Source: Candidatus Zhuqueibacterota bacterium (GTDB lineage: Bacteria; Zhuqueibacterota; Zhuqueibacteria; Residuimicrobiales; Residuimicrobiaceae). Taken from it: a stretch of 61,457 bases of DNA. The notes under the pieces were generated by a model. That model was not told the origin of the DNA. It made no database searches and was given only the letters and a program-made list of their open reading frames with translations. Where the stretch lies: positions 1 through 61,457 of the forward strand of contig CAUJEL010000019.1 in the NCBI GenBank assembly GCA_963169875.1, read 5' to 3'. The translations under genes and the position numbers were made by a program. Positions 1-61,457 of this stretch are shown piece by piece. How positions within the stretch are numbered: position 1 is the stretch's first letter; every line of letters begins with the position of its first letter.

Positions 1-404
1 TCGATGCCCATCTTGCGGGCGAAATCGAACACAGCGCGCATCGATTTTTCCGTGCTGTCAAAACTGACGACGCCGTAGGCCACCAGTCTGAGACCGTTCT
101 TGGCCAGTTCTTTTTTCGTCCAGGCGATCTGCTCTTCGTTCATGGTATGCGAAAACACCGCTTCCTTGGGCATGTCCGGGCTGAGACGCTGGTCTTTATA
201 TGCCTCGACGTACTGGATGCCCAGCGCCTTGGTTTTCTCCAGAGCCTCGGCAAACGTGAATTTGCGGAAGGTCCACATCTGCATGGCGAATTTCATCTTT
301 TTGATGCGAACATCTTTGTACATATCAGCTCCAGATTGGGAAAAAACCGGCAAGCCAGCGATGAGAATGAAAAAAGCTAGAAAAATCCACTTCACATGTT
401 TCAT
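1..404 (-). CDS. Secreted sugar phosphate isomerase/epimerase, xylose isomerase-like TIM barrel (3' end outside window)
   Basis: The reading frame starts at an ATG at 404, with GGAGG about 10 bases upstream, and runs off the left edge, so only about 134 N-terminal residues are visible. It opens with a signal peptide (basic MKHVK, then a hydrophobic stretch ending near VFSQS). The mature part begins with the first strand of a xylose-isomerase-like barrel (KFAMQMWTFRKFTF), followed by helix one and LGIQYVEAY, which is typical of COG1082 proteins. It lies 19 bases after the Gfo/Idh/MocA gene and very likely shares its operon. In this family pairing, isomerase and oxidoreductase commonly act on keto-sugars or glycosides. 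Substrate is unknown, and the metal-binding residues lie outside the window. Confidence 0.85.
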   Translation of the reverse strand, partial: MKHVKWIFLAFFILIAGLPVFSQSGADMYKDVRIKKMKFAMQMWTFRKFTFAEALEKTKALGIQYVEAYKDQRLSPDMPKEAVFSHTMNEEQIAWTKKELAKNGLRLVAYGVVSFDSTEKSMRAVFDFARKMGI

Positions 405-423
405 GACAAAAATATCCTCCAGA

Positions 424-1677
424 TTATTTTTTCTTGCCCGGATTCCATTGACCGCGGGCCACGGCCGGTATGTAATCTTCCAATCCCGGTGGCGGGAAGG
501 ACAGCGTCTTTTCCTGTTCAGCGCTCATGTAGGCCGTCATCAGCAGCTCGGTGACGTTCAAACCATCTTCAAAGGTTTCCGAGGGCCGTTTGCCGGCGAT
601 GAACGACTCCACCATGTGGCGATCCTCAACGTCATAACCATACTCGTTGCCTTCATTGGAGACCACCGGCATCAGTCCCATTTCTGCGTTCTGTTTCTCC
701 ACCAGATCTTCACCGGATTTACCAGCTACTTCGCGGCTGAAAAAGACTTTCAGTCCGGTATCCAAGGTATTGATCTGCATCGAATACTCAGGTCCCAGCA
801 GCTCCATGGAGAGCCGTAATCCCGCGCCCACGTAGCACCAGGAGGTGGTGGTTTCCACCACGATCTGATGTCCCTGTTTGTCGCGGTACTCAATCAGGGA
901 ACGGGCGAAATCCTCGGAAGGACGATTGGTATAATCCAGCTTGCCGTTGCTGAATTCGGAGAGGCGTTTGGCATACTCCGGGCGCTGCCATTTGAGGCAG
1001 TTGGTATAGGCGGTTACCTTGACAGGAACGATGTCGTTGCGCGGGGCGTTGGGCGGCGTCAGCAGATAGCGCGCGGTCTCCACCGAATGGCACATCATGT
1101 CATTGAGCACACCGCCGCCCTGGAGTTCGCCTTCCCAGAACCACGGCATGTGCGGACCGGAGTGTTCCTCGGAGGCGCGGGCCAGATAGGGCCGGCCTGT
1201 GGCCGCAGCGCCGCGCAGCCAGACGATGTCGCGGCCGCGAATGACGGTGGGCGAAAAAACCTGGTTTTCGAGATAGCCATCGAGGAGATTGGCCTTTTTG
1301 ACCAAATCCACCAGGGCTTTGGCTTCGCGGACATTGCGTCCCAGCGGTTTCTCGCAAGCCACCCCGATCAGCTTGCCTTTGCCGCTGATCACGGCGTCAG
1401 CGATCTCTTCCATGATCTCGACGCGGGTGAAATTGGGCGCGCAGATCCAGATGGCATCGATGCCGGGATCCGCCACCATCTCGGTGACTGATTTGAATAC
1501 TTTGCCTTCGCCGAGGTTGAGTTGTTTGACCAGAGTGGCTGCCTGTTCGGCCTCCGCCGTGGTCTTGGCGACAATGCCGTTGATGTCGGCGTTGCGCACA
1601 CCCACCCAGGCGCGGATGTGGAATTGCGCCACAAATCCGCCACCGACAAAACCGACTCCCAATACTTTTTTTGCCAT
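424..1677 (-). CDS. Gfo/Idh/MocA family NAD(P)-dependent oxidoreductase
   Basis: A 417-residue cytoplasmic oxidoreductase. The N-terminal Rossmann fold has the dinucleotide-binding loop GVGFVGGGFVAQFH at about residues 7-20 and the family signature CEKPLGRN near 108-115, where the Lys of EKP is the usual catalytic residue. The C-terminal part (about 140-410) is the substrate-binding alpha/beta domain. The gene starts at ATG 1677 with a GAGGGAT ribosome-binding site. It is followed by the secreted sugar isomerase 19 bases downstream and preceded by the MFS gene, so a three-gene sugar or cyclitol catabolic unit is likely. Family members oxidise or reduce sugars, sugar acids, inositols or glycosides with NAD(P). 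The exact substrate cannot be read from sequence. Confidence 0.9.
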   Translation of the reverse strand: MAKKVLGVGFVGGGFVAQFHIRAWVGVRNADINGIVAKTTAEAEQAATLVKQLNLGEGKVFKSVTEMVADPGIDAIWICAPNFTRVEIMEEIADAVISGKGKLIGVACEKPLGRNVREAKALVDLVKKANLLDGYLENQVFSPTVIRGRDIVWLRGAAATGRPYLARASEEHSGPHMPWFWEGELQGGGVLNDMMCHSVETARYLLTPPNAPRNDIVPVKVTAYTNCLKWQRPEYAKRLSEFSNGKLDYTNRPSEDFARSLIEYRDKQGHQIVVETTTSWCYVGAGLRLSMELLGPEYSMQINTLDTGLKVFFSREVAGKSGEDLVEKQNAEMGLMPVVSNEGNEYGYDVEDRHMVESFIAGKRPSETFEDGLNVTELLMTAYMSAEQEKTLSFPPPGLEDYIPAVARGQWNPGKKK

Positions 1678-1888
1678 GTTTCATCCCTCAATGTTTGTAG
1701 ATTTCTTGATGATGGAAAAAATTGTCAAAGCGCCCGGTACTGCTTCAGTGTCTGGGCGCTCGCTCATCGTGGTCAACTCTTGTGATACCAGTTTTCAGAT
1801 CGATATAGAAACCGGCCAATGCGCCTCGGCCGATTGGTTGCAGTCGAGAAAAAAATCATCGTCTGTTGTAGCTTCTCAATCCATTGTC

Positions 1889-1910
1889 CATGATTGAGCA
1901 TGCAATCATG
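1889..1910. promoter_or_regulatory. 22-bp dyad, possible operator
   Basis: CATGATTG at 1889-1896 and CAATCATG at 1903-1910 form a perfect 8-bp inverted repeat around a 6-base spacer. It lies in the 281-bp gap between the MFS gene and the oxidoreductase. No T-run follows on either strand, so it is more like an operator than a terminator. Nothing else was recognised in this gap. Confidence 0.3.
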
Positions 1911-1958
1911 ACTTGATGAGACGCTGCGTTCCTCTGCGCCGGCGGTGCATGATTTATG

Positions 1959-3152
1959 TCAGTTTTTTTTTGCCGTCGTCTCGGTTTTGAAAAACGCCAT
2001 GAAGGCGATGGCGCACAAGATCGTCAGTACGCAGGGCACGATGAAAACGTTGGTCCAATTGGTGATACCGTTTACGGTGAATATGGATTTAATCCATCCG
2101 GCGAAAAGGCTGCCGACGTAATTGCCGAGTCCATAGGTCACCAGGGTGATGAAACTCTGCGCCGAGTGGCGGATGTCCTTGGGCGCGATCGTATCGAAAT
2201 AGATGAAAGCGGCGGCGAAGAAGAAGACGAAACAAAAACCGTGCAACGCCAGGGAGGCGATCACCAGCCATGAGGGCGTACCAATGGCGAAAATGATGTA
2301 GCGCAGAGGCCACGCCAGGATGCCGACGGTGAGGACCTTGCGGATGCCGTACTTGGGCAGGGCCCAGGGCAGTGTGAAGGCCAGTACCAGGATTTCCGCG
2401 GCCTGGGCGATGACCATCACCGCCGAAATTGAATTGGAGGAGACACCGATTACATCCGACACCAGAAAGGGGGCGGTCAGCACGTAATAGAACATCAATT
2501 CCGTGGCCACCACAAAGGAGATGATGGTGAAGACAAGAACGTTCTTGTCTTTGAGCATCTTGAGGGCTTCGACGAAGGCCCAGGGTTTGACCGAGTCCTT
2601 GCGCGGCGGCGTGTGCGGCAGGGTGAACGCCTGCAGGCCCAGAATGAGGGAAAAGATGCCGGCCAGGAGCAGGGTGTCGGCGCCGGGCGCGGCGCCAAGA
2701 TAACGCCACCCGGACAGGATCAAACCCGCGACGATCCAGCCGATGGTGCCCCAGACGCGGATTTGGCCGAACTCTTTCTCCGAATCCTTCATATTGATAA
2801 AGGCGATTGAATTGGTCAGCGCCAGCGTGGGTGCGTAGAGCAACGAGTAGAGCAGCAGCGTCCACATCATGGCGTTATAGTCGCTCAATTGGGAGATGTA
2901 GATCAACAGGCCGCCGCCGATGAGCTGCAGCACGGCGATCACTTTTTCGCTGGAGAAGTAGCGGTCAGCGATTTGTCCGCCGATGAAGGGCGAAATGATC
3001 GTGGCCAGAGGCAGCAGACTGTAGATGACGCCGATTTGTATGCCGGAGAAGCCCAGGGTGTTCTCGAGGTAGGCGGAGAGCACGGGTGACCAGGCGCCCC
3101 AGATGGCGTACTGCAGGAACATCATGACACCCAGACGCATTTTGACGCTCAT
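1959..3152 (-). CDS. MFS transporter, nucleoside:H+ symporter-like family
   Basis: About 397 residues with roughly 12 hydrophobic segments, opening with MSVKMRLGVMMFLQYAIWG, the usual start of the NupG/XapB-like branch of the major facilitator superfamily. The loop GGQIADRYFSSEK between TM2 and TM3 corresponds to the MFS motif A region. An upstream in-frame GTG at 3164 exists, but the GGAGG at about 3157-3161 sits properly before the ATG at 3152, so the shorter start is chosen. The protein should import a sugar, nucleoside or glycoside across the inner membrane. With the following oxidoreductase and isomerase it likely supplies their substrate. A TTGACA-like -35 hexamer occurs at 3237-3242 on the minus strand, without a convincing -10. 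Confidence 0.85.
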   Translation of the reverse strand: MSVKMRLGVMMFLQYAIWGAWSPVLSAYLENTLGFSGIQIGVIYSLLPLATIISPFIGGQIADRYFSSEKVIAVLQLIGGGLLIYISQLSDYNAMMWTLLLYSLLYAPTLALTNSIAFINMKDSEKEFGQIRVWGTIGWIVAGLILSGWRYLGAAPGADTLLLAGIFSLILGLQAFTLPHTPPRKDSVKPWAFVEALKMLKDKNVLVFTIISFVVATELMFYYVLTAPFLVSDVIGVSSNSISAVMVIAQAAEILVLAFTLPWALPKYGIRKVLTVGILAWPLRYIIFAIGTPSWLVIASLALHGFCFVFFFAAAFIYFDTIAPKDIRHSAQSFITLVTYGLGNYVGSLFAGWIKSIFTVNGITNWTNVFIVPCVLTILCAIAFMAFFKTETTAKKN

Positions 3153-3164
3153 GAAAACCTCCAC

Positions 3165-3675
3165 AGGTTAGGTGAATGATAGAGACCATCACAGCGATTG
3201 ATACGGAAGGATCGTATTTTGGTGTGAAAAACAATGTGTCAAGATAAAATTATTTTGGGCGAGATGCAAGAAGTTTGTTCCTGAAGTCAAGCACAGAGAC
3301 GGGTCTCGCCGACCAGTACTGGCGCTAATATTAACTCAGGACATGCAGCGTCCGGCGTTACTATTATTCTATATGGCCACTTGATCGCAATGGAAATAGC
3401 ATGCTAGCAGACTGAATCGCCTCCTCATGCACTGGAGTATTTACAGGTCAGCAGCGAACGCACGTAAATAAACCTGGCAAATCACAGCCAGGCTTTTTAT
3501 ATTTTGCTCCGCAATTTCATTCTGCACTTTTATGGGAAATGCTCTAAAACACCCTAAAAGCAAATCTCTGCGCAGAACTTGTTTCCGCCAAAAGCGTCTT
3601 ATTATAGATTGTTATTCAGTTCGAGCTATTCATTTTTCGCAATAACATGTTAAAACCCCGGGAACCATTTCACCT
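3165..3675. other. Divergent intergenic region, no gene seen
   Basis: This 511-bp stretch separates the minus-strand MFS gene from the plus-strand RND operon and should carry both promoters. No convincing ORF or RNA gene was recognised. The one clear structure is the hairpin with a T-tract at 3473-3498, listed separately. Confidence 0.6.
3473..3498 (+). terminator. Terminator-like hairpin with no gene upstream
   Basis: CCTGGC (3473-3478) and GCCAGG (3487-3492) form a perfect 6-bp stem with an 8-base loop, followed by CTTTTTAT. It has the form of a rho-independent terminator on the plus strand, yet no plus-strand gene precedes it and the RND operon starts 180 bp downstream. It could end a short leader or a small RNA, or be chance. 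Confidence 0.35.
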
Positions 3676-4854
3676 ATGAAGAAAAAAAACATCCTCATCG
3701 CAGTGGCCGTGGTGATCCTCCTGCTCTTGGCCTATCGCATCGGCGTCCTGTTGTTCGGCGGATCGGACGATGCCGCACAGCGCGGCGGCCAGATGCCCAT
3801 CGCCATTGAGGTCGAACCGGTTGTGAACGAGTCCATCCAGGAGATCCGCCACTTTACCGGCTCCATCCATCCCATCTACCAATACATCGTCGCTCCAAAA
3901 GTATCCGGACGCCTGCTGCGCATCAACAAACGCATTGGCGATTGGGTGCGAGCCGGTGAGGTGATCGCCACCATCGATGATGCGGAGTATCAGCAGTCGG
4001 TGCGCGAGGCGGAGGCCAACCTCAAGATTGCTGAATCTTCTCTTCTGGAAGCCAGGAGCCAATTCGTTCTGGCCACACAGGAACAGGAACGCGTCAAACT
4101 CTTGCAGCAGAAGGGCATCGCGTCTCCCGCTGAACTGGATGCTGCCAATACCAATTACATCGCCCAGCAGTCGCGGCTGGAACTCAGCCAGGCGCAGGTG
4201 GAACAGCGTCAGGCGGCCCTGAAATCCGCCCAGATCCGGCTTGGATATACGACGCTGGCAGCCAATCAGTCCGGATTCATCGGAGAACGCTATGTCGACG
4301 AGGGTGCCTTGCTCTCGCCCAATTCGCCGGTCGTGTCCGTGGTCGGCATCGATCAGGTCATCGTGCGCACCACCATCATCGAGCGCGATTATGGCCGCAT
4401 TGCCAACGATCAGGCGGCCACCGTCCGCGTCGATGCTTTTGCGGACGAAGCGTTCGCCGGACGAGTGGCGCGGATCGCACCGGTCCTGGATGAAGCTTCC
4501 CGCATGGCCCAAATGGAGGTGGAAGTCGATAACGCCGGGCGCAAGCTGAAACCCGGCATGTTCGCCAAGGTGAGCGTCGTTTTATCGCAGAACGAAAATG
4601 CCCAGATCGTGCCCAGCAAAGCCATCGTCGGCCAAAACGGAACCAGCAGCGTGTTCCTGGTCGATGCGGAGAAGAAAACTGCTCGCCACGTGAAGGTACA
4701 GACCGGCATTATCAACGGTGAAAAAACAGAAATCATCACGCCGCGGCTGGACGGCCGGGTTGTCACCCTCGGCCAGCACCTGCTCCAGGACGGCAGTCCT
4801 GTTATCCTGCCATCCCCGCAGACGCAAGAGAAGAATCCATCAAGCAAAAATTGA
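3676..4854 (+). CDS. RND efflux periplasmic adaptor (HlyD/AcrA-like membrane fusion protein)
   Basis: A 392-residue adaptor of a tripartite pump. Residues 1-25 are a basic start plus one membrane anchor (NILIAVAVVILLLLAY). Next come the biotinyl-lipoyl half-motif (VSGRLLRINKRIGDWVRAGE), a long alpha-helical hairpin rich in Gln and Ala, the second lipoyl half (IRLGYTTLAANQSGFIGE), a beta-barrel domain and the membrane-proximal domain. It bridges the inner-membrane pump and the TolC-like channel. It is the first gene of a three-gene operon: 24 bases to the pump gene, which then overlaps the channel gene. The ribosome-binding site is weak. No lipobox Cys is visible, so it is probably anchored by the N-terminal helix. 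Confidence 0.93.
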   Translation: MKKKNILIAVAVVILLLLAYRIGVLLFGGSDDAAQRGGQMPIAIEVEPVVNESIQEIRHFTGSIHPIYQYIVAPKVSGRLLRINKRIGDWVRAGEVIATIDDAEYQQSVREAEANLKIAESSLLEARSQFVLATQEQERVKLLQQKGIASPAELDAANTNYIAQQSRLELSQAQVEQRQAALKSAQIRLGYTTLAANQSGFIGERYVDEGALLSPNSPVVSVVGIDQVIVRTTIIERDYGRIANDQAATVRVDAFADEAFAGRVARIAPVLDEASRMAQMEVEVDNAGRKLKPGMFAKVSVVLSQNENAQIVPSKAIVGQNGTSSVFLVDAEKKTARHVKVQTGIINGEKTEIITPRLDGRVVTLGQHLLQDGSPVILPSPQTQEKNPSSKN

Positions 4855-4878
4855 GCACCAAAACCAGGAGTCTCGGCT

Positions 4879-7800
4879 ATGGCTTTTGTCAGCGGTCCCA
4901 TCAGGCGGCCCATATTAACCACCATCGTTTTTCTCATCATCGTCGTGATCGGACTCATCTCCTATTCACGGCTCACCATTGACTTGATGCCGGAAATTGT
5001 CTATCCGACCATTTCGGTATCGACGGATTATGGCAATGTTGGACCCCAGGAGATGGAGGAGTTGATCACCCGTCCGCTGGAGGAGACCCTTGCGGCGGTG
5101 CAGGGTGTGGAAGAGATCACGTCGACGTCCAGCGAAGGCAGCAGCAACATCCGCTGCGCGTTCACCTGGGGAACGGATCTGGATGTGGCCACCAATGATA
5201 TCCGTGATCGCATCGACCGGGTTCTGTCGCGATTGCCTGAGGATATCGAGAGGCCGCAAATCCGCAAGTTCGATCTCTCGGCAACGCCGATCCTGTTCAT
5301 CGGTGTCGCCAGCGCGATGAATCCGCTGGAGCTGCGTCAACTGGTTGAAGATCAGGTCAAGTACCGGCTCGAGCGCGTGCCGGGCGTGGCGGCCGTGAAT
5401 ATCTGGGGCGGATTGAATCGCGAGATCCACGTATCCTTACGGGCGGCACAAATCAAGGCGCTGGGTCTTTCCACCGACCAGATTATCTCGGCGCTGCGCA
5501 GCGAAAATCGCAACATCCCCGCCGGCCTCTACGAACGTGGCAACCTGGAGATCCTCATCCGCACCCAGGGTGAGTACCGTAATCTGGATGAAATCCGCAA
5601 CACGGTCATCACCATGCGTGAGGGCACGCCCATTCAGATCAGGGATGTGGCGGATGTCGAAGATTCCTGGGAGGAAGTGCGTTCGCAGAACCGCTTGAAC
5701 GGCAAACCCGGATTGCGCATGTTCCTGAACAAACAGTCGGGCGCCAATACGGTCCAGGTCGCCGAAGCCGCCAAGCAAGAGATCGAACGCATCAATCAGG
5801 ATTTGCCGCAGATTCAGTTGATCCCTACCATGGATACGTCTGTGTATATCAGACAATCCATCAATTCAGTGGGCAATTCCACGCTCATCGGCGGTGTTCT
5901 GGCCATCCTGATTTTGCTGCTTTTTCTGCGCAATCTCTCGAGCACGTCCATTATCGCCACCGCCATTCCCATTTCCATCATCGCCACCTTTGGACTGATG
6001 TATTTTGGCGGATTCACGCTCAATATCATCACCTTTGGCGGGCTGGCGCTCGGCATCGGCATGCTGGTCGACAATGCCATTGTAGTGCTGGAAAACATCT
6101 ACCGTTACCGCGAGAATGGACTGTCGCGACTGGATAGCGCTATCAAGGGATCGGGCGAGGTCAGCGGCGCCATCATCGCCAGCACCCTGACGACCATCGT
6201 GGTCTTTTTTCCGGTGGTTTTTATTCGCGGCATGTCCGGCATCATGTTCCAGCAGATGGCGTACGTCGTGGTTTTTTCGTTATTATGCTCCCTGCTGGTG
6301 GCCTTGACCCTGGTGCCGATGTTGTCGTCGCGTTTTTTGCGCTACCGCCCGGTGCAGCATGGCCGCAAGATCAGCCAGCTGGAAAAGGTCTACGCGATCA
6401 GCCAGAACCTCTTCGAGCGCCTGGAACTCAATTACGCCAATCTGCTGCAAAAGGCTTTGCATCATCGCAAAATGATTCTCTTATCGACTTTGGGTCTTTT
6501 TATTTTCTCCGTCTTTCTCGTCCGCTTCATTGGTGTCGAACTGATGCCGCAGGCGGATGAGGGCGAGGTACGGCTGAGTCTGGAGACTGCGGTCGGCTCC
6601 AAGTTGGAGGTCATCGATCAGGCTGCGCTTCAGATCGAGGAAATCGTCCGCCGTGAGGTGCCGGAGATGACCACCATGATGACGCGCGTGGGTGGCGGCG
6701 GCTGGGGCGGCGGCGGTAATTCGGGCGACATTCGCATCACCCTGGTTCCCAAAGCAGACCGCAAACGCAGCAGCGAGGAGGTGGCCAATGATCTGCGCAA
6801 GGCGGTGAGCGGAATCCCCGGCATCCTTGTCCGGGCGCGCGCCGGGCAGAATTTCATGACGCGCCGTTTCGGATCTTCGTCGGGAGACGCCATCAGCGTC
6901 GAGGTGCGCGGCTACGATCTCCACACCGCCCAGGCGCTGGCCAAACAGGTCGATGAGATCGTCAAAAAAGTGCCGGGCATCACCGATACCCGTATCAGCC
7001 GCCAGGAGGGCAATCCGGAGCAGATCATCCGCATCGACCGGCAAAAGGCCTCAGATCTGGGTTTGACAGTCACGCGCATCGGTGAAGCTTTGCAAACCGC
7101 GGTGGGAGGGACCTATGCTTCCTATTTCCGCGAGGGCGGCAAGGAGTATCGCATTCTGGTGCGTTTGAGCGAAGGAGACCGCCGTGATCTGGCTGATCTC
7201 CTCGATCTCACGGTCATCAATAACCGCGGCGTCGCCGTGGTGCTGCGCAATGTGGTCAGCACACAACCGCAGGAAGGGCCTTCGCAGCTGGAGCGCAAGG
7301 ACCAGGAGCGCATCATCACCATCGATGCCAATTTCACTGGCCGCGACATGGGCTCCGTGATTTCAGATATTCGCGAGCGTCTACACCGCATCCCCATGCC
7401 CAAGGATTTTGCCATCCTCTTTGGCGGCGATTATGAAGAGCAGCAGGAGGCGTTTCAGGAACTCCTGGTTGGTTTGATTTTGGCTATTTTTCTTGTTTAT
7501 CTGGTCATGGCCGGACAGTTTGAGTCTTTTCGCGATCCGTTCATCGTGCTGTTCTCGATCCCCATGGCGGTGATCGGGGTGACGTTGACCATGATTCTCA
7601 CCAACACGATATTCAGCATGCAGGCTTTCATCGGCTGCATCATGCTGGCCGGTATCGTCGTCAACAATGCGATCCTGCTGGTGGATCATACCAATCAACT
7701 GCGCCGCAATGAAGGGCTTGAACTGGCGGAGGCGATCACCACGGCTGGCAAACACCGGCTGCGGCCGATCCTGATGACCACAATGACCACCGTGTTGGGC

Positions 7801-7974
7801 CTGGTACCGCTTTCTTTTGGTCTGGGTGAAGGCGGCGAAACCCAGGCGCCCCTGGCACGCGTCGTCATCGGCGGTTTGACCAGTTCCACCCTGGTGACGC
7901 TGGTGTTGGTGCCCATTGTTTATTCGATCTTTGAACAGAAAATATCACTCAAAAAGGTTTTTAAATTCAAATGA
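4879..7974 (+). CDS. RND family efflux pump, inner-membrane transporter (AcrB/HAE1-like)
   Basis: A 1031-residue RND transporter, the usual length. It shows the N-terminal TM1 (PILTTIVFLIIVVIGLISYS), the large periplasmic loops, and the internal repeat of TM2-6 and TM8-12. The start at 4879 has AGGAGT 10 bases upstream. In TM4 the motif is GMLVDNAIVVLENIY, so the first proton-relay Asp of AcrB is kept (D398) but the second is Asn (N399). In TM10 the Lys position of AcrB is Asn (N929, in GIVVNNAILLVDHTN). A Gly-rich stretch (GGGGWGGGGNSGD) lies in the second periplasmic half. The last four bases overlap the channel gene (ATGA). Substrate is unknown; drug, dye, lipid or metabolite export are all possible. 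Confidence 0.95.
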   Translation: MAFVSGPIRRPILTTIVFLIIVVIGLISYSRLTIDLMPEIVYPTISVSTDYGNVGPQEMEELITRPLEETLAAVQGVEEITSTSSEGSSNIRCAFTWGTDLDVATNDIRDRIDRVLSRLPEDIERPQIRKFDLSATPILFIGVASAMNPLELRQLVEDQVKYRLERVPGVAAVNIWGGLNREIHVSLRAAQIKALGLSTDQIISALRSENRNIPAGLYERGNLEILIRTQGEYRNLDEIRNTVITMREGTPIQIRDVADVEDSWEEVRSQNRLNGKPGLRMFLNKQSGANTVQVAEAAKQEIERINQDLPQIQLIPTMDTSVYIRQSINSVGNSTLIGGVLAILILLLFLRNLSSTSIIATAIPISIIATFGLMYFGGFTLNIITFGGLALGIGMLVDNAIVVLENIYRYRENGLSRLDSAIKGSGEVSGAIIASTLTTIVVFFPVVFIRGMSGIMFQQMAYVVVFSLLCSLLVALTLVPMLSSRFLRYRPVQHGRKISQLEKVYAISQNLFERLELNYANLLQKALHHRKMILLSTLGLFIFSVFLVRFIGVELMPQADEGEVRLSLETAVGSKLEVIDQAALQIEEIVRREVPEMTTMMTRVGGGGWGGGGNSGDIRITLVPKADRKRSSEEVANDLRKAVSGIPGILVRARAGQNFMTRRFGSSSGDAISVEVRGYDLHTAQALAKQVDEIVKKVPGITDTRISRQEGNPEQIIRIDRQKASDLGLTVTRIGEALQTAVGGTYASYFREGGKEYRILVRLSEGDRRDLADLLDLTVINNRGVAVVLRNVVSTQPQEGPSQLERKDQERIITIDANFTGRDMGSVISDIRERLHRIPMPKDFAILFGGDYEEQQEAFQELLVGLILAIFLVYLVMAGQFESFRDPFIVLFSIPMAVIGVTLTMILTNTIFSMQAFIGCIMLAGIVVNNAILLVDHTNQLRRNEGLELAEAITTAGKHRLRPILMTTMTTVLGLVPLSFGLGEGGETQAPLARVVIGGLTSSTLVTLVLVPIVYSIFEQKISLKKVFKFK

Positions 7975-9464
7975 AATCATTTCTCATTGCGATTCTGTCA
8001 GCCTGTTTTATTGCAACTTCATATGCACAAGAGTATCCTTTTTCCGGCATCAGCGGTGCGGATACGCTGCGGCTGGGCGTGCAGGATGCCCTGTTCATCG
8101 CCCTTGAGCGCAATGCCGCGGTCACCATACAATGGCGCGAACAAAGGATCGCCGAGACCGTGGCCAATGAGCACCGTGCACAGTTCGATCCGGTGTTGTC
8201 AGCCGGTGCAACCAAGACGGAGAGCAAGAGTCAGCGCTTTCTTGGCTCCCGACCCGAGCCGTTTGAGCTGACCACGGTGCGCACGCAGTACGAGGCCCAG
8301 CTGTCGCAAATGCTGCCCACGGGCACCACCGTCGCGCTGGTCTCTTCTTTTTCAGGGAGCAACTCGAGCATTTATCTGGATCAGTATGTCGGCACCATGG
8401 GGGTGACCTTCTCGCAGTCCCTGCTGCAAGGAGCGGGCTTTGGCGCTAATCTGGCGATGTTGCGCCGCGCCCGTCTCGATGTGGAGATCACTCGGGCGGA
8501 GATGAAGGCGGTTGCCGAACAGACGGTTGCGGACGTGGAGACAGCTTATTGGGGGTTCTATCTGGCCGGACGCGAAGTGGAGATTCAACGGGAATCGTTG
8601 ACCCTGGCGGAACAACAGCTGCAGGAATCCCTGGAGCGCGTGGCTGTGGGCAAGCTGCCGAGTCTGGAATTGGCGGCAGTGCATGCCGAGGTGTCGACGC
8701 GGCAGGAGGCACTCATCGATGCGCAGAGCCGTTTCGAGCAGGCGCGGTTGCAGTTGATCTATCTGCTGAATCCGGCGCGTAGCGACATCTGGTCCATTAT
8801 GCCGGTGCTGACCAATCAACCTGTGGTGCCAGAGGATGAGTTGGGCGAGATCGCATTGCATCAGGCGTTGGGGCTGCAATATCGTCCGGATCTGCAACAG
8901 GCTGAACTGGCGCTGCAAAAGGGCGAGTTGGATATCGCGCGAACCCGTAACGGTTTGCTGCCGAAACTGGATTTATTTGTCTCCCTGGGACGCACTTCTT
9001 ATGCGCAGAGTTTCAAGGAAGGCTTGCCGGACTACAAAAGTCCGTTTTATGATGTTTCCGGCGGACTGACGCTGGCGTTTCCAGTGCTCAATCGCGCGGC
9101 GCGCGCCGAGGCGGCGCAGGCGCGCTTTTCGCGCGAGCAGATGCAATTATCTTTTGATAACATGAAGCGCCTGGTGGAGCGGGATGTGCGTTCCGCCTAT
9201 ATTGAGGTGCTGCGCACGCGCAAGTTGACCGAGACTTGCAAGGTGACGCTGGAGCTGCAGGAGAAAAAGCTCGACGCAGAGCTGGAGAAATTTCGCGTCG
9301 GCCGTTCCACCAACTATCTGGTGCTGCAGGCGCAGCGCGATTTCACCGCCAGTCAGCTGGATGAGGCGAGATCGATCGTCGATTATCTGGATGCATTGAT
9401 CCGGTTGTACCAGATGCAAGGCACGCTGCTCGAGCGCAGGGGGATCGTCAATCTGGCGGAATAG
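7971..9464 (+). CDS. TolC family outer-membrane efflux channel
   Basis: A 497-residue outer-membrane factor. Residues 1-19 form a signal peptide (FLIAILSACFIATSYAQ). The rest has the repeated amphipathic helical OEP architecture: two halves each with long heptad-rich helices, for example AEQQLQESLERVAVGK and ELQEKKLDAELEKFRVGR, with the conserved FRVGRSTNYLVLQAQRD region near the C-terminus. The start codon overlaps the pump stop (ATGA), so translation is coupled. It completes the tripartite pump. No terminator with a T-run follows; a 15-base palindrome lies about 100 bp downstream at 9567-9581. Confidence 0.93.
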   Translation: MKSFLIAILSACFIATSYAQEYPFSGISGADTLRLGVQDALFIALERNAAVTIQWREQRIAETVANEHRAQFDPVLSAGATKTESKSQRFLGSRPEPFELTTVRTQYEAQLSQMLPTGTTVALVSSFSGSNSSIYLDQYVGTMGVTFSQSLLQGAGFGANLAMLRRARLDVEITRAEMKAVAEQTVADVETAYWGFYLAGREVEIQRESLTLAEQQLQESLERVAVGKLPSLELAAVHAEVSTRQEALIDAQSRFEQARLQLIYLLNPARSDIWSIMPVLTNQPVVPEDELGEIALHQALGLQYRPDLQQAELALQKGELDIARTRNGLLPKLDLFVSLGRTSYAQSFKEGLPDYKSPFYDVSGGLTLAFPVLNRAARAEAAQARFSREQMQLSFDNMKRLVERDVRSAYIEVLRTRKLTETCKVTLELQEKKLDAELEKFRVGRSTNYLVLQAQRDFTASQLDEARSIVDYLDALIRLYQMQGTLLERRGIVNLAE

Positions 9465-9793
9465 CCAAAATGAGCGGCAGAGCATGCGATCCCATACCTG
9501 GCGAAGCGGGCAGGCGCATCTCCTTAACAGCCGGACTTTCATTAATAATACGGCATTTGGGAATTAAACGCTTCAAGCGTTATCGGCACTTACAGGATGT
9601 TGAAATGCGAGTGAGGATATGGGCAGTTGCATGGTCGCTTATGCGCTGAACATTTATCTTGTGCATGGGCGGGCTTTAGCTGCTAAGGATTCTCCTGAGA
9701 AGTGTATGTGTGGCAATCATCAAGGTTGCGGCCGCATGGTACGGGGATCTGTGGGACAGTCTGTGGCCGTGCCGGCCAGGCGCCCGCGTTTTG
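9465..9793. other. Convergent intergenic region
   Basis: This 329-bp gap lies between the ends of the RND operon and the minus-strand ABC block. AACGCTT at 9567-9573 and AAGCGTT at 9575-9581 form a perfect 7-bp palindrome, but no T-run follows on either strand. No gene was recognised. Confidence 0.5.
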
Positions 9794-10606
9794 TTACACA
9801 TATTCGCGCCGCAACGTTGCCAGTACGTCGTCGGTGAGCTGTTCGGCCTTGCGGAGATCGGCGAATTTTTCCAGCAGGTCGTCGACGCCGAGACGCCGTT
9901 TTTCCTGGTTGGAAATGTCATCGATGATCAGCCCCTTGTGCATCATGATGGTGCGATTCCCCACATCCAGAGCCTGCTGCATGCTGTGTGTCACCATGAC
10001 CGCTGTTAAACGGCCTCTCTCGATGAATTGCTGGGTGAGCTTGATGACTTGCGCCGCGGATTTCGGATCCAGCGCGGCCGTGTGTTCATCCAGCAGCAGG
10101 ACCTTGGGCTCGGCGATCACCGCCATGAGCAGGGTGAGGGCCTGCCGCTGTCCCCCGGAGAGGGAACCGATCAGATTGTTGAGCCGGCCCTCCAGTTGCA
10201 TCTCCAGCCGTTTGACCTCATCGCGATAATGATCGAGCTGTTTGGCATTCAGGCCTGGCACGGGATGTCTTTTTTTATTACGCAGGGAGGCCATGTGGAG
10301 ATTTTCCGCAATCGTCATTTGCGGAGCGGTCCCGGAAAAAGGATTCTGAAAAACGCGGGCGATGTAAAAAGCGCGCTGGAAATCCTTCTGCGAGGTCACA
10401 TCATGCCCGTCAATCATGATTTGCCCCCGGTCCGGCAGGAATGAACCGGCGATGGCGTTGAGCAGGGTGGATTTGCCCGATCCATTGGTGCCGATGATGG
10501 TGACGAATTCGCCCTGTCGAATGTCCAGATCGATGCCGCGCAGTGCATGGGTTTCGTTGATGGTGCCCACATTGAATTTTTTATGCAGCCCGCTGATCTT
10601 TATCAT
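9794..10606 (-). CDS. ABC transporter ATP-binding protein (partner of the fused permease)
   Basis: A 270-residue single ABC ATPase. Walker A is GTNGSGKSTLL near residue 39, the signature is LSGGQRQALTLL near 148, and Walker B with the catalytic region is VLLLDEHTAALD near 170. Residues NPFSGTAPQMTIAENL match the insertion after the Q-loop in the ATPases that pair with TrpX/TrpY-type tryptophan or ABC_sub_bind transporters. The start at 10606 has AGGGCTT upstream. It lies 229 bp downstream of the permease/substrate-binding fusion, the gap holding no recognisable gene, and is very probably the energy-coupling subunit for it. Confidence 0.93.
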   Translation of the reverse strand: MIKISGLHKKFNVGTINETHALRGIDLDIRQGEFVTIIGTNGSGKSTLLNAIAGSFLPDRGQIMIDGHDVTSQKDFQRAFYIARVFQNPFSGTAPQMTIAENLHMASLRNKKRHPVPGLNAKQLDHYRDEVKRLEMQLEGRLNNLIGSLSGGQRQALTLLMAVIAEPKVLLLDEHTAALDPKSAAQVIKLTQQFIERGRLTAVMVTHSMQQALDVGNRTIMMHKGLIIDDISNQEKRRLGVDDLLEKFADLRKAEQLTDDVLATLRREYV

Positions 10607-10835
10607 ACTGAAGCCCTATTATTTAAACCTGATACAGTTAACACCGTTGCATCCATGTGTCCTGAGCCATTTAGTACAGCCTTGCGGTACAGGTCTTTGC
10701 GCTAGCTGGCGCGTTAGCCTGGAATCCATGACAAGGTAAGCGTGGACTTATTCAGGTCAATGATGTAACGATCAAGAATCCAATTTCGTGCATCCGGTAT
10801 GCCTTTACACTCCAACAGCTCATTGCTGATAAAAA

Positions 10836-13800
10836 CTAAATTCCTTTGGCCTGTGCAAATATCTCTGCCGGAATGGTTATGCCATATTCGCGCGCGAGTG
10901 CCAGATTGATATACCTTTTTTCCGGGACATAATCGTTTATTGGAATATCTTTGGGATTTTGACCGCGGATGACTCGCACAGCCATCCCGGCGGCAGCCCT
11001 GCCCACTTCGACATAATCGGCGCCGATCCCCATGAAAGCGCCGTGATGGACATCATCCGGCGTATTGGTGAAATAAGGGATTTTGTGCTGCCGCAAAAGG
11101 GCCGCGATGGCATCCACGGCCAGGATGACGGTGTTGTCGCCCGACGTCAGAAACAGATCCGGTTTTTTATTGACAAGCGACTTTAAGGCGTCCATGACCT
11201 CGCCGGTGCTGCTCACCGTCGCTTCCAGCAGTTCAAAGCCATAAGACTGCGCGGCATCCCGCGCTTTATAGGTGCAAGCCTCAGAACAGGCTTCGGCGGG
11301 ATTCCAGATCATGGCGATTGTTTTGGCTTGCGGGAAAATATCCCGCATGACTTTGAGTGTGCTGGCAACCGGTTGAAAGGTGGCGACGCCGGTCACGTTG
11401 GGGAGATGATCGGCGCTGTTCTTCGCCACGCCCATCCGGTAAGGATCTGTGACAGCGCCGAACACATGCGGTATGGTTTTATTGGCGTTGGCCATGACCT
11501 GGAGTGCGGGCGTGGATATGGTGATGATATAGTCATAATTCTGGCGCACAATATCCTGCGCGATGGACTGGGCCATGTAGAATTCATTCTGGGCGTTTTT
11601 GTGATCAACTGTGATGTTTTTCTGCGCCAGAATTTGACTCTTTTCCAGTTCCTGCAGGACTCCTCTGCTGGCTTCCATTTGCAAAAGATTGTCGCTGAAG
11701 CGGAAGAGCGCCAGCTTTTGCGGCGCGCCAGCCGCAGGCCCCTGCTGCTGATTTTGGCTGTCCAGAACCTTGTGCGCGCGCCGGACGACAGCCTCTTTCA
11801 GGTCGATGCCGCAGGCGCGCGCCGCGTCCCGGTTCACCATGAACAGGGTGGCTTGCGTCTGTGAGATCGGCATCCGGGCGGGATCCTCGCCCTGCATCAC
11901 CCGGCTGATGTACTGGCCGCCTTCATATCCGGTTTGATAATAATCAGGTCCCAATACAGCCAAAGCCCCTTTTTCGATGAATTCTGAATCGACCGAAAAC
12001 ACCGGGATGCGGTTTTCTCCGGCAACCTTGGCATAACTGTCAAAGCTGACATTGACCGTGTTGTCCCCGCCGTTCAAAAAAATCTCGGCGCCCTTTATGA
12101 CCAGCGATCGCGATGCCTCCAGCACCTCGGCGGGATTGGTCACCGTTGCCTCGATGAGTTGCTGTTTGGTTCGTGCGGCGTGCGCGCGCAGCTTGAGCAC
12201 CACCGACTCGGAATTGGCCTCCGAACTGTTCCAGACGATGCCGATCTTGTTGCGCTCCGGGAACATTTCTTTGATCAGGTCGAGCATCCCCTCGACAGGG
12301 GGAAAGCAGGCGACTCCGGTCATGTTGGCCAAGTGATCCTCGGGCGTTTTGGCAGCGCCGATGCGATAGGGATCGTAAATGTACGTGAAAACCACTTTGG
12401 TATCCGATTGATGCGATGCAAATTGCACGGCTGACTGCACGCAGGGCGTGGAGAGCGGCACAATGATATCGACTTTTCGCCGCATCAAATCCTGCATGAT
12501 GGCGTTGATCATGGCAAAGTCAGCCTGGGCGTTCTTGTAGATGATTTCGATATTCTGTCCATCCACATAACCATGCTCCGCCAGGGATTTCAAGATGCCT
12601 TCTTTGCAGCGTTCGACATTGGGCTCCATGGCGAACTGAACGATGCCGATGCTGATTTTTTTCTCCGCCTCACCCCCAATTATCAGGTTCGCCTCCGCCT
12701 GCACAGCAGGAGGGATGGTGATGCCCAGCTTTTCCGCGGTCTTGAGGTTCAGTCCAAAGGTGAGCTTTTTATATTTTTCAAACGGAATACGGCCGGGATC
12801 CTCGCCTTTGAGCACGCGGTCGATGAGCGCAGCAGCCTGGATGCCGCTGGAGGTATAATCATAGCCCAATACGGCGAACGCGCCATCCTGTAACCGTTCC
12901 ACATCGCTTAAAAAGATGGGAATGCGCTTGCCTTCGGAAGCCTTGACAATCGCTTCAAATGCGGAATAGACTGTGTTGTCCGGGCTGAGTACGAAGGCGT
13001 CGATGTTTTTTTGCGCCAGCGAGACCGCCGCCTGGTACACCTCCGCAGAACTGGTGATCGTCGCCCCTTTGAACGTGACATCCGGATAACTTTGCGCAGC
13101 TTTTTGCAACAGTTCCACATTAAAAACCGAATTGGCTTGGGCCGGATCCCAGATCGCTGCAAAAGTGATCGGGCCTGTGAAGAATTTGCGCACCATAGCC
13201 ATGGTCTTGTCCATCGGCACCCATCCATACACGCCGGTCACATTGGCGAGATGGCTCGAGTCGCTCGTTCCGGCCTTGATGATGAAAGGATTGGCCACAG
13301 TCGCAAATATAATCGGCTTGTCGCTGATTTTGTTGATGGCCGCCTGCGTGCAGCCGGTGGAGATGGTCACGATGACATCGACGTCCTCGCGCTGGAATTT
13401 GTCAAGGATCGTATTCACCGTCGACAATTCGCCGTTGGCGTTCTCCAACAGCAGGGTGCAGGTTTCTCCGTCGATGTATCCGAGCCGTTTCAGCTCTTCG
13501 ACCAGACTGTCACGCGTGATATTCAGCAGACCATTGTCCGTCAGCTGCACACACCCAATCTTGAAATGCTGCTGCAGGGGCGCCGGCTTGTTGACAATGA
13601 GGTGATAACCGGGGATGATCAGCGCCACAAGGACCGCGGTTGCGATGACAGCTTGCAGCACTTTTTTGTTGGCCGCCCAGCCTTTCACACGCTCTCCCAG
13701 ATTGCCGGCGCCTTTTTTCCCGCCGACTGATTTTGAAAATACCAGTGTGATGAATACAAAAACCGCGGTGAGCAGTTTGAGATCGATCGGATTCATCCCT

Positions 13801-14576
13801 ACATAAAGCGCGATGGCGATCATCAGGCGAAAGATGATGGCGCCTGCGATCACGCTGAGCACGCGCACAAACATGGAGCTTTTTTTCAGCACCGATTCAC
13901 CGATGATCACCGCTGCAAGGCCGATGACCACGGTGCCAACACCCATGCCGATATCGGCAAAACCCTGATATTGCGCCACCAAAGCGCCGGAAACCGCCAC
14001 AAATCCGTTGGCCAGTGCGATCCCAAAGATGGTCATTCTGGCGACATTGACGCCGTTCGCCGAGGCCATGGTCGCATTGTTGCCGGTCACCCGCATGGCA
14101 ATGCCCAGATCCGTTTTGAAAAAGAGCGACATCACCAGCCAGAACAGGGTCATCAGGGTTGTCAGGGCAATGGCCGTCCAGACTTCGGGATGCAGTCCAG
14201 GATTAATAACCGCCAACCAGGAGAACAGGGTTTTTTCATTTAAAAGGGGAATGTTGGAGCGCCCCATGATGTGCAGGTTGATGGAGTAGAGCGCAGTCAT
14301 CACAAGTATGCCTGCCAGCAATCCGTTCACTTGAAAACGTGTGTGAATGAATGCTGTGGTCGCTCCGGCAAGCACACCGATGACAAAGGCAGCGGCCAGG
14401 GCCAACAGCGGATTAATTCCCGCGGCGAGAAGTACGGCGGCTGTTGCTGCCCCTGCCGTGAAACTTCCATCTACTGTGATATCGGGAAAATCGTGTATGC
14501 GGAAGGTGATAAAAATCCCCATGGTCATAATGGCATAGAGAAATCCAAGATTCAAGGCACCTACCCAAAGTTCCAT
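10836..14576 (-). CDS. ABC transporter permease fused to three tandem TrpX-like substrate-binding domains
   Basis: A 1246-residue fusion. Residues 1 to about 290 are a BPD_transp_2-type permease (MELWVGALNLGFLYAIMTMG; RIHDFPDITVDGSF; the cytoplasmic loop GNNATMASANG). A further hydrophobic helix at about 310-327 is followed by three successive periplasmic-binding domains of the ABC_sub_bind (PF04392, TrpX-like) type at about 335-640, 645-945 and 955-1246. Each repeat carries the same landmarks: IGCVQL, IGIVQF or LALFRF at the start; a VTISTG, VPLSTP or ITISTP strand; a DP(Y/F) turn; a NVTGV or NMTGV turn; IWDP, VWNS or IWNP; SPDNTV or GDNTV; and LGYDY, LGPDY or IGADY. The domains are diverged, so they may bind different ligands. 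The gene follows the STAS gene by four bases. Confidence 0.92.
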   Translation of the reverse strand: MELWVGALNLGFLYAIMTMGIFITFRIHDFPDITVDGSFTAGAATAAVLLAAGINPLLALAAAFVIGVLAGATTAFIHTRFQVNGLLAGILVMTALYSINLHIMGRSNIPLLNEKTLFSWLAVINPGLHPEVWTAIALTTLMTLFWLVMSLFFKTDLGIAMRVTGNNATMASANGVNVARMTIFGIALANGFVAVSGALVAQYQGFADIGMGVGTVVIGLAAVIIGESVLKKSSMFVRVLSVIAGAIIFRLMIAIALYVGMNPIDLKLLTAVFVFITLVFSKSVGGKKGAGNLGERVKGWAANKKVLQAVIATAVLVALIIPGYHLIVNKPAPLQQHFKIGCVQLTDNGLLNITRDSLVEELKRLGYIDGETCTLLLENANGELSTVNTILDKFQREDVDVIVTISTGCTQAAINKISDKPIIFATVANPFIIKAGTSDSSHLANVTGVYGWVPMDKTMAMVRKFFTGPITFAAIWDPAQANSVFNVELLQKAAQSYPDVTFKGATITSSAEVYQAAVSLAQKNIDAFVLSPDNTVYSAFEAIVKASEGKRIPIFLSDVERLQDGAFAVLGYDYTSSGIQAAALIDRVLKGEDPGRIPFEKYKKLTFGLNLKTAEKLGITIPPAVQAEANLIIGGEAEKKISIGIVQFAMEPNVERCKEGILKSLAEHGYVDGQNIEIIYKNAQADFAMINAIMQDLMRRKVDIIVPLSTPCVQSAVQFASHQSDTKVVFTYIYDPYRIGAAKTPEDHLANMTGVACFPPVEGMLDLIKEMFPERNKIGIVWNSSEANSESVVLKLRAHAARTKQQLIEATVTNPAEVLEASRSLVIKGAEIFLNGGDNTVNVSFDSYAKVAGENRIPVFSVDSEFIEKGALAVLGPDYYQTGYEGGQYISRVMQGEDPARMPISQTQATLFMVNRDAARACGIDLKEAVVRRAHKVLDSQNQQQGPAAGAPQKLALFRFSDNLLQMEASRGVLQELEKSQILAQKNITVDHKNAQNEFYMAQSIAQDIVRQNYDYIITISTPALQVMANANKTIPHVFGAVTDPYRMGVAKNSADHLPNVTGVATFQPVASTLKVMRDIFPQAKTIAMIWNPAEACSEACTYKARDAAQSYGFELLEATVSSTGEVMDALKSLVNKKPDLFLTSGDNTVILAVDAIAALLRQHKIPYFTNTPDDVHHGAFMGIGADYVEVGRAAAGMAVRVIRGQNPKDIPINDYVPEKRYINLALAREYGITIPAEIFAQAKGI

Positions 14577-14580
14577 TGCA

Positions 14581-15804
14581 TCAGCCTTTCAATTCTATAA
14601 TCCCGATCATCCCGTTGCTGAACCGGCTCTGCCCCAGCATGTGCTGAACTTTTTTGATTTCCAGTTCCGTGAGAATTCGCTGTACTTCTTCAGAGAACTG
14701 TTCAATATTTTTACTCAATGGCCCCTTCTCAAAGACACCGGCATGGAGATGCAGCGGTGAGCCGCCGGAGAAAAGTTTTTGCACGGCCTCGGTGCAGGCC
14801 GCCTTGTCACGGCAGACCAGGCCCGTTGCGGCGACGATATGATTTTGGTCACAGGGATCAATCGGATAATTGATCCATTCGCCCACCTGGCCGGCATCGA
14901 AAATTTCACCGCCGTTTGCGGGTTTGTGCTCCCTTACCGGGATTTGTTTCAGGTTCATGCCATACAACCCCCTGCTCTCGGCCAGCAGCACGATGCCGGC
15001 AAGGGGTGAACGGAGCGGAAGCACCCGCATCCATTCCACCAGTTGATCGAGCGTGATGAATGCCTCCGTGGTCTCAAAAGATGCGAGGACGCTATAGGAC
15101 CCGGCAAACGCGAATCCGTGGAAAAACTTGCATTCTGTGCCAACATCTTCTCCCGTATAAAACATGTAATCCACCGCCGGCCGCTTGACCGCCGGGTAAT
15201 AGAAGATGTTTTTGTTGATGATGAGGGTTTCACCGAAGAGGTTTTTGTATTCTTCATATCGTTCACCGACTGTGGCCAGTCCGGCGCCAAAGTGCAACTG
15301 CGATTGCGGGATGCTGATGACATCCTGTTCATCATAGCCGGCGCTCAGGAGCTTCTCCTGTGAGCCAATGATCCGCAGCGTACCGGGCTCGACGCCCGCA
15401 AAAAGACGATGCGTAAAGGTGATGCCCTCGGTGGACGTGACGATGACGCCAGCCGCAGCCTGGCTGGGCGAACAGGCAAGCGCGAGCGCTGCTTCGCTGT
15501 CGGCGAGCTGAATGATGCGGTCAAATCCACTCATCCGGAAAACGCGCAAGACGCCTTCCTGAACCTTATAGATGATGATTTGACCGTCAACGCGTTCCAG
15601 CTGCTTCTGTGCATGCAAGAATATACGCAGCCCGGCGCTGCTTATAAAATTAACCTGCTCGACATCCACAACGAGGAGGCGACTGCCACCCAGTATTAAT
15701 TCATCCAATTGATTTTGTATCTCCGCCGAAGACATACTGTCGATACGTCCGGCGATGACGACTCTGGTGACGCCGTATTCATGGTTGATCGTACACGTGG
15801 TCAT
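14581..15804 (-). CDS. STAS-domain (anti-sigma antagonist-like) protein with unknown C-terminal domain
   Basis: A 407-residue cytoplasmic protein without a signal peptide. Residues 1-105 are a STAS domain like SpoIIAA/RsbV: beta strands TCTINHEYGVTRVVIAGRI, then VVDVEQVNFISSAGLRIF, where Ser56 aligns with the phosphorylatable Ser of the DSSGL motif (here ISSAGL). Residues 110-407 match nothing I recognise; they include FFHGFAFAGSYSVLASFET and HIVAATGLVCRDKAACT. The C-terminal region could be a sensor or a regulatory partner domain. The start ATG at 15804 lies 60 bases after the PKD gene and the stop is four bases from the permease fusion, so it probably regulates or is regulated with that transporter. 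No cognate SpoIIE phosphatase or HPK-like anti-sigma kinase is seen nearby except the histidine kinase at 23335-25359. Confidence 0.8.
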   Translation of the reverse strand: MTTCTINHEYGVTRVVIAGRIDSMSSAEIQNQLDELILGGSRLLVVDVEQVNFISSAGLRIFLHAQKQLERVDGQIIIYKVQEGVLRVFRMSGFDRIIQLADSEAALALACSPSQAAAGVIVTSTEGITFTHRLFAGVEPGTLRIIGSQEKLLSAGYDEQDVISIPQSQLHFGAGLATVGERYEEYKNLFGETLIINKNIFYYPAVKRPAVDYMFYTGEDVGTECKFFHGFAFAGSYSVLASFETTEAFITLDQLVEWMRVLPLRSPLAGIVLLAESRGLYGMNLKQIPVREHKPANGGEIFDAGQVGEWINYPIDPCDQNHIVAATGLVCRDKAACTEAVQKLFSGGSPLHLHAGVFEKGPLSKNIEQFSEEVQRILTELEIKKVQHMLGQSRFSNGMIGIIELKG

Positions 15805-15864
15805 TAAAACTCCAAATAAAGCAATGGTTTGTAGGGGTTGTTAATTAATCAGATTGCGCATCCC

Positions 15865-18800
15865 CTATTTTCGGTTGACCACTTCGATCTTGACTTCGTC
15901 GATGGCTTTGCTGCACGGTGTCTCACGGCCGTCATCCACATGGAGTTTGACGAGATAGAGGCCCGGCTTGTCGTAATTGTGATACAGTTTGGCGCCGCTG
16001 TTACGGGTGCCATCGCCGAAATCCCATTCAAATACAAGACCATCGCCATCCGGGTCGGAGGATCCTGTGGCATCAAAAAGCACGCCATCATGCGCACCGC
16101 CGTAGAAAATCTGACGGTCTGGTCCTGCCACTGCCAGCGGCTGCGAATTGACCACGATCTTAACGGCATCTTCATCACTGGCACAGGCGCTGCCGGAATG
16201 ATCCGTGATTTTCAGTTTCGCGAGATAGGTGCCTGTGGTCTTATACAAATGTCTGGCGATGCGATCGCTCGATGTACCGCCGTCTCCAAAATCCCATTCC
16301 ACCTTCCAGCCGGTTTCATCCTGGTCAAAAGAATGGCTCGCATCAAGGATGACTTCCTGTCCCGGACATACCATTTGGTCAGGACCAGCATCAGCCTGTG
16401 GGATGTTGTTGACCCGATAGTGCAGGGTGGTGCTTGTTACACTGTTATCCAATGATAGTCCGTCATCCAGCACCAAAGTGACTTGGTAATCACCGCTTTT
16501 GACGTAGCGATGTTTCACCTGCATCCCGGAGGCGGTCTGGCCATCCCCAAAATGCCACATCCCCGTGACAGTTTTGCCGTCCATCATTTTCGAATCCAGG
16601 GCGCTGAATGTGATCTCTTCGTTCGGACAAGCCGCGCTTGAACTGGGACTGATGACGGGTTGCACAGGATCACTGACCATGATCCACACGGTATCCACCG
16701 CCGTATTGTTATCCGCATAGCTGTTATCGGTAACCGTCAGTTGAACCGGATGACGCCCCGCTGTGCTGAAGCGATGGCGGGCGGTGATTCCTGACTGTGT
16801 TGCGCCTGTGCCTAAACTCCAGATGTACGAAATTAATCCGCCATCAGGATCTTTTGAGCCGCTGCCATCCAGCGTGATGAGCTGCCCGAGTCCGGCCAAT
16901 TGGTCGCGGCCTGCATCGGCAATGGGCGCGTCATTGATGGTGATCATTTTTTGCGTGATGGAAGAACTGCAAATCGTCGATGCGCCGGTGTTGATGATCA
17001 ATTTGACCAGATAATTGCCGGATTGGCTGTAAAGGTGGGTCACGCTCCTGCCCGCGGCGCTGCTGCCGTCGCCGAATTCCCATTGATAGGTTTGGATGGG
17101 GGCTGCAGTGCTGAGGGAGGAAGAGCCATCAAAAGTGACAGATTGGTTCACCGCTGCGACAGCCGGGCAGGTGATTGTCGCAAAAGGTGCATCATGTACC
17201 GTGACCAGCAGCTCATCGGTGTTGGTGTTGTCACAGTCGCTGCGCAAATCGCCGGTGATCGTGAGGACGACGCGATAGACGCCGGCTTTTTTATAAGCGT
17301 GTGTCGGCGTCGCGCCGCCCCCGGTGGTGCCATCCCCAAAATCCCAAAAATAGTTATTCACAACGCCGTCAAAATCGCGCGATGCGGTGCCATCGAAATT
17401 AACAGGCGCATGGGTGCACACTTCCTGATCCGGGCCGGCCATGGCGATGGGCGATTCGATGATCTGAATGCTCTTAACGGCAATACCGGTATTGCAGGGC
17501 AACCCTGAATCATCCTGCACGGTCAGGCGCACCTGATAAATGCCATCCTTTTTGTATATTTTGGTTGGATTCAAACCTTCGGCATTCGTGCCATCACCGA
17601 AATCCCAATGATATTTCAGTAAACCATTTTCAGGATCTTTTGATGAGCTCGCATTGAATATGATGACCTCACCAGCACAATAGCTTTCATTGGGTCCTGC
17701 GTCCGCCACAGGCGGGTCATTGATGACTGCGGTTATGGACTGGCTGTGGCGGGAGTTTTCCAGACCCCATCCATCGTCCACGGTGAGAATCACCGGGTAG
17801 GTTCCTGCAGCCGTGAATTTGTGCAAGGCCAGCATACCCGCGGCGGGCTTGCTGCCATCGCCAAAATTCCAGGTGTAACTCAAAGGATCTCCATCCGGAT
17901 CGGTCGAAGCAGATCCATCAAAAAGCAGGGTTTTATCGCAGCTGTAGATGTTTTTTCCGGCATTGGCTATGGGTGCGCTGTTGATCCGCACCAGAACCGT
18001 ATCTCGCGAGATGCTGTTTTCAGTGCTGCTGTTGTCAGAAACCGTCAGTATGGCGGCATAGGTGCCAGGCGAGGGAAATGTCCTGCGCACTTGCGCAGTT
18101 GCTGCCTGATGTTTGCCATCGCTGAACTGCCAGGTGTAGGAGAGGGCGTCTTTGTCAAGATCGAACGAATGGCTGGCATCGAACGTGACCGCGGCACCCG
18201 GGACGGTCAGGACATCCGATCCCGCCTCGGCTGTGGGTGGTCCATTGACCACAACCACAGCTTCATCGAAATCGGCGGCCTGAGGATGGCCGGTGTTATC
18301 CTTGACCGTGAGCCTGGCTGTGTACACCCCCGGTTTGGAATAGGCGTGCGATGTATGCCCGCCAGAGGCTGAATGACCATCGCCAAAATCCCAGAGATAG
18401 GCCGCGATGTTGCCATCCGGATCTTGAGAACCGGATCCGTCAAAAGTGAACGTTTGACCAGCAGCTCCTTTTTGATCTGGTCCGGCATCGGCGAAGGGTT
18501 TTTCATTGACGATGACCTGAAAGGCATCGCTGGTCTGGTTGTTCCTGGTGCCTGAATTGTCGGTCACCGTCAATTTGCCCGTGTAGGTTCCAGGCTTGCG
18601 GTAGACATGGATTGGTGCGATACCTGTGCCGAGTGAGCCATCGCCGAAATCCCATTCATAGGATATGATTTCCCCATCCTGGTCCCTGGAGGCAGCGGCT
18701 GACCACGTGACTTCAGAATCGGTCACAAACTGATCCTGGCCCGCATGGGCCACTGGCGGCTCGTTGATGAACACCTGCAGGCTGTCACAGCGCCGGTCGG

Positions 18801-20691
18801 AATCGGTTTGGGAATCATCCTGGACGGTCAAAACGACGGTGTAATTGCCGGACTTTTTGTAGGCATGGGTGACCCGCACGCCGCTCCCCGTGGCGCCGTC
18901 GCCAAAAGCCCATTGATAGGCGATCAACGCGCCATCCTTATCCAAGGACGCGCTGCCATCAAAGGTGAGCGTCTCTTCGATCGCACCTTTCATGTCGCGC
19001 CCCGCGCTTGCCTCAGGCGGTGCATTGATAAAAACAAGGACTTCATCAAAATCCATGCTGTTGCCAACAGCGGCATTGTCGGTGACGGAAAGCCTGGCCC
19101 GGTAGGTGCCGGGTTTTTGATAGGCATGTTGGACCACTTTGCCGCTTGCCTTGCCGTCATCCCCAAAATCCCATTGATAGGAGACCAACTCGCCATCGCT
19201 GTCGCTGCTTTTTTCACCATTAAACGTCAATACTTGTCCGGTCGATCCCCGCAGATCTTCGCCAGCCACAGCCTTGGGCCGTGCATTCACCCATACCTTG
19301 ATTTCGTCCGTGGCTGAATTGCAGGGGCTATCAGAATCATCCACAACCCTGAGCTGTACACGGTACGTGCCCGGATTCACGAAGAGATGGCTGGTCTTCG
19401 CGCCTGCCGCGTTTTTGCCATCGCCAAAATCCCATGCGAAGGAAGTGAGTGAGCCATCCTGGTCGGAGGAGAGGGAGGCGTCAAAGGCGACCATTTGATT
19501 GGGCGCCGTGATCACGTCCTGACCGGCTTTGGCCAACGGCGGCTGGTTGACTTTGACCTTGAACCGCTCAAAAGCGCTGTTGCCCACTTCTCCTGAATTG
19601 TCGCTGACAATTAATAAGGCGTTATAAGTCTTTTGCGCTTCATATTGGTGCGCGATGCGGCTGCCCTGTGCATGGGTGCCATCACCGAACTCCCAATAGA
19701 ATTGCAGCAGATCGCCATCCGGATCCGTGGAGGAGTTGGCATCGAAGACGATGGAGTGGCAATCGGAGAGCGCGATGAGACTTTTTTGGATAACCGGGCG
19801 TTGATTCAGTTTTATCAAATGGATGGGTAGAGAAATGGGCAGGAGCTGGTCCTGATCGTCCGTGATATACATCGAAACGTCATTGGGGGATTCGCTGCCC
19901 TGACCGAGCGCGACGGCGCATGCACGGCCCGCCTCCAGCGGTTCCAGAGTGGCCACGCTCTTGACCCACTCACCCTGACCTGAGGACACGATGGGCAGAT
20001 TGGAGCGGAACGCCGTCACCAGTTGCAGGGAGGCGCCGGCCAGATCAAAATTATGAACCGTTATGGAGTGGGCTTTCTCGGGAACCGGGAAAGTGATGTT
20101 GGCGACATTCTCATCCTTCCGCAGACGGAAAGTCGGCGAATAGGAGAACATTTGTATCTGTGCCGGCGTCACATTGAGTGTCGCCGATGTGCTCAAGCGG
20201 ACATCAAAGGCATTGGCATCATTTCCTGAAATGCCTTGCACCACGAGTTTGAAATAATAGTAGGCGCCAATTTTTTCCCCCTCTTGGGGTGCGATCTGCT
20301 TCAGATTGAACCAGCTGTTGTTCAGATCCGCGTTTTCACCCGAGGTCGCGGATGCCAGCAGATTCCCCGCCTGCAAGTCAGTATCGTCAGGTTTGGCGTT
20401 CTGCAGTGTCGCAGCGGAGTAAGCGCCTTTGCCGCCATAGAGTTCAAAGCGTGTTGTGGTATTCCAGGCTGAAAAGGCGAGATCCAAATCACCGCCGCAA
20501 TCCATATCATACACACGGAGATAGAGGCTGTCTCTCACACTCTCGGCCACCTGAAAAAACACAATCTGCCTGAAATCATCATCCCCTTCGCGAATGGACT
20601 GCTGTGGCCCATAATTGACCAGCAGGATATTCTCCTTGGCCGCGACAAGTCCCGCAACCATCAGGCAAGCCGCCATCATCCTCGTCTTCAT
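15865..20691 (-). CDS. Secreted protein with 15 PKD domains
   Basis: About 1608 residues. The N-terminus MKTRMMAACLMVAGLVAAKE is a signal peptide; alternative ATGs lie at 20700 and 20718, but GGGAGAG favours 20700 or 20691. Residues from about 25 to 300 form a non-PKD head with beta-rich segments. After that I count 15 consecutive PKD modules of about 85 residues, each with an AGPD-like entry, a (F/S)DPDG turn and a W(D/E/Q/N)FGDG core; module 12 is divergent (WSLGTG) and module 7 has FSDG. The protein ends with the last module, without a sorting domain, LPXTG or membrane anchor. PKD arrays usually act as spacers or binding modules in surface or secreted proteins. It lies between the FecR and STAS genes. 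Confidence 0.92.
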   Translation of the reverse strand: MKTRMMAACLMVAGLVAAKENILLVNYGPQQSIREGDDDFRQIVFFQVAESVRDSLYLRVYDMDCGGDLDLAFSAWNTTTRFELYGGKGAYSAATLQNAKPDDTDLQAGNLLASATSGENADLNNSWFNLKQIAPQEGEKIGAYYYFKLVVQGISGNDANAFDVRLSTSATLNVTPAQIQMFSYSPTFRLRKDENVANITFPVPEKAHSITVHNFDLAGASLQLVTAFRSNLPIVSSGQGEWVKSVATLEPLEAGRACAVALGQGSESPNDVSMYITDDQDQLLPISLPIHLIKLNQRPVIQKSLIALSDCHSIVFDANSSTDPDGDLLQFYWEFGDGTHAQGSRIAHQYEAQKTYNALLIVSDNSGEVGNSAFERFKVKVNQPPLAKAGQDVITAPNQMVAFDASLSSDQDGSLTSFAWDFGDGKNAAGAKTSHLFVNPGTYRVQLRVVDDSDSPCNSATDEIKVWVNARPKAVAGEDLRGSTGQVLTFNGEKSSDSDGELVSYQWDFGDDGKASGKVVQHAYQKPGTYRARLSVTDNAAVGNSMDFDEVLVFINAPPEASAGRDMKGAIEETLTFDGSASLDKDGALIAYQWAFGDGATGSGVRVTHAYKKSGNYTVVLTVQDDSQTDSDRRCDSLQVFINEPPVAHAGQDQFVTDSEVTWSAAASRDQDGEIISYEWDFGDGSLGTGIAPIHVYRKPGTYTGKLTVTDNSGTRNNQTSDAFQVIVNEKPFADAGPDQKGAAGQTFTFDGSGSQDPDGNIAAYLWDFGDGHSASGGHTSHAYSKPGVYTARLTVKDNTGHPQAADFDEAVVVVNGPPTAEAGSDVLTVPGAAVTFDASHSFDLDKDALSYTWQFSDGKHQAATAQVRRTFPSPGTYAAILTVSDNSSTENSISRDTVLVRINSAPIANAGKNIYSCDKTLLFDGSASTDPDGDPLSYTWNFGDGSKPAAGMLALHKFTAAGTYPVILTVDDGWGLENSRHSQSITAVINDPPVADAGPNESYCAGEVIIFNASSSKDPENGLLKYHWDFGDGTNAEGLNPTKIYKKDGIYQVRLTVQDDSGLPCNTGIAVKSIQIIESPIAMAGPDQEVCTHAPVNFDGTASRDFDGVVNNYFWDFGDGTTGGGATPTHAYKKAGVYRVVLTITGDLRSDCDNTNTDELLVTVHDAPFATITCPAVAAVNQSVTFDGSSSLSTAAPIQTYQWEFGDGSSAAGRSVTHLYSQSGNYLVKLIINTGASTICSSSITQKMITINDAPIADAGRDQLAGLGQLITLDGSGSKDPDGGLISYIWSLGTGATQSGITARHRFSTAGRHPVQLTVTDNSYADNNTAVDTVWIMVSDPVQPVISPSSSAACPNEEITFSALDSKMMDGKTVTGMWHFGDGQTASGMQVKHRYVKSGDYQVTLVLDDGLSLDNSVTSTTLHYRVNNIPQADAGPDQMVCPGQEVILDASHSFDQDETGWKVEWDFGDGGTSSDRIARHLYKTTGTYLAKLKITDHSGSACASDEDAVKIVVNSQPLAVAGPDRQIFYGGAHDGVLFDATGSSDPDGDGLVFEWDFGDGTRNSGAKLYHNYDKPGLYLVKLHVDDGRETPCSKAIDEVKIEVVNRK

Positions 20692-20983
20692 GTTCACCAT
20701 TCTCTCCCAGTTGATCATGGAGTATTTACACCTGCGAATTTATTAATCTGAATTATGCACCGTTGAACGCAGAGACGTACAAAAAATAGAAAAACATATA
20801 ATTGTATCGGAATCAACTTTGATGCAGAAATGACGTTCAAATTTTAACTTGCTGGATAATCCCGGTAAAAACAGCTCGGCGGTTTATGATCCGGATTGCG
20901 GCTGATTTGTCCGCACTTCACCGGTGAGCTGAATCAGGATTATAAAAAATGTTGACACCTTATCAGGGTATGAACAGAACAGG

Positions 20984-23317
20984 TTAATTAGGATAAAAGA
21001 CTTTTTGATTTCCGTAATAGTCTTCCAGCACCAGGCTTTTCAGCTTGATGACTTCCCGGGTGCCCTTGGGGAATTTGAAAGATCCTTCATAAACCTGTGT
21101 CGAAGAATTAAAGCGCAAATACCCTGAATTCACCATGTCACCAGCCTGGAGGTCAACGCTGGCCGTTCTCCGCAGTCCGGAACTGTCTTTTGCTTTCACC
21201 CGCACATCGACGATATCGTCCAGGGCCGCGATCTTTTTGGTGAGGGAATAATCCACCAATTCGGGCGGTGTCTTGTCCAGCATGATTTTGTGCTGCACAA
21301 CACACTCGTTTCCCAGCGCATCAAGTGCCGTGAGTGTGACCAGGTTCTCGCCCGGGGTCAATATAATGGTATGAGCGAATTGGCCTTCCGGGAAGCTCAG
21401 CCCAAAGCCGTTAAAGCTCAGCGTCACCGCATTCTCGACCGTGCCGCTCAGACGCAGGGTGTCTTCTGAAGAGATGGCCGGGATTTTGCTGGAGAGCGAA
21501 ATACGTGGTGCTTCCTTGCTGACGTGGACCCATAGCGTGTCGTTTTTATGGTATCCCGCTGGTGTCATGACGGTTAACAGCATCTGGCTGCTCTCCGGGA
21601 TGTCCAGCAGGGACATCTGAAAGTATCCGGAAGTATCTGCAAAAGTGCGCAGCAGGACACCGTTTTTTACCAATTCGATGGCCACCGCAGAGAGGGGCAC
21701 TGTTTTTCCTCTGAGATCCAGCGTCCTGCCACGGGCGAGAAATTGTTTGGGTTGCAGCTGTTTCAGAGAATGATCATATTCCACCACAACCTCGCGATTG
21801 GACGCGTAGATCACGGTGCGCATGATACGGGATTCATTACCGCTCAAATCCCTTGCGGTAATATGGATCCTGTTGACGCCCTCCTGGAGCAGGTGCGGTA
21901 TGCGGAAGTGATGATTTTTGAGGTCAGGTGCGTTTTTTCCATTGATGCTCAGCTGGACGTCCGGTTCGGTTTCCCCGGCAATATGGAGGGTATCTGTCTG
22001 AAAGATTTGTTGTTCCTGAGGATGATTGACATACAAAAACGGTTTGTCCGTGTCAGAAAAGACATAGAAAAATCCTCTCAAACTGACCGGACTCGGGAAA
22101 CCTTCGTTGTCGATGGCCGCGACATTCCAGTAGTAGGCGCCATCCTGCAAATCTGTGAGGCGGAGAGAATCACTGGTGATATCATCGCGGTTGAGCACTA
22201 CGTTGGTGAAGGAATAATCGGCGGATGCCTGCACATGGTAGCGTTGTGCGCCCGATACGGCTTTCCATTTCAGTGTGATGGCGCCGCCGGGAAGGATGGC
22301 ATTGTTTGTCGGCGCAGTCAGCTCGGTGCCTCTGAGAAGTTGTTTTGACCGACCAATGGACCCATCCGCCGCAATTTTGGAACCCTGGTTTTCTTCCAGG
22401 ATGATGGAGGACACTTCCGAGGAGACGGTGATCTCGCCTTCATAATTAGCGATCTTGGTGCCTTCCTCCTCCTTTTGCACCCAAAAACTCTTTGAGTTGA
22501 TTTCCGTTTTCACGCCCGGGATATTCAGATTGAATTTTTTCTTTTTTTGGTTGGATTGAAGGAGCGCAAACGCAGCCCCTTTTTCCAGCTTAACACTGGA
22601 GTCTCTTTCCTTGTTGAGCAGATCAACGCGCATTTTTTGAATCACGGCCTGCGAATTCTCGTTCAGACGGATGCGACTCTGGTCTTGAAAGGAAATTTCA
22701 GCATAGGAATTAGACAGGGTGCGAACGCGATTGTTCTCAAATAATTTGGAGGATATCGAAAGATCTCGCCATAACATCTCATTGGCTTCCTTGCCCTGCA
22801 CCGTGCCTGAACGGTCGCTGATCATGGCATCAGCAGTGCTGTTGCGCTTCTCCAGGGCTTCAAGATGCGCCTTTTCAGCCAGCAAACGGGATTCCGTCGC
22901 CAGCCGGATGCTGTTCTGCCAATTACCCGATTTTCTCTCCCTGGCAGCCTCGTCATGGAAGGAAATGGCATGCGCGATGTTGTCGCTGGCGAACAATTTG
23001 GCGCCGACATCGGTTGCGGTTTGTATCGCTGTGCGCGCAGCCGCCAATTCCCGGGATGAACGCTGGATGATGCCTGCCGGGATCACAAGCCTCATGCCCG
23101 GCCGCAGATCCGAAGGCGCGCTGAGCTGGTTGGCCTTGAGGATCTCATTCCAGAGATCCGGCTCCCCCAGGACTTCCTGGGCAAGTTCGCGCGGTCCCTG
23201 CCCCTCACGAACGATAACCGTTTTAACATCCTCCACCTGGGCAGATGCGCCGGGAACGCCGATTCCTGCCATCAGGATGACCAGGCTGAGAATTGATAGC
23301 CGCTTCGCTTGATCCAT
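20984..23317 (-). CDS. Secreted LysM and FecR domain protein with Ig-like repeats
   Basis: About 777 residues. The start is taken at ATG 23317 (GTGGGA upstream); a GTG at 23329 is possible. A signal peptide (LSILSLVILMAGIGVPGASAQ) leads to a LysM-like domain at about 30-80 (PRELAQEVLGEPDLWNEILK, RPGMRLVIP), an alpha-helical linker, and a FecR domain at about 190-300 (NSYAEISFQDQSRIRLNE; VKLEKGAAFALL; IPGVKTEINSKSF). A fibronectin-like module follows (AYYWNVAAIDNEGFPSP), then several Ig-like modules with GVNRIHITARDLSGNES-type strands. It is a periplasmic or surface structural protein. It precedes the PKD gene by 292 bp and follows the histidine kinase by 17 bp. Confidence 0.88.
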   Translation of the reverse strand: MDQAKRLSILSLVILMAGIGVPGASAQVEDVKTVIVREGQGPRELAQEVLGEPDLWNEILKANQLSAPSDLRPGMRLVIPAGIIQRSSRELAAARTAIQTATDVGAKLFASDNIAHAISFHDEAARERKSGNWQNSIRLATESRLLAEKAHLEALEKRNSTADAMISDRSGTVQGKEANEMLWRDLSISSKLFENNRVRTLSNSYAEISFQDQSRIRLNENSQAVIQKMRVDLLNKERDSSVKLEKGAAFALLQSNQKKKKFNLNIPGVKTEINSKSFWVQKEEEGTKIANYEGEITVSSEVSSIILEENQGSKIAADGSIGRSKQLLRGTELTAPTNNAILPGGAITLKWKAVSGAQRYHVQASADYSFTNVVLNRDDITSDSLRLTDLQDGAYYWNVAAIDNEGFPSPVSLRGFFYVFSDTDKPFLYVNHPQEQQIFQTDTLHIAGETEPDVQLSINGKNAPDLKNHHFRIPHLLQEGVNRIHITARDLSGNESRIMRTVIYASNREVVVEYDHSLKQLQPKQFLARGRTLDLRGKTVPLSAVAIELVKNGVLLRTFADTSGYFQMSLLDIPESSQMLLTVMTPAGYHKNDTLWVHVSKEAPRISLSSKIPAISSEDTLRLSGTVENAVTLSFNGFGLSFPEGQFAHTIILTPGENLVTLTALDALGNECVVQHKIMLDKTPPELVDYSLTKKIAALDDIVDVRVKAKDSSGLRRTASVDLQAGDMVNSGYLRFNSSTQVYEGSFKFPKGTREVIKLKSLVLEDYYGNQKVFYPN

Positions 23318-23334
23318 GATAAATCCCACAAAAA

Positions 23335-25359
23335 TTATTTGGGTAGAATAATAATGAACTCGGTATATTCGTTTTCTTTCGACTCGACTCTAAGCTCTCC
23401 TTTGTGCATGCTCACCACGATATCATAGCTCAAGGATAATCCCAATCCCGTTCCATCTCCGGCCGGCTTGGTGGTGAAGAACGGTTCAAAAATTTTATCG
23501 ATGTCTTTTTGCGGAATACCGGTTCCATTGTCGCGCAGGCGGATTGCAAATTTGTCGCCCATATCTGCCGTGGTGACCGTAAGAGTCGGCTTGTAATCGT
23601 CCGTCTCCTGTTTCTTTTTCTCGGTCGTAGCGTAGATAGCGTTGTTGAGCATATTGAGAATGACCTGGCTCATGGAAGGCGGTCTGACATTTACCTCACC
23701 GATGGCTTTATCAAAATTCTTTTCAATCCGGATGCTGAACGCTGGGTCCTTGGCGCGCATACTTTCCCAGGCGAACGTGACGTACTCTTCAATGAATGCG
23801 TTCAAATCGATTTTTTGGAATTCGCTGTCGGCGCCGCGGGAGTGCTGCAGCATGCTGTGCACGATCCGGTCCGCGCGCTTGCCGTGTTCGTTGATCTTGG
23901 TGACATTCATCTTCAGATTGCCAAGAATATCCTGCACATTCTCACGGCTCTCGGATTCCATCTGAACATGTTTACCGTCGAGTTCTTCCACCAGCTCATC
24001 GACCAGTCCAACGGATAGGGATGAAAAATTGGTGACAAAATTCAGGGGGTTTTTAATTTCATGAGCGATGCCTGCCGTGAGGGCACCTAGCGATGCGAGC
24101 TTGGCATGGACGATGAGTTGATCCTGCGTCTCTTTCAGTTTGGTCAACGTCTCCTCGAGGGCAATATTCTTTTCCTTCAATTCGGCTGTTCTTTGATTGA
24201 CCTTTTCTTCCAGATTTTTGCTGTACTCTTCCAATTCCCGGTTCTGATTTTCGATCTGTTCAAAATTTGCCTTCAGCGCCCTGCCCATATTGACCAACGA
24301 TTCGCCCAAAATGCCGATCTCATCCTTGGCATGATACTCCACCTTAACATCAAATTGCCCGGAGGAGATCACCTCAGCTGTCTTGCTCATTTTCAGGATG
24401 GGCTTGCTGATTTGTCCGGAGAAAATCAAGGCGCCGATGATGGCGATAGCGAGACCAAACAGGGTCCACCAGGTCAGCGTGTTGAGCATTTTCGATACGG
24501 CCACATACGCCTGCTCTTCGTTAATCTCCGCAATGATGGCCCAGCGTAAGTCCAGCGGGAACGCATAACAGCCTACGATCTTTTCACCCGTTGGCCGCAC
24601 GTAACTGGTTACACCCTGTGCGCGAGAACCCGCCCGCAACATATCCGTGGCATCCTGTACTACCTTTGACTGCGAAAGGTCCTTTTTCTCGGTGTCAAAA
24701 ATCTCGATGCCTCTTTCATCTATCATCATGATGCGGCTGTTCTTGGACAGCGGCTGATTCTGCACCCGCTCCCGCATGCGATTCATTTCAATCTGCGCAT
24801 ACAAGACCGCGGAAGGAGCGCCTGCGATGTGCACCGGCAGCTGCATGGTAACGATCCACTCATCCAGAGCGGGGTAATAACGCGGTGTGCCGATGGTCAG
24901 ATTTTTCTGACTCAGCGCCTGCATCTCGGTTTGTGACGGACGCAGGACTTCCGGGACGTTCAATCCCTGCTGATTTATTTTTCCGGCAAAAGATTCCTTT
25001 TGGGTTTCAATGGCGGTGACATATTCGTTGGGTGAAATCTCGAAGACCAGGGCCAGGGCTACAATGTCTTCGATATTTTTTATGCCAGCGGATAAAAAGG
25101 CCGCCTTCTCTTCTGCACCCAATTCCTCGCTCTCCAAGCCACTCCGTATCAATAACAGCGGCGCCAGCCAGCGATTGGTATAGAATGTGTTGATCTCTTG
25201 CGATAATTGTTCAGCGGTCGAAATTAACTCATAGTTCGTACTGCTCTTCAGTTCATCCTTGGTGCTTCTGAGCATATAATACCCGGAAATGGCGATGGGG
25301 ATGATAGCGACAACGATCGCGAACAGAATCAATTTATTGTGCCAGTTTAATCTGAACAT
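23335..25359 (-). CDS. Membrane sensor histidine kinase with Cache-like input and HAMP domain
   Basis: A 674-residue sensor kinase. TM1 is at about 10-28, followed by a periplasmic region to about 290 with the fold and length of a double-Cache sensor. TM2 ([20 protein letters not shown]) is at about 295-315, then HAMP ([15 protein letters not shown]), a heptad-rich coiled coil ([19 protein letters not shown]), the HisKA H-box [13 protein letters not shown] near residue 430, the N-box [13 protein letters not shown], and ATP lid motifs LRDNGTGIP and [11 protein letters not shown]. All residues needed for autophosphorylation are present. No response regulator gene is adjacent, so its partner is elsewhere. 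It heads the minus-strand block at 9794-25359. Confidence 0.93.
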
Positions 25360-26796
25360 TTCAGGTTTCCGTCGTTAAGAATGGAATGAAATGATCTCCT
25401 CGTCAAGGGGCAGGAATGGGAAACAGGTAAAGGTAATATCTGGTGTGGAACACCAACCTGTCGTCCCGGGGTGAGTCGGGCGCACCATTGAAGAAGGAGC
25501 AAAAATGGTGACGCCCACATATGGACGAAAGAGTGTACCAGGTGGCTCAGTTGCCAATGGATGGTACCTTTTACCAATTAAATAATAGTCAATTAGCCTA
25601 AAAAAGGCAAGTGAATTCTGACAGGGTGTAAAAGAATAGCGGTCTCTAACTTGTTGATATTAATATGAAATAATCGTGGCATTGCGAGCTCCGGATTCAA
25701 AGGGACTTGTTTAACATCCACAATGCTTTTGTGCCATCGTTCAAAAAACCGATTCAGGACGATCCCGGCTACAGGTCCCGGCTGGAGTTAGATACCCAAC
25801 GTACAAAAGCAGGGTGGGGCCATATCCGTCGTTACGGCCGACCGGATGATCATCAGGATAACCTGTTCCAAAAAGAACGCTGAAAACCACCTGTTCTGGT
25901 GAGCATGAGTGGGCGCAAAAACCACCCACTTTGCAGGCCGCAAAAGAGCCTGCATTCTGCGGCAAGGTACTTCACGGTTTCAATCGGGAAACGCTTCACA
26001 CCTCTGTCAGGAAATTGTGGCTCTGGCCATAAAATATCCTGGAGTCAGAAAAAATCACTTGCATTGCTTTTCTTTTTCTGTTATACTTAAGGGACTCCAG
26101 ACCGTTAGACGGATTCGGTGTCAGAGGGCGCCTTGAGCTCACTTCAATTAACGCTCATGGTGGACGCACTTTGATCTTCAGTTCGAGCTGACTCGGAACC
26201 CAGGTGGCACTTGCAAAGCAAGAGAACAGGACTGAAAAGGCATGATGTGTCTATTATACGGATAGATGCGCTGTGCCTTTTTGTTTTTGCCGGCTGCTGG
26301 AGGATCATCATAAGATAGTAACATGAATGATCATCAAGGCGTTGATGTGGCCCGGTTTTGGACTGTTGTTGTTTTATCATCCCCTGTCCAATGATCTGAT
26401 TTTCTCGGCGCTGATCATCGTTCAGACGCTGCGCTGGTCGCCAGGGCAGCTGGCGCCGCATGGATTGGCATTCTCTTTCACACCTGGATCTCCAGAAATG
26501 CGGATGATTCGATCGCGCGACGGGCCGGCATCTGAATTCTGGTCATCCAAGATATTCTCGGTTTCATATCCATCCTGGCGGTTCAGTTGGCCGCTGGACT
26601 CGATGCATTTGACTGGGGTATTATCTTTATTTATCTGTTCTTTTCAGCGGGATTTGGCTATTTTTTTTTCTCATCATCCAAAAGTAAATATAAAGGCACC
26701 GGAGGAGGCGGTGTGCTGCGGCTGCAAATACTGCTCAATCAAGAAACACCATAATCAAGAAACGTGATCTCACGATTCAATCTTCGGGAGGATGCG
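25360..26796. other. 1.4-kb region of apparently non-coding or decayed DNA
   Basis: Between the histidine kinase and the small outer-membrane barrel no intact gene could be recognised. Short frames at 25347-25577 and 25741-25965 (minus) and 25899-26136 (plus) lack ribosome-binding sites or family motifs. A frame-disrupted hydrophobic coding remnant is listed at 26327-26754. An 11-base direct repeat (AATCAAGAAAC at 26737-26747 and 26753-26763) lies at its end. Confidence 0.5.
26327..26754 (+). pseudogene. Possible remnant of a small membrane protein gene
   Basis: The ATG at 26327 opens a hydrophobic frame (MIIKALMWPGFGLLLFYH, then LIFSALIIVQTLRW). Around 26460 this frame loses its hydrophobic character, while the next frame reads WIGILFHTWISRNADD, meets an in-frame TGA near 26545, and continues as FISILAVQLAAGLDAFDWG and IIFIYLFFSAGFGYFFFSS to a TAA at 26752. 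Read as one gene with a frameshift and one stop, this gives a protein with three or four membrane helices. The pattern suggests decay, or a sequencing error, but the family was not recognised. Confidence 0.3.
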
Positions 26797-27501
26797 ATGA
26801 AAAATGTACTATGGGCTTTGTTTATTGTGGCTTTGATGGTTTCGTTTGCACAAGCGGCGGATGACATCAAACCGAAAACCCAACAGGGCGACCGGGCGAT
26901 ACTGATGAGTTTTAATGGCCTGGGCGGTATTTTACTGAGCGGCCTGTCAAACGTCTTTGACGGTGGCGAGGGCACCGATGAGCTGGTGGGCACAAAAGGA
27001 CACCCGAACTTGGATAACACGGTACTCTATTCGCCCGGCATTGGCGGACTCTTTTATCTGAATGATGATATGGCGTTGCGGCTTGGTCTCGCATTCGGCA
27101 AAGTAAATGCCAATCAGGATGAGGACGGCAATATCTCACAGGCGAATTCCATGATGGGGGTCTCCGCTGGCATTCAAAAACATATCGCCAATGTAACCGC
27201 TGTATCTGTCTATACAGGGGCAGAATTCTATTACGGCTCCCTGAGCGCCACTGCTAAAAACGAGGATGCCGAGACCGAAAGCACCACCAAATTCAGCGGC
27301 ATGGGCGTGGCCGGTCTGCTGGGCGTGCAGTTTTATCCCTGGAAGAATTTCAGCCTGGATTTCGAATATAAACTGGGGTACGCCTCCTTCAAACCGAGCG
27401 GAGAAGCCAAAATGGGGGATGACTCCGAGGATTGGACCGGTGGAACCACCACCGTGATGGGAATTTCCAACTGGGGGCTGTCACTGGATTTCCATTTTTA
27501 A
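26797..27501 (+). CDS. Outer-membrane beta-barrel protein, porin-like
   Basis: About 234 residues. The start is ATG 26797, 5 bases after GGGAGGAT. A clear signal peptide (NVLWALFIVALMVSFAQA) ends near residue 21. The mature protein alternates polar and aromatic residues in strands typical of an eight-stranded barrel (GIGGLFYLNDDMALRLGLA; VSVYTGAEFYYGSL; FSLDFEYKLGYASF) and ends in NWGLSLDFHF, a C-terminal Phe as expected for BAM-dependent insertion. It stands alone, with decayed DNA upstream and a shared bidirectional terminator downstream. Function is not known. Confidence 0.85.
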   Translation: MKNVLWALFIVALMVSFAQAADDIKPKTQQGDRAILMSFNGLGGILLSGLSNVFDGGEGTDELVGTKGHPNLDNTVLYSPGIGGLFYLNDDMALRLGLAFGKVNANQDEDGNISQANSMMGVSAGIQKHIANVTAVSVYTGAEFYYGSLSATAKNEDAETESTTKFSGMGVAGLLGVQFYPWKNFSLDFEYKLGYASFKPSGEAKMGDDSEDWTGGTTTVMGISNWGLSLDFHF

Positions 27502-27623
27502 AGGTTTTTTTCGTTGTTTTGTGGAAACACTGCAAAGGTCACTCTGGGAGGTGCGATAATCGGTCTGGATATTTATAAGAAAAGTTAAATCTTACCGGCA
27601 TTCATCCGGAGGTACCTAAAATA

Positions 27624-27659
27624 ATCCCGGGCGCGTTTGAAAACAGGCCCGGGATTTTT
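27624..27659. terminator. Bidirectional rho-independent terminator
   Basis: ATCCCGGGC (27624-27632) pairs perfectly with GCCCGGGAT (27647-27655) around a 14-base loop, then TTTTTG on the plus strand. On the minus strand the stem is followed by TTATTTTAG. It lies between the convergent ends of the outer-membrane barrel gene and the TonB receptor gene and should stop both transcripts. Confidence 0.85.
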
Positions 27660-27675
27660 GTTTACTCACCTCAGA

Positions 27676-30486
27676 CTAGAGCTCGAATTTGAAACCACCG
27701 TGCATCCACCACGAGTAGAATTCGCGCTGGATGGGACGCGCGGTATCGCCCATGTAGTAACGCATCGGTTCATTGTTCAGATTGATGGCTTGCAGGTAAA
27801 ACTGCACGCCCTTGACGATCTGCTGACTGGCGGCAAAATCCCATTGAATGTGGTTGTCATAATAGACATCCTCATCCTCTGATTCTCCCAATTCATAGAG
27901 GAATTTACCGTGATAGTTCAGGCCGATACGACCGGTGAATCCGCCTTTTTCATAGCTGATGGCGAAATTGGCCATAGTCTGCGATTGGCCTGCCAGCGGA
28001 ATGTCCGTACGCTCTTCGCCATCAAATACCACAGAGGCATCTGAGGTCGTATAGGTGTAATTGGCATAAATGCCAAAACCGCTGAAGAATCCGGGCAGAA
28101 AAGTCAGCTGTTGCTGCCAGTTCACCTCAAATCCAGTCAGAGTGGCTTTGTCTCCCTGCACGGTCTGCTCGACCTCATATCCGTCGTAGGGATCGCCTTC
28201 AATTTCAATCTCATACTGCGACGGATACATGATGTCTTTCATCTGTTTGTGGAAAATTCCGCCGGATAATAGCCCGATACCCTGGAAATAGTGTTCGGCG
28301 AGCAGATCAAGGTTCATCGAGGTGGTCGGGATCAGATCCGGATTGCCGATGGACATCTCCTCATCTTCGCGGTTGATGATGCGGAAGGGGACCAGAGTCT
28401 CATAGTTTGGACGCGCCAATCCAGTGGTAAAAGCCGCCCGCAGATTGGTGTTTGGCGTCAACTTGTAACGAAGATGCAGCATCGGCAAAAAATTATTCTG
28501 CGTCGCAGCATTCGTCACCTCTTTGGTGCTTTCATAATCCCCATCCTCATTGAAGATGACTTCATGGCCGGTATAATCAACTTTGGTGATTTCATGGCGG
28601 AATCCAGCCAGCGCCATGAGTTTGCCGAAGTTAATCGTGGTCATGCCGTAGAAAGCATAGACATCCTCGGTGGCATTGTAGGTACCGCCATCGGAATCCT
28701 CTTGCAGAATTTCGCCCTCCAGATCCTTGCCCTTGTTGGCATCGAAAAAGTCCCAGGTCTTGTCCGGATCAAATGCCAGTGGGGCGGGGTAGGCCTTGTC
28801 CATGTAATTATCATTTTTATAATCACCGACAAAACCGCTCATGAGCACGTCATCATCGCCTTCCCAGCCATATTCCCAGATATTCTCGCTGCGCTCCTTG
28901 GTCTTCATGGTCGTCTTGGCGCCAAGCTTGAAATTACCGGGATTTACACCCAGCATGTAGGGGATTTGCAGATTAAAGAGTGCGTTGATATCCTTGTCAA
29001 ATGTGAGATTATCGTGCCATTCGGCCGAGTCATAGGTATAGTGGCTGGCATCGTACTCGTAACCTTTGCCGAGGTTGGTTGTCCATTTGGGCAGGTCGGG
29101 ATCAGAGACGTCCAGTTCCAAATCAGCATCTTCATCCAGTTCGAATGAAGCCTCGATATGCTTGGGTTCATCCTCTTCGGCATAACTGTAGGAGAGACGG
29201 TAATCCAGTTTGATGCCGTTGAACTGGTGCTCGCCGCCGGCAGCCAGGTTGTAGATGGTTTGATTCTGGTCGCGGTTGCGGTAAGCCGCTTCGATGGCGC
29301 CCTCTGTGATCGAGGTGGCGGTCTGGTAATCGCCTTTGTCCGGCCTTATCACCAGGGCGCGGCGGCTCTCGCTGTCGTTGTAGCGGCTGAGGAGTCCACT
29401 GAGATAAAATTTATGTCCCGGCTTGTACAGATAATCCGCAGTGCCTGAAAATGTCATGCGGTCGCGGATGAAGCTGTAATCGCGCAGTTCGATGTTCTGC
29501 AAGGCCCAGTCAAACTCGCTGCCATCAGCCAGATCTGCGCTGCCCCATTCCATCTCATTATTGTCCGAACCGCGCTGACTGCGTTGATAACTGCCGCTGA
29601 ACATCAGGCCGATGTTCTTGTCTTCGCCAAAACGGTTGCCATAGGTGATACCGCCCTGATAGATCGGCTTGCCGCGCAGATTGTCATAGCCGCTGCCGGT
29701 GGTGACGGTGAAAACCCGGCCGGGATAGTCCAGCGCGCTTTTGGTGCGCAGGTTAACGGATCCGCCGATGGCATTGGGGTCCATATCCGGCGTGATGGCT
29801 TTGGTGACTTCGATGCCCGCCAGCTGGTCCGCTGCGATGGCGTCCAGGGCCACGTAACGGACATCTCCCTGTGGCGAAGGGATTTTTTCGCCATTGATGG
29901 TCACGTTGCTGAGTTGGGCCGACATACCCCGTACCAGCACATAGCGTCCTTCACCCTGGTCGCGCTCCAGGGCAATACCCGAAACGCGCTGCAACACTTC
30001 CGCAGAGTTAACATCCGGAAAGCGCTGCATCTGCTCTTCATCGACCACGTTTTCAATGCTGGAGGCATTGCGCTGCTGGCTCAGGGCTTTGATCTGGCCC
30101 TGGCGCAAACCTTTAACCACTACTTCACCGCCTTCGATGTAACTCACCTTCAAGGCGATGTTTTTGCGGACGGCCGCACCTGCGGCCACATCCACATCAG
30201 CGCTTTGCTTCTCATAGCCAAGGTAGGTGACGATTAACACGTGTTTTCCAGCAGGTACATTTTCGATGGTGAATTTGCCTTGCCGGTCGGTGGCAGAGCC
30301 CAGCAAGGTGCCTTCGACCACGACATTGGCGCCGGGAAGGTAAGCCCCTGAATTGGCGTCACTGATCTGACCGGTAATGCGTCCGTTGCCCTGTGCATAA
30401 AGAGGATTTCCCAGCATGACGAGACTGATAAAAACGAGCACCCCGAAAAGACGGATAGAACCACTTCGTGCAGATCTTGAAATCAT
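27676..30486 (-). CDS. TonB-dependent outer-membrane receptor, CarboxypepD_reg-like N-terminal domain
   Basis: A 936-residue receptor. The start at ATG 30486 has AAGGAGG ideally spaced; an upstream TTG is rejected. The signal peptide is followed at about 38-120 by a carboxypeptidase-regulatory-like domain (ITGQISDANSGAYLPGANVV; TYLGYEKQ). The plug domain at about 130-260 has RFPDVNSAEVLQRVSGIALE, YVLVRGM and DPNAIGGSVNLRTK, the pattern of the Xanthomonas/Caulobacter TonB receptor subfamily (TIGR01782-like). The rest is a 22-strand barrel ending WWMHGGFKFEL. It takes up a large or scarce ligand across the outer membrane. The phytase gene is 93 bp upstream on the same strand, which suggests phytate or its lower inositol phosphates as the ligand (inference). 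Confidence 0.95.
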   Translation of the reverse strand: MISRSARSGSIRLFGVLVFISLVMLGNPLYAQGNGRITGQISDANSGAYLPGANVVVEGTLLGSATDRQGKFTIENVPAGKHVLIVTYLGYEKQSADVDVAAGAAVRKNIALKVSYIEGGEVVVKGLRQGQIKALSQQRNASSIENVVDEEQMQRFPDVNSAEVLQRVSGIALERDQGEGRYVLVRGMSAQLSNVTINGEKIPSPQGDVRYVALDAIAADQLAGIEVTKAITPDMDPNAIGGSVNLRTKSALDYPGRVFTVTTGSGYDNLRGKPIYQGGITYGNRFGEDKNIGLMFSGSYQRSQRGSDNNEMEWGSADLADGSEFDWALQNIELRDYSFIRDRMTFSGTADYLYKPGHKFYLSGLLSRYNDSESRRALVIRPDKGDYQTATSITEGAIEAAYRNRDQNQTIYNLAAGGEHQFNGIKLDYRLSYSYAEEDEPKHIEASFELDEDADLELDVSDPDLPKWTTNLGKGYEYDASHYTYDSAEWHDNLTFDKDINALFNLQIPYMLGVNPGNFKLGAKTTMKTKERSENIWEYGWEGDDDVLMSGFVGDYKNDNYMDKAYPAPLAFDPDKTWDFFDANKGKDLEGEILQEDSDGGTYNATEDVYAFYGMTTINFGKLMALAGFRHEITKVDYTGHEVIFNEDGDYESTKEVTNAATQNNFLPMLHLRYKLTPNTNLRAAFTTGLARPNYETLVPFRIINREDEEMSIGNPDLIPTTSMNLDLLAEHYFQGIGLLSGGIFHKQMKDIMYPSQYEIEIEGDPYDGYEVEQTVQGDKATLTGFEVNWQQQLTFLPGFFSGFGIYANYTYTTSDASVVFDGEERTDIPLAGQSQTMANFAISYEKGGFTGRIGLNYHGKFLYELGESEDEDVYYDNHIQWDFAASQQIVKGVQFYLQAINLNNEPMRYYMGDTARPIQREFYSWWMHGGFKFEL

Positions 30487-30579
30487 TGCTTCCTCCTTCA
30501 AGTTAGCTTCATGATAAACCTGTCACTGGCTGAAAAAGCGCTTCATGCCTCCTTTCATTGGCAGATGCATAACGACCTG

Positions 30580-31689
30580 TCAATCCTGCATCTGATCGCC
30601 CGTTGCGTGCAAGTCCGTCCCCGCAATATCGGTCCACGAATAATAGTGAAACGTTTTGTCTGTCGACATGGCGACGAACAAACCTTTCGGAAACATCTCG
30701 TTGAGCGGCACGGAAGTCACTTCCGAACCATCGCTTTCAGAGGTCGAGGTCCTGATGACTTTGACCAGCGTATGTTCATGCGGTTTCCCGGGTTCCCCTT
30801 CCCGCTTGTAAATATGGAATTCATCCGCCTGTTGATCGGACACCAGAATGTAGCCTTTGCCCGCGGGCAGTGCATAGATCGAAATGCCCTCCAGATCTGC
30901 TGCAAATCCTTCGCGGCCAAAGAGCGCCAGCTCAGTCGCTGCGTCGGGATGATCCGGGTCAGCATGATACTTGTGCACGCCATACTGTTCGTCTGAATAG
31001 TAGACATAGCCCAACTCGTCGTCCACGGTGATGGACTCAATCTCCTTGATGCCGCTGTACAATCCGAAGGCGCGGACGTGCGTGGCTTTCACCTTGCCGC
31101 TGCCGTCGTCTTCGAGCAGATATTGCCACAGGTAACTGCCGTCTTTGGGGCCGCTTTTGCGGCCGACGATGGCATAGATTTTTTGATCGTTGGGGCGTTT
31201 ATACAGGGAGATGCCCATGGGATCACGTTCAACTTCGCCAACAAACACCTCAATGCCGCCGCCATCAATGGGCTGCATGTCCGGCACCGTGAAAATCCGG
31301 ATTTTGTTAACCAACCGCTCCGTGGTAACCGCGATATCCACAGCCTGGCCATTCAGCATCAGGCCGTATTCCACATCCACATTGTTGGGGCGTTGCAGAG
31401 GCCGGATACATTTTTCCGGGATGATCTTTCCGTTGAGATCGTAAACGTACAGGCCGCCATTGGCTTCCTTATCGGTGCCAATGACCAGACTTTTGCCGGG
31501 ATCCGCGGAGTTAACCCAGATGGCGGGGTCATCGCTGTCGAATTCAACGGGCTCGGTTACGATGCGCGGTGGGATGGGTTTCAGTTTGGGGTCATGTTTC
31601 GTCTCGCTGCAGGAGAGATACATGCTGCCGGTCATGAAAACCATGGCAAGGGCAACAGCGAACGTTTTGTATTGTCCGAAAATGCGCAT
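30580..31689 (-). CDS. Beta-propeller phytase (3-phytase family), likely lipoprotein
   Basis: A 369-residue phytase-like protein (PF02333). The start at ATG 31689 follows GGGAGAC. The N-terminus is a signal sequence with Cys at MYLSCSETK, a probable but imperfect lipobox. The propeller shows the calcium and phosphate site signatures of this family: SDDPAIWVNSADPGKSLVIG, NNVDVEYGLMLNGQAVDIAV, ADLEGISIYALPAGKGYILV and SDQQADEFHIYKREG. These enzymes remove alternate phosphates from calcium-phytate, releasing phosphate and lower inositol phosphates. The TonB receptor gene lies directly downstream, and a good sigma70-like promoter lies directly upstream. Whether it acts at the cell surface or in the periplasm cannot be told. 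Confidence 0.93.
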   Translation of the reverse strand: MRIFGQYKTFAVALAMVFMTGSMYLSCSETKHDPKLKPIPPRIVTEPVEFDSDDPAIWVNSADPGKSLVIGTDKEANGGLYVYDLNGKIIPEKCIRPLQRPNNVDVEYGLMLNGQAVDIAVTTERLVNKIRIFTVPDMQPIDGGGIEVFVGEVERDPMGISLYKRPNDQKIYAIVGRKSGPKDGSYLWQYLLEDDGSGKVKATHVRAFGLYSGIKEIESITVDDELGYVYYSDEQYGVHKYHADPDHPDAATELALFGREGFAADLEGISIYALPAGKGYILVSDQQADEFHIYKREGEPGKPHEHTLVKVIRTSTSESDGSEVTSVPLNEMFPKGLFVAMSTDKTFHYYSWTDIAGTDLHATGDQMQD

Positions 31690-32012
31690 GGGGTCTCCCT
31701 TTCTGGCTAAGATAGTAAACAATTATTTTAATTCATGCAACAGGTATTTGTATTTTTTTTGGCAAAAAACCAGCCGCACTGGCGCGCCCGTCTGTGCAAC
31801 ATCATCGCCAAATAACAGGAATTCTTCGTCTCTCTAACCTCTTCTATTGATAAACCGCCAAGCGCGCCGAGGCCGCCGGGCAGTTTTTATTAGAATTAAC
31901 GCAATATTTTTGATTTGGTTTTGATCTCAGTTATTTAAGTTGTTATCAATGCCATTTATATGTTATTCTATTCTTTGCGTACTTCTGCATCCCAGGCGGT
32001 GAATAATTCAGG
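31690..32012. other. Intergenic region upstream of phytase
   Basis: This 323-bp AT-rich gap lies between the kinase gene and the phytase gene. It holds the phytase promoter (31712-31740). No gene or T-run terminator for the kinase transcript was recognised, so some read-through from the inositol genes is possible. Confidence 0.5.
31712..31740 (-). promoter_or_regulatory. Sigma70-like promoter of the phytase-receptor unit
   Basis: On the minus strand, TTGCAT (31735-31740) and TACTAT (31712-31717) are separated by exactly 17 bases. The phytase ATG is about 22 bases downstream of the -10, leaving a short leader that contains its ribosome-binding site. Confidence 0.6.
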
Positions 32013-32903
32013 CTAAAAAGCATATTTTTCTGCGATCTTTTTTTCGATGTCGCGGACTGTCTTTTTGATCGGACCTTCCGCCTCCATTTTCACACTGGTG
32101 ACAGCTGCTGCCCAAATAGTCGCCTCTTGTGCTGATGCGGTGAGGCGTTTGCAGGCATAAGCCGCGATGCAGGTGTCGCCACGACCACTGCGTCCTACCA
32201 GCGGTTCCGGCGTGAAGGGCGCTTCGTAAATCTGACCCTCGGCCAGCACCAGCATGCCATCGCGATGGGTGAGCACGATTTCCCTGGGTCCCCAAGCGGC
32301 GATCTGCAGGGCAGCCTTGCGGATATCATCCTCGCCGGTCATGGTTTTCGCCTCCACGGCATCAGTTTTGAGGATGTCAAAATAGGGGAGGATGTTCACT
32401 TTGTCATCCCACGCATCAAACGTCAGAATTCCTTGTTCATTGATGACGCGGACAAATCCCTGGGCGTCCGCGACGAGGAGCGCCTTTTTTTGCCGCAGAG
32501 CCTGAATCACCTGCAAATCGACTTCACCGCGCGCCGAGGTATTGATCAGAAAGGCTCTGGACTCAAGCCCTGCCACCTGATCCGGGGTGAAAGAGCCCGC
32601 GGTGTGGGTGACGGACAAAACGCGATCATCCACATTATCGCTTGGATAATAGAGCCGCATGTCGGTGGAATAGGGCGTGTAGGTTGGATAAGGGTGGACG
32701 CCGATGCTGGTCAGCGCATCGACGACATGGGCATCGCACTGCGCCAGCCGGGTGACCGCAGCGGTGCGGAGCCCCATCATCACAGCCACGTGTGCGCCGT
32801 AATTGAATCCACCGCCGTCCACATGCCGGGTGCCGGCTTTGGAGACAATGGTATCTTTGGTATAGGCACCGATCACCACCACATCATATCTGGAATTTTC
32901 CAT
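32013..32903 (-). CDS. iolK: PfkB family kinase, probable myo-inositol kinase (IolK-like)
   Basis: A 296-residue PfkB-fold kinase. The start at 32903 has GGAGAAC upstream. The substrate-side glycine motif is GGGFNYGAHVAVMMG near residue 30, and the C-terminal PfkB signature is GRSGRGDTCIAAYA near 236-249, containing the catalytic Asp of RGDT. From memory, the segments ADAQGFVRV, GRSGRGDTC and AAAVTSVKM closely match TM0415 of Thermotoga maritima, the kinase gene within its inositol cluster. The family phosphorylates inositol or sugars with ATP in the cytoplasm. Here it sits beside two organophosphate-family transporters and the phytase. It might phosphorylate inositol for storage, lipid synthesis or a side route. 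Confidence 0.75.
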   Translation of the reverse strand: MENSRYDVVVIGAYTKDTIVSKAGTRHVDGGGFNYGAHVAVMMGLRTAAVTRLAQCDAHVVDALTSIGVHPYPTYTPYSTDMRLYYPSDNVDDRVLSVTHTAGSFTPDQVAGLESRAFLINTSARGEVDLQVIQALRQKKALLVADAQGFVRVINEQGILTFDAWDDKVNILPYFDILKTDAVEAKTMTGEDDIRKAALQIAAWGPREIVLTHRDGMLVLAEGQIYEAPFTPEPLVGRSGRGDTCIAAYACKRLTASAQEATIWAAAVTSVKMEAEGPIKKTVRDIEKKIAEKYAF

Positions 32904-33024
32904 CTTGTTGTTCTCCGTACAGGTTTATGAAACAAGAGCATATTTTCAGGGGTGCAACATCCTTTATTTTGGGCGCGACATCACATGCTTGCTCAGCGGT
33001 GTAAACACCGGGCGGGCGCTTGCG

Positions 33025-34374
33025 TCAATCTTTCATCTTCGCCCGCCACAGCAGCGCCGCCAGCACCATGGACAGAAGCGAGCTGCCTAGCCAGAAATAG
33101 ATGGCATGGCTGAAATCGTAATGGCGCACGCCGTCGACCAGGGTGGTACCGCTTTCGATCAGCCCGCCGCTGATGCGTTCCTGGATGGCGGCGCCGACAT
33201 AACTGAACACACCGATGAATCCCATGGCCGCGCCGGCCGCTTTTTTCGGCGCGATGTCCACCGCAAAAAGCCCGCCGAGGGAGGTGACCAGACCATTGAT
33301 GGAGAATCCATAGGCCAGGAAGGCGATGGTGAGCCAGATGGGATTATTGCCGGGCAGGAAAAAAATCACCAGCAGGGAAGCGATCTCCATCACCGCGCAA
33401 ATAAGATTTACGGGAGGACGGCGGGCGTTGAAGAGCTTGTCCGATATGAATCCATACGCTGCGCATCCCAGAATGCCGGCGACCGGGTTGAGTGCCAACA
33501 GGCCACCTGCTTCAAGGTCGGAAAATCCGCGCGATTCCTGCAGAAACAGCATGCCCCAACTGTTGAGCCCGTAGCGCGTCATATACATGCTGGCGCTGGC
33601 CAGAGCGAGGATCCAGATGGTGGGCGTCTTTAAAATGGACAACTGCATCTGCCAGGTGGATTTTCCAGCCTGTTTGCTGGGCGCGGCAGCGGCAAAGTCG
33701 TTTTTCCACTGCGCCACCGGCGGTAATCCCATGGTCTGCGGCCGGTCATAAACAAACACATAGGCAGCAACGGCAACCAGGACACAGAGCAGTCCCGGAC
33801 CGACAAACCCTGCCTGCCAGCCAAGAAACGTCACCAGAGCGGCTGAACCGACAAAAGTCAGGCCTTCGCCGATGGAATGCGCCGTGCTCCAGATGCCATA
33901 ATACCTGCCGCGCTCGCGGTTGCTGAACCATTGCGACAGCGAGACAATGCCCGCCGGCGCGCCAAATCCCTGGAACCAGCCGTTGAGTCCCCACAAAACA
34001 ATCCACACCCACAGCACCGTGGACCAGCCCATGCCGATGTTGATCAGGGCGGAGAAGAGGATGCCGGCGGCGAGAAATTTTTTGATATTGGCATGATCGG
34101 CCAGAAAACCATTTACCAGCTTGCCAAAGGCATAACCGTAAAAAATGGCTGAGCCGATGATGCCCAGTTGCTCGGCGGAAAAGATGCCGCCATCGATGAG
34201 CGGCTTTTTCACCACCGAAAGACCCAGGCGGCATGTATAGGCGATGCCGTAGGTCAACGTGATGGCGAGCATGATGGAGAGACGCCGTCTGCGATACATG
34301 CGGTCGATCTGGTCTTGATCTGTGAGGGGAGGGGTATCAGGTCCGGTGGCAAAAAAACGGAAAATACTTTTCAT
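33025..34374 (-). CDS. MFS organophosphate antiporter family protein (GlpT/UhpT/UhpC-like), copy 1
   Basis: About 449 residues with 12 predicted membrane segments. The start at ATG 34374 follows AAGGAAG. The N-terminus is cytoplasmic (MYRRRRLSIML), followed by TYGIAYTCRLGLSVVKKP, GYAFGKLVNGFLADH and GLNGWFQGFGAPAGIVSLSQ, then WFSNRERGRYYGIWSTAHS, all landmarks of the organophosphate:phosphate antiporter family. It is a paralogue of the next gene upstream, with the same N-terminal FFATG or FFAAG motif and many shared blocks. Known members move glycerol-3-phosphate or hexose phosphates, or act as sensors. In this context inositol monophosphate is a reasonable but unproven substrate. Confidence 0.85.
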   Translation of the reverse strand: MKSIFRFFATGPDTPPLTDQDQIDRMYRRRRLSIMLAITLTYGIAYTCRLGLSVVKKPLIDGGIFSAEQLGIIGSAIFYGYAFGKLVNGFLADHANIKKFLAAGILFSALINIGMGWSTVLWVWIVLWGLNGWFQGFGAPAGIVSLSQWFSNRERGRYYGIWSTAHSIGEGLTFVGSAALVTFLGWQAGFVGPGLLCVLVAVAAYVFVYDRPQTMGLPPVAQWKNDFAAAAPSKQAGKSTWQMQLSILKTPTIWILALASASMYMTRYGLNSWGMLFLQESRGFSDLEAGGLLALNPVAGILGCAAYGFISDKLFNARRPPVNLICAVMEIASLLVIFFLPGNNPIWLTIAFLAYGFSINGLVTSLGGLFAVDIAPKKAAGAAMGFIGVFSYVGAAIQERISGGLIESGTTLVDGVRHYDFSHAIYFWLGSSLLSMVLAALLWRAKMKD

Positions 34375-34465
34375 GGTGTTTCTTCCTTTGCTCGGATGGG
34401 AAAGGCGATGGAATTTTGCATGCAATATATAAAGCTGTCAGAGAAATAACAACAGTTGTTTATCG

Positions 34466-35809
34466 CTAATCCGCCGCACGAACGCGCCACAGCGTGCTGG
34501 CGATGATCAGCGACAGAATGGACGTGCCGAGCCAGAACAGCACCGCTTCATCGAAATTATAATGTCGCACGCCATCGGTAAAGTGGATATTTTTGCCTAT
34601 CAGATAGCCACTGATGCGTTCCTGAAAAGCCGCGCCCAAATAGCTGAACACGCCAATGAAACCCATGGCCGCTCCGGATGCTTTTTTGGATGCAATATCA
34701 ATCGCAAACAATCCTCCCAAAGCCGCGAGGATGCCGCTGAGGCTGAAACCATAGATCACGAATGCGATCGTCAGGAGGGATGAACTGGCTGTGGGAACAA
34801 AAAAGATGAAGGCGAGGGCGAGGACCTCAATCAATCCAAAAATAAGGGTCACCGGAGGACGCCGGGCCGCAAATAATTTGTCAGAGATAAAGCCATAGGC
34901 CGTACAGCCTGCGAGGCCGGCGACGGTATTCAACCCGAGTACGCCTCCGGCCTCGAGCAGGGAAAATCCGCGCGTCTCCTGCAGAAAAAGGATGCCCCAA
35001 CTGTTGATGGCGTAGCGCGTGGCGGACATGGCTGCACAGGCTAGTCCCAAAATCCATAATGCCGGATTTTTGAGGATCGACCGCTGTATTTTGGCCGTGG
35101 ACTCCGAACGGTTCTCCGCAGCGGCTCCATGGTCATTGCGCCAATCCTGGATCGAAGGCAAACCGAGCGTTCGCGGGCGGTCCTGCAGCACCAGATACAA
35201 AACAGCCGCGGTGAGGAGACAAAATACGCCAGGGCCATAAAAACCAGCACGCCAGCCCCACAAGCTCACCAGCGCGGCGGTGCCGACAAAGGTGAGGCCT
35301 TCGCCCAGAGAATGGGCTGTGCTCCAGATGCCGTAGAAGCGGCCGCGTTCACGGTTGCTGAACCACTGCGACATGGATACCACGCTGGCGGGTGAGCCAA
35401 AACCCTGGAACCAGCCGTTCAATCCCCATAGTAATACCCATATCCACAACAACGGTGTCCCGCCCATCACCAGGTTGATTAGCGCCGAGATCATGATGCC
35501 AAAGGGAAAAAAACGCTTGATGTTGGCATGATCCGCCAGAAATCCGTTGGTGAGCCTGCCAAACGCATAGGTGTAGAAAAAGGCGGATCCGATGAGACCG
35601 AGATCTTCGGCGCTGAAAAAGCCGCCGTCAATGAGCGGCTTTTTGACCACCGAAAGGGCCAGCCGACAGGTATACATAAATCCATATCCCAGCGTAATGC
35701 CCAGCATGATGTTGCGGCGATGGCGACGATAAAGCGTATCGATCCGTCCGCCATCCTTGATCAGAGGGGCATCCACACCAGCAGCGAAAAAACGTAACGG
35801 ATTCAACAT
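34466..35809 (-). CDS. MFS organophosphate antiporter family protein (GlpT/UhpT/UhpC-like), copy 2
   Basis: A 447-residue paralogue of the protein encoded just downstream, apparently a tandem duplicate that has diverged. Conserved blocks include LGYGFMYTCRLALSVVKKP, AFGRLTNGFLADHANIKRFF, GLNGWFQGFGSPASVVSMSQ and WFSNRERGRFYGIWSTAHS. The ribosome-binding site is weak (upstream bases CAGAGTCTG). It lies 91 bp before copy 1 and after the terminator at 35931-35981, so it starts a new transcription unit. A near-perfect 13-base palindrome (AACAACAGTTGTT) lies in the gap to copy 1 near 34448. Its substrate is unknown; one copy may transport and the other sense, as with UhpT and UhpC. Confidence 0.85.
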   Translation of the reverse strand: MLNPLRFFAAGVDAPLIKDGGRIDTLYRRHRRNIMLGITLGYGFMYTCRLALSVVKKPLIDGGFFSAEDLGLIGSAFFYTYAFGRLTNGFLADHANIKRFFPFGIMISALINLVMGGTPLLWIWVLLWGLNGWFQGFGSPASVVSMSQWFSNRERGRFYGIWSTAHSLGEGLTFVGTAALVSLWGWRAGFYGPGVFCLLTAAVLYLVLQDRPRTLGLPSIQDWRNDHGAAAENRSESTAKIQRSILKNPALWILGLACAAMSATRYAINSWGILFLQETRGFSLLEAGGVLGLNTVAGLAGCTAYGFISDKLFAARRPPVTLIFGLIEVLALAFIFFVPTASSSLLTIAFVIYGFSLSGILAALGGLFAIDIASKKASGAAMGFIGVFSYLGAAFQERISGYLIGKNIHFTDGVRHYNFDEAVLFWLGTSILSLIIASTLWRVRAAD

Positions 35810-35930
35810 ATCAGACTCTGTCCCATTCGTTTGCGGCAGCGAAAAAGGCCTTAATGGACACGACTTTTACAATACAGGTCCAATCGATCAGACACTGTCC
35901 CGGACATTTGCGGAATGGCTGTATTCGTTT

Positions 35931-35981
35931 TTAAAAAAATGAAACCGGCCGGAAGTTGAACGGCTTCCGCATCCGGTTTCA
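35931..35981 (-). terminator. Rho-independent terminator of the inositol operon
   Basis: TGAAACCGG (35940-35948) pairs with CCGGTTTCA (35973-35981), with a further inner stem of GGAAG and CTTCC. On the minus strand the stem is followed by seven T residues (A-run at 35933-35939). It lies 13 bases after the stop of the last gene (35994) and should end the operon that starts near 46064. Confidence 0.85.
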
Positions 35982-35993
35982 GTTGGATTTTTA

Positions 35994-37037
35994 TTACGGT
36001 TTCAACGTAATTTTCATGGCCTGTTTGGGGCCGCGCTTCATGGTGGCCAGATCAAGACCCAATTTGGGAAAGGCCTCCATACCCTTTTGCAGTGGTACCG
36101 TTTCGGTGAAAAACGCTTTCATGTCAATTTTGTTCGCCTGCAATATTTTAATCGCCGGCAGACAGGTGTTCTGGCCAATATAGGTTCCCAGAATCTTGAT
36201 GGCCTTGCGCGTGATCTGATACGGCGTGATGGTCGTCTTGACGCTGTCATCCATACCGAATGCGAGCACTTTGCCACCCGGCGCCACATATTTGATGGCA
36301 TTTTCCAGCTGCGTCCCGACCGCATCGATGACGATATCGAATCCATGGCCGCGTGTCATGTCGCGGGAGATTTTTTCCAGATCCGTTGCATTGGGATCGA
36401 GTACCGTAACACCCAATTGTCTGGCCACCGAGAGACGGAAGGGATCGATTTCCGTGACCACTGCCTGGGCGGCGATATTTTTGGCCATGGCGGTGAAAAG
36501 GTAGCCGATGGGCCCGCAGCCGAGGATCAACACCGAGTCCCAGGGCTGCATCTGCACCGTATTCATCCCGTTTAACACCGTGCCCAGGGTTTCCACCTGC
36601 GTTCCCACGATATCATCGATCTCATCGGGCAGCTTGAAACAGACGCTTTCCGGGGCCACGGCATATTCCGCATAGCCGCCGTGCTGGAAAATGCCCAGGG
36701 TCTTTTCCTTGATGAGTACGCATTGGCTGCTCAATCCCATGCGGCAGAAATCGCAGACGCCGCAGCGCGGATTATTATCAATGGCGATGCGGTCTCCCGG
36801 CTTTAAGGTTGTCACCGAGGATCCAACTTCCATTACCACGCCATTGAATTCATGCCCCAGAATGATGTTCTCGCGGTAGGCATGTTTGCCTTCGAGAATT
36901 TTTATGTCCGAGCCGCAGATGCCGCAAGCCACCACTTTGAGCACCACATCGGTGGGCTCTTTGACGGCCGGTATGGGAACCCGTTCAAGTTCGATCCGTC
37001 CAACTGTCTTGAATACCAACGCATTCATCGTTTCCAT
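35994..37037 (-). CDS. Zinc-dependent alcohol dehydrogenase (threonine/sorbitol dehydrogenase-like)
   Basis: A 347-residue medium-chain dehydrogenase. The start at 37037 follows AAGGAG. The catalytic zinc ligands are in ACGICGSDIKI (Cys near 37) and GHEFNG (His and Glu near 63). The structural zinc site is CGVCDFCRMGLSSQC. The Rossmann loop is LGCGPIGYL near 172. It is the last gene of the inositol operon, 30 bases after the binding protein and 13 bases before the terminator. It is not the iolM orthologue, which lies at 42692-43873. A later pathway step, such as reduction of D-tagaturonate, or oxidation of another cyclitol or polyol, fits its position but is inference. Confidence 0.9.
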   Translation of the reverse strand: METMNALVFKTVGRIELERVPIPAVKEPTDVVLKVVACGICGSDIKILEGKHAYRENIILGHEFNGVVMEVGSSVTTLKPGDRIAIDNNPRCGVCDFCRMGLSSQCVLIKEKTLGIFQHGGYAEYAVAPESVCFKLPDEIDDIVGTQVETLGTVLNGMNTVQMQPWDSVLILGCGPIGYLFTAMAKNIAAQAVVTEIDPFRLSVARQLGVTVLDPNATDLEKISRDMTRGHGFDIVIDAVGTQLENAIKYVAPGGKVLAFGMDDSVKTTITPYQITRKAIKILGTYIGQNTCLPAIKILQANKIDMKAFFTETVPLQKGMEAFPKLGLDLATMKRGPKQAMKITLKP

Positions 37038-37067
37038 CGCTGTTCTCCTTACCTTCGCAAAGTTATA

Positions 37068-37988
37068 TTATTGTATCAGATCAATTTTCACTGGAATATA
37101 TTCGGGGATGGATTCCCCCTTGATAAGGTGCAAGGCATTCTCGATTGCGATTTTGCCCATGTCCCGTGGATTCTGTGCGATGGACGCCGTCATGGCGCCA
37201 TTTTTGATCGCTTCTCGGGCATCAGTGATGGCATCGAACCCGACCACGACTATTTGGCCGCCGCGGTTCGCGGCCGCAATGGCTTCCACAGCCCCCAGGG
37301 CCATCATGTCATTGCAGGCAAAGACCGCATCCAGCTTTTGCTGCGATTCGAGTATGTTCTGAAACACGCTATATCCCTGATCGCGTTCGAAATTGGCCGT
37401 CTGGGAAGCGACGATGGATATGCCCGCGGCTTTGTCCACTTCATGATGAAATCCGCGTAACCGGCTGTCGCCGGTTTCATGTCCGGGCACGCCCTCGAGG
37501 ATGGCGATGTTCCCTTTGCCGCCCAGCTTTTCGATGATCATCCTGCCCGCCATGCGACCGCCATCAAAATTATCAGAACCGATGAAGGTGGCTATCTGAG
37601 CGCCGGCTTCGGCCAGCGCCGCGGAATCCACGCGCGTATCAACCACCAGAATCGGAATTCCGGCTTGATTGGCCTTTATAATGGCGGGGATGATCTCCTT
37701 TGAACCCGACGGGGTCACGCAGATGGCCGCTACCTTGCGCTGGATGAGATTTTCGATGATCTGCATCTGCTTCTCCACATCCAGTTCGCGTTCAGGCGCC
37801 TGCACCAGCAGTTTGGCCTGCAGCGCGGTGGCCGCTGCCTGGGCCCCTTCCTGCATCTCTATGAAAAAGGGATTGTTGAGCGTTTTCATCACCAGCGCGA
37901 TCACCGGAACGGAAGCGCTCTCGGATCCCTGCCGTTGACAGGAGAAAAGGGCACTCACAATCAGCAAAACAAAAACTGTTCTTTTCAT
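37068..37988 (-). CDS. Sugar/inositol ABC transporter substrate-binding lipoprotein (RbsB-like)
   Basis: A 306-residue periplasmic binding protein. The N-terminus MKRTVFVLLIVSALFSCQRQ is a lipoprotein signal with Cys17 in LFSC. The mature part has the type I binding fold typical of RbsB: VIALVMKTLNNPFFIEMQEG, the IPILVVDTRVDSA strand and hinge, FIGSDNFDGGRMAGRMI, GHETGDSRLRGF, and AVFACNDMMALGAVEAI. These residues contact cyclic sugars or cyclitols. It follows the permease by 15 bases. Given the neighbouring inositol enzymes, myo-inositol is the likely ligand (inference), as in the InoE-type proteins of Thermotoga. Confidence 0.93.
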   Translation of the reverse strand: MKRTVFVLLIVSALFSCQRQGSESASVPVIALVMKTLNNPFFIEMQEGAQAAATALQAKLLVQAPERELDVEKQMQIIENLIQRKVAAICVTPSGSKEIIPAIIKANQAGIPILVVDTRVDSAALAEAGAQIATFIGSDNFDGGRMAGRMIIEKLGGKGNIAILEGVPGHETGDSRLRGFHHEVDKAAGISIVASQTANFERDQGYSVFQNILESQQKLDAVFACNDMMALGAVEAIAAANRGGQIVVVGFDAITDAREAIKNGAMTASIAQNPRDMGKIAIENALHLIKGESIPEYIPVKIDLIQ

Positions 37989-38003
37989 ATAGCTCCCATA
38001 GTG

Positions 38004-38951
38004 TTAAATACGGCGTTTCTTCATCGCCATGTCGAGCAGGACCGCGACGATGATCACAGCGCCGATGACTGTTTGTTGCACAAATGAAGAGACGCCGAGA
38101 AGATTGAGACCGTTTCTCAGCACCCCCATGATCAGCGCGCCAATGAGGGTGCCTGCGATGCGCCCTTCACCGCCGAGCAGCGAGGTGCCGCCAATCACAG
38201 TAGCGGCAATGGCATCCAGTTCATACATCATGCCGGCGATGGGTTGCGCCGAATTGAGCCGCGCCGTCAACAGCACCGCCGCCAGACCGCTGAGCAGACC
38301 GGATATGCCGTAAATCATGGTTTTGTGAAATCGGACATGAACACCCGACAGCACGGTGGCTTCTTCATTGCCGCCCATGGCGTAGGTATAACGGCCCAGC
38401 TTGGTGCGCGTCAGAACCAGGTGTGCGATGAGATAGACCAGCGCCATGATCCACACCGGGATGGGTATGGCCAGAAACTCGGCATTGGCAAAGACCCGGA
38501 AGGAGGGTGCAAAACCGGAGATGGGTCTGCCATCGGTGATTATGAGCACCACACCGCGTGCCACGCTCATCATGCCCAGCGTCGCTATGAACGGCGGCAG
38601 TTTGCCGCGGGAGATCAACACGCCGTTCATGCAGCCGCAGAAAAAACCGGCCGCCAGGCCAAAAAGGAGTGCGAGCGAGAGGGGCACGTCCGCTTTGAGA
38701 GCGCCAGCCATCACCACACCGGACAGCGCCAGGATCGAGCCCACGGAGAGATCGATGCCGGCGCTGATGATCACAAAGGTCATTCCCACGGCGATGATGG
38801 CATTGATGGCGGTCTGTTGCGTGATGTTGAGCCAGTTCGAGATGGTCATGAAATGAGGCGTCAGAATCCATAGCACGGCGGAAAGGCCCAGCAATCCGAT
38901 CAGGGTGCCAAGCTGACGGCCGTGCTGTTGCCACAAACTATGCATGCGCAC
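38004..38951 (-). CDS. Sugar/inositol ABC transporter permease (RbsC-like)
   Basis: About 315 residues with around ten membrane segments of the BPD_transp_2 family: NWLNITQQTAINAIIAVGMT, FVIISAGIDLSVGSILALSG, MNGVLISRGKLPPFIATLGM and TVIGGTSLLGGEGRIAGTLI. The start is probably the GTG at 38951, with GGGAG 9 bases upstream, or the ATG at 38945; both overlap the end of the ATPase gene, so translation is coupled. The ORF could extend to 39023 but lacks a better site there. It forms the channel for the substrate delivered by the lipoprotein encoded 15 bases downstream. Confidence 0.93.
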   Translation of the reverse strand: MRMHSLWQQHGRQLGTLIGLLGLSAVLWILTPHFMTISNWLNITQQTAINAIIAVGMTFVIISAGIDLSVGSILALSGVVMAGALKADVPLSLALLFGLAAGFFCGCMNGVLISRGKLPPFIATLGMMSVARGVVLIITDGRPISGFAPSFRVFANAEFLAIPIPVWIMALVYLIAHLVLTRTKLGRYTYAMGGNEEATVLSGVHVRFHKTMIYGISGLLSGLAAVLLTARLNSAQPIAGMMYELDAIAATVIGGTSLLGGEGRIAGTLIGALIMGVLRNGLNLLGVSSFVQQTVIGAVIIVAVLLDMAMKKRRI

Positions 38952-40446
38952 GCTGATTTTCTCCCAATGCAAATTGTAAAATATTTTCCTGAGTGGCCTC
39001 GGCGGCGGAGAATGCGGCCGCAATGCGGCCGCGGCACATCACCAGAATGCGGTCGCTCATGCCGAGGATCTCCTGCAGATCCGATGAGATCATCAATATG
39101 GCGGCGCCATCCGCCGCCAGCTGATTGATCAATTGATAAATTTCCACCTTGGCGCCGACATCGATGCCGCGCGTCGGCTCGTCAAATATGAGAATCCTGG
39201 CTTGCGAGCACAGCCATTTGCTGATCACCACCTTTTGCTGATTGCCGCCGCTGAGGTAACGAACCTGCTGCCGCAGGTGCGGCGTGCGAATGCGCAGTTT
39301 GTCTATATAGTCCGTGGCGGCTTCAGCTTCCTGTTTCAAACTGACCCAGCCCAGACGGGAAAAACGATCCAGACTGGACAGGCAGATGTTGTCGAGCACC
39401 GGAAGGTTGAGCACCAGTCCCTGTGACTTGCGGTCTTCACTCAGATAAGCTACCTGCTTATGAATGGCATCAGCGGGGTTTTTAAGTTTGACTTTTTCGC
39501 CGTGGATATAGATACTGCCTTCATCTGCGCGGTCAGCGCCAAACAATACCCGCGCCAGTTCGGTGCGTCCGGAGCCCAACAAACCCGCGAGTCCCACTAC
39601 TTCTCCGCGATGCAGTGAAAAGGAGATATCCTCGAGTACCGGCCGCCGTGAGACCCGTTCCACACGCAATGCTTCTTCGCCGGTTTGAACCCGGACTTTG
39701 GGGAAATGATCGCCGAGATCGCGATCCACCATCAGGCGGATCAATTTGGATTTATCGATTTCCGTGAGCCGGTGTGTGGCGATGTACTTGCCGTCGCGGA
39801 GAATGGTGACACGATCGCCGATCTCGTATAACTCTTCGAGACGGTGCGAAATATAAATGATCGCCACACCCTGGGTTTTCAAACGGCGGATGAGAGTGAA
39901 AAGCTCTTTTATTTCCTGCTCGGTCAGTGCGGAGGTGGGTTCATCCATGATCAGAATGCGGGCGTGCAGGGAGAGCGCCTTGGCGACCTCCACCATTTGC
40001 TGCTGTCCTACGCTCAAATCCTGAACCCGGCTTTGCGCATCCACGCCGGTGCGAAGTTGGTCGAGAATGGCCTGAGCATCTTGAATCATTTTGTAATGGT
40101 GGAGGATACCCGCCATTTTCTGCGGCTCACGGCCGAGAAAAATGTTTGCGGCTGCGCTGAGCTGCGGGATAAGATTCAACTCCTGGTAGATGATGCTGAT
40201 GCCCAACGCCTGCGCCTGCCGCGGCGTGTTCAAATCGACGGTTACGCCTTCCAGCAGAATCTCGCCAGCGCTGCGCGCGTGCGCGCCGCTGAGAATCTTG
40301 ACCAGCGTAGATTTGCCCGCGCCGTTCTCGCCCAGGAGGACGTGCACTTCACCGGCTTGCAGTTCGAACTGGACATCATCCAGTGCCAGCACGCCAGGAA
40401 ATTCCTGCGTGATATGACGCATTTCTAATAGAGGATGAGCACTCAT
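38938..40446 (-). CDS. Sugar/inositol ABC transporter ATP-binding protein (RbsA-like, two nucleotide-binding domains)
   Basis: A 502-residue duplicated ABC ATPase. Domain 1 has Walker A GENGAGKSTLVKI, signature LSVGQQQMVEVAKA and Walker B ILIMDEPTSAL. Domain 2 has a degenerate Walker A (GLLGSGRTELARV), LSGGNQQKVVISKW and ILIFDEPTRGIDVG, as in RbsA and MglA. The start is ATG 40446, overlapping the stop of a 37-codon chimeric ORF (ATGA). An open frame extends to 40608, but that part is produced by the local 110-bp duplication and reads other frames of neighbouring genes. It energises the permease encoded downstream. Confidence 0.93.
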   Translation of the reverse strand: MSAHPLLEMRHITQEFPGVLALDDVQFELQAGEVHVLLGENGAGKSTLVKILSGAHARSAGEILLEGVTVDLNTPRQAQALGISIIYQELNLIPQLSAAANIFLGREPQKMAGILHHYKMIQDAQAILDQLRTGVDAQSRVQDLSVGQQQMVEVAKALSLHARILIMDEPTSALTEQEIKELFTLIRRLKTQGVAIIYISHRLEELYEIGDRVTILRDGKYIATHRLTEIDKSKLIRLMVDRDLGDHFPKVRVQTGEEALRVERVSRRPVLEDISFSLHRGEVVGLAGLLGSGRTELARVLFGADRADEGSIYIHGEKVKLKNPADAIHKQVAYLSEDRKSQGLVLNLPVLDNICLSSLDRFSRLGWVSLKQEAEAATDYIDKLRIRTPHLRQQVRYLSGGNQQKVVISKWLCSQARILIFDEPTRGIDVGAKVEIYQLINQLAADGAAILMISSDLQEILGMSDRILVMCRGRIAAAFSAAEATQENILQFALGENQRAHA

Positions 40447-40600
40447 GACAACAGTTTCCATAAATGGAAGATCGCCTGCTGCGCGGCGGTCAACGCCGGG
40501 ATGCCGGGAAATTCCTGCGTGAGAGGGTGCATCTCTAATAGCGTCTGCCCACTCATGATAACAGTCTCCGTAGATGAATGATCGCCTGCTGCGCGGCCGT
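40381..40600. repeat. Tandem 110-bp duplication at the iolO-ATPase gene junction
   Basis: Units 40491-40600 and 40381-40490 align over their whole length with about 23 mismatches by eye (near 80% identity) and no gap. Each unit carries the last 14 codons of the isomerase type, an ATGA stop/start overlap, and the first 20 or so codons of the ATPase type. The left unit is the real start of the ATPase gene and the right unit is the real end of the isomerase gene; the middle is a chimera of both. Confidence 0.85.
40443..40556 (-). CDS. 37-codon chimeric ORF created by the 110-bp duplication
   Basis: This ORF starts at ATG 40556, which overlaps the iolO stop (ATGA), and ends in a TGA at 40443-40445 that overlaps the ATPase ATG (again ATGA). 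Its N-terminus, MSGQTLLEMHPLTQEFPG, mirrors the ATPase start, MSAHPLLEMRHITQEFPG. Its C-terminus, TAAQQAIFHLWKLLS, mirrors the isomerase end, TAAQQAIIHLRRLLS. It thus fuses the head of one neighbour to the tail of the other. It may serve only to keep translational coupling across the duplicated junction. Whether the peptide is stable or useful is unknown. Confidence 0.4.
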   Translation of the reverse strand: MSGQTLLEMHPLTQEFPGIPALTAAQQAIFHLWKLLS

Positions 40601-41365
40601 GTCCCCATCAGGCTGGGGTATTATTTCTGCAGAGATGTAGTGCTGATAGCCCACGCGATCCAGTGTCTCCAGAATTTCTGCAAAGTTGATGTGTCCGGCG
40701 CCCGGATCCCAGCGGTTGGAATCGGCCACATGGAAATGAAAAATCCGTTCCCCCGCCAATGCGATGCTTGTCACCATGGAGGGCTCTTCGATATTCATAT
40801 GAAAGGTATCCAGCAGCAGTCCGACATTTTCCAGTTTAAGCCGGTCGATGAGCCGCAGGCCCTCATCCACGCTGCGAATGAAATCGGTCTCATAGCGGTT
40901 GATGGGCTCGATGGCAAATTTGACTTCGGGATGCTGGCCGGCAGTCTCCCGCAGCGCGGATTCCAGATAGTATTCAGCCGTCTGCAGCGACAGTGTAGCC
41001 GCTCTCTGGCCGCGAATCAGACCGATGATGATGACGGCTTTCCAGGCCGCGGCCAGCGGCACATGCGAGAGGAAGCGAGCGATCGCCTGATCGCGCACGC
41101 TCTTCTCTTCATGGATGAAACACAGTCCTTCTTCACCAAAGGCCTGCCCGGTGCCGATGGCCGGCACCGGGATTCCGGATTGTGCCAGGGCGTTTAACAG
41201 GTCGTCCCGGTCGATCTGGTTGGGGTCGCGAATGGCGAGCTCGACGCCGTCGTATCCCAGGGCTTTCATCCTGGAGACATTCGCCAAAATATCGCCCTGA
41301 TGGGTGATGGCCGTGAAAGAAGCCGGCTGCACCGACAGGACTATGCCAATTTTGAAATTCATCAC
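40553..41365 (-). CDS. iolO: Sugar phosphate isomerase/epimerase, probable 5-keto-L-gluconate epimerase (IolO-like)
   Basis: A 270-residue xylose-isomerase-like TIM barrel without a signal peptide. The metal and substrate residues are visible in KFAIEPINRYETDF, VGLLLDTFHMNIEEPS, IFHFHVADSNRWDPGAGH and HYISAEIIPQPDGD, giving the Glu/Asp/His/Glu set of the family. The start ATG overlaps the stop of the iolN gene (ATGA). Next to iolN, iolM and iolG homologues it most likely converts 5-keto-L-gluconate to D-tagaturonate, as TM0416 does in Thermotoga maritima. The assignment rests on fold plus context, since this family has many substrates. Confidence 0.75.
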   Translation of the reverse strand: MMNFKIGIVLSVQPASFTAITHQGDILANVSRMKALGYDGVELAIRDPNQIDRDDLLNALAQSGIPVPAIGTGQAFGEEGLCFIHEEKSVRDQAIARFLSHVPLAAAWKAVIIIGLIRGQRAATLSLQTAEYYLESALRETAGQHPEVKFAIEPINRYETDFIRSVDEGLRLIDRLKLENVGLLLDTFHMNIEEPSMVTSIALAGERIFHFHVADSNRWDPGAGHINFAEILETLDRVGYQHYISAEIIPQPDGDTAAQQAIIHLRRLLS

Positions 41366-42456
41366 AACCCCATCTTGGGTATGCTGTAGATGGGACGCCA
41401 GCCCGGCGTGAAGGGTTCTTTGAGATAGGGTTCCATCTCCGCGGCTGTGCGCATGGTCGTTTTTTCAACCGGAGGAAGCTTCCCAGCCGGAAAAGCCGCC
41501 AGGATTTCATCATTGATCAGGGTCAGATACGACAATATGGCCGCGATGGTGCGTTTGGCTTTTTGCGCCGTGCCGATGGTGGGGCGACCGACCACACCTT
41601 CCGGCACCGAGGCCAGTTCGATGGGGGAATGACCCTGTCCCTCGGACCAGCGGCTGGGACGGCCAAAGGGATCCACGGCCTTGTCAAAATGGCCATCGGG
41701 CAAAAAGCCTTCGACCTTGGTCTCCTCCGCATAATTCATTTGCACGAACTGCGGAGCCAGCAGCAGCATCACCGAGGTTTCCGCCTCGTCGGCGTGCACA
41801 AAATCGTCATCCCATTCGCCGCCGCGCGCCTTGGTGCGGAAGAATTCGCGCACCGAGCGGTGCCAATCCAGGGTGCGGAAAATGCCCGGCAGATTCCAGG
41901 TCTTTTGCATCTCCTGGATGGCCGCTTCCATGAGCCAGGAGTGGCCATGGTTGTTGACCAGGACTTGTTTGCGGAAGCCGTCGTTCCACAAACCGACCAT
42001 GACGTTGATGAGGTTCTTTTTCACCACTTCATCTTCAAGATGGATGGTTCCGGGCATGCCGATGTGGTGGTGGGGATGGCCGCCGTAGTTGAGGGGCGGG
42101 AAGGCCAGGTTGCAGGCTGCGCCCTTTTTGGCGGTGTAGCGATGAACGCCCTCGAGGATCTGCGTCACCATGAACGTGTCCAGGGCGGAGACTGTATGGT
42201 CACCGTGCTGCTCGGTGCAGCCGATGGGGATGAAGACGATATCGTTTTTTTTGCGATTTTCAACCACCTGATGGCGGATGGTGTTCTGGATATAGGTGCC
42301 CATCTTGCCGAGCTCGGGTTCGGAGGGGATGCCATACTCGGCCAGGATTTTGTCGATCTCTTCGGGAGAGGCTTCCCAAATCCTTTTCTTCAGACGGCCG
42401 ACGGAGGTGTCCTCGAAATAGAGATCGGCGCGATTGGTATTCAACCAGGTTGTCAT
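41362..42456 (-). CDS. iolN: Creatininase-family hydrolase, probable 3-dehydro-scyllo-inosose hydrolase (IolN-like)
   Basis: A 364-residue creatininase-fold amidohydrolase. The start is ATG 42456 with AGGAAC upstream. The metal-binding signatures are IPIGCTEQHGDHTVSALDT (Glu82, His84, Asp93), NYGGHPHHHIGMPGTIHL (His127-131) and VNNHGHS (His170, His172). The N-terminal 70 residues and the C-terminal tail resemble the longer inositol-ring hydrolases rather than creatininase proper. In the Thermotoga-type pathway this enzyme opens the diketo-inositol ring to give 5-keto-L-gluconate. The gene overlaps iolO by four bases. The 235-bp upstream gap carries several REP-like repeats. Confidence 0.8.
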   Translation of the reverse strand: MTTWLNTNRADLYFEDTSVGRLKKRIWEASPEEIDKILAEYGIPSEPELGKMGTYIQNTIRHQVVENRKKNDIVFIPIGCTEQHGDHTVSALDTFMVTQILEGVHRYTAKKGAACNLAFPPLNYGGHPHHHIGMPGTIHLEDEVVKKNLINVMVGLWNDGFRKQVLVNNHGHSWLMEAAIQEMQKTWNLPGIFRTLDWHRSVREFFRTKARGGEWDDDFVHADEAETSVMLLLAPQFVQMNYAEETKVEGFLPDGHFDKAVDPFGRPSRWSEGQGHSPIELASVPEGVVGRPTIGTAQKAKRTIAAILSYLTLINDEILAAFPAGKLPPVEKTTMRTAAEMEPYLKEPFTPGWRPIYSIPKMGL

Positions 42457-42470
42457 AAAAAGTTCCTTTT

Positions 42471-42688
42471 GTTTGTAGTTCCGCATTTATGCGGGTTTTT
42501 TCCAAATAAACTCTAAACTTCGCAAATTTATTGTACTACATGGTTCGTAGTTCCGCCTTCAGGCGGGCTTTTTATTTCATACTGAAAACGGCCAGCTAAA
42601 GCTGGAACTACGAACAGTTGCTTTTCAGGACCAGATGGGAAAAAATAAATTATGGCCGTGCATGGTTCGTAGTTCCGCCTTCAGGCGG
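42471..42688. repeat. Cluster of four REP-like palindromic repeats
   Basis: Four copies of a 24-25-base element lie in the gap between iolM and iolN: 42471-42494 (plus), 42542-42566 (plus), 42592-42615 (minus) and 42664-42688 (plus). Each has the head GTTCGTAGTTCC (one copy GTTTGTAGTTCC) overlapping a 5-bp stem with a 4-base loop. The stems read CCGCC/GGCGG, CCGCA/TGCGG and CCAGC/GCTGG, so changes on one side are matched on the other. The second and third copies face each other and form a doublet of about 74 bp. A fifth copy is at 54386-54410. No REP-associated transposase is in the window. Confidence 0.8.
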
Positions 42689-42691
42689 GCT

Positions 42692-43873
42692 TTACGGCAA
42701 CACTGTTATTTTCACCTGTTCCCGGTTCGTCTGCAGCAGCTTGATATGTTCCGGCGTATGCTCCAGGGTGATCTTTTTCGTGATCAAGGGAGTCAAATCC
42801 ATCCCCGCAGCCATGGAATTGATGACATTCGGGAAAATGCCGTGCCCGGAGTGACCCTGTGCACCCACGACATTGGCGCGCCGCACCTGAAACACCTCAC
42901 CGTTCATGGGAATCTTGTCATCGGCACGCGCCACCAGCACCACGGTCGAATTCAGCTGCCGGCCTTCCCAGATAATTTTCTCGATGTCGGGCCAGACCAC
43001 ACTGGGCATGCCCGTGGCCTCGAGGATTATTTTTGTACCCATGCCGCCGGTGATGTCGAGCACTGCTTCGGCCGCATTGACCTGCGTGGGGTCTATGGCG
43101 TGGGTGGCGCCGAGGGCCAGGGCCATGTCGCGCCGGGATTTCGAGGGCTCGGAGATGATGACGTTAGCCGCGCCATTGCGGCGCAGCACCGCGCACGCCG
43201 CGATGCCAACAGGACCACTGCCCATGATCAAAACGCTCTCTCCGGGCAGCACGCCGCCGCCGCGGACGATCACAGCGTTGTACGCCACCGATGTGGGCTC
43301 TACCAGACTGCCGAGGAGGTACATCTTTTCTTCGCCGTAGAGGGGACGAAAAGCCTCGATGCTCCACAGGTAGCGGGCATCGACCTTGATGTATTTGGCA
43401 TAGGCGCCGTCGATGGAAAAGCCGATCTCCTGCAGCCGCTCGCAGTGATTGGGCAGCCCATCCGCGCAGGGACGGCACTGCGAGCACCACATCATCTCTT
43501 CGGCGCAAACAGCCTCGCCGCGCTGGAAGGGCTTGCCGGTCCGCTTGTTGAACGCCAATGGCCCGGCTTCGGCCACGATCCCGGAGAACTCGTGTCCCAG
43601 CGTGCAGGGGAAAGCTGTCAAACCGGGATAAAAAATATAACCCTGCGCGTCGGCTTGCGCCATATGGACATCGCTGCCGCAGATACCGCACGCTTTGACT
43701 TCGATGAGCACTTCGGTGGGACCGGGCACGGGAATTTCTTTTTCAGCAATTTCGATGCGTGGATTACACCAGACCTTGCTGCCAAGATAGGTCAATTTCC
43801 CGTCGATGTCCTTGGCGCCCAGCTTGAATTCAGGCTTGGGTTTCCAGTCCGCGGAGAGCGTTACGGCTTTCAT
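42692..43873 (-). CDS. iolM: Zinc-dependent dehydrogenase, probable scyllo-inosose 3-dehydrogenase (IolM-like)
   Basis: A 393-residue medium-chain dehydrogenase, longer than typical because of its N-terminus (MKAVTLSADWKPKPEFKLGA). The start is ATG 43873 after AAAGGGA; a TTG at 43888 is less likely. Catalytic zinc: Cys62 in KACGICGSDVHMAQ and His94-Glu95 in TLGHEFSG. Structural zinc: Cys130, 133, 136 and 144 in WCSQCRPCADGLPNHC. The Rossmann loop is GSGPVGIAA. From memory, blocks such as YPGLTAFPCTLGHEFSG, GSLVEPTSVAYNAVIVRGGG and VFQVRRANVVGAQGHSGHG match TM0412 of Thermotoga maritima very well. It should oxidise scyllo-inosose to the diketo form with NAD. It follows iolG by 24 bases. Confidence 0.85.
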   Translation of the reverse strand: MKAVTLSADWKPKPEFKLGAKDIDGKLTYLGSKVWCNPRIEIAEKEIPVPGPTEVLIEVKACGICGSDVHMAQADAQGYIFYPGLTAFPCTLGHEFSGIVAEAGPLAFNKRTGKPFQRGEAVCAEEMMWCSQCRPCADGLPNHCERLQEIGFSIDGAYAKYIKVDARYLWSIEAFRPLYGEEKMYLLGSLVEPTSVAYNAVIVRGGGVLPGESVLIMGSGPVGIAACAVLRRNGAANVIISEPSKSRRDMALALGATHAIDPTQVNAAEAVLDITGGMGTKIILEATGMPSVVWPDIEKIIWEGRQLNSTVVLVARADDKIPMNGEVFQVRRANVVGAQGHSGHGIFPNVINSMAAGMDLTPLITKKITLEHTPEHIKLLQTNREQVKITVLP

Positions 43874-43897
43874 GGTTTTCCCTTTCAAAAAATTCGA

Positions 43898-44911
43898 TTA
43901 AAAATCCTTGACTTGCACAATTTTATCGTGATGGAGCGAATGCGTTGCCGCGGTGGCTACTTGCAACGCCTTGATGCCGTCTTCCAGTTTTAGCATGGGT
44001 TCCTTGTTTTCGTACAGGTTGGCCAGAAAATCATTGAGCTGCGCCACGTAGGCTTCGCCAAACCGTTCCGGGAAATAGGGCACCACATCATGGGTAACGC
44101 CCTGTTCGGTCATCACCAGGATGGGGGTATCGCGCAAATAGCCGGCCTGAATGGTGCCCTTGGAGCCCAGCACCTCTGCGCGGATGTCGTAGCCGTAGAC
44201 GCCGTTGCGGCTGATGTCGATTTCGCCGAGGGCGCCGCTCTCAAATCTCAGCGACATGATCACGTTGTCCGTGTCATTGACTTCCTTGATCTCCGGATAG
44301 GCCAGGACCGTGCCGATGGCATAGACCGAGACGATCTCGCCCATGTACCAGCGGGCGATGTCGATATCGTGGATGGCCATGTCGAGGATCTGACCGCCGC
44401 TGTTTTCCGGCTTGAGGTATTCCAGGCTGGGACGGTAGGGATCACGCGCTGAGCCGCGGAAGACCACGGGAATACCGACGACACCTTCTTCAATCTTGCG
44501 TCGGGCTGCGGCAAACCCTTTGTCGAAGCGACGCTGGAATCCCATCTGGAAAAAGATGCCCGCCTGATCCACCGTTTGTTTCACTTCGCGTGCGTCCGCC
44601 AGACTGAGCGTCAGCGGTTTTTCGCTGAAAACCGCCTTGCCGGCCGCCGCGGCATCAACGATGATCTCCTTGTGGTTTAAGGTGGTGGCAGTGACAATCA
44701 CGGCCTCCACATCGGGATCGTTATTGAGGTCGTGATGGTTATCGTACCATTTGGGGACTTCATAGTTTTCCGCGGCTGTGGCGGCCCGTTCCGGGATCAA
44801 ATCCGCCATGGCGACTATGCGCGCCTGGGGCACGCGATGGGCGAGGAATTCAGCATACATTTTGCCCAGGCGTCCGACGCCAACCAGTCCTACATTAATT
44901 CGTTTTTTCAT
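43898..44911 (-). CDS. iolG: Gfo/Idh/MocA family inositol 2-dehydrogenase (IolG-like)
   Basis: A 337-residue NAD-dependent dehydrogenase. The Rossmann loop is VGLVGVGRLGKMYAE at 7-21, followed by the EKP motif with Lys98 and the catalytic pair Asp177 and His181 in GGQILDMAIHDIDIARW. These residues correspond to the Lys/Asp/His triad of characterised inositol dehydrogenases. The start at 44911 has AAGGAAA. It lies 19 bases after the regulator gene and 24 before iolM. It should oxidise myo-inositol to scyllo-inosose. Related dehydrogenases also use scyllo-inositol or other polyols, so isomer preference is uncertain. Confidence 0.85.
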   Translation of the reverse strand: MKKRINVGLVGVGRLGKMYAEFLAHRVPQARIVAMADLIPERAATAAENYEVPKWYDNHHDLNNDPDVEAVIVTATTLNHKEIIVDAAAAGKAVFSEKPLTLSLADAREVKQTVDQAGIFFQMGFQRRFDKGFAAARRKIEEGVVGIPVVFRGSARDPYRPSLEYLKPENSGGQILDMAIHDIDIARWYMGEIVSVYAIGTVLAYPEIKEVNDTDNVIMSLRFESGALGEIDISRNGVYGYDIRAEVLGSKGTIQAGYLRDTPILVMTEQGVTHDVVPYFPERFGEAYVAQLNDFLANLYENKEPMLKLEDGIKALQVATAATHSLHHDKIVQVKDF

Positions 44912-44930
44912 AGTTTCCTTTTCCGAAAGT

Positions 44931-46028
44931 TTAAATACTTTTAATGGGCTGAACCGAACGCCGTTCCACCAGATGCGATTTCAACACGATCGACTGGGGG
45001 GCGCCGGCGCCGTTATGGATGCGTTGCAGCAGCAGTTTCATACTCTCCTGTCCCATTTCATAGATGGGTTGATGCACGGTGGTCAGTTCCATGGGATGAG
45101 CGCTGGAAAAGGTGAGATCATCATATCCGGCCAGGGAAAGTTGATCCGGAATGGCGATGCCCATTTCCATGGCCGTATTGTATAGTATGTAGGCGATAGG
45201 ATCATTTCCCGCAATGATGGCGGTGTAGTTTTTGCGCTCGGCCAGAATGATCTTGGCATAGTGCTCATATTGTTTCTCGATGAAGCGTTCATCGATGGTG
45301 AATTGCAGGGAGGAGGCGGGCTCGATCTCATGGTCGATGAGCGCCTGTTTGTAGCCCGCCAGGCGCGCCCGTTCGCTGCTGAAGAGCGTGCTCAGGGTGA
45401 TGGCGATGCGGCGGTGACCCTTGTTGAGGAGAAAGCAGGTCAGATCATAGGCGCCCTGAAAGTTATCAGTGGTGACGATATCAAATACGTTGCCGGGGAT
45501 CTCGCGGTCCGCCAGGACAACCGGAATATTTTTCTGGTGAAATTTTTCGATGAGCTGCAGGTTCTTTCCCGGCGTTGCCGCCGTGGGCATGAAGATGAGC
45601 CCGGTGACGCCATGATGGATCAGCTGATTGGCGTGGAATTCCGCTCGGCTGAAAAGATCGTCGGTGTTGCAGAGGATGATGCTGAAATTATGACGCGCTG
45701 CTTCATCGCCGACGCCGCGCATGAACTCGGGCGCATAACCGCTGCGGATATCGTGCACCAGCACCCCCACCATGGTGTTTTTGTTGGCATCCGCTGATTG
45801 GGATAGGACGAAGGTGCCGAGGCGGCGTTTGCGGTAGAGATAGCCCATGGCGACCAGATTCTGGATGGCCTGACGAATGGTAGCGCGCGCCAGACCGGTG
45901 AGCTGGGTGATCTCTTCCTCGGTGGGAATCTTGTCGTGTGGTTTGAAGAGACCCTGCTCGATCTGCTCAATCAGCCAGGATTGCAGCTGAAAATATTGGG
46001 GGATAGGGCTGTTACGATCAATGATCAT
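44931..46028 (-). CDS. GntR/LacI chimeric transcriptional regulator (AraR type) of the inositol operon
   Basis: A 365-residue repressor-type protein. Residues 1-75 are a GntR winged helix (PIPQYFQLQSWLIEQIEQG; KIPTEEEITQLTGLARATIR; MGYLYRKRRLGTFV). Residues 80-360 are a LacI/periplasmic-binding-like sensor domain (VGVLVHDIRSGYAPEFMRGV; VVLADREIPGNVFDIVTTDN; IIAGNDPIAYILYN; LSLAGYDDLTFSSAHPMELT). This architecture is that of AraR and related sugar-responsive repressors. The start is ATG 46028; an upstream frame exists but lies inside the promoter. The gene is first in the operon, directly behind the promoter and operator at 46051-46092, so autoregulation is likely. The effector is probably inositol or a breakdown product. 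Confidence 0.88.
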   Translation of the reverse strand: MIIDRNSPIPQYFQLQSWLIEQIEQGLFKPHDKIPTEEEITQLTGLARATIRQAIQNLVAMGYLYRKRRLGTFVLSQSADANKNTMVGVLVHDIRSGYAPEFMRGVGDEAARHNFSIILCNTDDLFSRAEFHANQLIHHGVTGLIFMPTAATPGKNLQLIEKFHQKNIPVVLADREIPGNVFDIVTTDNFQGAYDLTCFLLNKGHRRIAITLSTLFSSERARLAGYKQALIDHEIEPASSLQFTIDERFIEKQYEHYAKIILAERKNYTAIIAGNDPIAYILYNTAMEMGIAIPDQLSLAGYDDLTFSSAHPMELTTVHQPIYEMGQESMKLLLQRIHNGAGAPQSIVLKSHLVERRSVQPIKSI

Positions 46029-46050
46029 AAAAAACCATCTTATATTGTTT

Positions 46051-46066
46051 AATTGTCTATACAAAT
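46051..46066. promoter_or_regulatory. AraR-like operator
   Basis: AATTGTCTATACAAAT is an imperfect 16-bp palindrome (12 of 16 positions symmetric) with the TTGT and ACAA arms seen in AraR operators (consensus ATTTGTACGTACAAAT, from memory). It overlaps the -10 box of the regulator's promoter, a standard repression position. It lies 22 bases before the regulator ATG. Confidence 0.55.
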
Positions 46067-46092
46067 ATACAATACAAGATGGTGGAAGTCAA
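46064..46092 (-). promoter_or_regulatory. Sigma70-like promoter of the inositol operon
   Basis: On the minus strand TTGACT (46087-46092) and TATATT (46064-46069) are separated by exactly 17 bases. It lies in the 76-bp gap between the CDP-alcohol phosphotransferase gene and the regulator gene and would drive regulator, iolG, iolM and possibly the rest of the cluster. Confidence 0.65.
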
Positions 46093-46104
46093 GAAAAAAA
46101 TGGA

Positions 46105-46713
46105 TTATTGCGGATAATTTTTTGACTTGATAAAAACCAGGATGATGGATTGCACAACGGTTGCCACCATCAGAATGAGACTGGCCCAGAGGATATAATA
46201 GCTGAGCATCGGATAGCTGCGGTTGAAGATGATGGCGGCGATGAAGAAGACGATGTATTCGATACGGAAGGCGAAGCGCCAGATCACTTTTTCCGTGGGG
46301 TCGGGGACCGCACCGCGGTGGTTGGCATAGGCGACGATGAACGGCGGCAACAGAGTGAAAAAGAGCAGCAGGAAGAGCAGGATGGGGGTTGGGAGCAGGC
46401 CCTCGGGGAACTCGAGAAAGAAAAAAGTCAGAATGAGCAGCATGTCGACGAAGCGGTCGATGGTGCCGTCCCAGAAGGCGCCCAGTTTGGTGGCACGGCC
46501 TGAATGGCGGGCGACCTTGCCGTCGATGAGATCGCAGATGTTGCTGAAGATAAATAGACTTACGCCCCAGGCAATGCTTCCCTTTATCACCAGGACAAAG
46601 CCGGCAATGGCGATGAACAGGGAGATGGTGGTCCAGGTGTTGGGAGAAAGGAAGGCAAAGGTGCGGCCGACCCATCTTTCCAATCGCGGCATGTCGATAA
46701 ATTCTTTAATCAT
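46105..46713 (-). CDS. CDP-alcohol phosphotransferase family integral membrane enzyme
   Basis: A 202-residue protein with about six hydrophobic segments. The start is ATG 46713 following GAGGAG. It carries a complete catalytic motif of the family, at 61-86: Asp61, Asp64-Gly65, Ala68-Arg69, Gly78, Asp82 and Asp86 in the pattern DxxDGxxARx8GxxxDxxxD (segments DLIDGKVAR and GAFWDGTID). These enzymes condense a CDP-activated lipid or alcohol with another alcohol, for example glycerol-3-phosphate, inositol, inositol-phosphate or serine. Its place immediately upstream of the inositol operon, on the same strand, suggests a phosphatidylinositol-phosphate or inositol-lipid synthase, but phosphatidylglycerophosphate synthase activity is possible. 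Confidence 0.85.
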   Translation of the reverse strand: MIKEFIDMPRLERWVGRTFAFLSPNTWTTISLFIAIAGFVLVIKGSIAWGVSLFIFSNICDLIDGKVARHSGRATKLGAFWDGTIDRFVDMLLILTFFFLEFPEGLLPTPILLFLLLFFTLLPPFIVAYANHRGAVPDPTEKVIWRFAFRIEYIVFFIAAIIFNRSYPMLSYYILWASLILMVATVVQSIILVFIKSKNYPQ

Positions 46714-47158
46714 GGCCCATGGCTCCTCTTGAAGACTTGTAAAACATCTCTGATTTCTGCACAAAATAGGCATTCAGGATAAAAAAATCAAGTGGAAAGC
46801 ACAGGTGGCGATGGAATGGTTCGGCCATCGGCACCATTACACAAATATCATGCTATTAGCACCTTTTATAAAACCGGCAATCATCCGCGCCTCCCATATT
46901 TAAGCCACAGACCAACGTCCAGTAAAAACTGAAATATCGCTTGGTTTATGTACATTAAATTATTACGCTTAAGCATACAATCAGGTTGAAATCATTCGAT
47001 GGGAGGGGCTATGTTGGTAAATTGAAGGCTCAGGCATTATGCCGTGGAGGAAAGTCAAACTCCGAGGCACAATCATACGAAGGCTTATTTGATTGGAGGT
47101 TCGACAACATTTTTCCTTTGCTTCTCTCCCCGAAAAACATTATTTTATGCCGCAATCG
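46714..47158. other. Intergenic region before tRNA-Arg
   Basis: This 445-bp AT-rich gap lies between the CDP-alcohol phosphotransferase gene (minus) and the tRNA (plus), so it should hold both promoters. I found no gene, terminator or clear repeat. A GAGGAAAGTC string near 47046 recalls the P4 region of RNase P RNA, but the rest of that RNA is absent. Confidence 0.5.
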
Positions 47159-47232
47159 GCCCCTATAGCTCAGCTGGATAGAGCAGAGGTTTCCTAAACC
47201 TTTGGTCGCAGGTTCAAATCCTGCTAGGGGTA
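47159..47232 (+). tRNA. tRNA-Arg (anticodon CCT)
   Basis: A complete 74-base cloverleaf. The acceptor stem GCCCCTA pairs with TAGGGGT (one G-T). The D stem is GCTC/GAGC, the anticodon stem GAGGT/ACCTT encloses the loop TTCCTAA with anticodon CCT, and the T stem GCAGG/CCTGC encloses TTCAAAT. The discriminator base is A, and the CCA end is not encoded. It reads AGG codons. It is a single gene followed directly by its own terminator. Confidence 0.97.
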
Positions 47233-47236
47233 CAAA

Positions 47237-47275
47237 AAAGCCCGCAGTGCGATGAACACGGCGGGCTTTATTATA
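47237..47275 (+). terminator. Rho-independent terminator of tRNA-Arg
   Basis: AAAGCCCGC (47237-47245) pairs with GCGGGCTTT (47261-47269), then ATTATATT follows. It begins five bases after the tRNA and clearly ends that transcript. Confidence 0.85.
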
Positions 47276-47300
47276 TTGTACCATCAACAAATTCGCGTTC

Positions 47301-47510
47301 CGGCATGCTCAGAGTCCAGATCTCGTCGATCAATTCATTCAGCCGCAGGCATGCTGCAACCTTTGTGCGGGTCATTCAGCCTTACGATCTGACACCATCA
47401 GTCAGATCGGCCGTTTGATTTGCGGCATGCTCATAGTATAGATCAAGTCGATCAATTTATTCGGCTGACGGCATGCCGCAACCAGTCTGTTGGCTGTTCA
47501 GCCTTATGGC
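47301..47510. repeat. Imperfect 122-bp-period direct repeat after the tRNA
   Basis: A segment of about 87 bases beginning CGGCATGCTC at 47301 recurs from 47423 with scattered changes. Shared landmarks are GTCGATCAATT, GGCATGC followed by GCAACC, and TTCAGCCTTA. A partial third copy (GCACGCCGCAACCA) follows near 47500. Between the units GATCTGAC (47386-47393) and GTCAGATC (47401-47408) form a perfect 8-bp hairpin. The region lies in the 300-bp gap between the tRNA terminator and the esterase stop; no gene was seen. Confidence 0.65.
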
Positions 47511-47532
47511 ACGCCGCAACCAATCAGCTGAG

Positions 47533-49527
47533 CTATTTCACCCCAAACGTCACACCCGGCCAATCATCTGTGCGGAACGGCGAAGCGGGCAGATGCGCGC
47601 CGTTGTACAAATTGCACAGCGGATTGTTCGCCCAGGCATAGCGCACGGCCACTGGCGCCTCCACCTGAGGCGCAGATACCACCACGGTTTCTCCCTCAAT
47701 CACCGCATCGGCCCAGACGAATTTCTTGTCCTCACCGGCAATGGTAAAACCCTGCAGCTTTTCTCCATGCGCTTTCAAGCCACCGTCCACATGGGTAAAA
47801 GAAACCCGTACCTTGTTTCCTTCGATAGCCATTTTTTGATACATCGGTCCAGAGTAGGGGATCGACTTGCCATACACTTTGGCCAGGGCATTCAACGCCA
47901 GCCGGCGGCCGACATCCTGCTTGTTTTTGGGATGAATATCGTTGGCATCGCCGATGTCGATGGCCACGGCCATGCCAGTATTCGCAACTGCCAAAGTTTT
48001 AGTCTGTGCATCGCGCAGCTCCGCCCAGTTGTTCTCCTCAGGTACGGTCTGCAGCGCCAGGTAATTGGCGAGTTGCACGAACAGGAACGGGAAATCGCCC
48101 ATGGCCCACTGCGCGCGCCAGTCCTTGATCATGGCCGGGAAGAGGGTCTGATACTGATATGCGCGGCCGGCGTTGCTCTCACCCTGGTACCAGATGGCGC
48201 CCTGCATCGCATACGGCACCAGCGGCGCGATCATGCCATTGTAGAGCACGGTGAGACGGTTGGGACCTTCGGGCGTCAACGGCTGTGAAGGCAACGCCTG
48301 CAGCGGCGTGGATTTCATGTACGCCCAGGGTCCGGCCAGCGATATTTTTTGGCCACCCGCCGATTTGAGGAACATCTGCGCTGGCTCCCCGTAGATACCG
48401 CCCAATCCGCCCGTATCCAGCACGCGCACGGCGATGAGGTTGGCGCCAGGCTTGACCAGCCGGCCGGGGATGGTGTAGACACGCAGTACATTCCAGAGTT
48501 GTTTACGGCCGATGATTTCACCGTTGAACCAGGTGACATCGATGTCGTCGATGGGACCGAGACTGATGGTGAGGTCCTTTCCAGCCCAATCAACAGGAAT
48601 ATGCACGCTGCGGCGGAACCACACCAGACCATCCACCGCAGGCAGGTCGCTGTCCTCCCAAATGCAGGGCAGCTTCATCGTGGGCCAATTGGCGTCATCG
48701 CAGGCAGGACTGAACCAGGGCGCGGCTGCATCGGCCATGCCATAGTCAAGGGTTTCCACTGCTTTTTCCCAGGCTGCCAGCTTCTCCCCATAGATTTCAC
48801 GCTCTTTGTCTTCCCGGCCTTTCAAAGCCTCCATCTCGGCCACCCGCTCCGTGAAATCCGGAATCACCTTCAACGCCTCAGGACTCATCCACGCCTCGAT
48901 GATGGTCCCACCCCATGACGAGTGAATCAAACCAATGGGCAGGCTCAGCTGTTCGTTCAGCTCGCGACCGAAAAAATAGGCAGTGGCGGAAAATCCCGGA
49001 ATGGTGGCGGGCGTACAGACCTGCCAGCCCTCGGTGCTGACATCGGACATTTTTTTGATGCTGGTTACATGCGGAATGGTGATCAAACGGATTTGCGGAT
49101 GGTTGGCCGCCGCGATCTCTTGTTCAAAATGATTGATTTTGCCCCAGCCGGCCAGGGGCATCTCCATGTTGGATTGGCCGGAACAGAGCCAGACCTCGCC
49201 GACGAGGATATCCTGGAGACGCATCTCCTGCTTGCCGCGGATGATCAGTTCGAAGGGACCTCCCGCTGCAGAAGGGCGCAACGTCACGCGCCAGGAGCTA
49301 TCCTTAGCCGCAACTGCGGTGTATTTGTGGCCTTGCCACTCCACCTGGACTTTGCCGCCTGGATTGGCCCAGCCCCAAACCGGGACCGGCTTGTCGCGTT
49401 GCAGCACCATGTGGTCGGTGAAGAGGGCGTGTAACTTGATGGTTTCAGCGGGCGATCTGAAAAGCGCACAGTTGATGATCATACAGCAACCCAGTAGAAG
49501 AAGCAGGAAAGGAAAGAGTTTGTGCAT
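47533..49527 (-). CDS. Sialate O-acetylesterase-like SGNH hydrolase, probable lipoprotein
   Basis: A 664-residue protein. The start at ATG 49527 follows GGAGGAT with ideal spacing. The signal FPFLLLLLGCCMIINC contains a good lipobox (LLGC). The mature protein has an N-terminal beta domain (LHALFTDHMVLQRDKPVPVW), then the SGNH catalytic blocks: nucleophile Ser in GEVWLCSGQSNMEMP and the Asp-His pair in IGDANDIHPKNKQDVG, with an inserted galactose-binding-like beta domain at about 290-400. Relatives remove acetyl groups from sialic acid or from xylan and other glycans at the cell surface. It is a single-gene unit; the following argH is 300 bp upstream on the same strand and functionally unrelated. 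Confidence 0.9.
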   Translation of the reverse strand: MHKLFPFLLLLLGCCMIINCALFRSPAETIKLHALFTDHMVLQRDKPVPVWGWANPGGKVQVEWQGHKYTAVAAKDSSWRVTLRPSAAGGPFELIIRGKQEMRLQDILVGEVWLCSGQSNMEMPLAGWGKINHFEQEIAAANHPQIRLITIPHVTSIKKMSDVSTEGWQVCTPATIPGFSATAYFFGRELNEQLSLPIGLIHSSWGGTIIEAWMSPEALKVIPDFTERVAEMEALKGREDKEREIYGEKLAAWEKAVETLDYGMADAAAPWFSPACDDANWPTMKLPCIWEDSDLPAVDGLVWFRRSVHIPVDWAGKDLTISLGPIDDIDVTWFNGEIIGRKQLWNVLRVYTIPGRLVKPGANLIAVRVLDTGGLGGIYGEPAQMFLKSAGGQKISLAGPWAYMKSTPLQALPSQPLTPEGPNRLTVLYNGMIAPLVPYAMQGAIWYQGESNAGRAYQYQTLFPAMIKDWRAQWAMGDFPFLFVQLANYLALQTVPEENNWAELRDAQTKTLAVANTGMAVAIDIGDANDIHPKNKQDVGRRLALNALAKVYGKSIPYSGPMYQKMAIEGNKVRVSFTHVDGGLKAHGEKLQGFTIAGEDKKFVWADAVIEGETVVVSAPQVEAPVAVRYAWANNPLCNLYNGAHLPASPFRTDDWPGVTFGVK

Positions 49528-49593
49528 GGTGAAATCCTCCGGCATGATGTAATTCCAGCTTGTTTAGTCACAACACAACGGCGAAGACGCCGC

Positions 49594-49815
49594 AGAGATT
49601 CGCAAGGGGTGATGGCGCGATTTTTGGGCATTGGTGCGCCCCTGGTATCGTACTCACCTGGGGCCTATGAATCGCTCTCTGCGTTTAATCCGCGCAGACG
49701 TCACAGAGATTCGCAAGGAGTGATGGCACGATTTTTGGGCGTTGATGCGCCCCTGGTATCGTACGCACCTGAGGCTAATCTATCGCTCTCTGCGTTTAAT
49801 GCGTGCAGAGGCCAG
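49594..49815. repeat. Two tandem 111-bp direct repeats
   Basis: Units 49594-49704 and 49705-49815 are nearly identical: both contain AGAGATTCGCAAGG, GATTTTTGGGC, GCGCCCCTGGTATCGTAC and CGCTCTCTGCGTTTAAT. The period of 111 bases keeps a reading frame open across both on the plus strand, but no start context or family supports a gene. They fill the gap between the esterase start and the argH stop. Confidence 0.85.
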
Positions 49816-49828
49816 ATCAATTAATTTA

Positions 49829-52491
<2,663 letters not shown>

Positions 52492-52644
52492 GATGCTTTC
52501 TCCTGTGGAAAACATGAAACGCATGCACCGCGGCGATGCCGGCGGAATTCAGATTATGGCCTGGTGACGCTTGCTGACAGGATGGTATGCCGATATTAAG
52601 TACTGGGCAAGTTGACCAGAATGGGGTTTGCGTAGAATGGATGG

Positions 52645-52673
52645 AATATATTATTTTTCTGAATAATAATCAA
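52645..52673 (-). promoter_or_regulatory. argGH promoter with overlapping ARG-box-like site
   Basis: On the minus strand TTGATT (52668-52673) and TATATT (52645-52650) are separated by exactly 17 bases. TGATTATTATTCA (52660-52672 read on the minus strand) resembles an ARG box (TGAAT-N4-ATTCA) with one base missing, and it overlaps the -35 and spacer. The first gene of the unit, argG, starts about 150 bases downstream. Confidence 0.5.
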
Positions 52674-52781
52674 TGATAAATTGAGTTTAGATGTACGACA
52701 CCTCTCTTGCGCAGATGATGATTTTTGTACAAGATTTCGCCGCTGAGACAGGGATGTGTCGGACTTCTAAAGAGATAATTC

Positions 52782-52933
52782 GCGCTTGCATTGAAACCAG
52801 GAAGCAAGCTCACTCAGGCGGGCATTTGCTAAAAGATTCCTTCTGAATGACATTTTAAAAGGGCGGCTCATCGCACCCTACCCAAAATGTCATGCTTGTA
52901 AGCATCTTTTAGTTAAGCGGCAAGCAGAAGCGC
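52782..52933. repeat. 152-bp nested inverted-repeat element
   Basis: Three nested pairs match: GCGCTT (52782-52787) with AAGCGC (52928-52933); CTAAAAGAT (52829-52837) with ATCTTTTAG (52904-52912); and ATGACATTTT (52847-52856) with AAAATGTCAT (52884-52893). The 27-base apical part is GC-rich. The arms are perfect and the segments between them are not, as in a mobile inverted-repeat element or a structured RNA. It lies in the 619-bp gene-free gap between argG and the Ntn hydrolase gene, upstream of the argG promoter. The rest of the gap holds no recognised gene. Confidence 0.65.
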
Positions 52934-53110
52934 CGACTCTGGATTTGCCATAGACAAGCGTTTTTGTTTCTCATATCACAAAGATTCTGAATGACAGGAT
53001 AGGGGATTTTGTACCGCTCTCCAGAACGCATCTTTGTCGAATATCTGCTTCAAAATAGGCCGGCACTTCTTTCTCTCACACCGCGACCGTATGAGGGCGT
53101 AGAGGCATCT

Positions 53111-54316
53111 CTACTTGACCATCTCATACGCCGCAACCACGCGCTGATCCAGCCAGTGGTAGAATTCTTCCACCGTGCGGGCATTGATCGCACTGCTGTG
53201 CCATAATTCCAGATTACGCTCAGCCGTTGCCATGATCTCGTTCTCTGCAGGACGCAGCCGCTGCCAGATGCCGGTGCCTTTCTGATTCATAATCACAGCC
53301 AGATCGATGTAATTCTGCGAGACGCGTCCCTTGACCGGAAAACATTTCTTGCGCAGCTCAAAGGCTCTGGTTGATTGTGGCGCTTTGCCCGATGCATCAC
53401 CTACCAAGGCATTGGGCAGATTCTTGCCCCCTGCCACCCAAACCGGCAGCGCAACAGAACAAAATGGCAATCCCAGTACCGTCCACATGGTGGTCAAGGC
53501 GGGATTTTCCCCCGCTTTGACGCCCTGCACAACCACCGATGCGCAGGTGCTGCTGCGCGGTATGAAATCCTGGCAATCGACGATATGGTTGCTCTCCTCA
53601 ATGGGCAGGTTTTTGCTCCAATCCACCTCGGTGAAGGCATTGCGGGTGCAGCGGCTGATATCCTGCAGCAGGAAGGGCAGCGTTATTTTGCCCGCCAGGG
53701 ATGCTTTGAGGAACAAAGCGGTGGTTGTATTATAACGCACCACGCCCATGTCGTGCTCACGGTCGCCGATGTAGGAAAAATTGGTGCGGATGAGATATCC
53801 GAATGGCGCCACCACGGGATCATTGACATCAAATTTGCGGAAGGTGAATTGGCCGGTTTCGAAATAGGCGCCATTGCCCTGACGGTCGATGACGCCGAAA
53901 TTGGCTTCGACACCCAGCGGCTTTTTGGCGAGGGTCAAAAATGTCTCGAAATCATCCACCGAGGCGCATGTTTTCAAGGCCTCTTTCATGAGCAGGCCTT
54001 CACGGTCTTTGACTTTGGAGGTGTCTCGGGTATTCAAGTTATAAGAGGCTGAGTTCATGATGGCGAAGCCGGCGCTGTTGCAGCCTGCCCAGACCTCCTT
54101 ACCCTCGGAGTCGCCGGCATTGACCAGACCGATATAGTCATAGCGGCCATCGCTAAAATACATCACTTTATTCTCCAGGAAATCGGAGTCGCGGTGCTTG
54201 AGTAAAAGGGGACGGCCGTCCGCGGTGGCTTTGCCGGAGACGATGGCGGTGGTGCAGGCGCCGGCCGCCACGACCGTGCACAGCAGGATGACAAACGATC
54301 GGGTCATTGATTGCAT
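53111..54316 (-). CDS. Secreted Ntn-hydrolase of the C45 / linear amide hydrolase type
   Basis: A 401-residue protein. The start is ATG 54316 (MQSMTRSF) with AGAGG upstream; an open frame reaches 54412 but is part of a REP-like repeat. A signal peptide (FVILLCTVVAAGA) ends at Cys21, in ACTTAIVSGKATADGRPLL. The Cys-Thr-Thr start, the GRPLLLKHRDSDF turn and the later NSAGFAIMNSASY and NFGVIDRQGNGAYFETG blocks are those of N-terminal-nucleophile hydrolases such as acyl-CoA:6-APA acyltransferase and related amide hydrolases. Such enzymes cut or transfer acyl amide bonds. Cys21 could alternatively be read as a lipidation site. It is not clearly in an operon with the DUF362 gene 203 bp upstream. 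Confidence 0.82.
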   Translation of the reverse strand: MQSMTRSFVILLCTVVAAGACTTAIVSGKATADGRPLLLKHRDSDFLENKVMYFSDGRYDYIGLVNAGDSEGKEVWAGCNSAGFAIMNSASYNLNTRDTSKVKDREGLLMKEALKTCASVDDFETFLTLAKKPLGVEANFGVIDRQGNGAYFETGQFTFRKFDVNDPVVAPFGYLIRTNFSYIGDREHDMGVVRYNTTTALFLKASLAGKITLPFLLQDISRCTRNAFTEVDWSKNLPIEESNHIVDCQDFIPRSSTCASVVVQGVKAGENPALTTMWTVLGLPFCSVALPVWVAGGKNLPNALVGDASGKAPQSTRAFELRKKCFPVKGRVSQNYIDLAVIMNQKGTGIWQRLRPAENEIMATAERNLELWHSSAINARTVEEFYHWLDQRVVAAYEMVK

Positions 54317-54385
54317 GGATGCCTCTGGTTTGATTTTATAATTATTCTTCAATTGAATATGTTGGTCGTTCCGGCCTGCGTACAG

Positions 54386-54410
54386 CCGCCTGAAGGCGGA
54401 ACTACGAACC
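54386..54410 (-). repeat. REP-like palindromic repeat, fifth copy
   Basis: Reading on the minus strand this copy is GGTTCGTAGTTCC followed by the stem CCGCC/GGCGG with loop TTCA, identical to copies at 42542-42566 and 42664-42688. It lies in the gap between the DUF362 gene and the Ntn hydrolase gene, 70 bases upstream of the latter's start. Confidence 0.85.
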
Positions 54411-54519
54411 ATGGAATGCCGGTTTATCGGTCAATAGTACTGGCTCTGATGGGTCTGCAGCTTGCCGCAGAACATCCGGGTTGTCTTCCCACGCAGACCA
54501 TGGGAGGGTGCGCAAAAAA

Positions 54520-55392
54520 TTAAATCAGCGCGCCCTCTTTCCAGCCCTGCAGATTGATGATGATCTTGCTCAAATCGCTGGTGCCCAGAGCGAATTTCTT
54601 GTCCGCGGCCTCGACGCACACCGGCGGCGGCGACAGCGGCCAGGGTTCGCCGCGCAGCTCCTGGCGCTTGGCCAGGATGATTTTCACGCTCACCGCATCC
54701 AGCGCCACCGGATCGACGCCGGCAATAAGGCCCTGGTACGGCCACATGTAACGCGGATCGGGCTGCGGCCCTTTGTCGCATAACGGCCGCAGTGCATCGA
54801 TGAGGATGAGCTTCGTTTTGCCTTTTACAATGGGCAGCTTCCAGATTTCGCCCAGATTGGCGCTTTCCTTGTGATGATAGCGGTCCGGCGCGCCGGAGAA
54901 CATGATGTAATTTTTCAGCACCGTGCCAACGCCGGTCAGCCAGTGCGCCTTCAAGGCCGGCAAGGCGATCAAAACCGTGCACGCCTCGGCGCCACCCGGA
55001 CCACCCTGCGCATTGCGAATATTCTTTTCCGGCACACCCGCCTCGATCAACGCCGTCTCCACGACCTCGATCAACTCTTTATGGGTTGGATTCAAATGCG
55101 GCGTTGGCACCAGACCGACGATGTCCTTGGGCGTGGCGATCTGTTGCCAGGCTTGGGTGGCGGTAAATTTTCCGGTGACCGCCATGACGGACGCATCCAC
55201 CATTTTGCGCAGCCGGTCCGTGTCCACCTTCAGATCAGCGGCCAGCACTTTCTCATCGCGGATGATGTGCACCGTGCTTTTGGCTTCCTTTTGTGCCAAT
55301 AGATCTTGAGATGTTAATAACGATATCCCTGCCGCTGTGGCCGCGCCGGCCTTGACAAAATCGCGTCGCGTGATGACCTTGTTTGTCTTCAT
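54520..55392 (-). CDS. DUF362 domain protein with Tat signal
   Basis: A 290-residue exported protein. The N-terminus MKTNKVITRRDFVKAGAATA has a twin-arginine (RRDFVK) motif followed by a hydrophobic region, so it is probably exported folded, as expected for a protein carrying a cofactor. The mature part shows the DUF362 fold: GLVPTPHLNPTHKELIEVVE, HWLTGVGTVLKNYIMFSGAP, ILIDALRPLCDKGPQPDPRY and GVDPVALDAVSVKIILAKR. No ferredoxin-type CxxCxxC cluster motif is present. The biochemical role is not known. It follows the DUF6599 gene by 14 bases, and probably shares its operon with it and rmuC. Confidence 0.85.
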   Translation of the reverse strand: MKTNKVITRRDFVKAGAATAAGISLLTSQDLLAQKEAKSTVHIIRDEKVLAADLKVDTDRLRKMVDASVMAVTGKFTATQAWQQIATPKDIVGLVPTPHLNPTHKELIEVVETALIEAGVPEKNIRNAQGGPGGAEACTVLIALPALKAHWLTGVGTVLKNYIMFSGAPDRYHHKESANLGEIWKLPIVKGKTKLILIDALRPLCDKGPQPDPRYMWPYQGLIAGVDPVALDAVSVKIILAKRQELRGEPWPLSPPPVCVEAADKKFALGTSDLSKIIINLQGWKEGALI

Positions 55393-55406
55393 AAATGCCT
55401 CTCGTA

Positions 55407-56333
55407 TTACAATGAGATACTGTTCATCAATTTTTCAGTCCACGCCTGATCGGGAGCGGAAAAAATAATCATCAGCATGGATTCCTCAACACGAAATCCG
55501 CACCAGCCCTCTTCGGTGGGACAAACATGCTCCCCATCCTGCATCTCTGGCAAAAAAACATCGCTGAATCGTTGCCGCGCGGCGTCCGCCTTCAAAGCAT
55601 CCGGATATTGAAGCAACAGAATCCACGGTTGTGGAGACTGCCCATCCAGCTGGCATTTGGCCATGACCGCGGCGCAGTCGAGATTGAGGTTGAGTATATT
55701 TTCCTCGCTCAGATAATAGAGCGAATTGAGCACCAGATAGGAACGCAAAAAACTCACGTTCTCTCTGGGTATGCGGCAGCCGGGCAGGGGATGTTCCGGT
55801 ATCCTGTCCAGTAGTTCCGGCGCTGCCGCGGGCTGCAGCTGCCTGGCGATGACAGCGGCCAGGTACAGGACCGCGCTACGGGAACATTCGGTCTCGTTAT
55901 AGGCCATGATGCGCGCGTACACCGCACCGCCCCACAGCCGCAAGAGCCCGGAACCGTACAGCGCCCGGGCCGGCGTACGATAGCGGCCTGCTTCGAGCGC
56001 CAGCGTATCGCCGAGGTCAACAACCTCTCCGCCCCAATCCAGCGATAGCAAGCCGAAGGCGTCCTCGGGCGCCGCCATGTAATAAATTTCCACGAGAATA
56101 TCGTACTCATTCGCTGCGGTGTATTCATACACCTCGAGGCGGTCGAAGCGGTAGCCGATGTAGAGCTCGCCGGCGCCGTCCATGTAGGCAAAGATCGAAT
56201 CCGCCGTGATGGTGCGCGCCTGCGCCGGACGCGCCCACAGGCCCGCTCGCGCCGGAAGCTGTACCGCGGCCTGGCTGACAGGAGCAGCGATCATGAGAAT
56301 GATTCCTATGTTAATCCATTTCTTCAAGTGCAT
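55407..56333 (-). CDS. Exported DUF6599 family protein
   Basis: A 308-residue protein with an N-terminal signal peptide (WINIGIILMIAAPVSQAA). The DUF6599 landmarks are visible: SIFAYMDGAGELYIGYRFDR, LEVYEYTAANEYDILVEIYY, and DAFGLLSLDWGGEVVDLGD. The gene overlaps the end of rmuC by 23 bases and ends 14 bases before the DUF362 start. Function is unknown. The close linkage of DUF6599 and DUF362 genes suggests a joint periplasmic role. Confidence 0.8.
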   Translation of the reverse strand: MHLKKWINIGIILMIAAPVSQAAVQLPARAGLWARPAQARTITADSIFAYMDGAGELYIGYRFDRLEVYEYTAANEYDILVEIYYMAAPEDAFGLLSLDWGGEVVDLGDTLALEAGRYRTPARALYGSGLLRLWGGAVYARIMAYNETECSRSAVLYLAAVIARQLQPAAAPELLDRIPEHPLPGCRIPRENVSFLRSYLVLNSLYYLSEENILNLNLDCAAVMAKCQLDGQSPQPWILLLQYPDALKADAARQRFSDVFLPEMQDGEHVCPTEEGWCGFRVEESMLMIIFSAPDQAWTEKLMNSISL

Positions 56334-57516
56334 CTGGTATCCTCTTTTCCAATCCCTGATTCAGCCGCAGCGCCTCGATTTTTTGCAGTGGTGCCTCCAG
56401 CTGCCTCCGCCGGGTGCTCAAAAGTGCATCGTAATCCGCCTGCGCCGCGCCCAGGCTTTTGCCCAGGCTGTCCATGCGTTTGATGAACTCTTCCCATTGT
56501 TTTTTGAAAGCAGCCAGCAAACGCAGGATTTCTTGTGAAGTCTGCTCCAGGGCGAAATTGTCCACGGCCTGGCGCACCACCGCCAATACCGCAAACAGCG
56601 TCATCGGCGAACAGACAATCACATGCTGTTTCAGTCCCTGCTCAAAAATCTCCTGGTCATGCTCCTGAATGAAGGCATAGATCTGTTCATTGGGGATGAA
56701 GAGGAGGACATAATCCACCGTGTGTTCTTCGGGGCTGATGTACGCGCGGCCGGTGATTTCGCGGATGCGCAGTTTGACGTCGCGGAGAAAATCCGCCTTG
56801 CAGCGATCGCGTTCGCTATCGCTCCCGGCTTCGAGATACTTGAGATAATTGTCCAGGGGAAATTTGACGTCCATGTGCAGACGCAGGTCGCGCGGCAGAA
56901 AAAAGGTGAAATCAGGACGGGTGCCGCTGCTGGAAAGGGTGGTCTGTTTGCTGTAATTGATATTTTCAATAAAACCGGCCATGCGTAGCACGTCTTCGGC
57001 CATGCGTTCGCCCCACTGGCCGCGCACCCTGGTGTGGGCGAGGGCATCGCGCAAGGTGGTGGTCGCCTGCAGCAGCTGGTGCGTCTGCTCGCTGGAGACC
57101 TGGAGCTGTTTGGCCAACTCGCCGAATTTTTCAGCGCGATCGGTCTCGAGACGGTTCATCAGCTGTGCGATCTGTTCGAGTTCACCGCCCATGCGCGCCA
57201 GCTGCTGGTCGATCAACTCTTTTTTTTCATCCAGCGCCTGGCTGGTGAATTGGCGCTCGCTGGAGAGGCGCGCCTGCGCCAGTTTGATGAATTCGTTGGT
57301 GGAGCGGGAGAGCGCTTCCAGCGAAAGGGATCCAAATGCACTCTTGAGATGATCCACCACAGCCTGGATTTGAGCGGCATTCTGCGCCTGGTTGGCGCGG
57401 TACAGCTCTTCGGCCAGACTGCGGGCACTTTGCATGCGAATGCGATTGAAGAGGAGCGCGAGTGTGAACCCAATGAGGATGCCCAAAACCAAAGTCAGCC
57501 AGGCCAGGCTATTCAT
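56311..57516 (-). CDS. rmuC: RmuC family protein (DNA recombination limiting)
   Basis: A 401-residue protein. An N-terminal membrane anchor (LAWLTLVLGILIGFTLALLF) is followed by a long coiled coil to about residue 170, then a PD-(D/E)xK nuclease-like RmuC domain: GQWGERMAEDVLRMAGFIEN, RPDFTFFLPRDLRLHMDVKF and VDYVLLFIPNEQIYAFIQEH. It is thought to limit DNA inversion and rearrangement, possibly as a nuclease. The gene overlaps the downstream DUF6599 gene by 23 bases. The hairpin repeat at 57579-57607 lies 60 bases upstream. Confidence 0.93.
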   Translation of the reverse strand: MNSLAWLTLVLGILIGFTLALLFNRIRMQSARSLAEELYRANQAQNAAQIQAVVDHLKSAFGSLSLEALSRSTNEFIKLAQARLSSERQFTSQALDEKKELIDQQLARMGGELEQIAQLMNRLETDRAEKFGELAKQLQVSSEQTHQLLQATTTLRDALAHTRVRGQWGERMAEDVLRMAGFIENINYSKQTTLSSSGTRPDFTFFLPRDLRLHMDVKFPLDNYLKYLEAGSDSERDRCKADFLRDVKLRIREITGRAYISPEEHTVDYVLLFIPNEQIYAFIQEHDQEIFEQGLKQHVIVCSPMTLFAVLAVVRQAVDNFALEQTSQEILRLLAAFKKQWEEFIKRMDSLGKSLGAAQADYDALLSTRRRQLEAPLQKIEALRLNQGLEKRIPDALEEMD

Positions 57517-57578
57517 ATAAAATACCGGTTTGATATAAATGCCGTTTGATTATGACCTAAACTGCGCGATTGTCTTAA

Positions 57579-57607
57579 CCTTGCGAAGGTTCCCAACCTT
57601 CGCAAGG
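57579..57607. repeat. Perfect 13-bp inverted repeat
   Basis: CCTTGCGAAGGTT (57579-57591) and AACCTTCGCAAGG (57595-57607) are perfect complements around a three-base CCC loop. Each arm is itself partly palindromic (CCTT-GCG-AAGG). On the plus strand CTGTCTTTT follows, a weak T-tract. Similar single palindromes occur at 37051-37063 and 42515-42529. It lies in the 279-bp gap between the RlmI gene and rmuC, in which no gene was seen. Confidence 0.85.
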
Positions 57608-57795
57608 CTGTCTTTTGTGCACAAATCGTTCAATTTAGGTATAAACAAGATGGTTATTTACTGCTTCGGTGTTTATCGTTTAACAGGGTGACTTGCGGCG
57701 TGCCGCACACCCTTTCAGTCCTGCAAAGGGCTGGCGATGTCATTTCCAGGTCTTTCCACACCCTGGGTTTTTCAACTTACCTGGTGGCGCATCAT

Positions 57796-58977
57796 TCAAT
57801 TTATGCTCAGCAAAAGCCCCTTCAAATAACGGCCTTCGCCATGGGCCAGGATCACCGGATGGTCGGGGCCGGCGCCCATCTCGGAGAGGAGACGGGCGCT
57901 CTTGCCCGCATCGGCCGCCGCGGCGCCGACGATCTTGCGGAACAAGTCAGCGTCGACATGATTCGAGCAGGAAAAAGTGGCCAGCAGGCCGCCGGGCTTG
58001 AGCCGTTTCATGGCCTGGAGATTGATGTCTTTATAACCGCGCGCCGCAGCCATGATGTCTTTTTGGGATTTGGCAAACGCGGGCGGATCCAGTATAATAA
58101 CATCGTAAAACGCGTCATGGTTACGCAGAAAATCAAACACGTCAGCGGTAACCACCGGGTGTTGGGCGATGGAGAAACCATTCATTGCCAGATTTTCCTG
58201 ACACAGTTCATTGGCTGACGCGGAGATGTCGACGGACATGACTTGGGCTGCGCCGGCCCTGGCGGCATAAACGCTGAATCCGCCGCTGTAGGCAAAGCAA
58301 TTGAGCACAGAGGCCCCTTTGCAGTAGCGGCTCAACAGCAACCGGTTCTCACGCTGATCGAGAAAAAAACCGGTCTTTTGTCCCTGCAAAATATTGACCT
58401 TGAAGCGAGCGCCATGTTCAATGATTTCAATCGATTCTGGCGGCTGGTTCCCCCAGACGTTTTCACAGCGCTCGCTCAATCCTTCGCGATGCCGCGAACG
58501 GCCTTCACTGCGTTCGTAGATCCCGCGCGGGGTGAAGGCGGAGAGAAGAGATGCATGCACGCTTTCGCGCCATATTTCCATACCCGCTGTGGTGAAAGAA
58601 GTCACGAGAAAGTCGCCATAGCGGTCGGCGATGAATCCGGGCATGCCATCACCTTCGGCATGGATGACACGATAGGCCGTTGTTCCCTCCGGCACTACTC
58701 TGCTACGCAGCTCAATGGCATTCTGAATCCGCGCTCGCCAGAAGGCGTGGTCGATGATATCCTGCGGACGCAGTGAGATCATGCGCAGTGCGATATCGCT
58801 GTGGACATTATAAAACGCCCGCCCCAGCGGCTGACCGGACCAGGAAATCACGGTCACTACAGCGCCTGGTTGGGCCGAGCGATCCGCGCGCGCAACGGCG
58901 CCGGAGAAGAGCCACGGATGGCCCTGAAATAATATCCGCTCTTTGCCTGGTTTTAGAATTACACTTGCATCGGTCAT
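57796..58977 (-). CDS. rlmI: Class I SAM-dependent rRNA cytosine methyltransferase, RlmI-like
   Basis: A 393-residue enzyme. Residues 1-75 form a PUA domain (ILKPGKERILFQGHPWLFSG). Then comes an EEHEE-like linker (GDGMPGFIADRYGDFLV), and residues 180-393 are a Rossmann methyltransferase: QKTGFFLDQRENR, VLNCFAYSGGFSVYAARAGA, DVIILDPPAFAKSQ and LLATFSCSNHVD with the catalytic Cys. It probably methylates a 23S rRNA cytosine (m5C, as RlmI does at position 1962 in E. coli). No strong ribosome-binding site is visible upstream. It is divergent from the plus-strand barrel gene at 59141, with a 163-bp promoter region between. Confidence 0.92.
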   Translation of the reverse strand: MTDASVILKPGKERILFQGHPWLFSGAVARADRSAQPGAVVTVISWSGQPLGRAFYNVHSDIALRMISLRPQDIIDHAFWRARIQNAIELRSRVVPEGTTAYRVIHAEGDGMPGFIADRYGDFLVTSFTTAGMEIWRESVHASLLSAFTPRGIYERSEGRSRHREGLSERCENVWGNQPPESIEIIEHGARFKVNILQGQKTGFFLDQRENRLLLSRYCKGASVLNCFAYSGGFSVYAARAGAAQVMSVDISASANELCQENLAMNGFSIAQHPVVTADVFDFLRNHDAFYDVIILDPPAFAKSQKDIMAAARGYKDINLQAMKRLKPGGLLATFSCSNHVDADLFRKIVGAAAADAGKSARLLSEMGAGPDHPVILAHGEGRYLKGLLLSIN

Positions 58978-59140
58978 GGTCTTGTCGAAGTAGGGATTCT
59001 ATGTTGACTGCAATGTAACCAATTAGAATAATAAAAGCAAGAGCGAGCTCGACTTAAAATTGCTTGTTTAACTTATAACGTTTTTGTAAATTAGCACATA
59101 ACTAGATATACCCTTCGCACCCAGAGCAGAGGAGCCGGTT

Positions 59141-59770
59141 ATGCGTCTGAATAAACTGCTTATTATTAGCATAGTAATATACTTTGCCAGTCAGGCTGGC
59201 GCCCAGACGGGCAATTGGGGACTCGGACCCCATCTATTCATCTCCCTGCCGCAGAGCGGCTTTGATAATCTCTCCAAGGATGGCGAAGGGCTCGGGGCAA
59301 AAGCCTTTTACCGTTTCAATAACAATTACTTGTCATTGCGCGCGGATTTTGCTTACCTCTCTTACGGCGAGCGCCGCGAAGCCGAGATGATCAGCATCGG
59401 CTATGGTTTGATCACCCGCCGCAACGAGTCTTTTCAATTCACCCTGGGCCCGCAAACCACTCTCCGCGCCGGCATCGTCACGCTCTATCTGGCGGGCATG
59501 GCTGGCCTCTATAACTACCGCACGGTGGTTACCTATGAAGATTACTATTATACCACTTATCCCTATAACGAGACTTCGGACAGCCAAACCAAGTGGGGCT
59601 GGAACGGCAGCGCCGGTCTGCTGTTCGATATCGGCCTGGGTCCTTATATTGACCTCGGATTCAAATATCAACGTATTCTCGATGCCAAGACGGTCACTGA
59701 AACCGGCAGTTATGAGCAGGATGCGAGCGATTTTGTCATCACCCTGGGTGTTGTCTTTTTTGTGCAGTAA
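59141..59770 (+). CDS. Small outer-membrane beta-barrel protein
   Basis: A 209-residue protein starting at ATG 59141 after AGAGGAG. It has a signal peptide (LLIISIVIYFASQAGAQ) and alternating barrel strands (GLGPHLFISLPQSGFDNL; LSLRADFAYLSYGER; TLYLAGMAGLYNYRTVVTYE; PYIDLGFKYQRIL). It ends with FVITLGVVFFVQ. A YEDYYYTTYPYNE loop is Tyr-rich. No further family could be assigned. It is 49 bases from glgB and on the same strand. CAGTAA and TTACTG at the stop form a weak hairpin. Confidence 0.82.
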   Translation: MRLNKLLIISIVIYFASQAGAQTGNWGLGPHLFISLPQSGFDNLSKDGEGLGAKAFYRFNNNYLSLRADFAYLSYGERREAEMISIGYGLITRRNESFQFTLGPQTTLRAGIVTLYLAGMAGLYNYRTVVTYEDYYYTTYPYNETSDSQTKWGWNGSAGLLFDIGLGPYIDLGFKYQRILDAKTVTETGSYEQDASDFVITLGVVFFVQ

Positions 59771-59819
59771 AAAATTACTGGGAAAATATTAGTTTCGCTT
59801 TAAGATGAGGCGCGAACAC

Positions 59820-61457
59820 ATGGATAAAAAACATCAGGCATCTACGGTCAGCGCGCAGGATGTGGAAAACATTGCACGCAATTTACATCATGACCCTTTC
59901 ACCATCCTTGGTCCGCATGAGGTGGACTGGGAAGGAAATCGAACCTGGGCCGTGCGCGCCTGGTTCCCGGATGACGCATCTGTCTCTGTCCGCGATCCGA
60001 ATACGCGCAGCGAATTTCCCATGCACACTGTGCATAACGAGCATTTTTTTGAAGTCCTGCTGCCGGACTGGAAGGATTTGATCATCTACCAATTCCACGT
60101 TGTCGCCCATAACGGCCACGAGCGTGTGATCCACGACCCTTACTTTTTTCTGCCGCAAATAAGCGAGCTCGACCTTTACCTGTTCGGTAAAGGCGATCAT
60201 CATAAAATCTATGAAAAGCTGGGCGCCCATTTGACCGCCATCAATGGCGTCTCCGGCGTTTATTTCGCGGTCTGGGCGCCGAATGCGCGCAACGTCAGCA
60301 TCGTGGGCAATTTCAACCAGTGGCATGGCGGCAAACATCAAATGCGCGTCATGGGCGGCTCGGGCATCTGGGAACTCTTCATCCCCGATATCGGTGCCGG
60401 TGAAGTCTACAAATTCGAAGTCAAGGATCACCACGGCAACATCTATTTGAAAGCGGACCCCTACGGCTTCCAGTCCGAGATGCGGCCCAAGACCGCTTCT
60501 GTTGTGGCCGACCTGAACCGTCATGCCTGGGGGGATGATGACTGGATGGAGGAACGCCGCAACAGCGATGTGCTCAAAAAACCGGTTTCCATCTATGAAG
60601 TGCACCTGGGTTCCTGGAAGCGGGTTGTCGAAGAGGGCTACCGTTATCTCACCTACAGGGAACTCGCGCATCAGCTGGTCGATTATGTCGTGGAACTGGG
60701 CTACACGCACGTCGAACTGATGCCGGTGGCGGAGCACCCCTTTGATGGATCCTGGGGATATCAAGTCACTGGCTATTATGCGCCCACTTCGCGGTTTGGC
60801 GCCCCCGAAGAGTTTCAATATTTCGTCGATTATCTGCATCAGAACGGCATCGGCATCATCATCGATTGGGTGCCGGCCCATTTTCCGCGCGATGCGCACG
60901 GACTGGCCTACTTTGATGGCAGTCACCTCTACGAACACGCTGATCCCCACAAGGGCGAGCATAAGGATTGGGGCACGTTGATTTTTAATTACGGCCGCAA
61001 CGAGGTGCGCAATTTTCTCATGGCCAACGCCCTGTTCTGGTTCGACAAGTACCATATCGACGGCATCCGTGTCGATGCTGTGGCGAGCATGCTCTATCTC
61101 GATTATTCCCGCAAGGCAGGGGAGTGGGTGCCCAATCAATTCGGCGGACGCGAAAATCTCGAAGCCATCGATTTTCTCAAACGGCTCAATGAAACCATCT
61201 TCGCCTACTATCCAGGCGTCCTTTCAGTGGCCGAAGAGTCCACCGCGTGGCCCGGCGTTTCCCGGCCAACCTATCTGGGCGGATTGGGGTTCAATCTGAA
61301 ATGGAACATGGGCTGGATGAATGACTTCCTCACCTACTTTTCCAAGGATCCCATCCATCGCAAATTTCACCACAACATGATCACCTTTGCGCTGTTGTAC
61401 GCATTCCACGAAAATTTTGTCCTGGTGTTGAGCCACGATGAAGTGGTGCATGGCAAG
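59820..61457 (+). CDS. glgB: 1,4-alpha-glucan branching enzyme (3' end outside window)
   Basis: The frame starts at ATG 59820 (GATGAGG upstream) and runs to the window edge, 546 codons without a stop. The N-terminal CBM48 region is at about 110-200 ([38 protein letters not shown]). The GH13 catalytic barrel follows: [52 protein letters not shown], the nucleophile Asp in [18 protein letters not shown], the acid/base Glu in [15 protein letters not shown], and the third acidic residue in [11 protein letters not shown] at the edge. It makes the alpha-1,6 branches of glycogen. The order with the upstream barrel gene does not suggest a shared function. Confidence 0.95.

Follow-up and report, generated by a model that had tools for sequence, protein, structure and literature searches.

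The window analysed here, a stretch of 61,457 nucleotides from a Candidatus Zhuqueibacterota genome, contains a reading frame in which an ABC permease is followed by three substrate-binding domains. This locus raises the question of whether such a chain is genuine and, if so, what three receptors on one permease might do: broaden specificity, raise the local ligand concentration, or serve a sensor instead of a transporter.

A permease and three binding domains in one reading frame

The frame (10836..14576, minus strand) is single and open, with an ATG start, 1246 codons and zero internal stops, and its GC level is even over the domain boundaries; the frameshift considered there by the preliminary description is not seen. 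Pfam finds a BPD_transp_2 match at residues 6–276 (9e-22), PF02653 being the sole permease family matched by the chain, and three separate PF04392 stretches (2e-153 in total). The TrpY/BPD_transp_2 permease domain, delimited by Pfam and AF2 helices, spans residues 1–285 (13722..14576, minus). The binding domains, called here alpha, beta and gamma, cover residues 335–637 (12666..13574, minus), 638–940 (11757..12665, minus) and 949–1246 (10839..11732, minus). In a whole-genome search they score 169.6, 184.3 and 176.6 bits against PF04392 (cut-off 25.9), and their pairwise identities are 31.3, 32.8 and 33.1%. The Pfam matches and this mutual identity of 31–33% bear out the initial reading of the chain as a TrpY-like permease with three diverged TrpX-like domains.

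A K/R-rich loop and an extra transmembrane helix occupy residues 286–330 (13587..13721, minus). The loop (6 K/R in residues 285–309; AF2 confidence low at 285–296) precedes a hydrophobic helix at about residues 304–328, C-terminal to the permease domain, that appears in both the hydropathy profile and the AF2 model. Judging from hydropathy and the positive-inside rule, this helix would place the binding domains outside.

The gene order on the minus strand is PKD-repeat protein, a STAS protein that we call STAS-X, fusion permease and ABC ATPase. The 270-aa ATPase (9794..10606, minus; Pfam and motifs) has intact Walker A (GTNGSGKST), signature (LSGGQ), Walker B (LLLDEH) and H-loop (THS) motifs; we regard it as the cognate NBD, the adjacent NBD being conserved across loci. 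The window therefore holds a TrpXYZ-type set of PF02653-type permease, PF04392 binding domain and ABC ATPase, with permease, ATPase and binding domains homologous to those of TrpXYZ (TC 3.A.1.34) and the PF04392 aromatic amino acid binding proteins; 3lkv, 6hni and 3lft are solved relatives. The PKD-repeat protein (1617 aa; 15865..20718, minus; ORF list and Pfam) is likewise encoded upstream of STAS-X in the two nearest relatives and is a lineage-specific neighbour. A cache histidine kinase gene lies 7.5 kb upstream of STAS-X.

Fused forms across phyla

Two conserved peptides served as seeds for a search of 84,980 species genomes, which returned 54 loci; since the search rests on these two seeds, all locus counts are lower bounds. 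Among loci other than the window, and leaving out chains cut by contig ends (about 45 complete chains), 11 have three binding domains on the permease, 21 have two and 12 have one. Fused loci occur in MAGs labelled Aminicenantes, Omnitrophota, Deltaproteobacteria/Desulfobacterota, Bacteroidota/Ignavibacteria, Acidobacteria, Planctomycetota and KSB1, and the three-domain form is one state of a 1/2/3-domain series across many phyla. One locus belongs to a named strain, Desulfoferrobacter suflitae DRH4 (L089), and another (L093) is on the closed chromosome CP070825.1. Viral carriage was also considered and rejected, as viral contigs held no relatives.

The recurrence of the permease-plus-three-domain layout in independent assemblies, including the chromosome record CP070825.1, excludes an assembly join as the source of the architecture, a possibility that the preliminary description had raised. 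The window genome is indeed assembled in 215 contigs, but the same chain is found in at least 11 other loci of other assemblies, one a closed chromosome, with fixed domain order and conserved junctions. We consider an assembly or annotation artefact that fuses separate genes extremely improbable. The preliminary description had also called the architecture unfamiliar. Our literature search, with subscription literature and domain-architecture databases outside its reach, found no paper on PF02653+PF04392 fusions, so in the papers searched the architecture is undescribed; it is, however, not unique to the window genome.

A tree built from 100 binding domains sorts the fused ones by position into three clades, alpha, beta and gamma, whose order along the chain is constant. 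Two-domain chains are mostly alpha-gamma, the others being alpha-beta or beta-gamma; one-domain chains carry alpha, beta or gamma; L067 is beta-gamma-gamma and L093 alpha-gamma-gamma. Wherever a chain has an alpha-beta junction, it spans no more than 5 residues; junctions ahead of gamma mostly measure 10 to 20. An origin of the three copies in one recent duplication was rejected: the domains are equidistant (~32%) and lie in three old clades. On the permease tree, the fused forms come together in a single clade (89/99), next to which stand relatives whose binding proteins are free; the tree requires at least 24 changes of architecture label. The simplest reading would be an early three-domain form followed by repeated loss and some gamma duplication. 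An example of loss is the KSB1 relative L055, which reads TMD-alpha, stop, a 109-aa gamma remnant and ATPase.

Binding pockets of the three classes

The ligand contacts of S. suis TrpX are T108, A127, T129, D152, N233 and Q273 (PMC9382623). T108 is retained in 89 of 90 fused domains. At the D152 position, all 39 alpha domains have Gly, 15 of 16 beta domains Cys and 33 of 35 gamma domains Thr (Gly451, Cys757 and Thr1066 in the window); the Q273 position holds Tyr in nearly all fused domains. The window domains all keep T108 and N233, only gamma has A127 and T129, and the acidic D152 is absent from all three. Since near-invariant residues are class-specific, each class has a conserved pocket of its own. 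With Gly, Cys and Thr each near-invariant in place of Asp152, the domains are probably not three copies of a tryptophan binder. Residue conservation of this kind suggests that alpha, beta and gamma represent three specificities, and speaks against plain tryptophan. The earlier proposal that three domains broaden specificity gains support, because the domains are old, distinct classes with differing conserved pocket residues.

Automatic annotation points elsewhere. The whole chain scores 537 bits against the TrpX equivalog NF041285 (cut-off 390 bits), and the single domains about 171, 192 and 189 bits. NCBIfam would name the chain TrpX purely by adding up three scores that each fall short; we rejected a tryptophan assignment from that name, as each single domain lies below the equivalog cut-off.

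A STAS protein accompanies the permease

The 407-aa STAS-X protein (14581..15804, minus; ORF list and Pfam) ends 4 nt ahead of the permease start. The preliminary description had not tied this gene to the permease; we find it to be the near-constant partner of the permease. STAS-X is directly upstream of the permease in 46 of 49 loci whose permease frames have room upstream. Within the phylum of the window, a profile of the STAS-X C-terminal domain finds 4 of 82 genomes, exactly those that have the transporter (three fused, one split; Fisher 6e-7). In Desulfobacterota the C-domain occurs in 19/395 genomes, with the permease adjacent in 18 of the 19, and in a third phylum, which the label of L107 gives as Bacteroidota, in 4/395, with the permease adjacent in all four.

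In divergent members (L142–L145) the binding proteins are free, either single or in tandem, and are encoded ahead of STAS-X, permease and ATPase, in that order. The same gene order with free binding proteins would hold in G051, where the halves lie on separate contigs (L057 and L058) and the order is inferred. From the divergent members we conclude that STAS-X is independent of the fusion. Exceptions exist in both directions: L067 and L106 are fusions without a nearby STAS-X, and L141/L180 have STAS-X with no permease within 8 kb.

These data bear on a rival explanation, a plain importer in which fusion raises local ligand concentration and widens the substrate range, STAS-X belonging to a separate sigma-factor pathway that shares the operon. 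Its precedents are GlnPQ and OpuA, which have fused domains without a STAS subunit (PMC8025302, PMC11065425), and the two fusions without STAS-X fit it as well. However, the C-domain tracks the transporter across phyla, the gene stands directly before the permease in nearly all loci, and STAS-X is present with fused as well as free binding proteins. We judge the plain importer rather unlikely. STAS-X is very probably a dedicated functional partner of the transporter; that it binds the transporter directly is, in our estimate, an even call.

Sequence and predicted fold of STAS-X

STAS-X combines a SpoIIAA-like STAS domain (residues 1–110; 15475..15804, minus), assigned by Pfam, profile comparison and fold match, with a C-terminal domain (residues 118–407; 14584..15453, minus) that has no Pfam match in 43 members. 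Residues Ser55, Ser56, Glu192, His352, His354 and His388, among others, are invariant in the alignment. Ser56 (codon 15637..15639, minus) aligns with the phospho-acceptor Ser of SpoIIAA; SpoIIAA 1auz has Ser in this column, and chain 1tid, presumably the phospho-site mutant, has Ala. The AF2 model (pLDDT 92.6) fits SpoIIAA/RsbV in its N-terminal part (1th8, 6m36; TM on target 0.86–0.92). With MlaB, STAS-X shows a weak profile match and a weak fold match.

The modelled C-domain resembles acetolactate decarboxylase (1xv2, 5xne) and the PTD012 zinc fold (1xcr), with E 1.9e-7 and 5e-6, TM on target of 0.61–0.68 for acetolactate decarboxylase and an identity of 9–11%. Shared features would be the predicted fold and the invariant Gly-Glu and HxH motifs. 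The comparison with the acetolactate decarboxylase profile is not significant (hhalign probability 0.9%). Together with the lack of Pfam matches, this led us to reject membership in the acetolactate decarboxylase family PF03306. The GE and HxH motifs of the C-domain recall the zinc ligands of the decarboxylase. Zinc binding by the C-domain is a guess from these motifs, because the decarboxylase profile alignment is not significant.

STAS-X shares with SpoIIAA/RsbV the STAS fold and the conserved phospho-Ser, and differs in its extra C-terminal domain and its genetic tie to an ABC transporter; PP2C and HATPase_c_2 genes lie nearby in several lineages. The standard SpoIIAA type of the STAS domain favours the plain importer with a separate pathway: with a domain of this normal type, STAS-X might have an anti-sigma factor as its sole target and leave the transporter untouched. 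A STAS protein that does contact an ABC ATPase is MlaB, which binds the ATPase MlaF with the phospho-site Thr52 in the interface (PMC7367683). STAS-X is likewise encoded with ABC genes and has Ser/Thr at the phospho-site, and by analogy it may bind the ATPase. It differs from MlaFEDB in that the permease is of the nutrient-importer type instead of MlaE, STAS-X has a second domain of 290 aa, and kinase and phosphatase genes lie near the STAS-X operon in some lineages.

Phosphatase and kinase genes near the loci

The locus flanks, 490 kb in total, contain 12 SpoIIE-type phosphatase genes and 8 RsbW-type kinase genes. The window genome has 14 SpoIIE-type genes in 5.0 Mb, a density that would predict ~1.4 phosphatases in the flanks. 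This is a rough figure, as the background is the window genome, such genes may be more frequent in other genomes and related loci do not count as independent. In L090, L093, L099, L100 and L107 the gene immediately upstream, read from the same strand, encodes a PP2C, and in L062, L074, L101 and L103 an RsbW-type kinase gene is directly adjacent. Nine loci thus have a directly adjacent kinase or PP2C gene; the window is not among them, and in most loci the operon has neither. One operon-adjoining PP2C has dCache and HAMP domains and one a receiver domain. The chromosomal locus L093 shows a seven-gene run of STAS, RsbW, NMT1-type binding protein, dCache-HAMP-PP2C, STAS-X, fusion permease and ATPase.

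Such neighbourhoods could mean that the complex is primarily a sensor: a receptor coupled to transport that mainly puts out a signal, which STAS-X would pass to an anti-sigma/PP2C switch. The PP2C and RsbW genes that join the operon in several lineages, including the phosphatases with dCache-HAMP and receiver domains, are in line with this, as are the 14 SpoIIE-type phosphatases of the window genome. Against it, both permease and ATPase show good conservation, the ATPase motifs are intact, and the window has no adjacent output protein except the cache histidine kinase 7.5 kb upstream of STAS-X. We regard the sensor as improbable, slightly more so than the plain importer. The preliminary description had offered "transporter or sensor" as alternatives. 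Because STAS-X is a near-constant partner and PP2C and RsbW genes adjoin in several lineages, the system is better seen as a transporter connected with a signalling switch.

Discussion

Our preferred reading, to which we give an even chance, is one TrpXYZ-descended ABC importer (15804–9794, minus strand) with tethered receptors and a phospho-switched STAS-X subunit on the ATPase. Gene content, architecture, conservation and linkage are the observed parts of this model. The permease would act as a homodimer, giving a complex with six tethered outward domains of three ligand classes. These may be competitors for docking at a single translocation path, in the manner of the two domains of GlnPQ, in which tandem SBDs of different specificity are fused to the TMD (PMC8025302). 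STAS-X would be a cytosolic subunit bound to the ATPase as MlaB is to MlaF, with Ser56 phosphorylated by an RsbW-type kinase and dephosphorylated by a PP2C phosphatase, and its C-domain could be a sensor of the imported compound or its product, or an enzyme. Transport would thereby be gated by, or report to, a partner-switching pathway. We advance the complete phospho-switch tentatively, as less likely than not. The same reserve applies to the wider proposal of an ABC importer class set by an RsbW/PP2C phospho-relay through a STAS/metabolite-sensing subunit, with up to six receptors for one channel.

Tethered SBDs as such are already known from GlnPQ and OpuA. Like these, the fusion family has receptors covalently tethered to the permease, presumably on the outer side, and several sites per complex. 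It differs in its permease and SBP families and in carrying up to three domains where GlnPQ and OpuA carry one or two. A review title in the fused-SBD field, as given in the reference list of PMC11065425, counts "one, two or four" sites; set against that title, a homodimer here would have six. Compared with TrpXYZ, the family has one to three binding domains on the permease, Asp152 replaced in every class and a STAS-X partner. For annotation, it is a warning that summed HMM scores can mislabel a multi-domain chain as TrpX.

The family offers a natural series of one, two and three receptors on one permease, suited to tests of receptor number and linker length against transport, and one member is in the named strain D. 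suflitae DRH4. The MlaFB study posed two questions, namely if regulation of ABC transporters by STAS proteins is more widespread and if the phospho-site of the STAS domain is put to use; its authors found no second STAS-ABC case in the PDB and left phosphorylation open (PMC7367683). Our search, with subscription literature outside it, found no paper on a STAS-X subunit or on ABC importers with STAS plus partner-switch genes. The fusion family is a second STAS-ABC candidate. Here the transporter would be an importer, and some genomes place candidate genes for the kinase and the phosphatase next to each other. If the proposed mechanism is true, it would be a natural case of the phosphorylation-controlled STAS regulation of an ABC transporter that has been proposed for MlaB.

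Exceptions to the pairing of STAS-X and permease genes

The clearest exception to the pairing of the STAS-X gene (STAS protein with an extra C-terminal domain) with the fusion permease is L067, where a permease carrying binding domains in the order beta-gamma-gamma is accompanied by its ATPase and STAS-X is absent from the 8 kb upstream. Conversely, L180 (8311-9588) and L141 have a STAS-X gene with no permease inside 8 kb. The 349-aa gene that follows STAS-X there is GNAT-like in appearance, as judged by eye; at L101, the C-terminal part of an RsbW-type kinase gives a weak GNAT match.

Genomic context and related loci

Upstream of the PKD protein gene in the window, and on the same strand, lie genes for a FecR/Glucodextran_B-domain protein (20984-23329) and a dCache-HAMP histidine kinase (23335-25359). 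Elsewhere in this genome, four SpoIIE-type phosphatase genes occupy ~7 kb of contig C157 (17817-24388). A classical TrpX-TrpY-TrpZ operon, separate from the fusion locus, is found on contig C71 (L059, 1123-3905); the genes after it were judged by eye to be Rieske-like, PhyH-like, SHMT-like and Lrp-like. C71 is small (9.5 kb) and may be a contaminant within the MAG.

The L068 and L069 loci are almost identical, and their MAGs are labelled Desulfobulbaceae and Ignavibacteriae; one of the two is probably mislabelled or misbinned. L112 and L113 form a similar pair. In a KSB1 relative (L055), the stop codon of a one-domain fusion is followed by a leftover piece of the gamma domain (8448-8774), and a separate SBP gene (4250-5245) lies upstream of the STAS-X gene. 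In the Bacteroidota loci L090 (11635-12903), L099 (9919-11178) and L107 (11614-12909), the ATPase gene is directly followed by a gene for a predicted lipoprotein, by eye resembling Leu/Ile/Val-type binding proteins, which is a possible further receptor.
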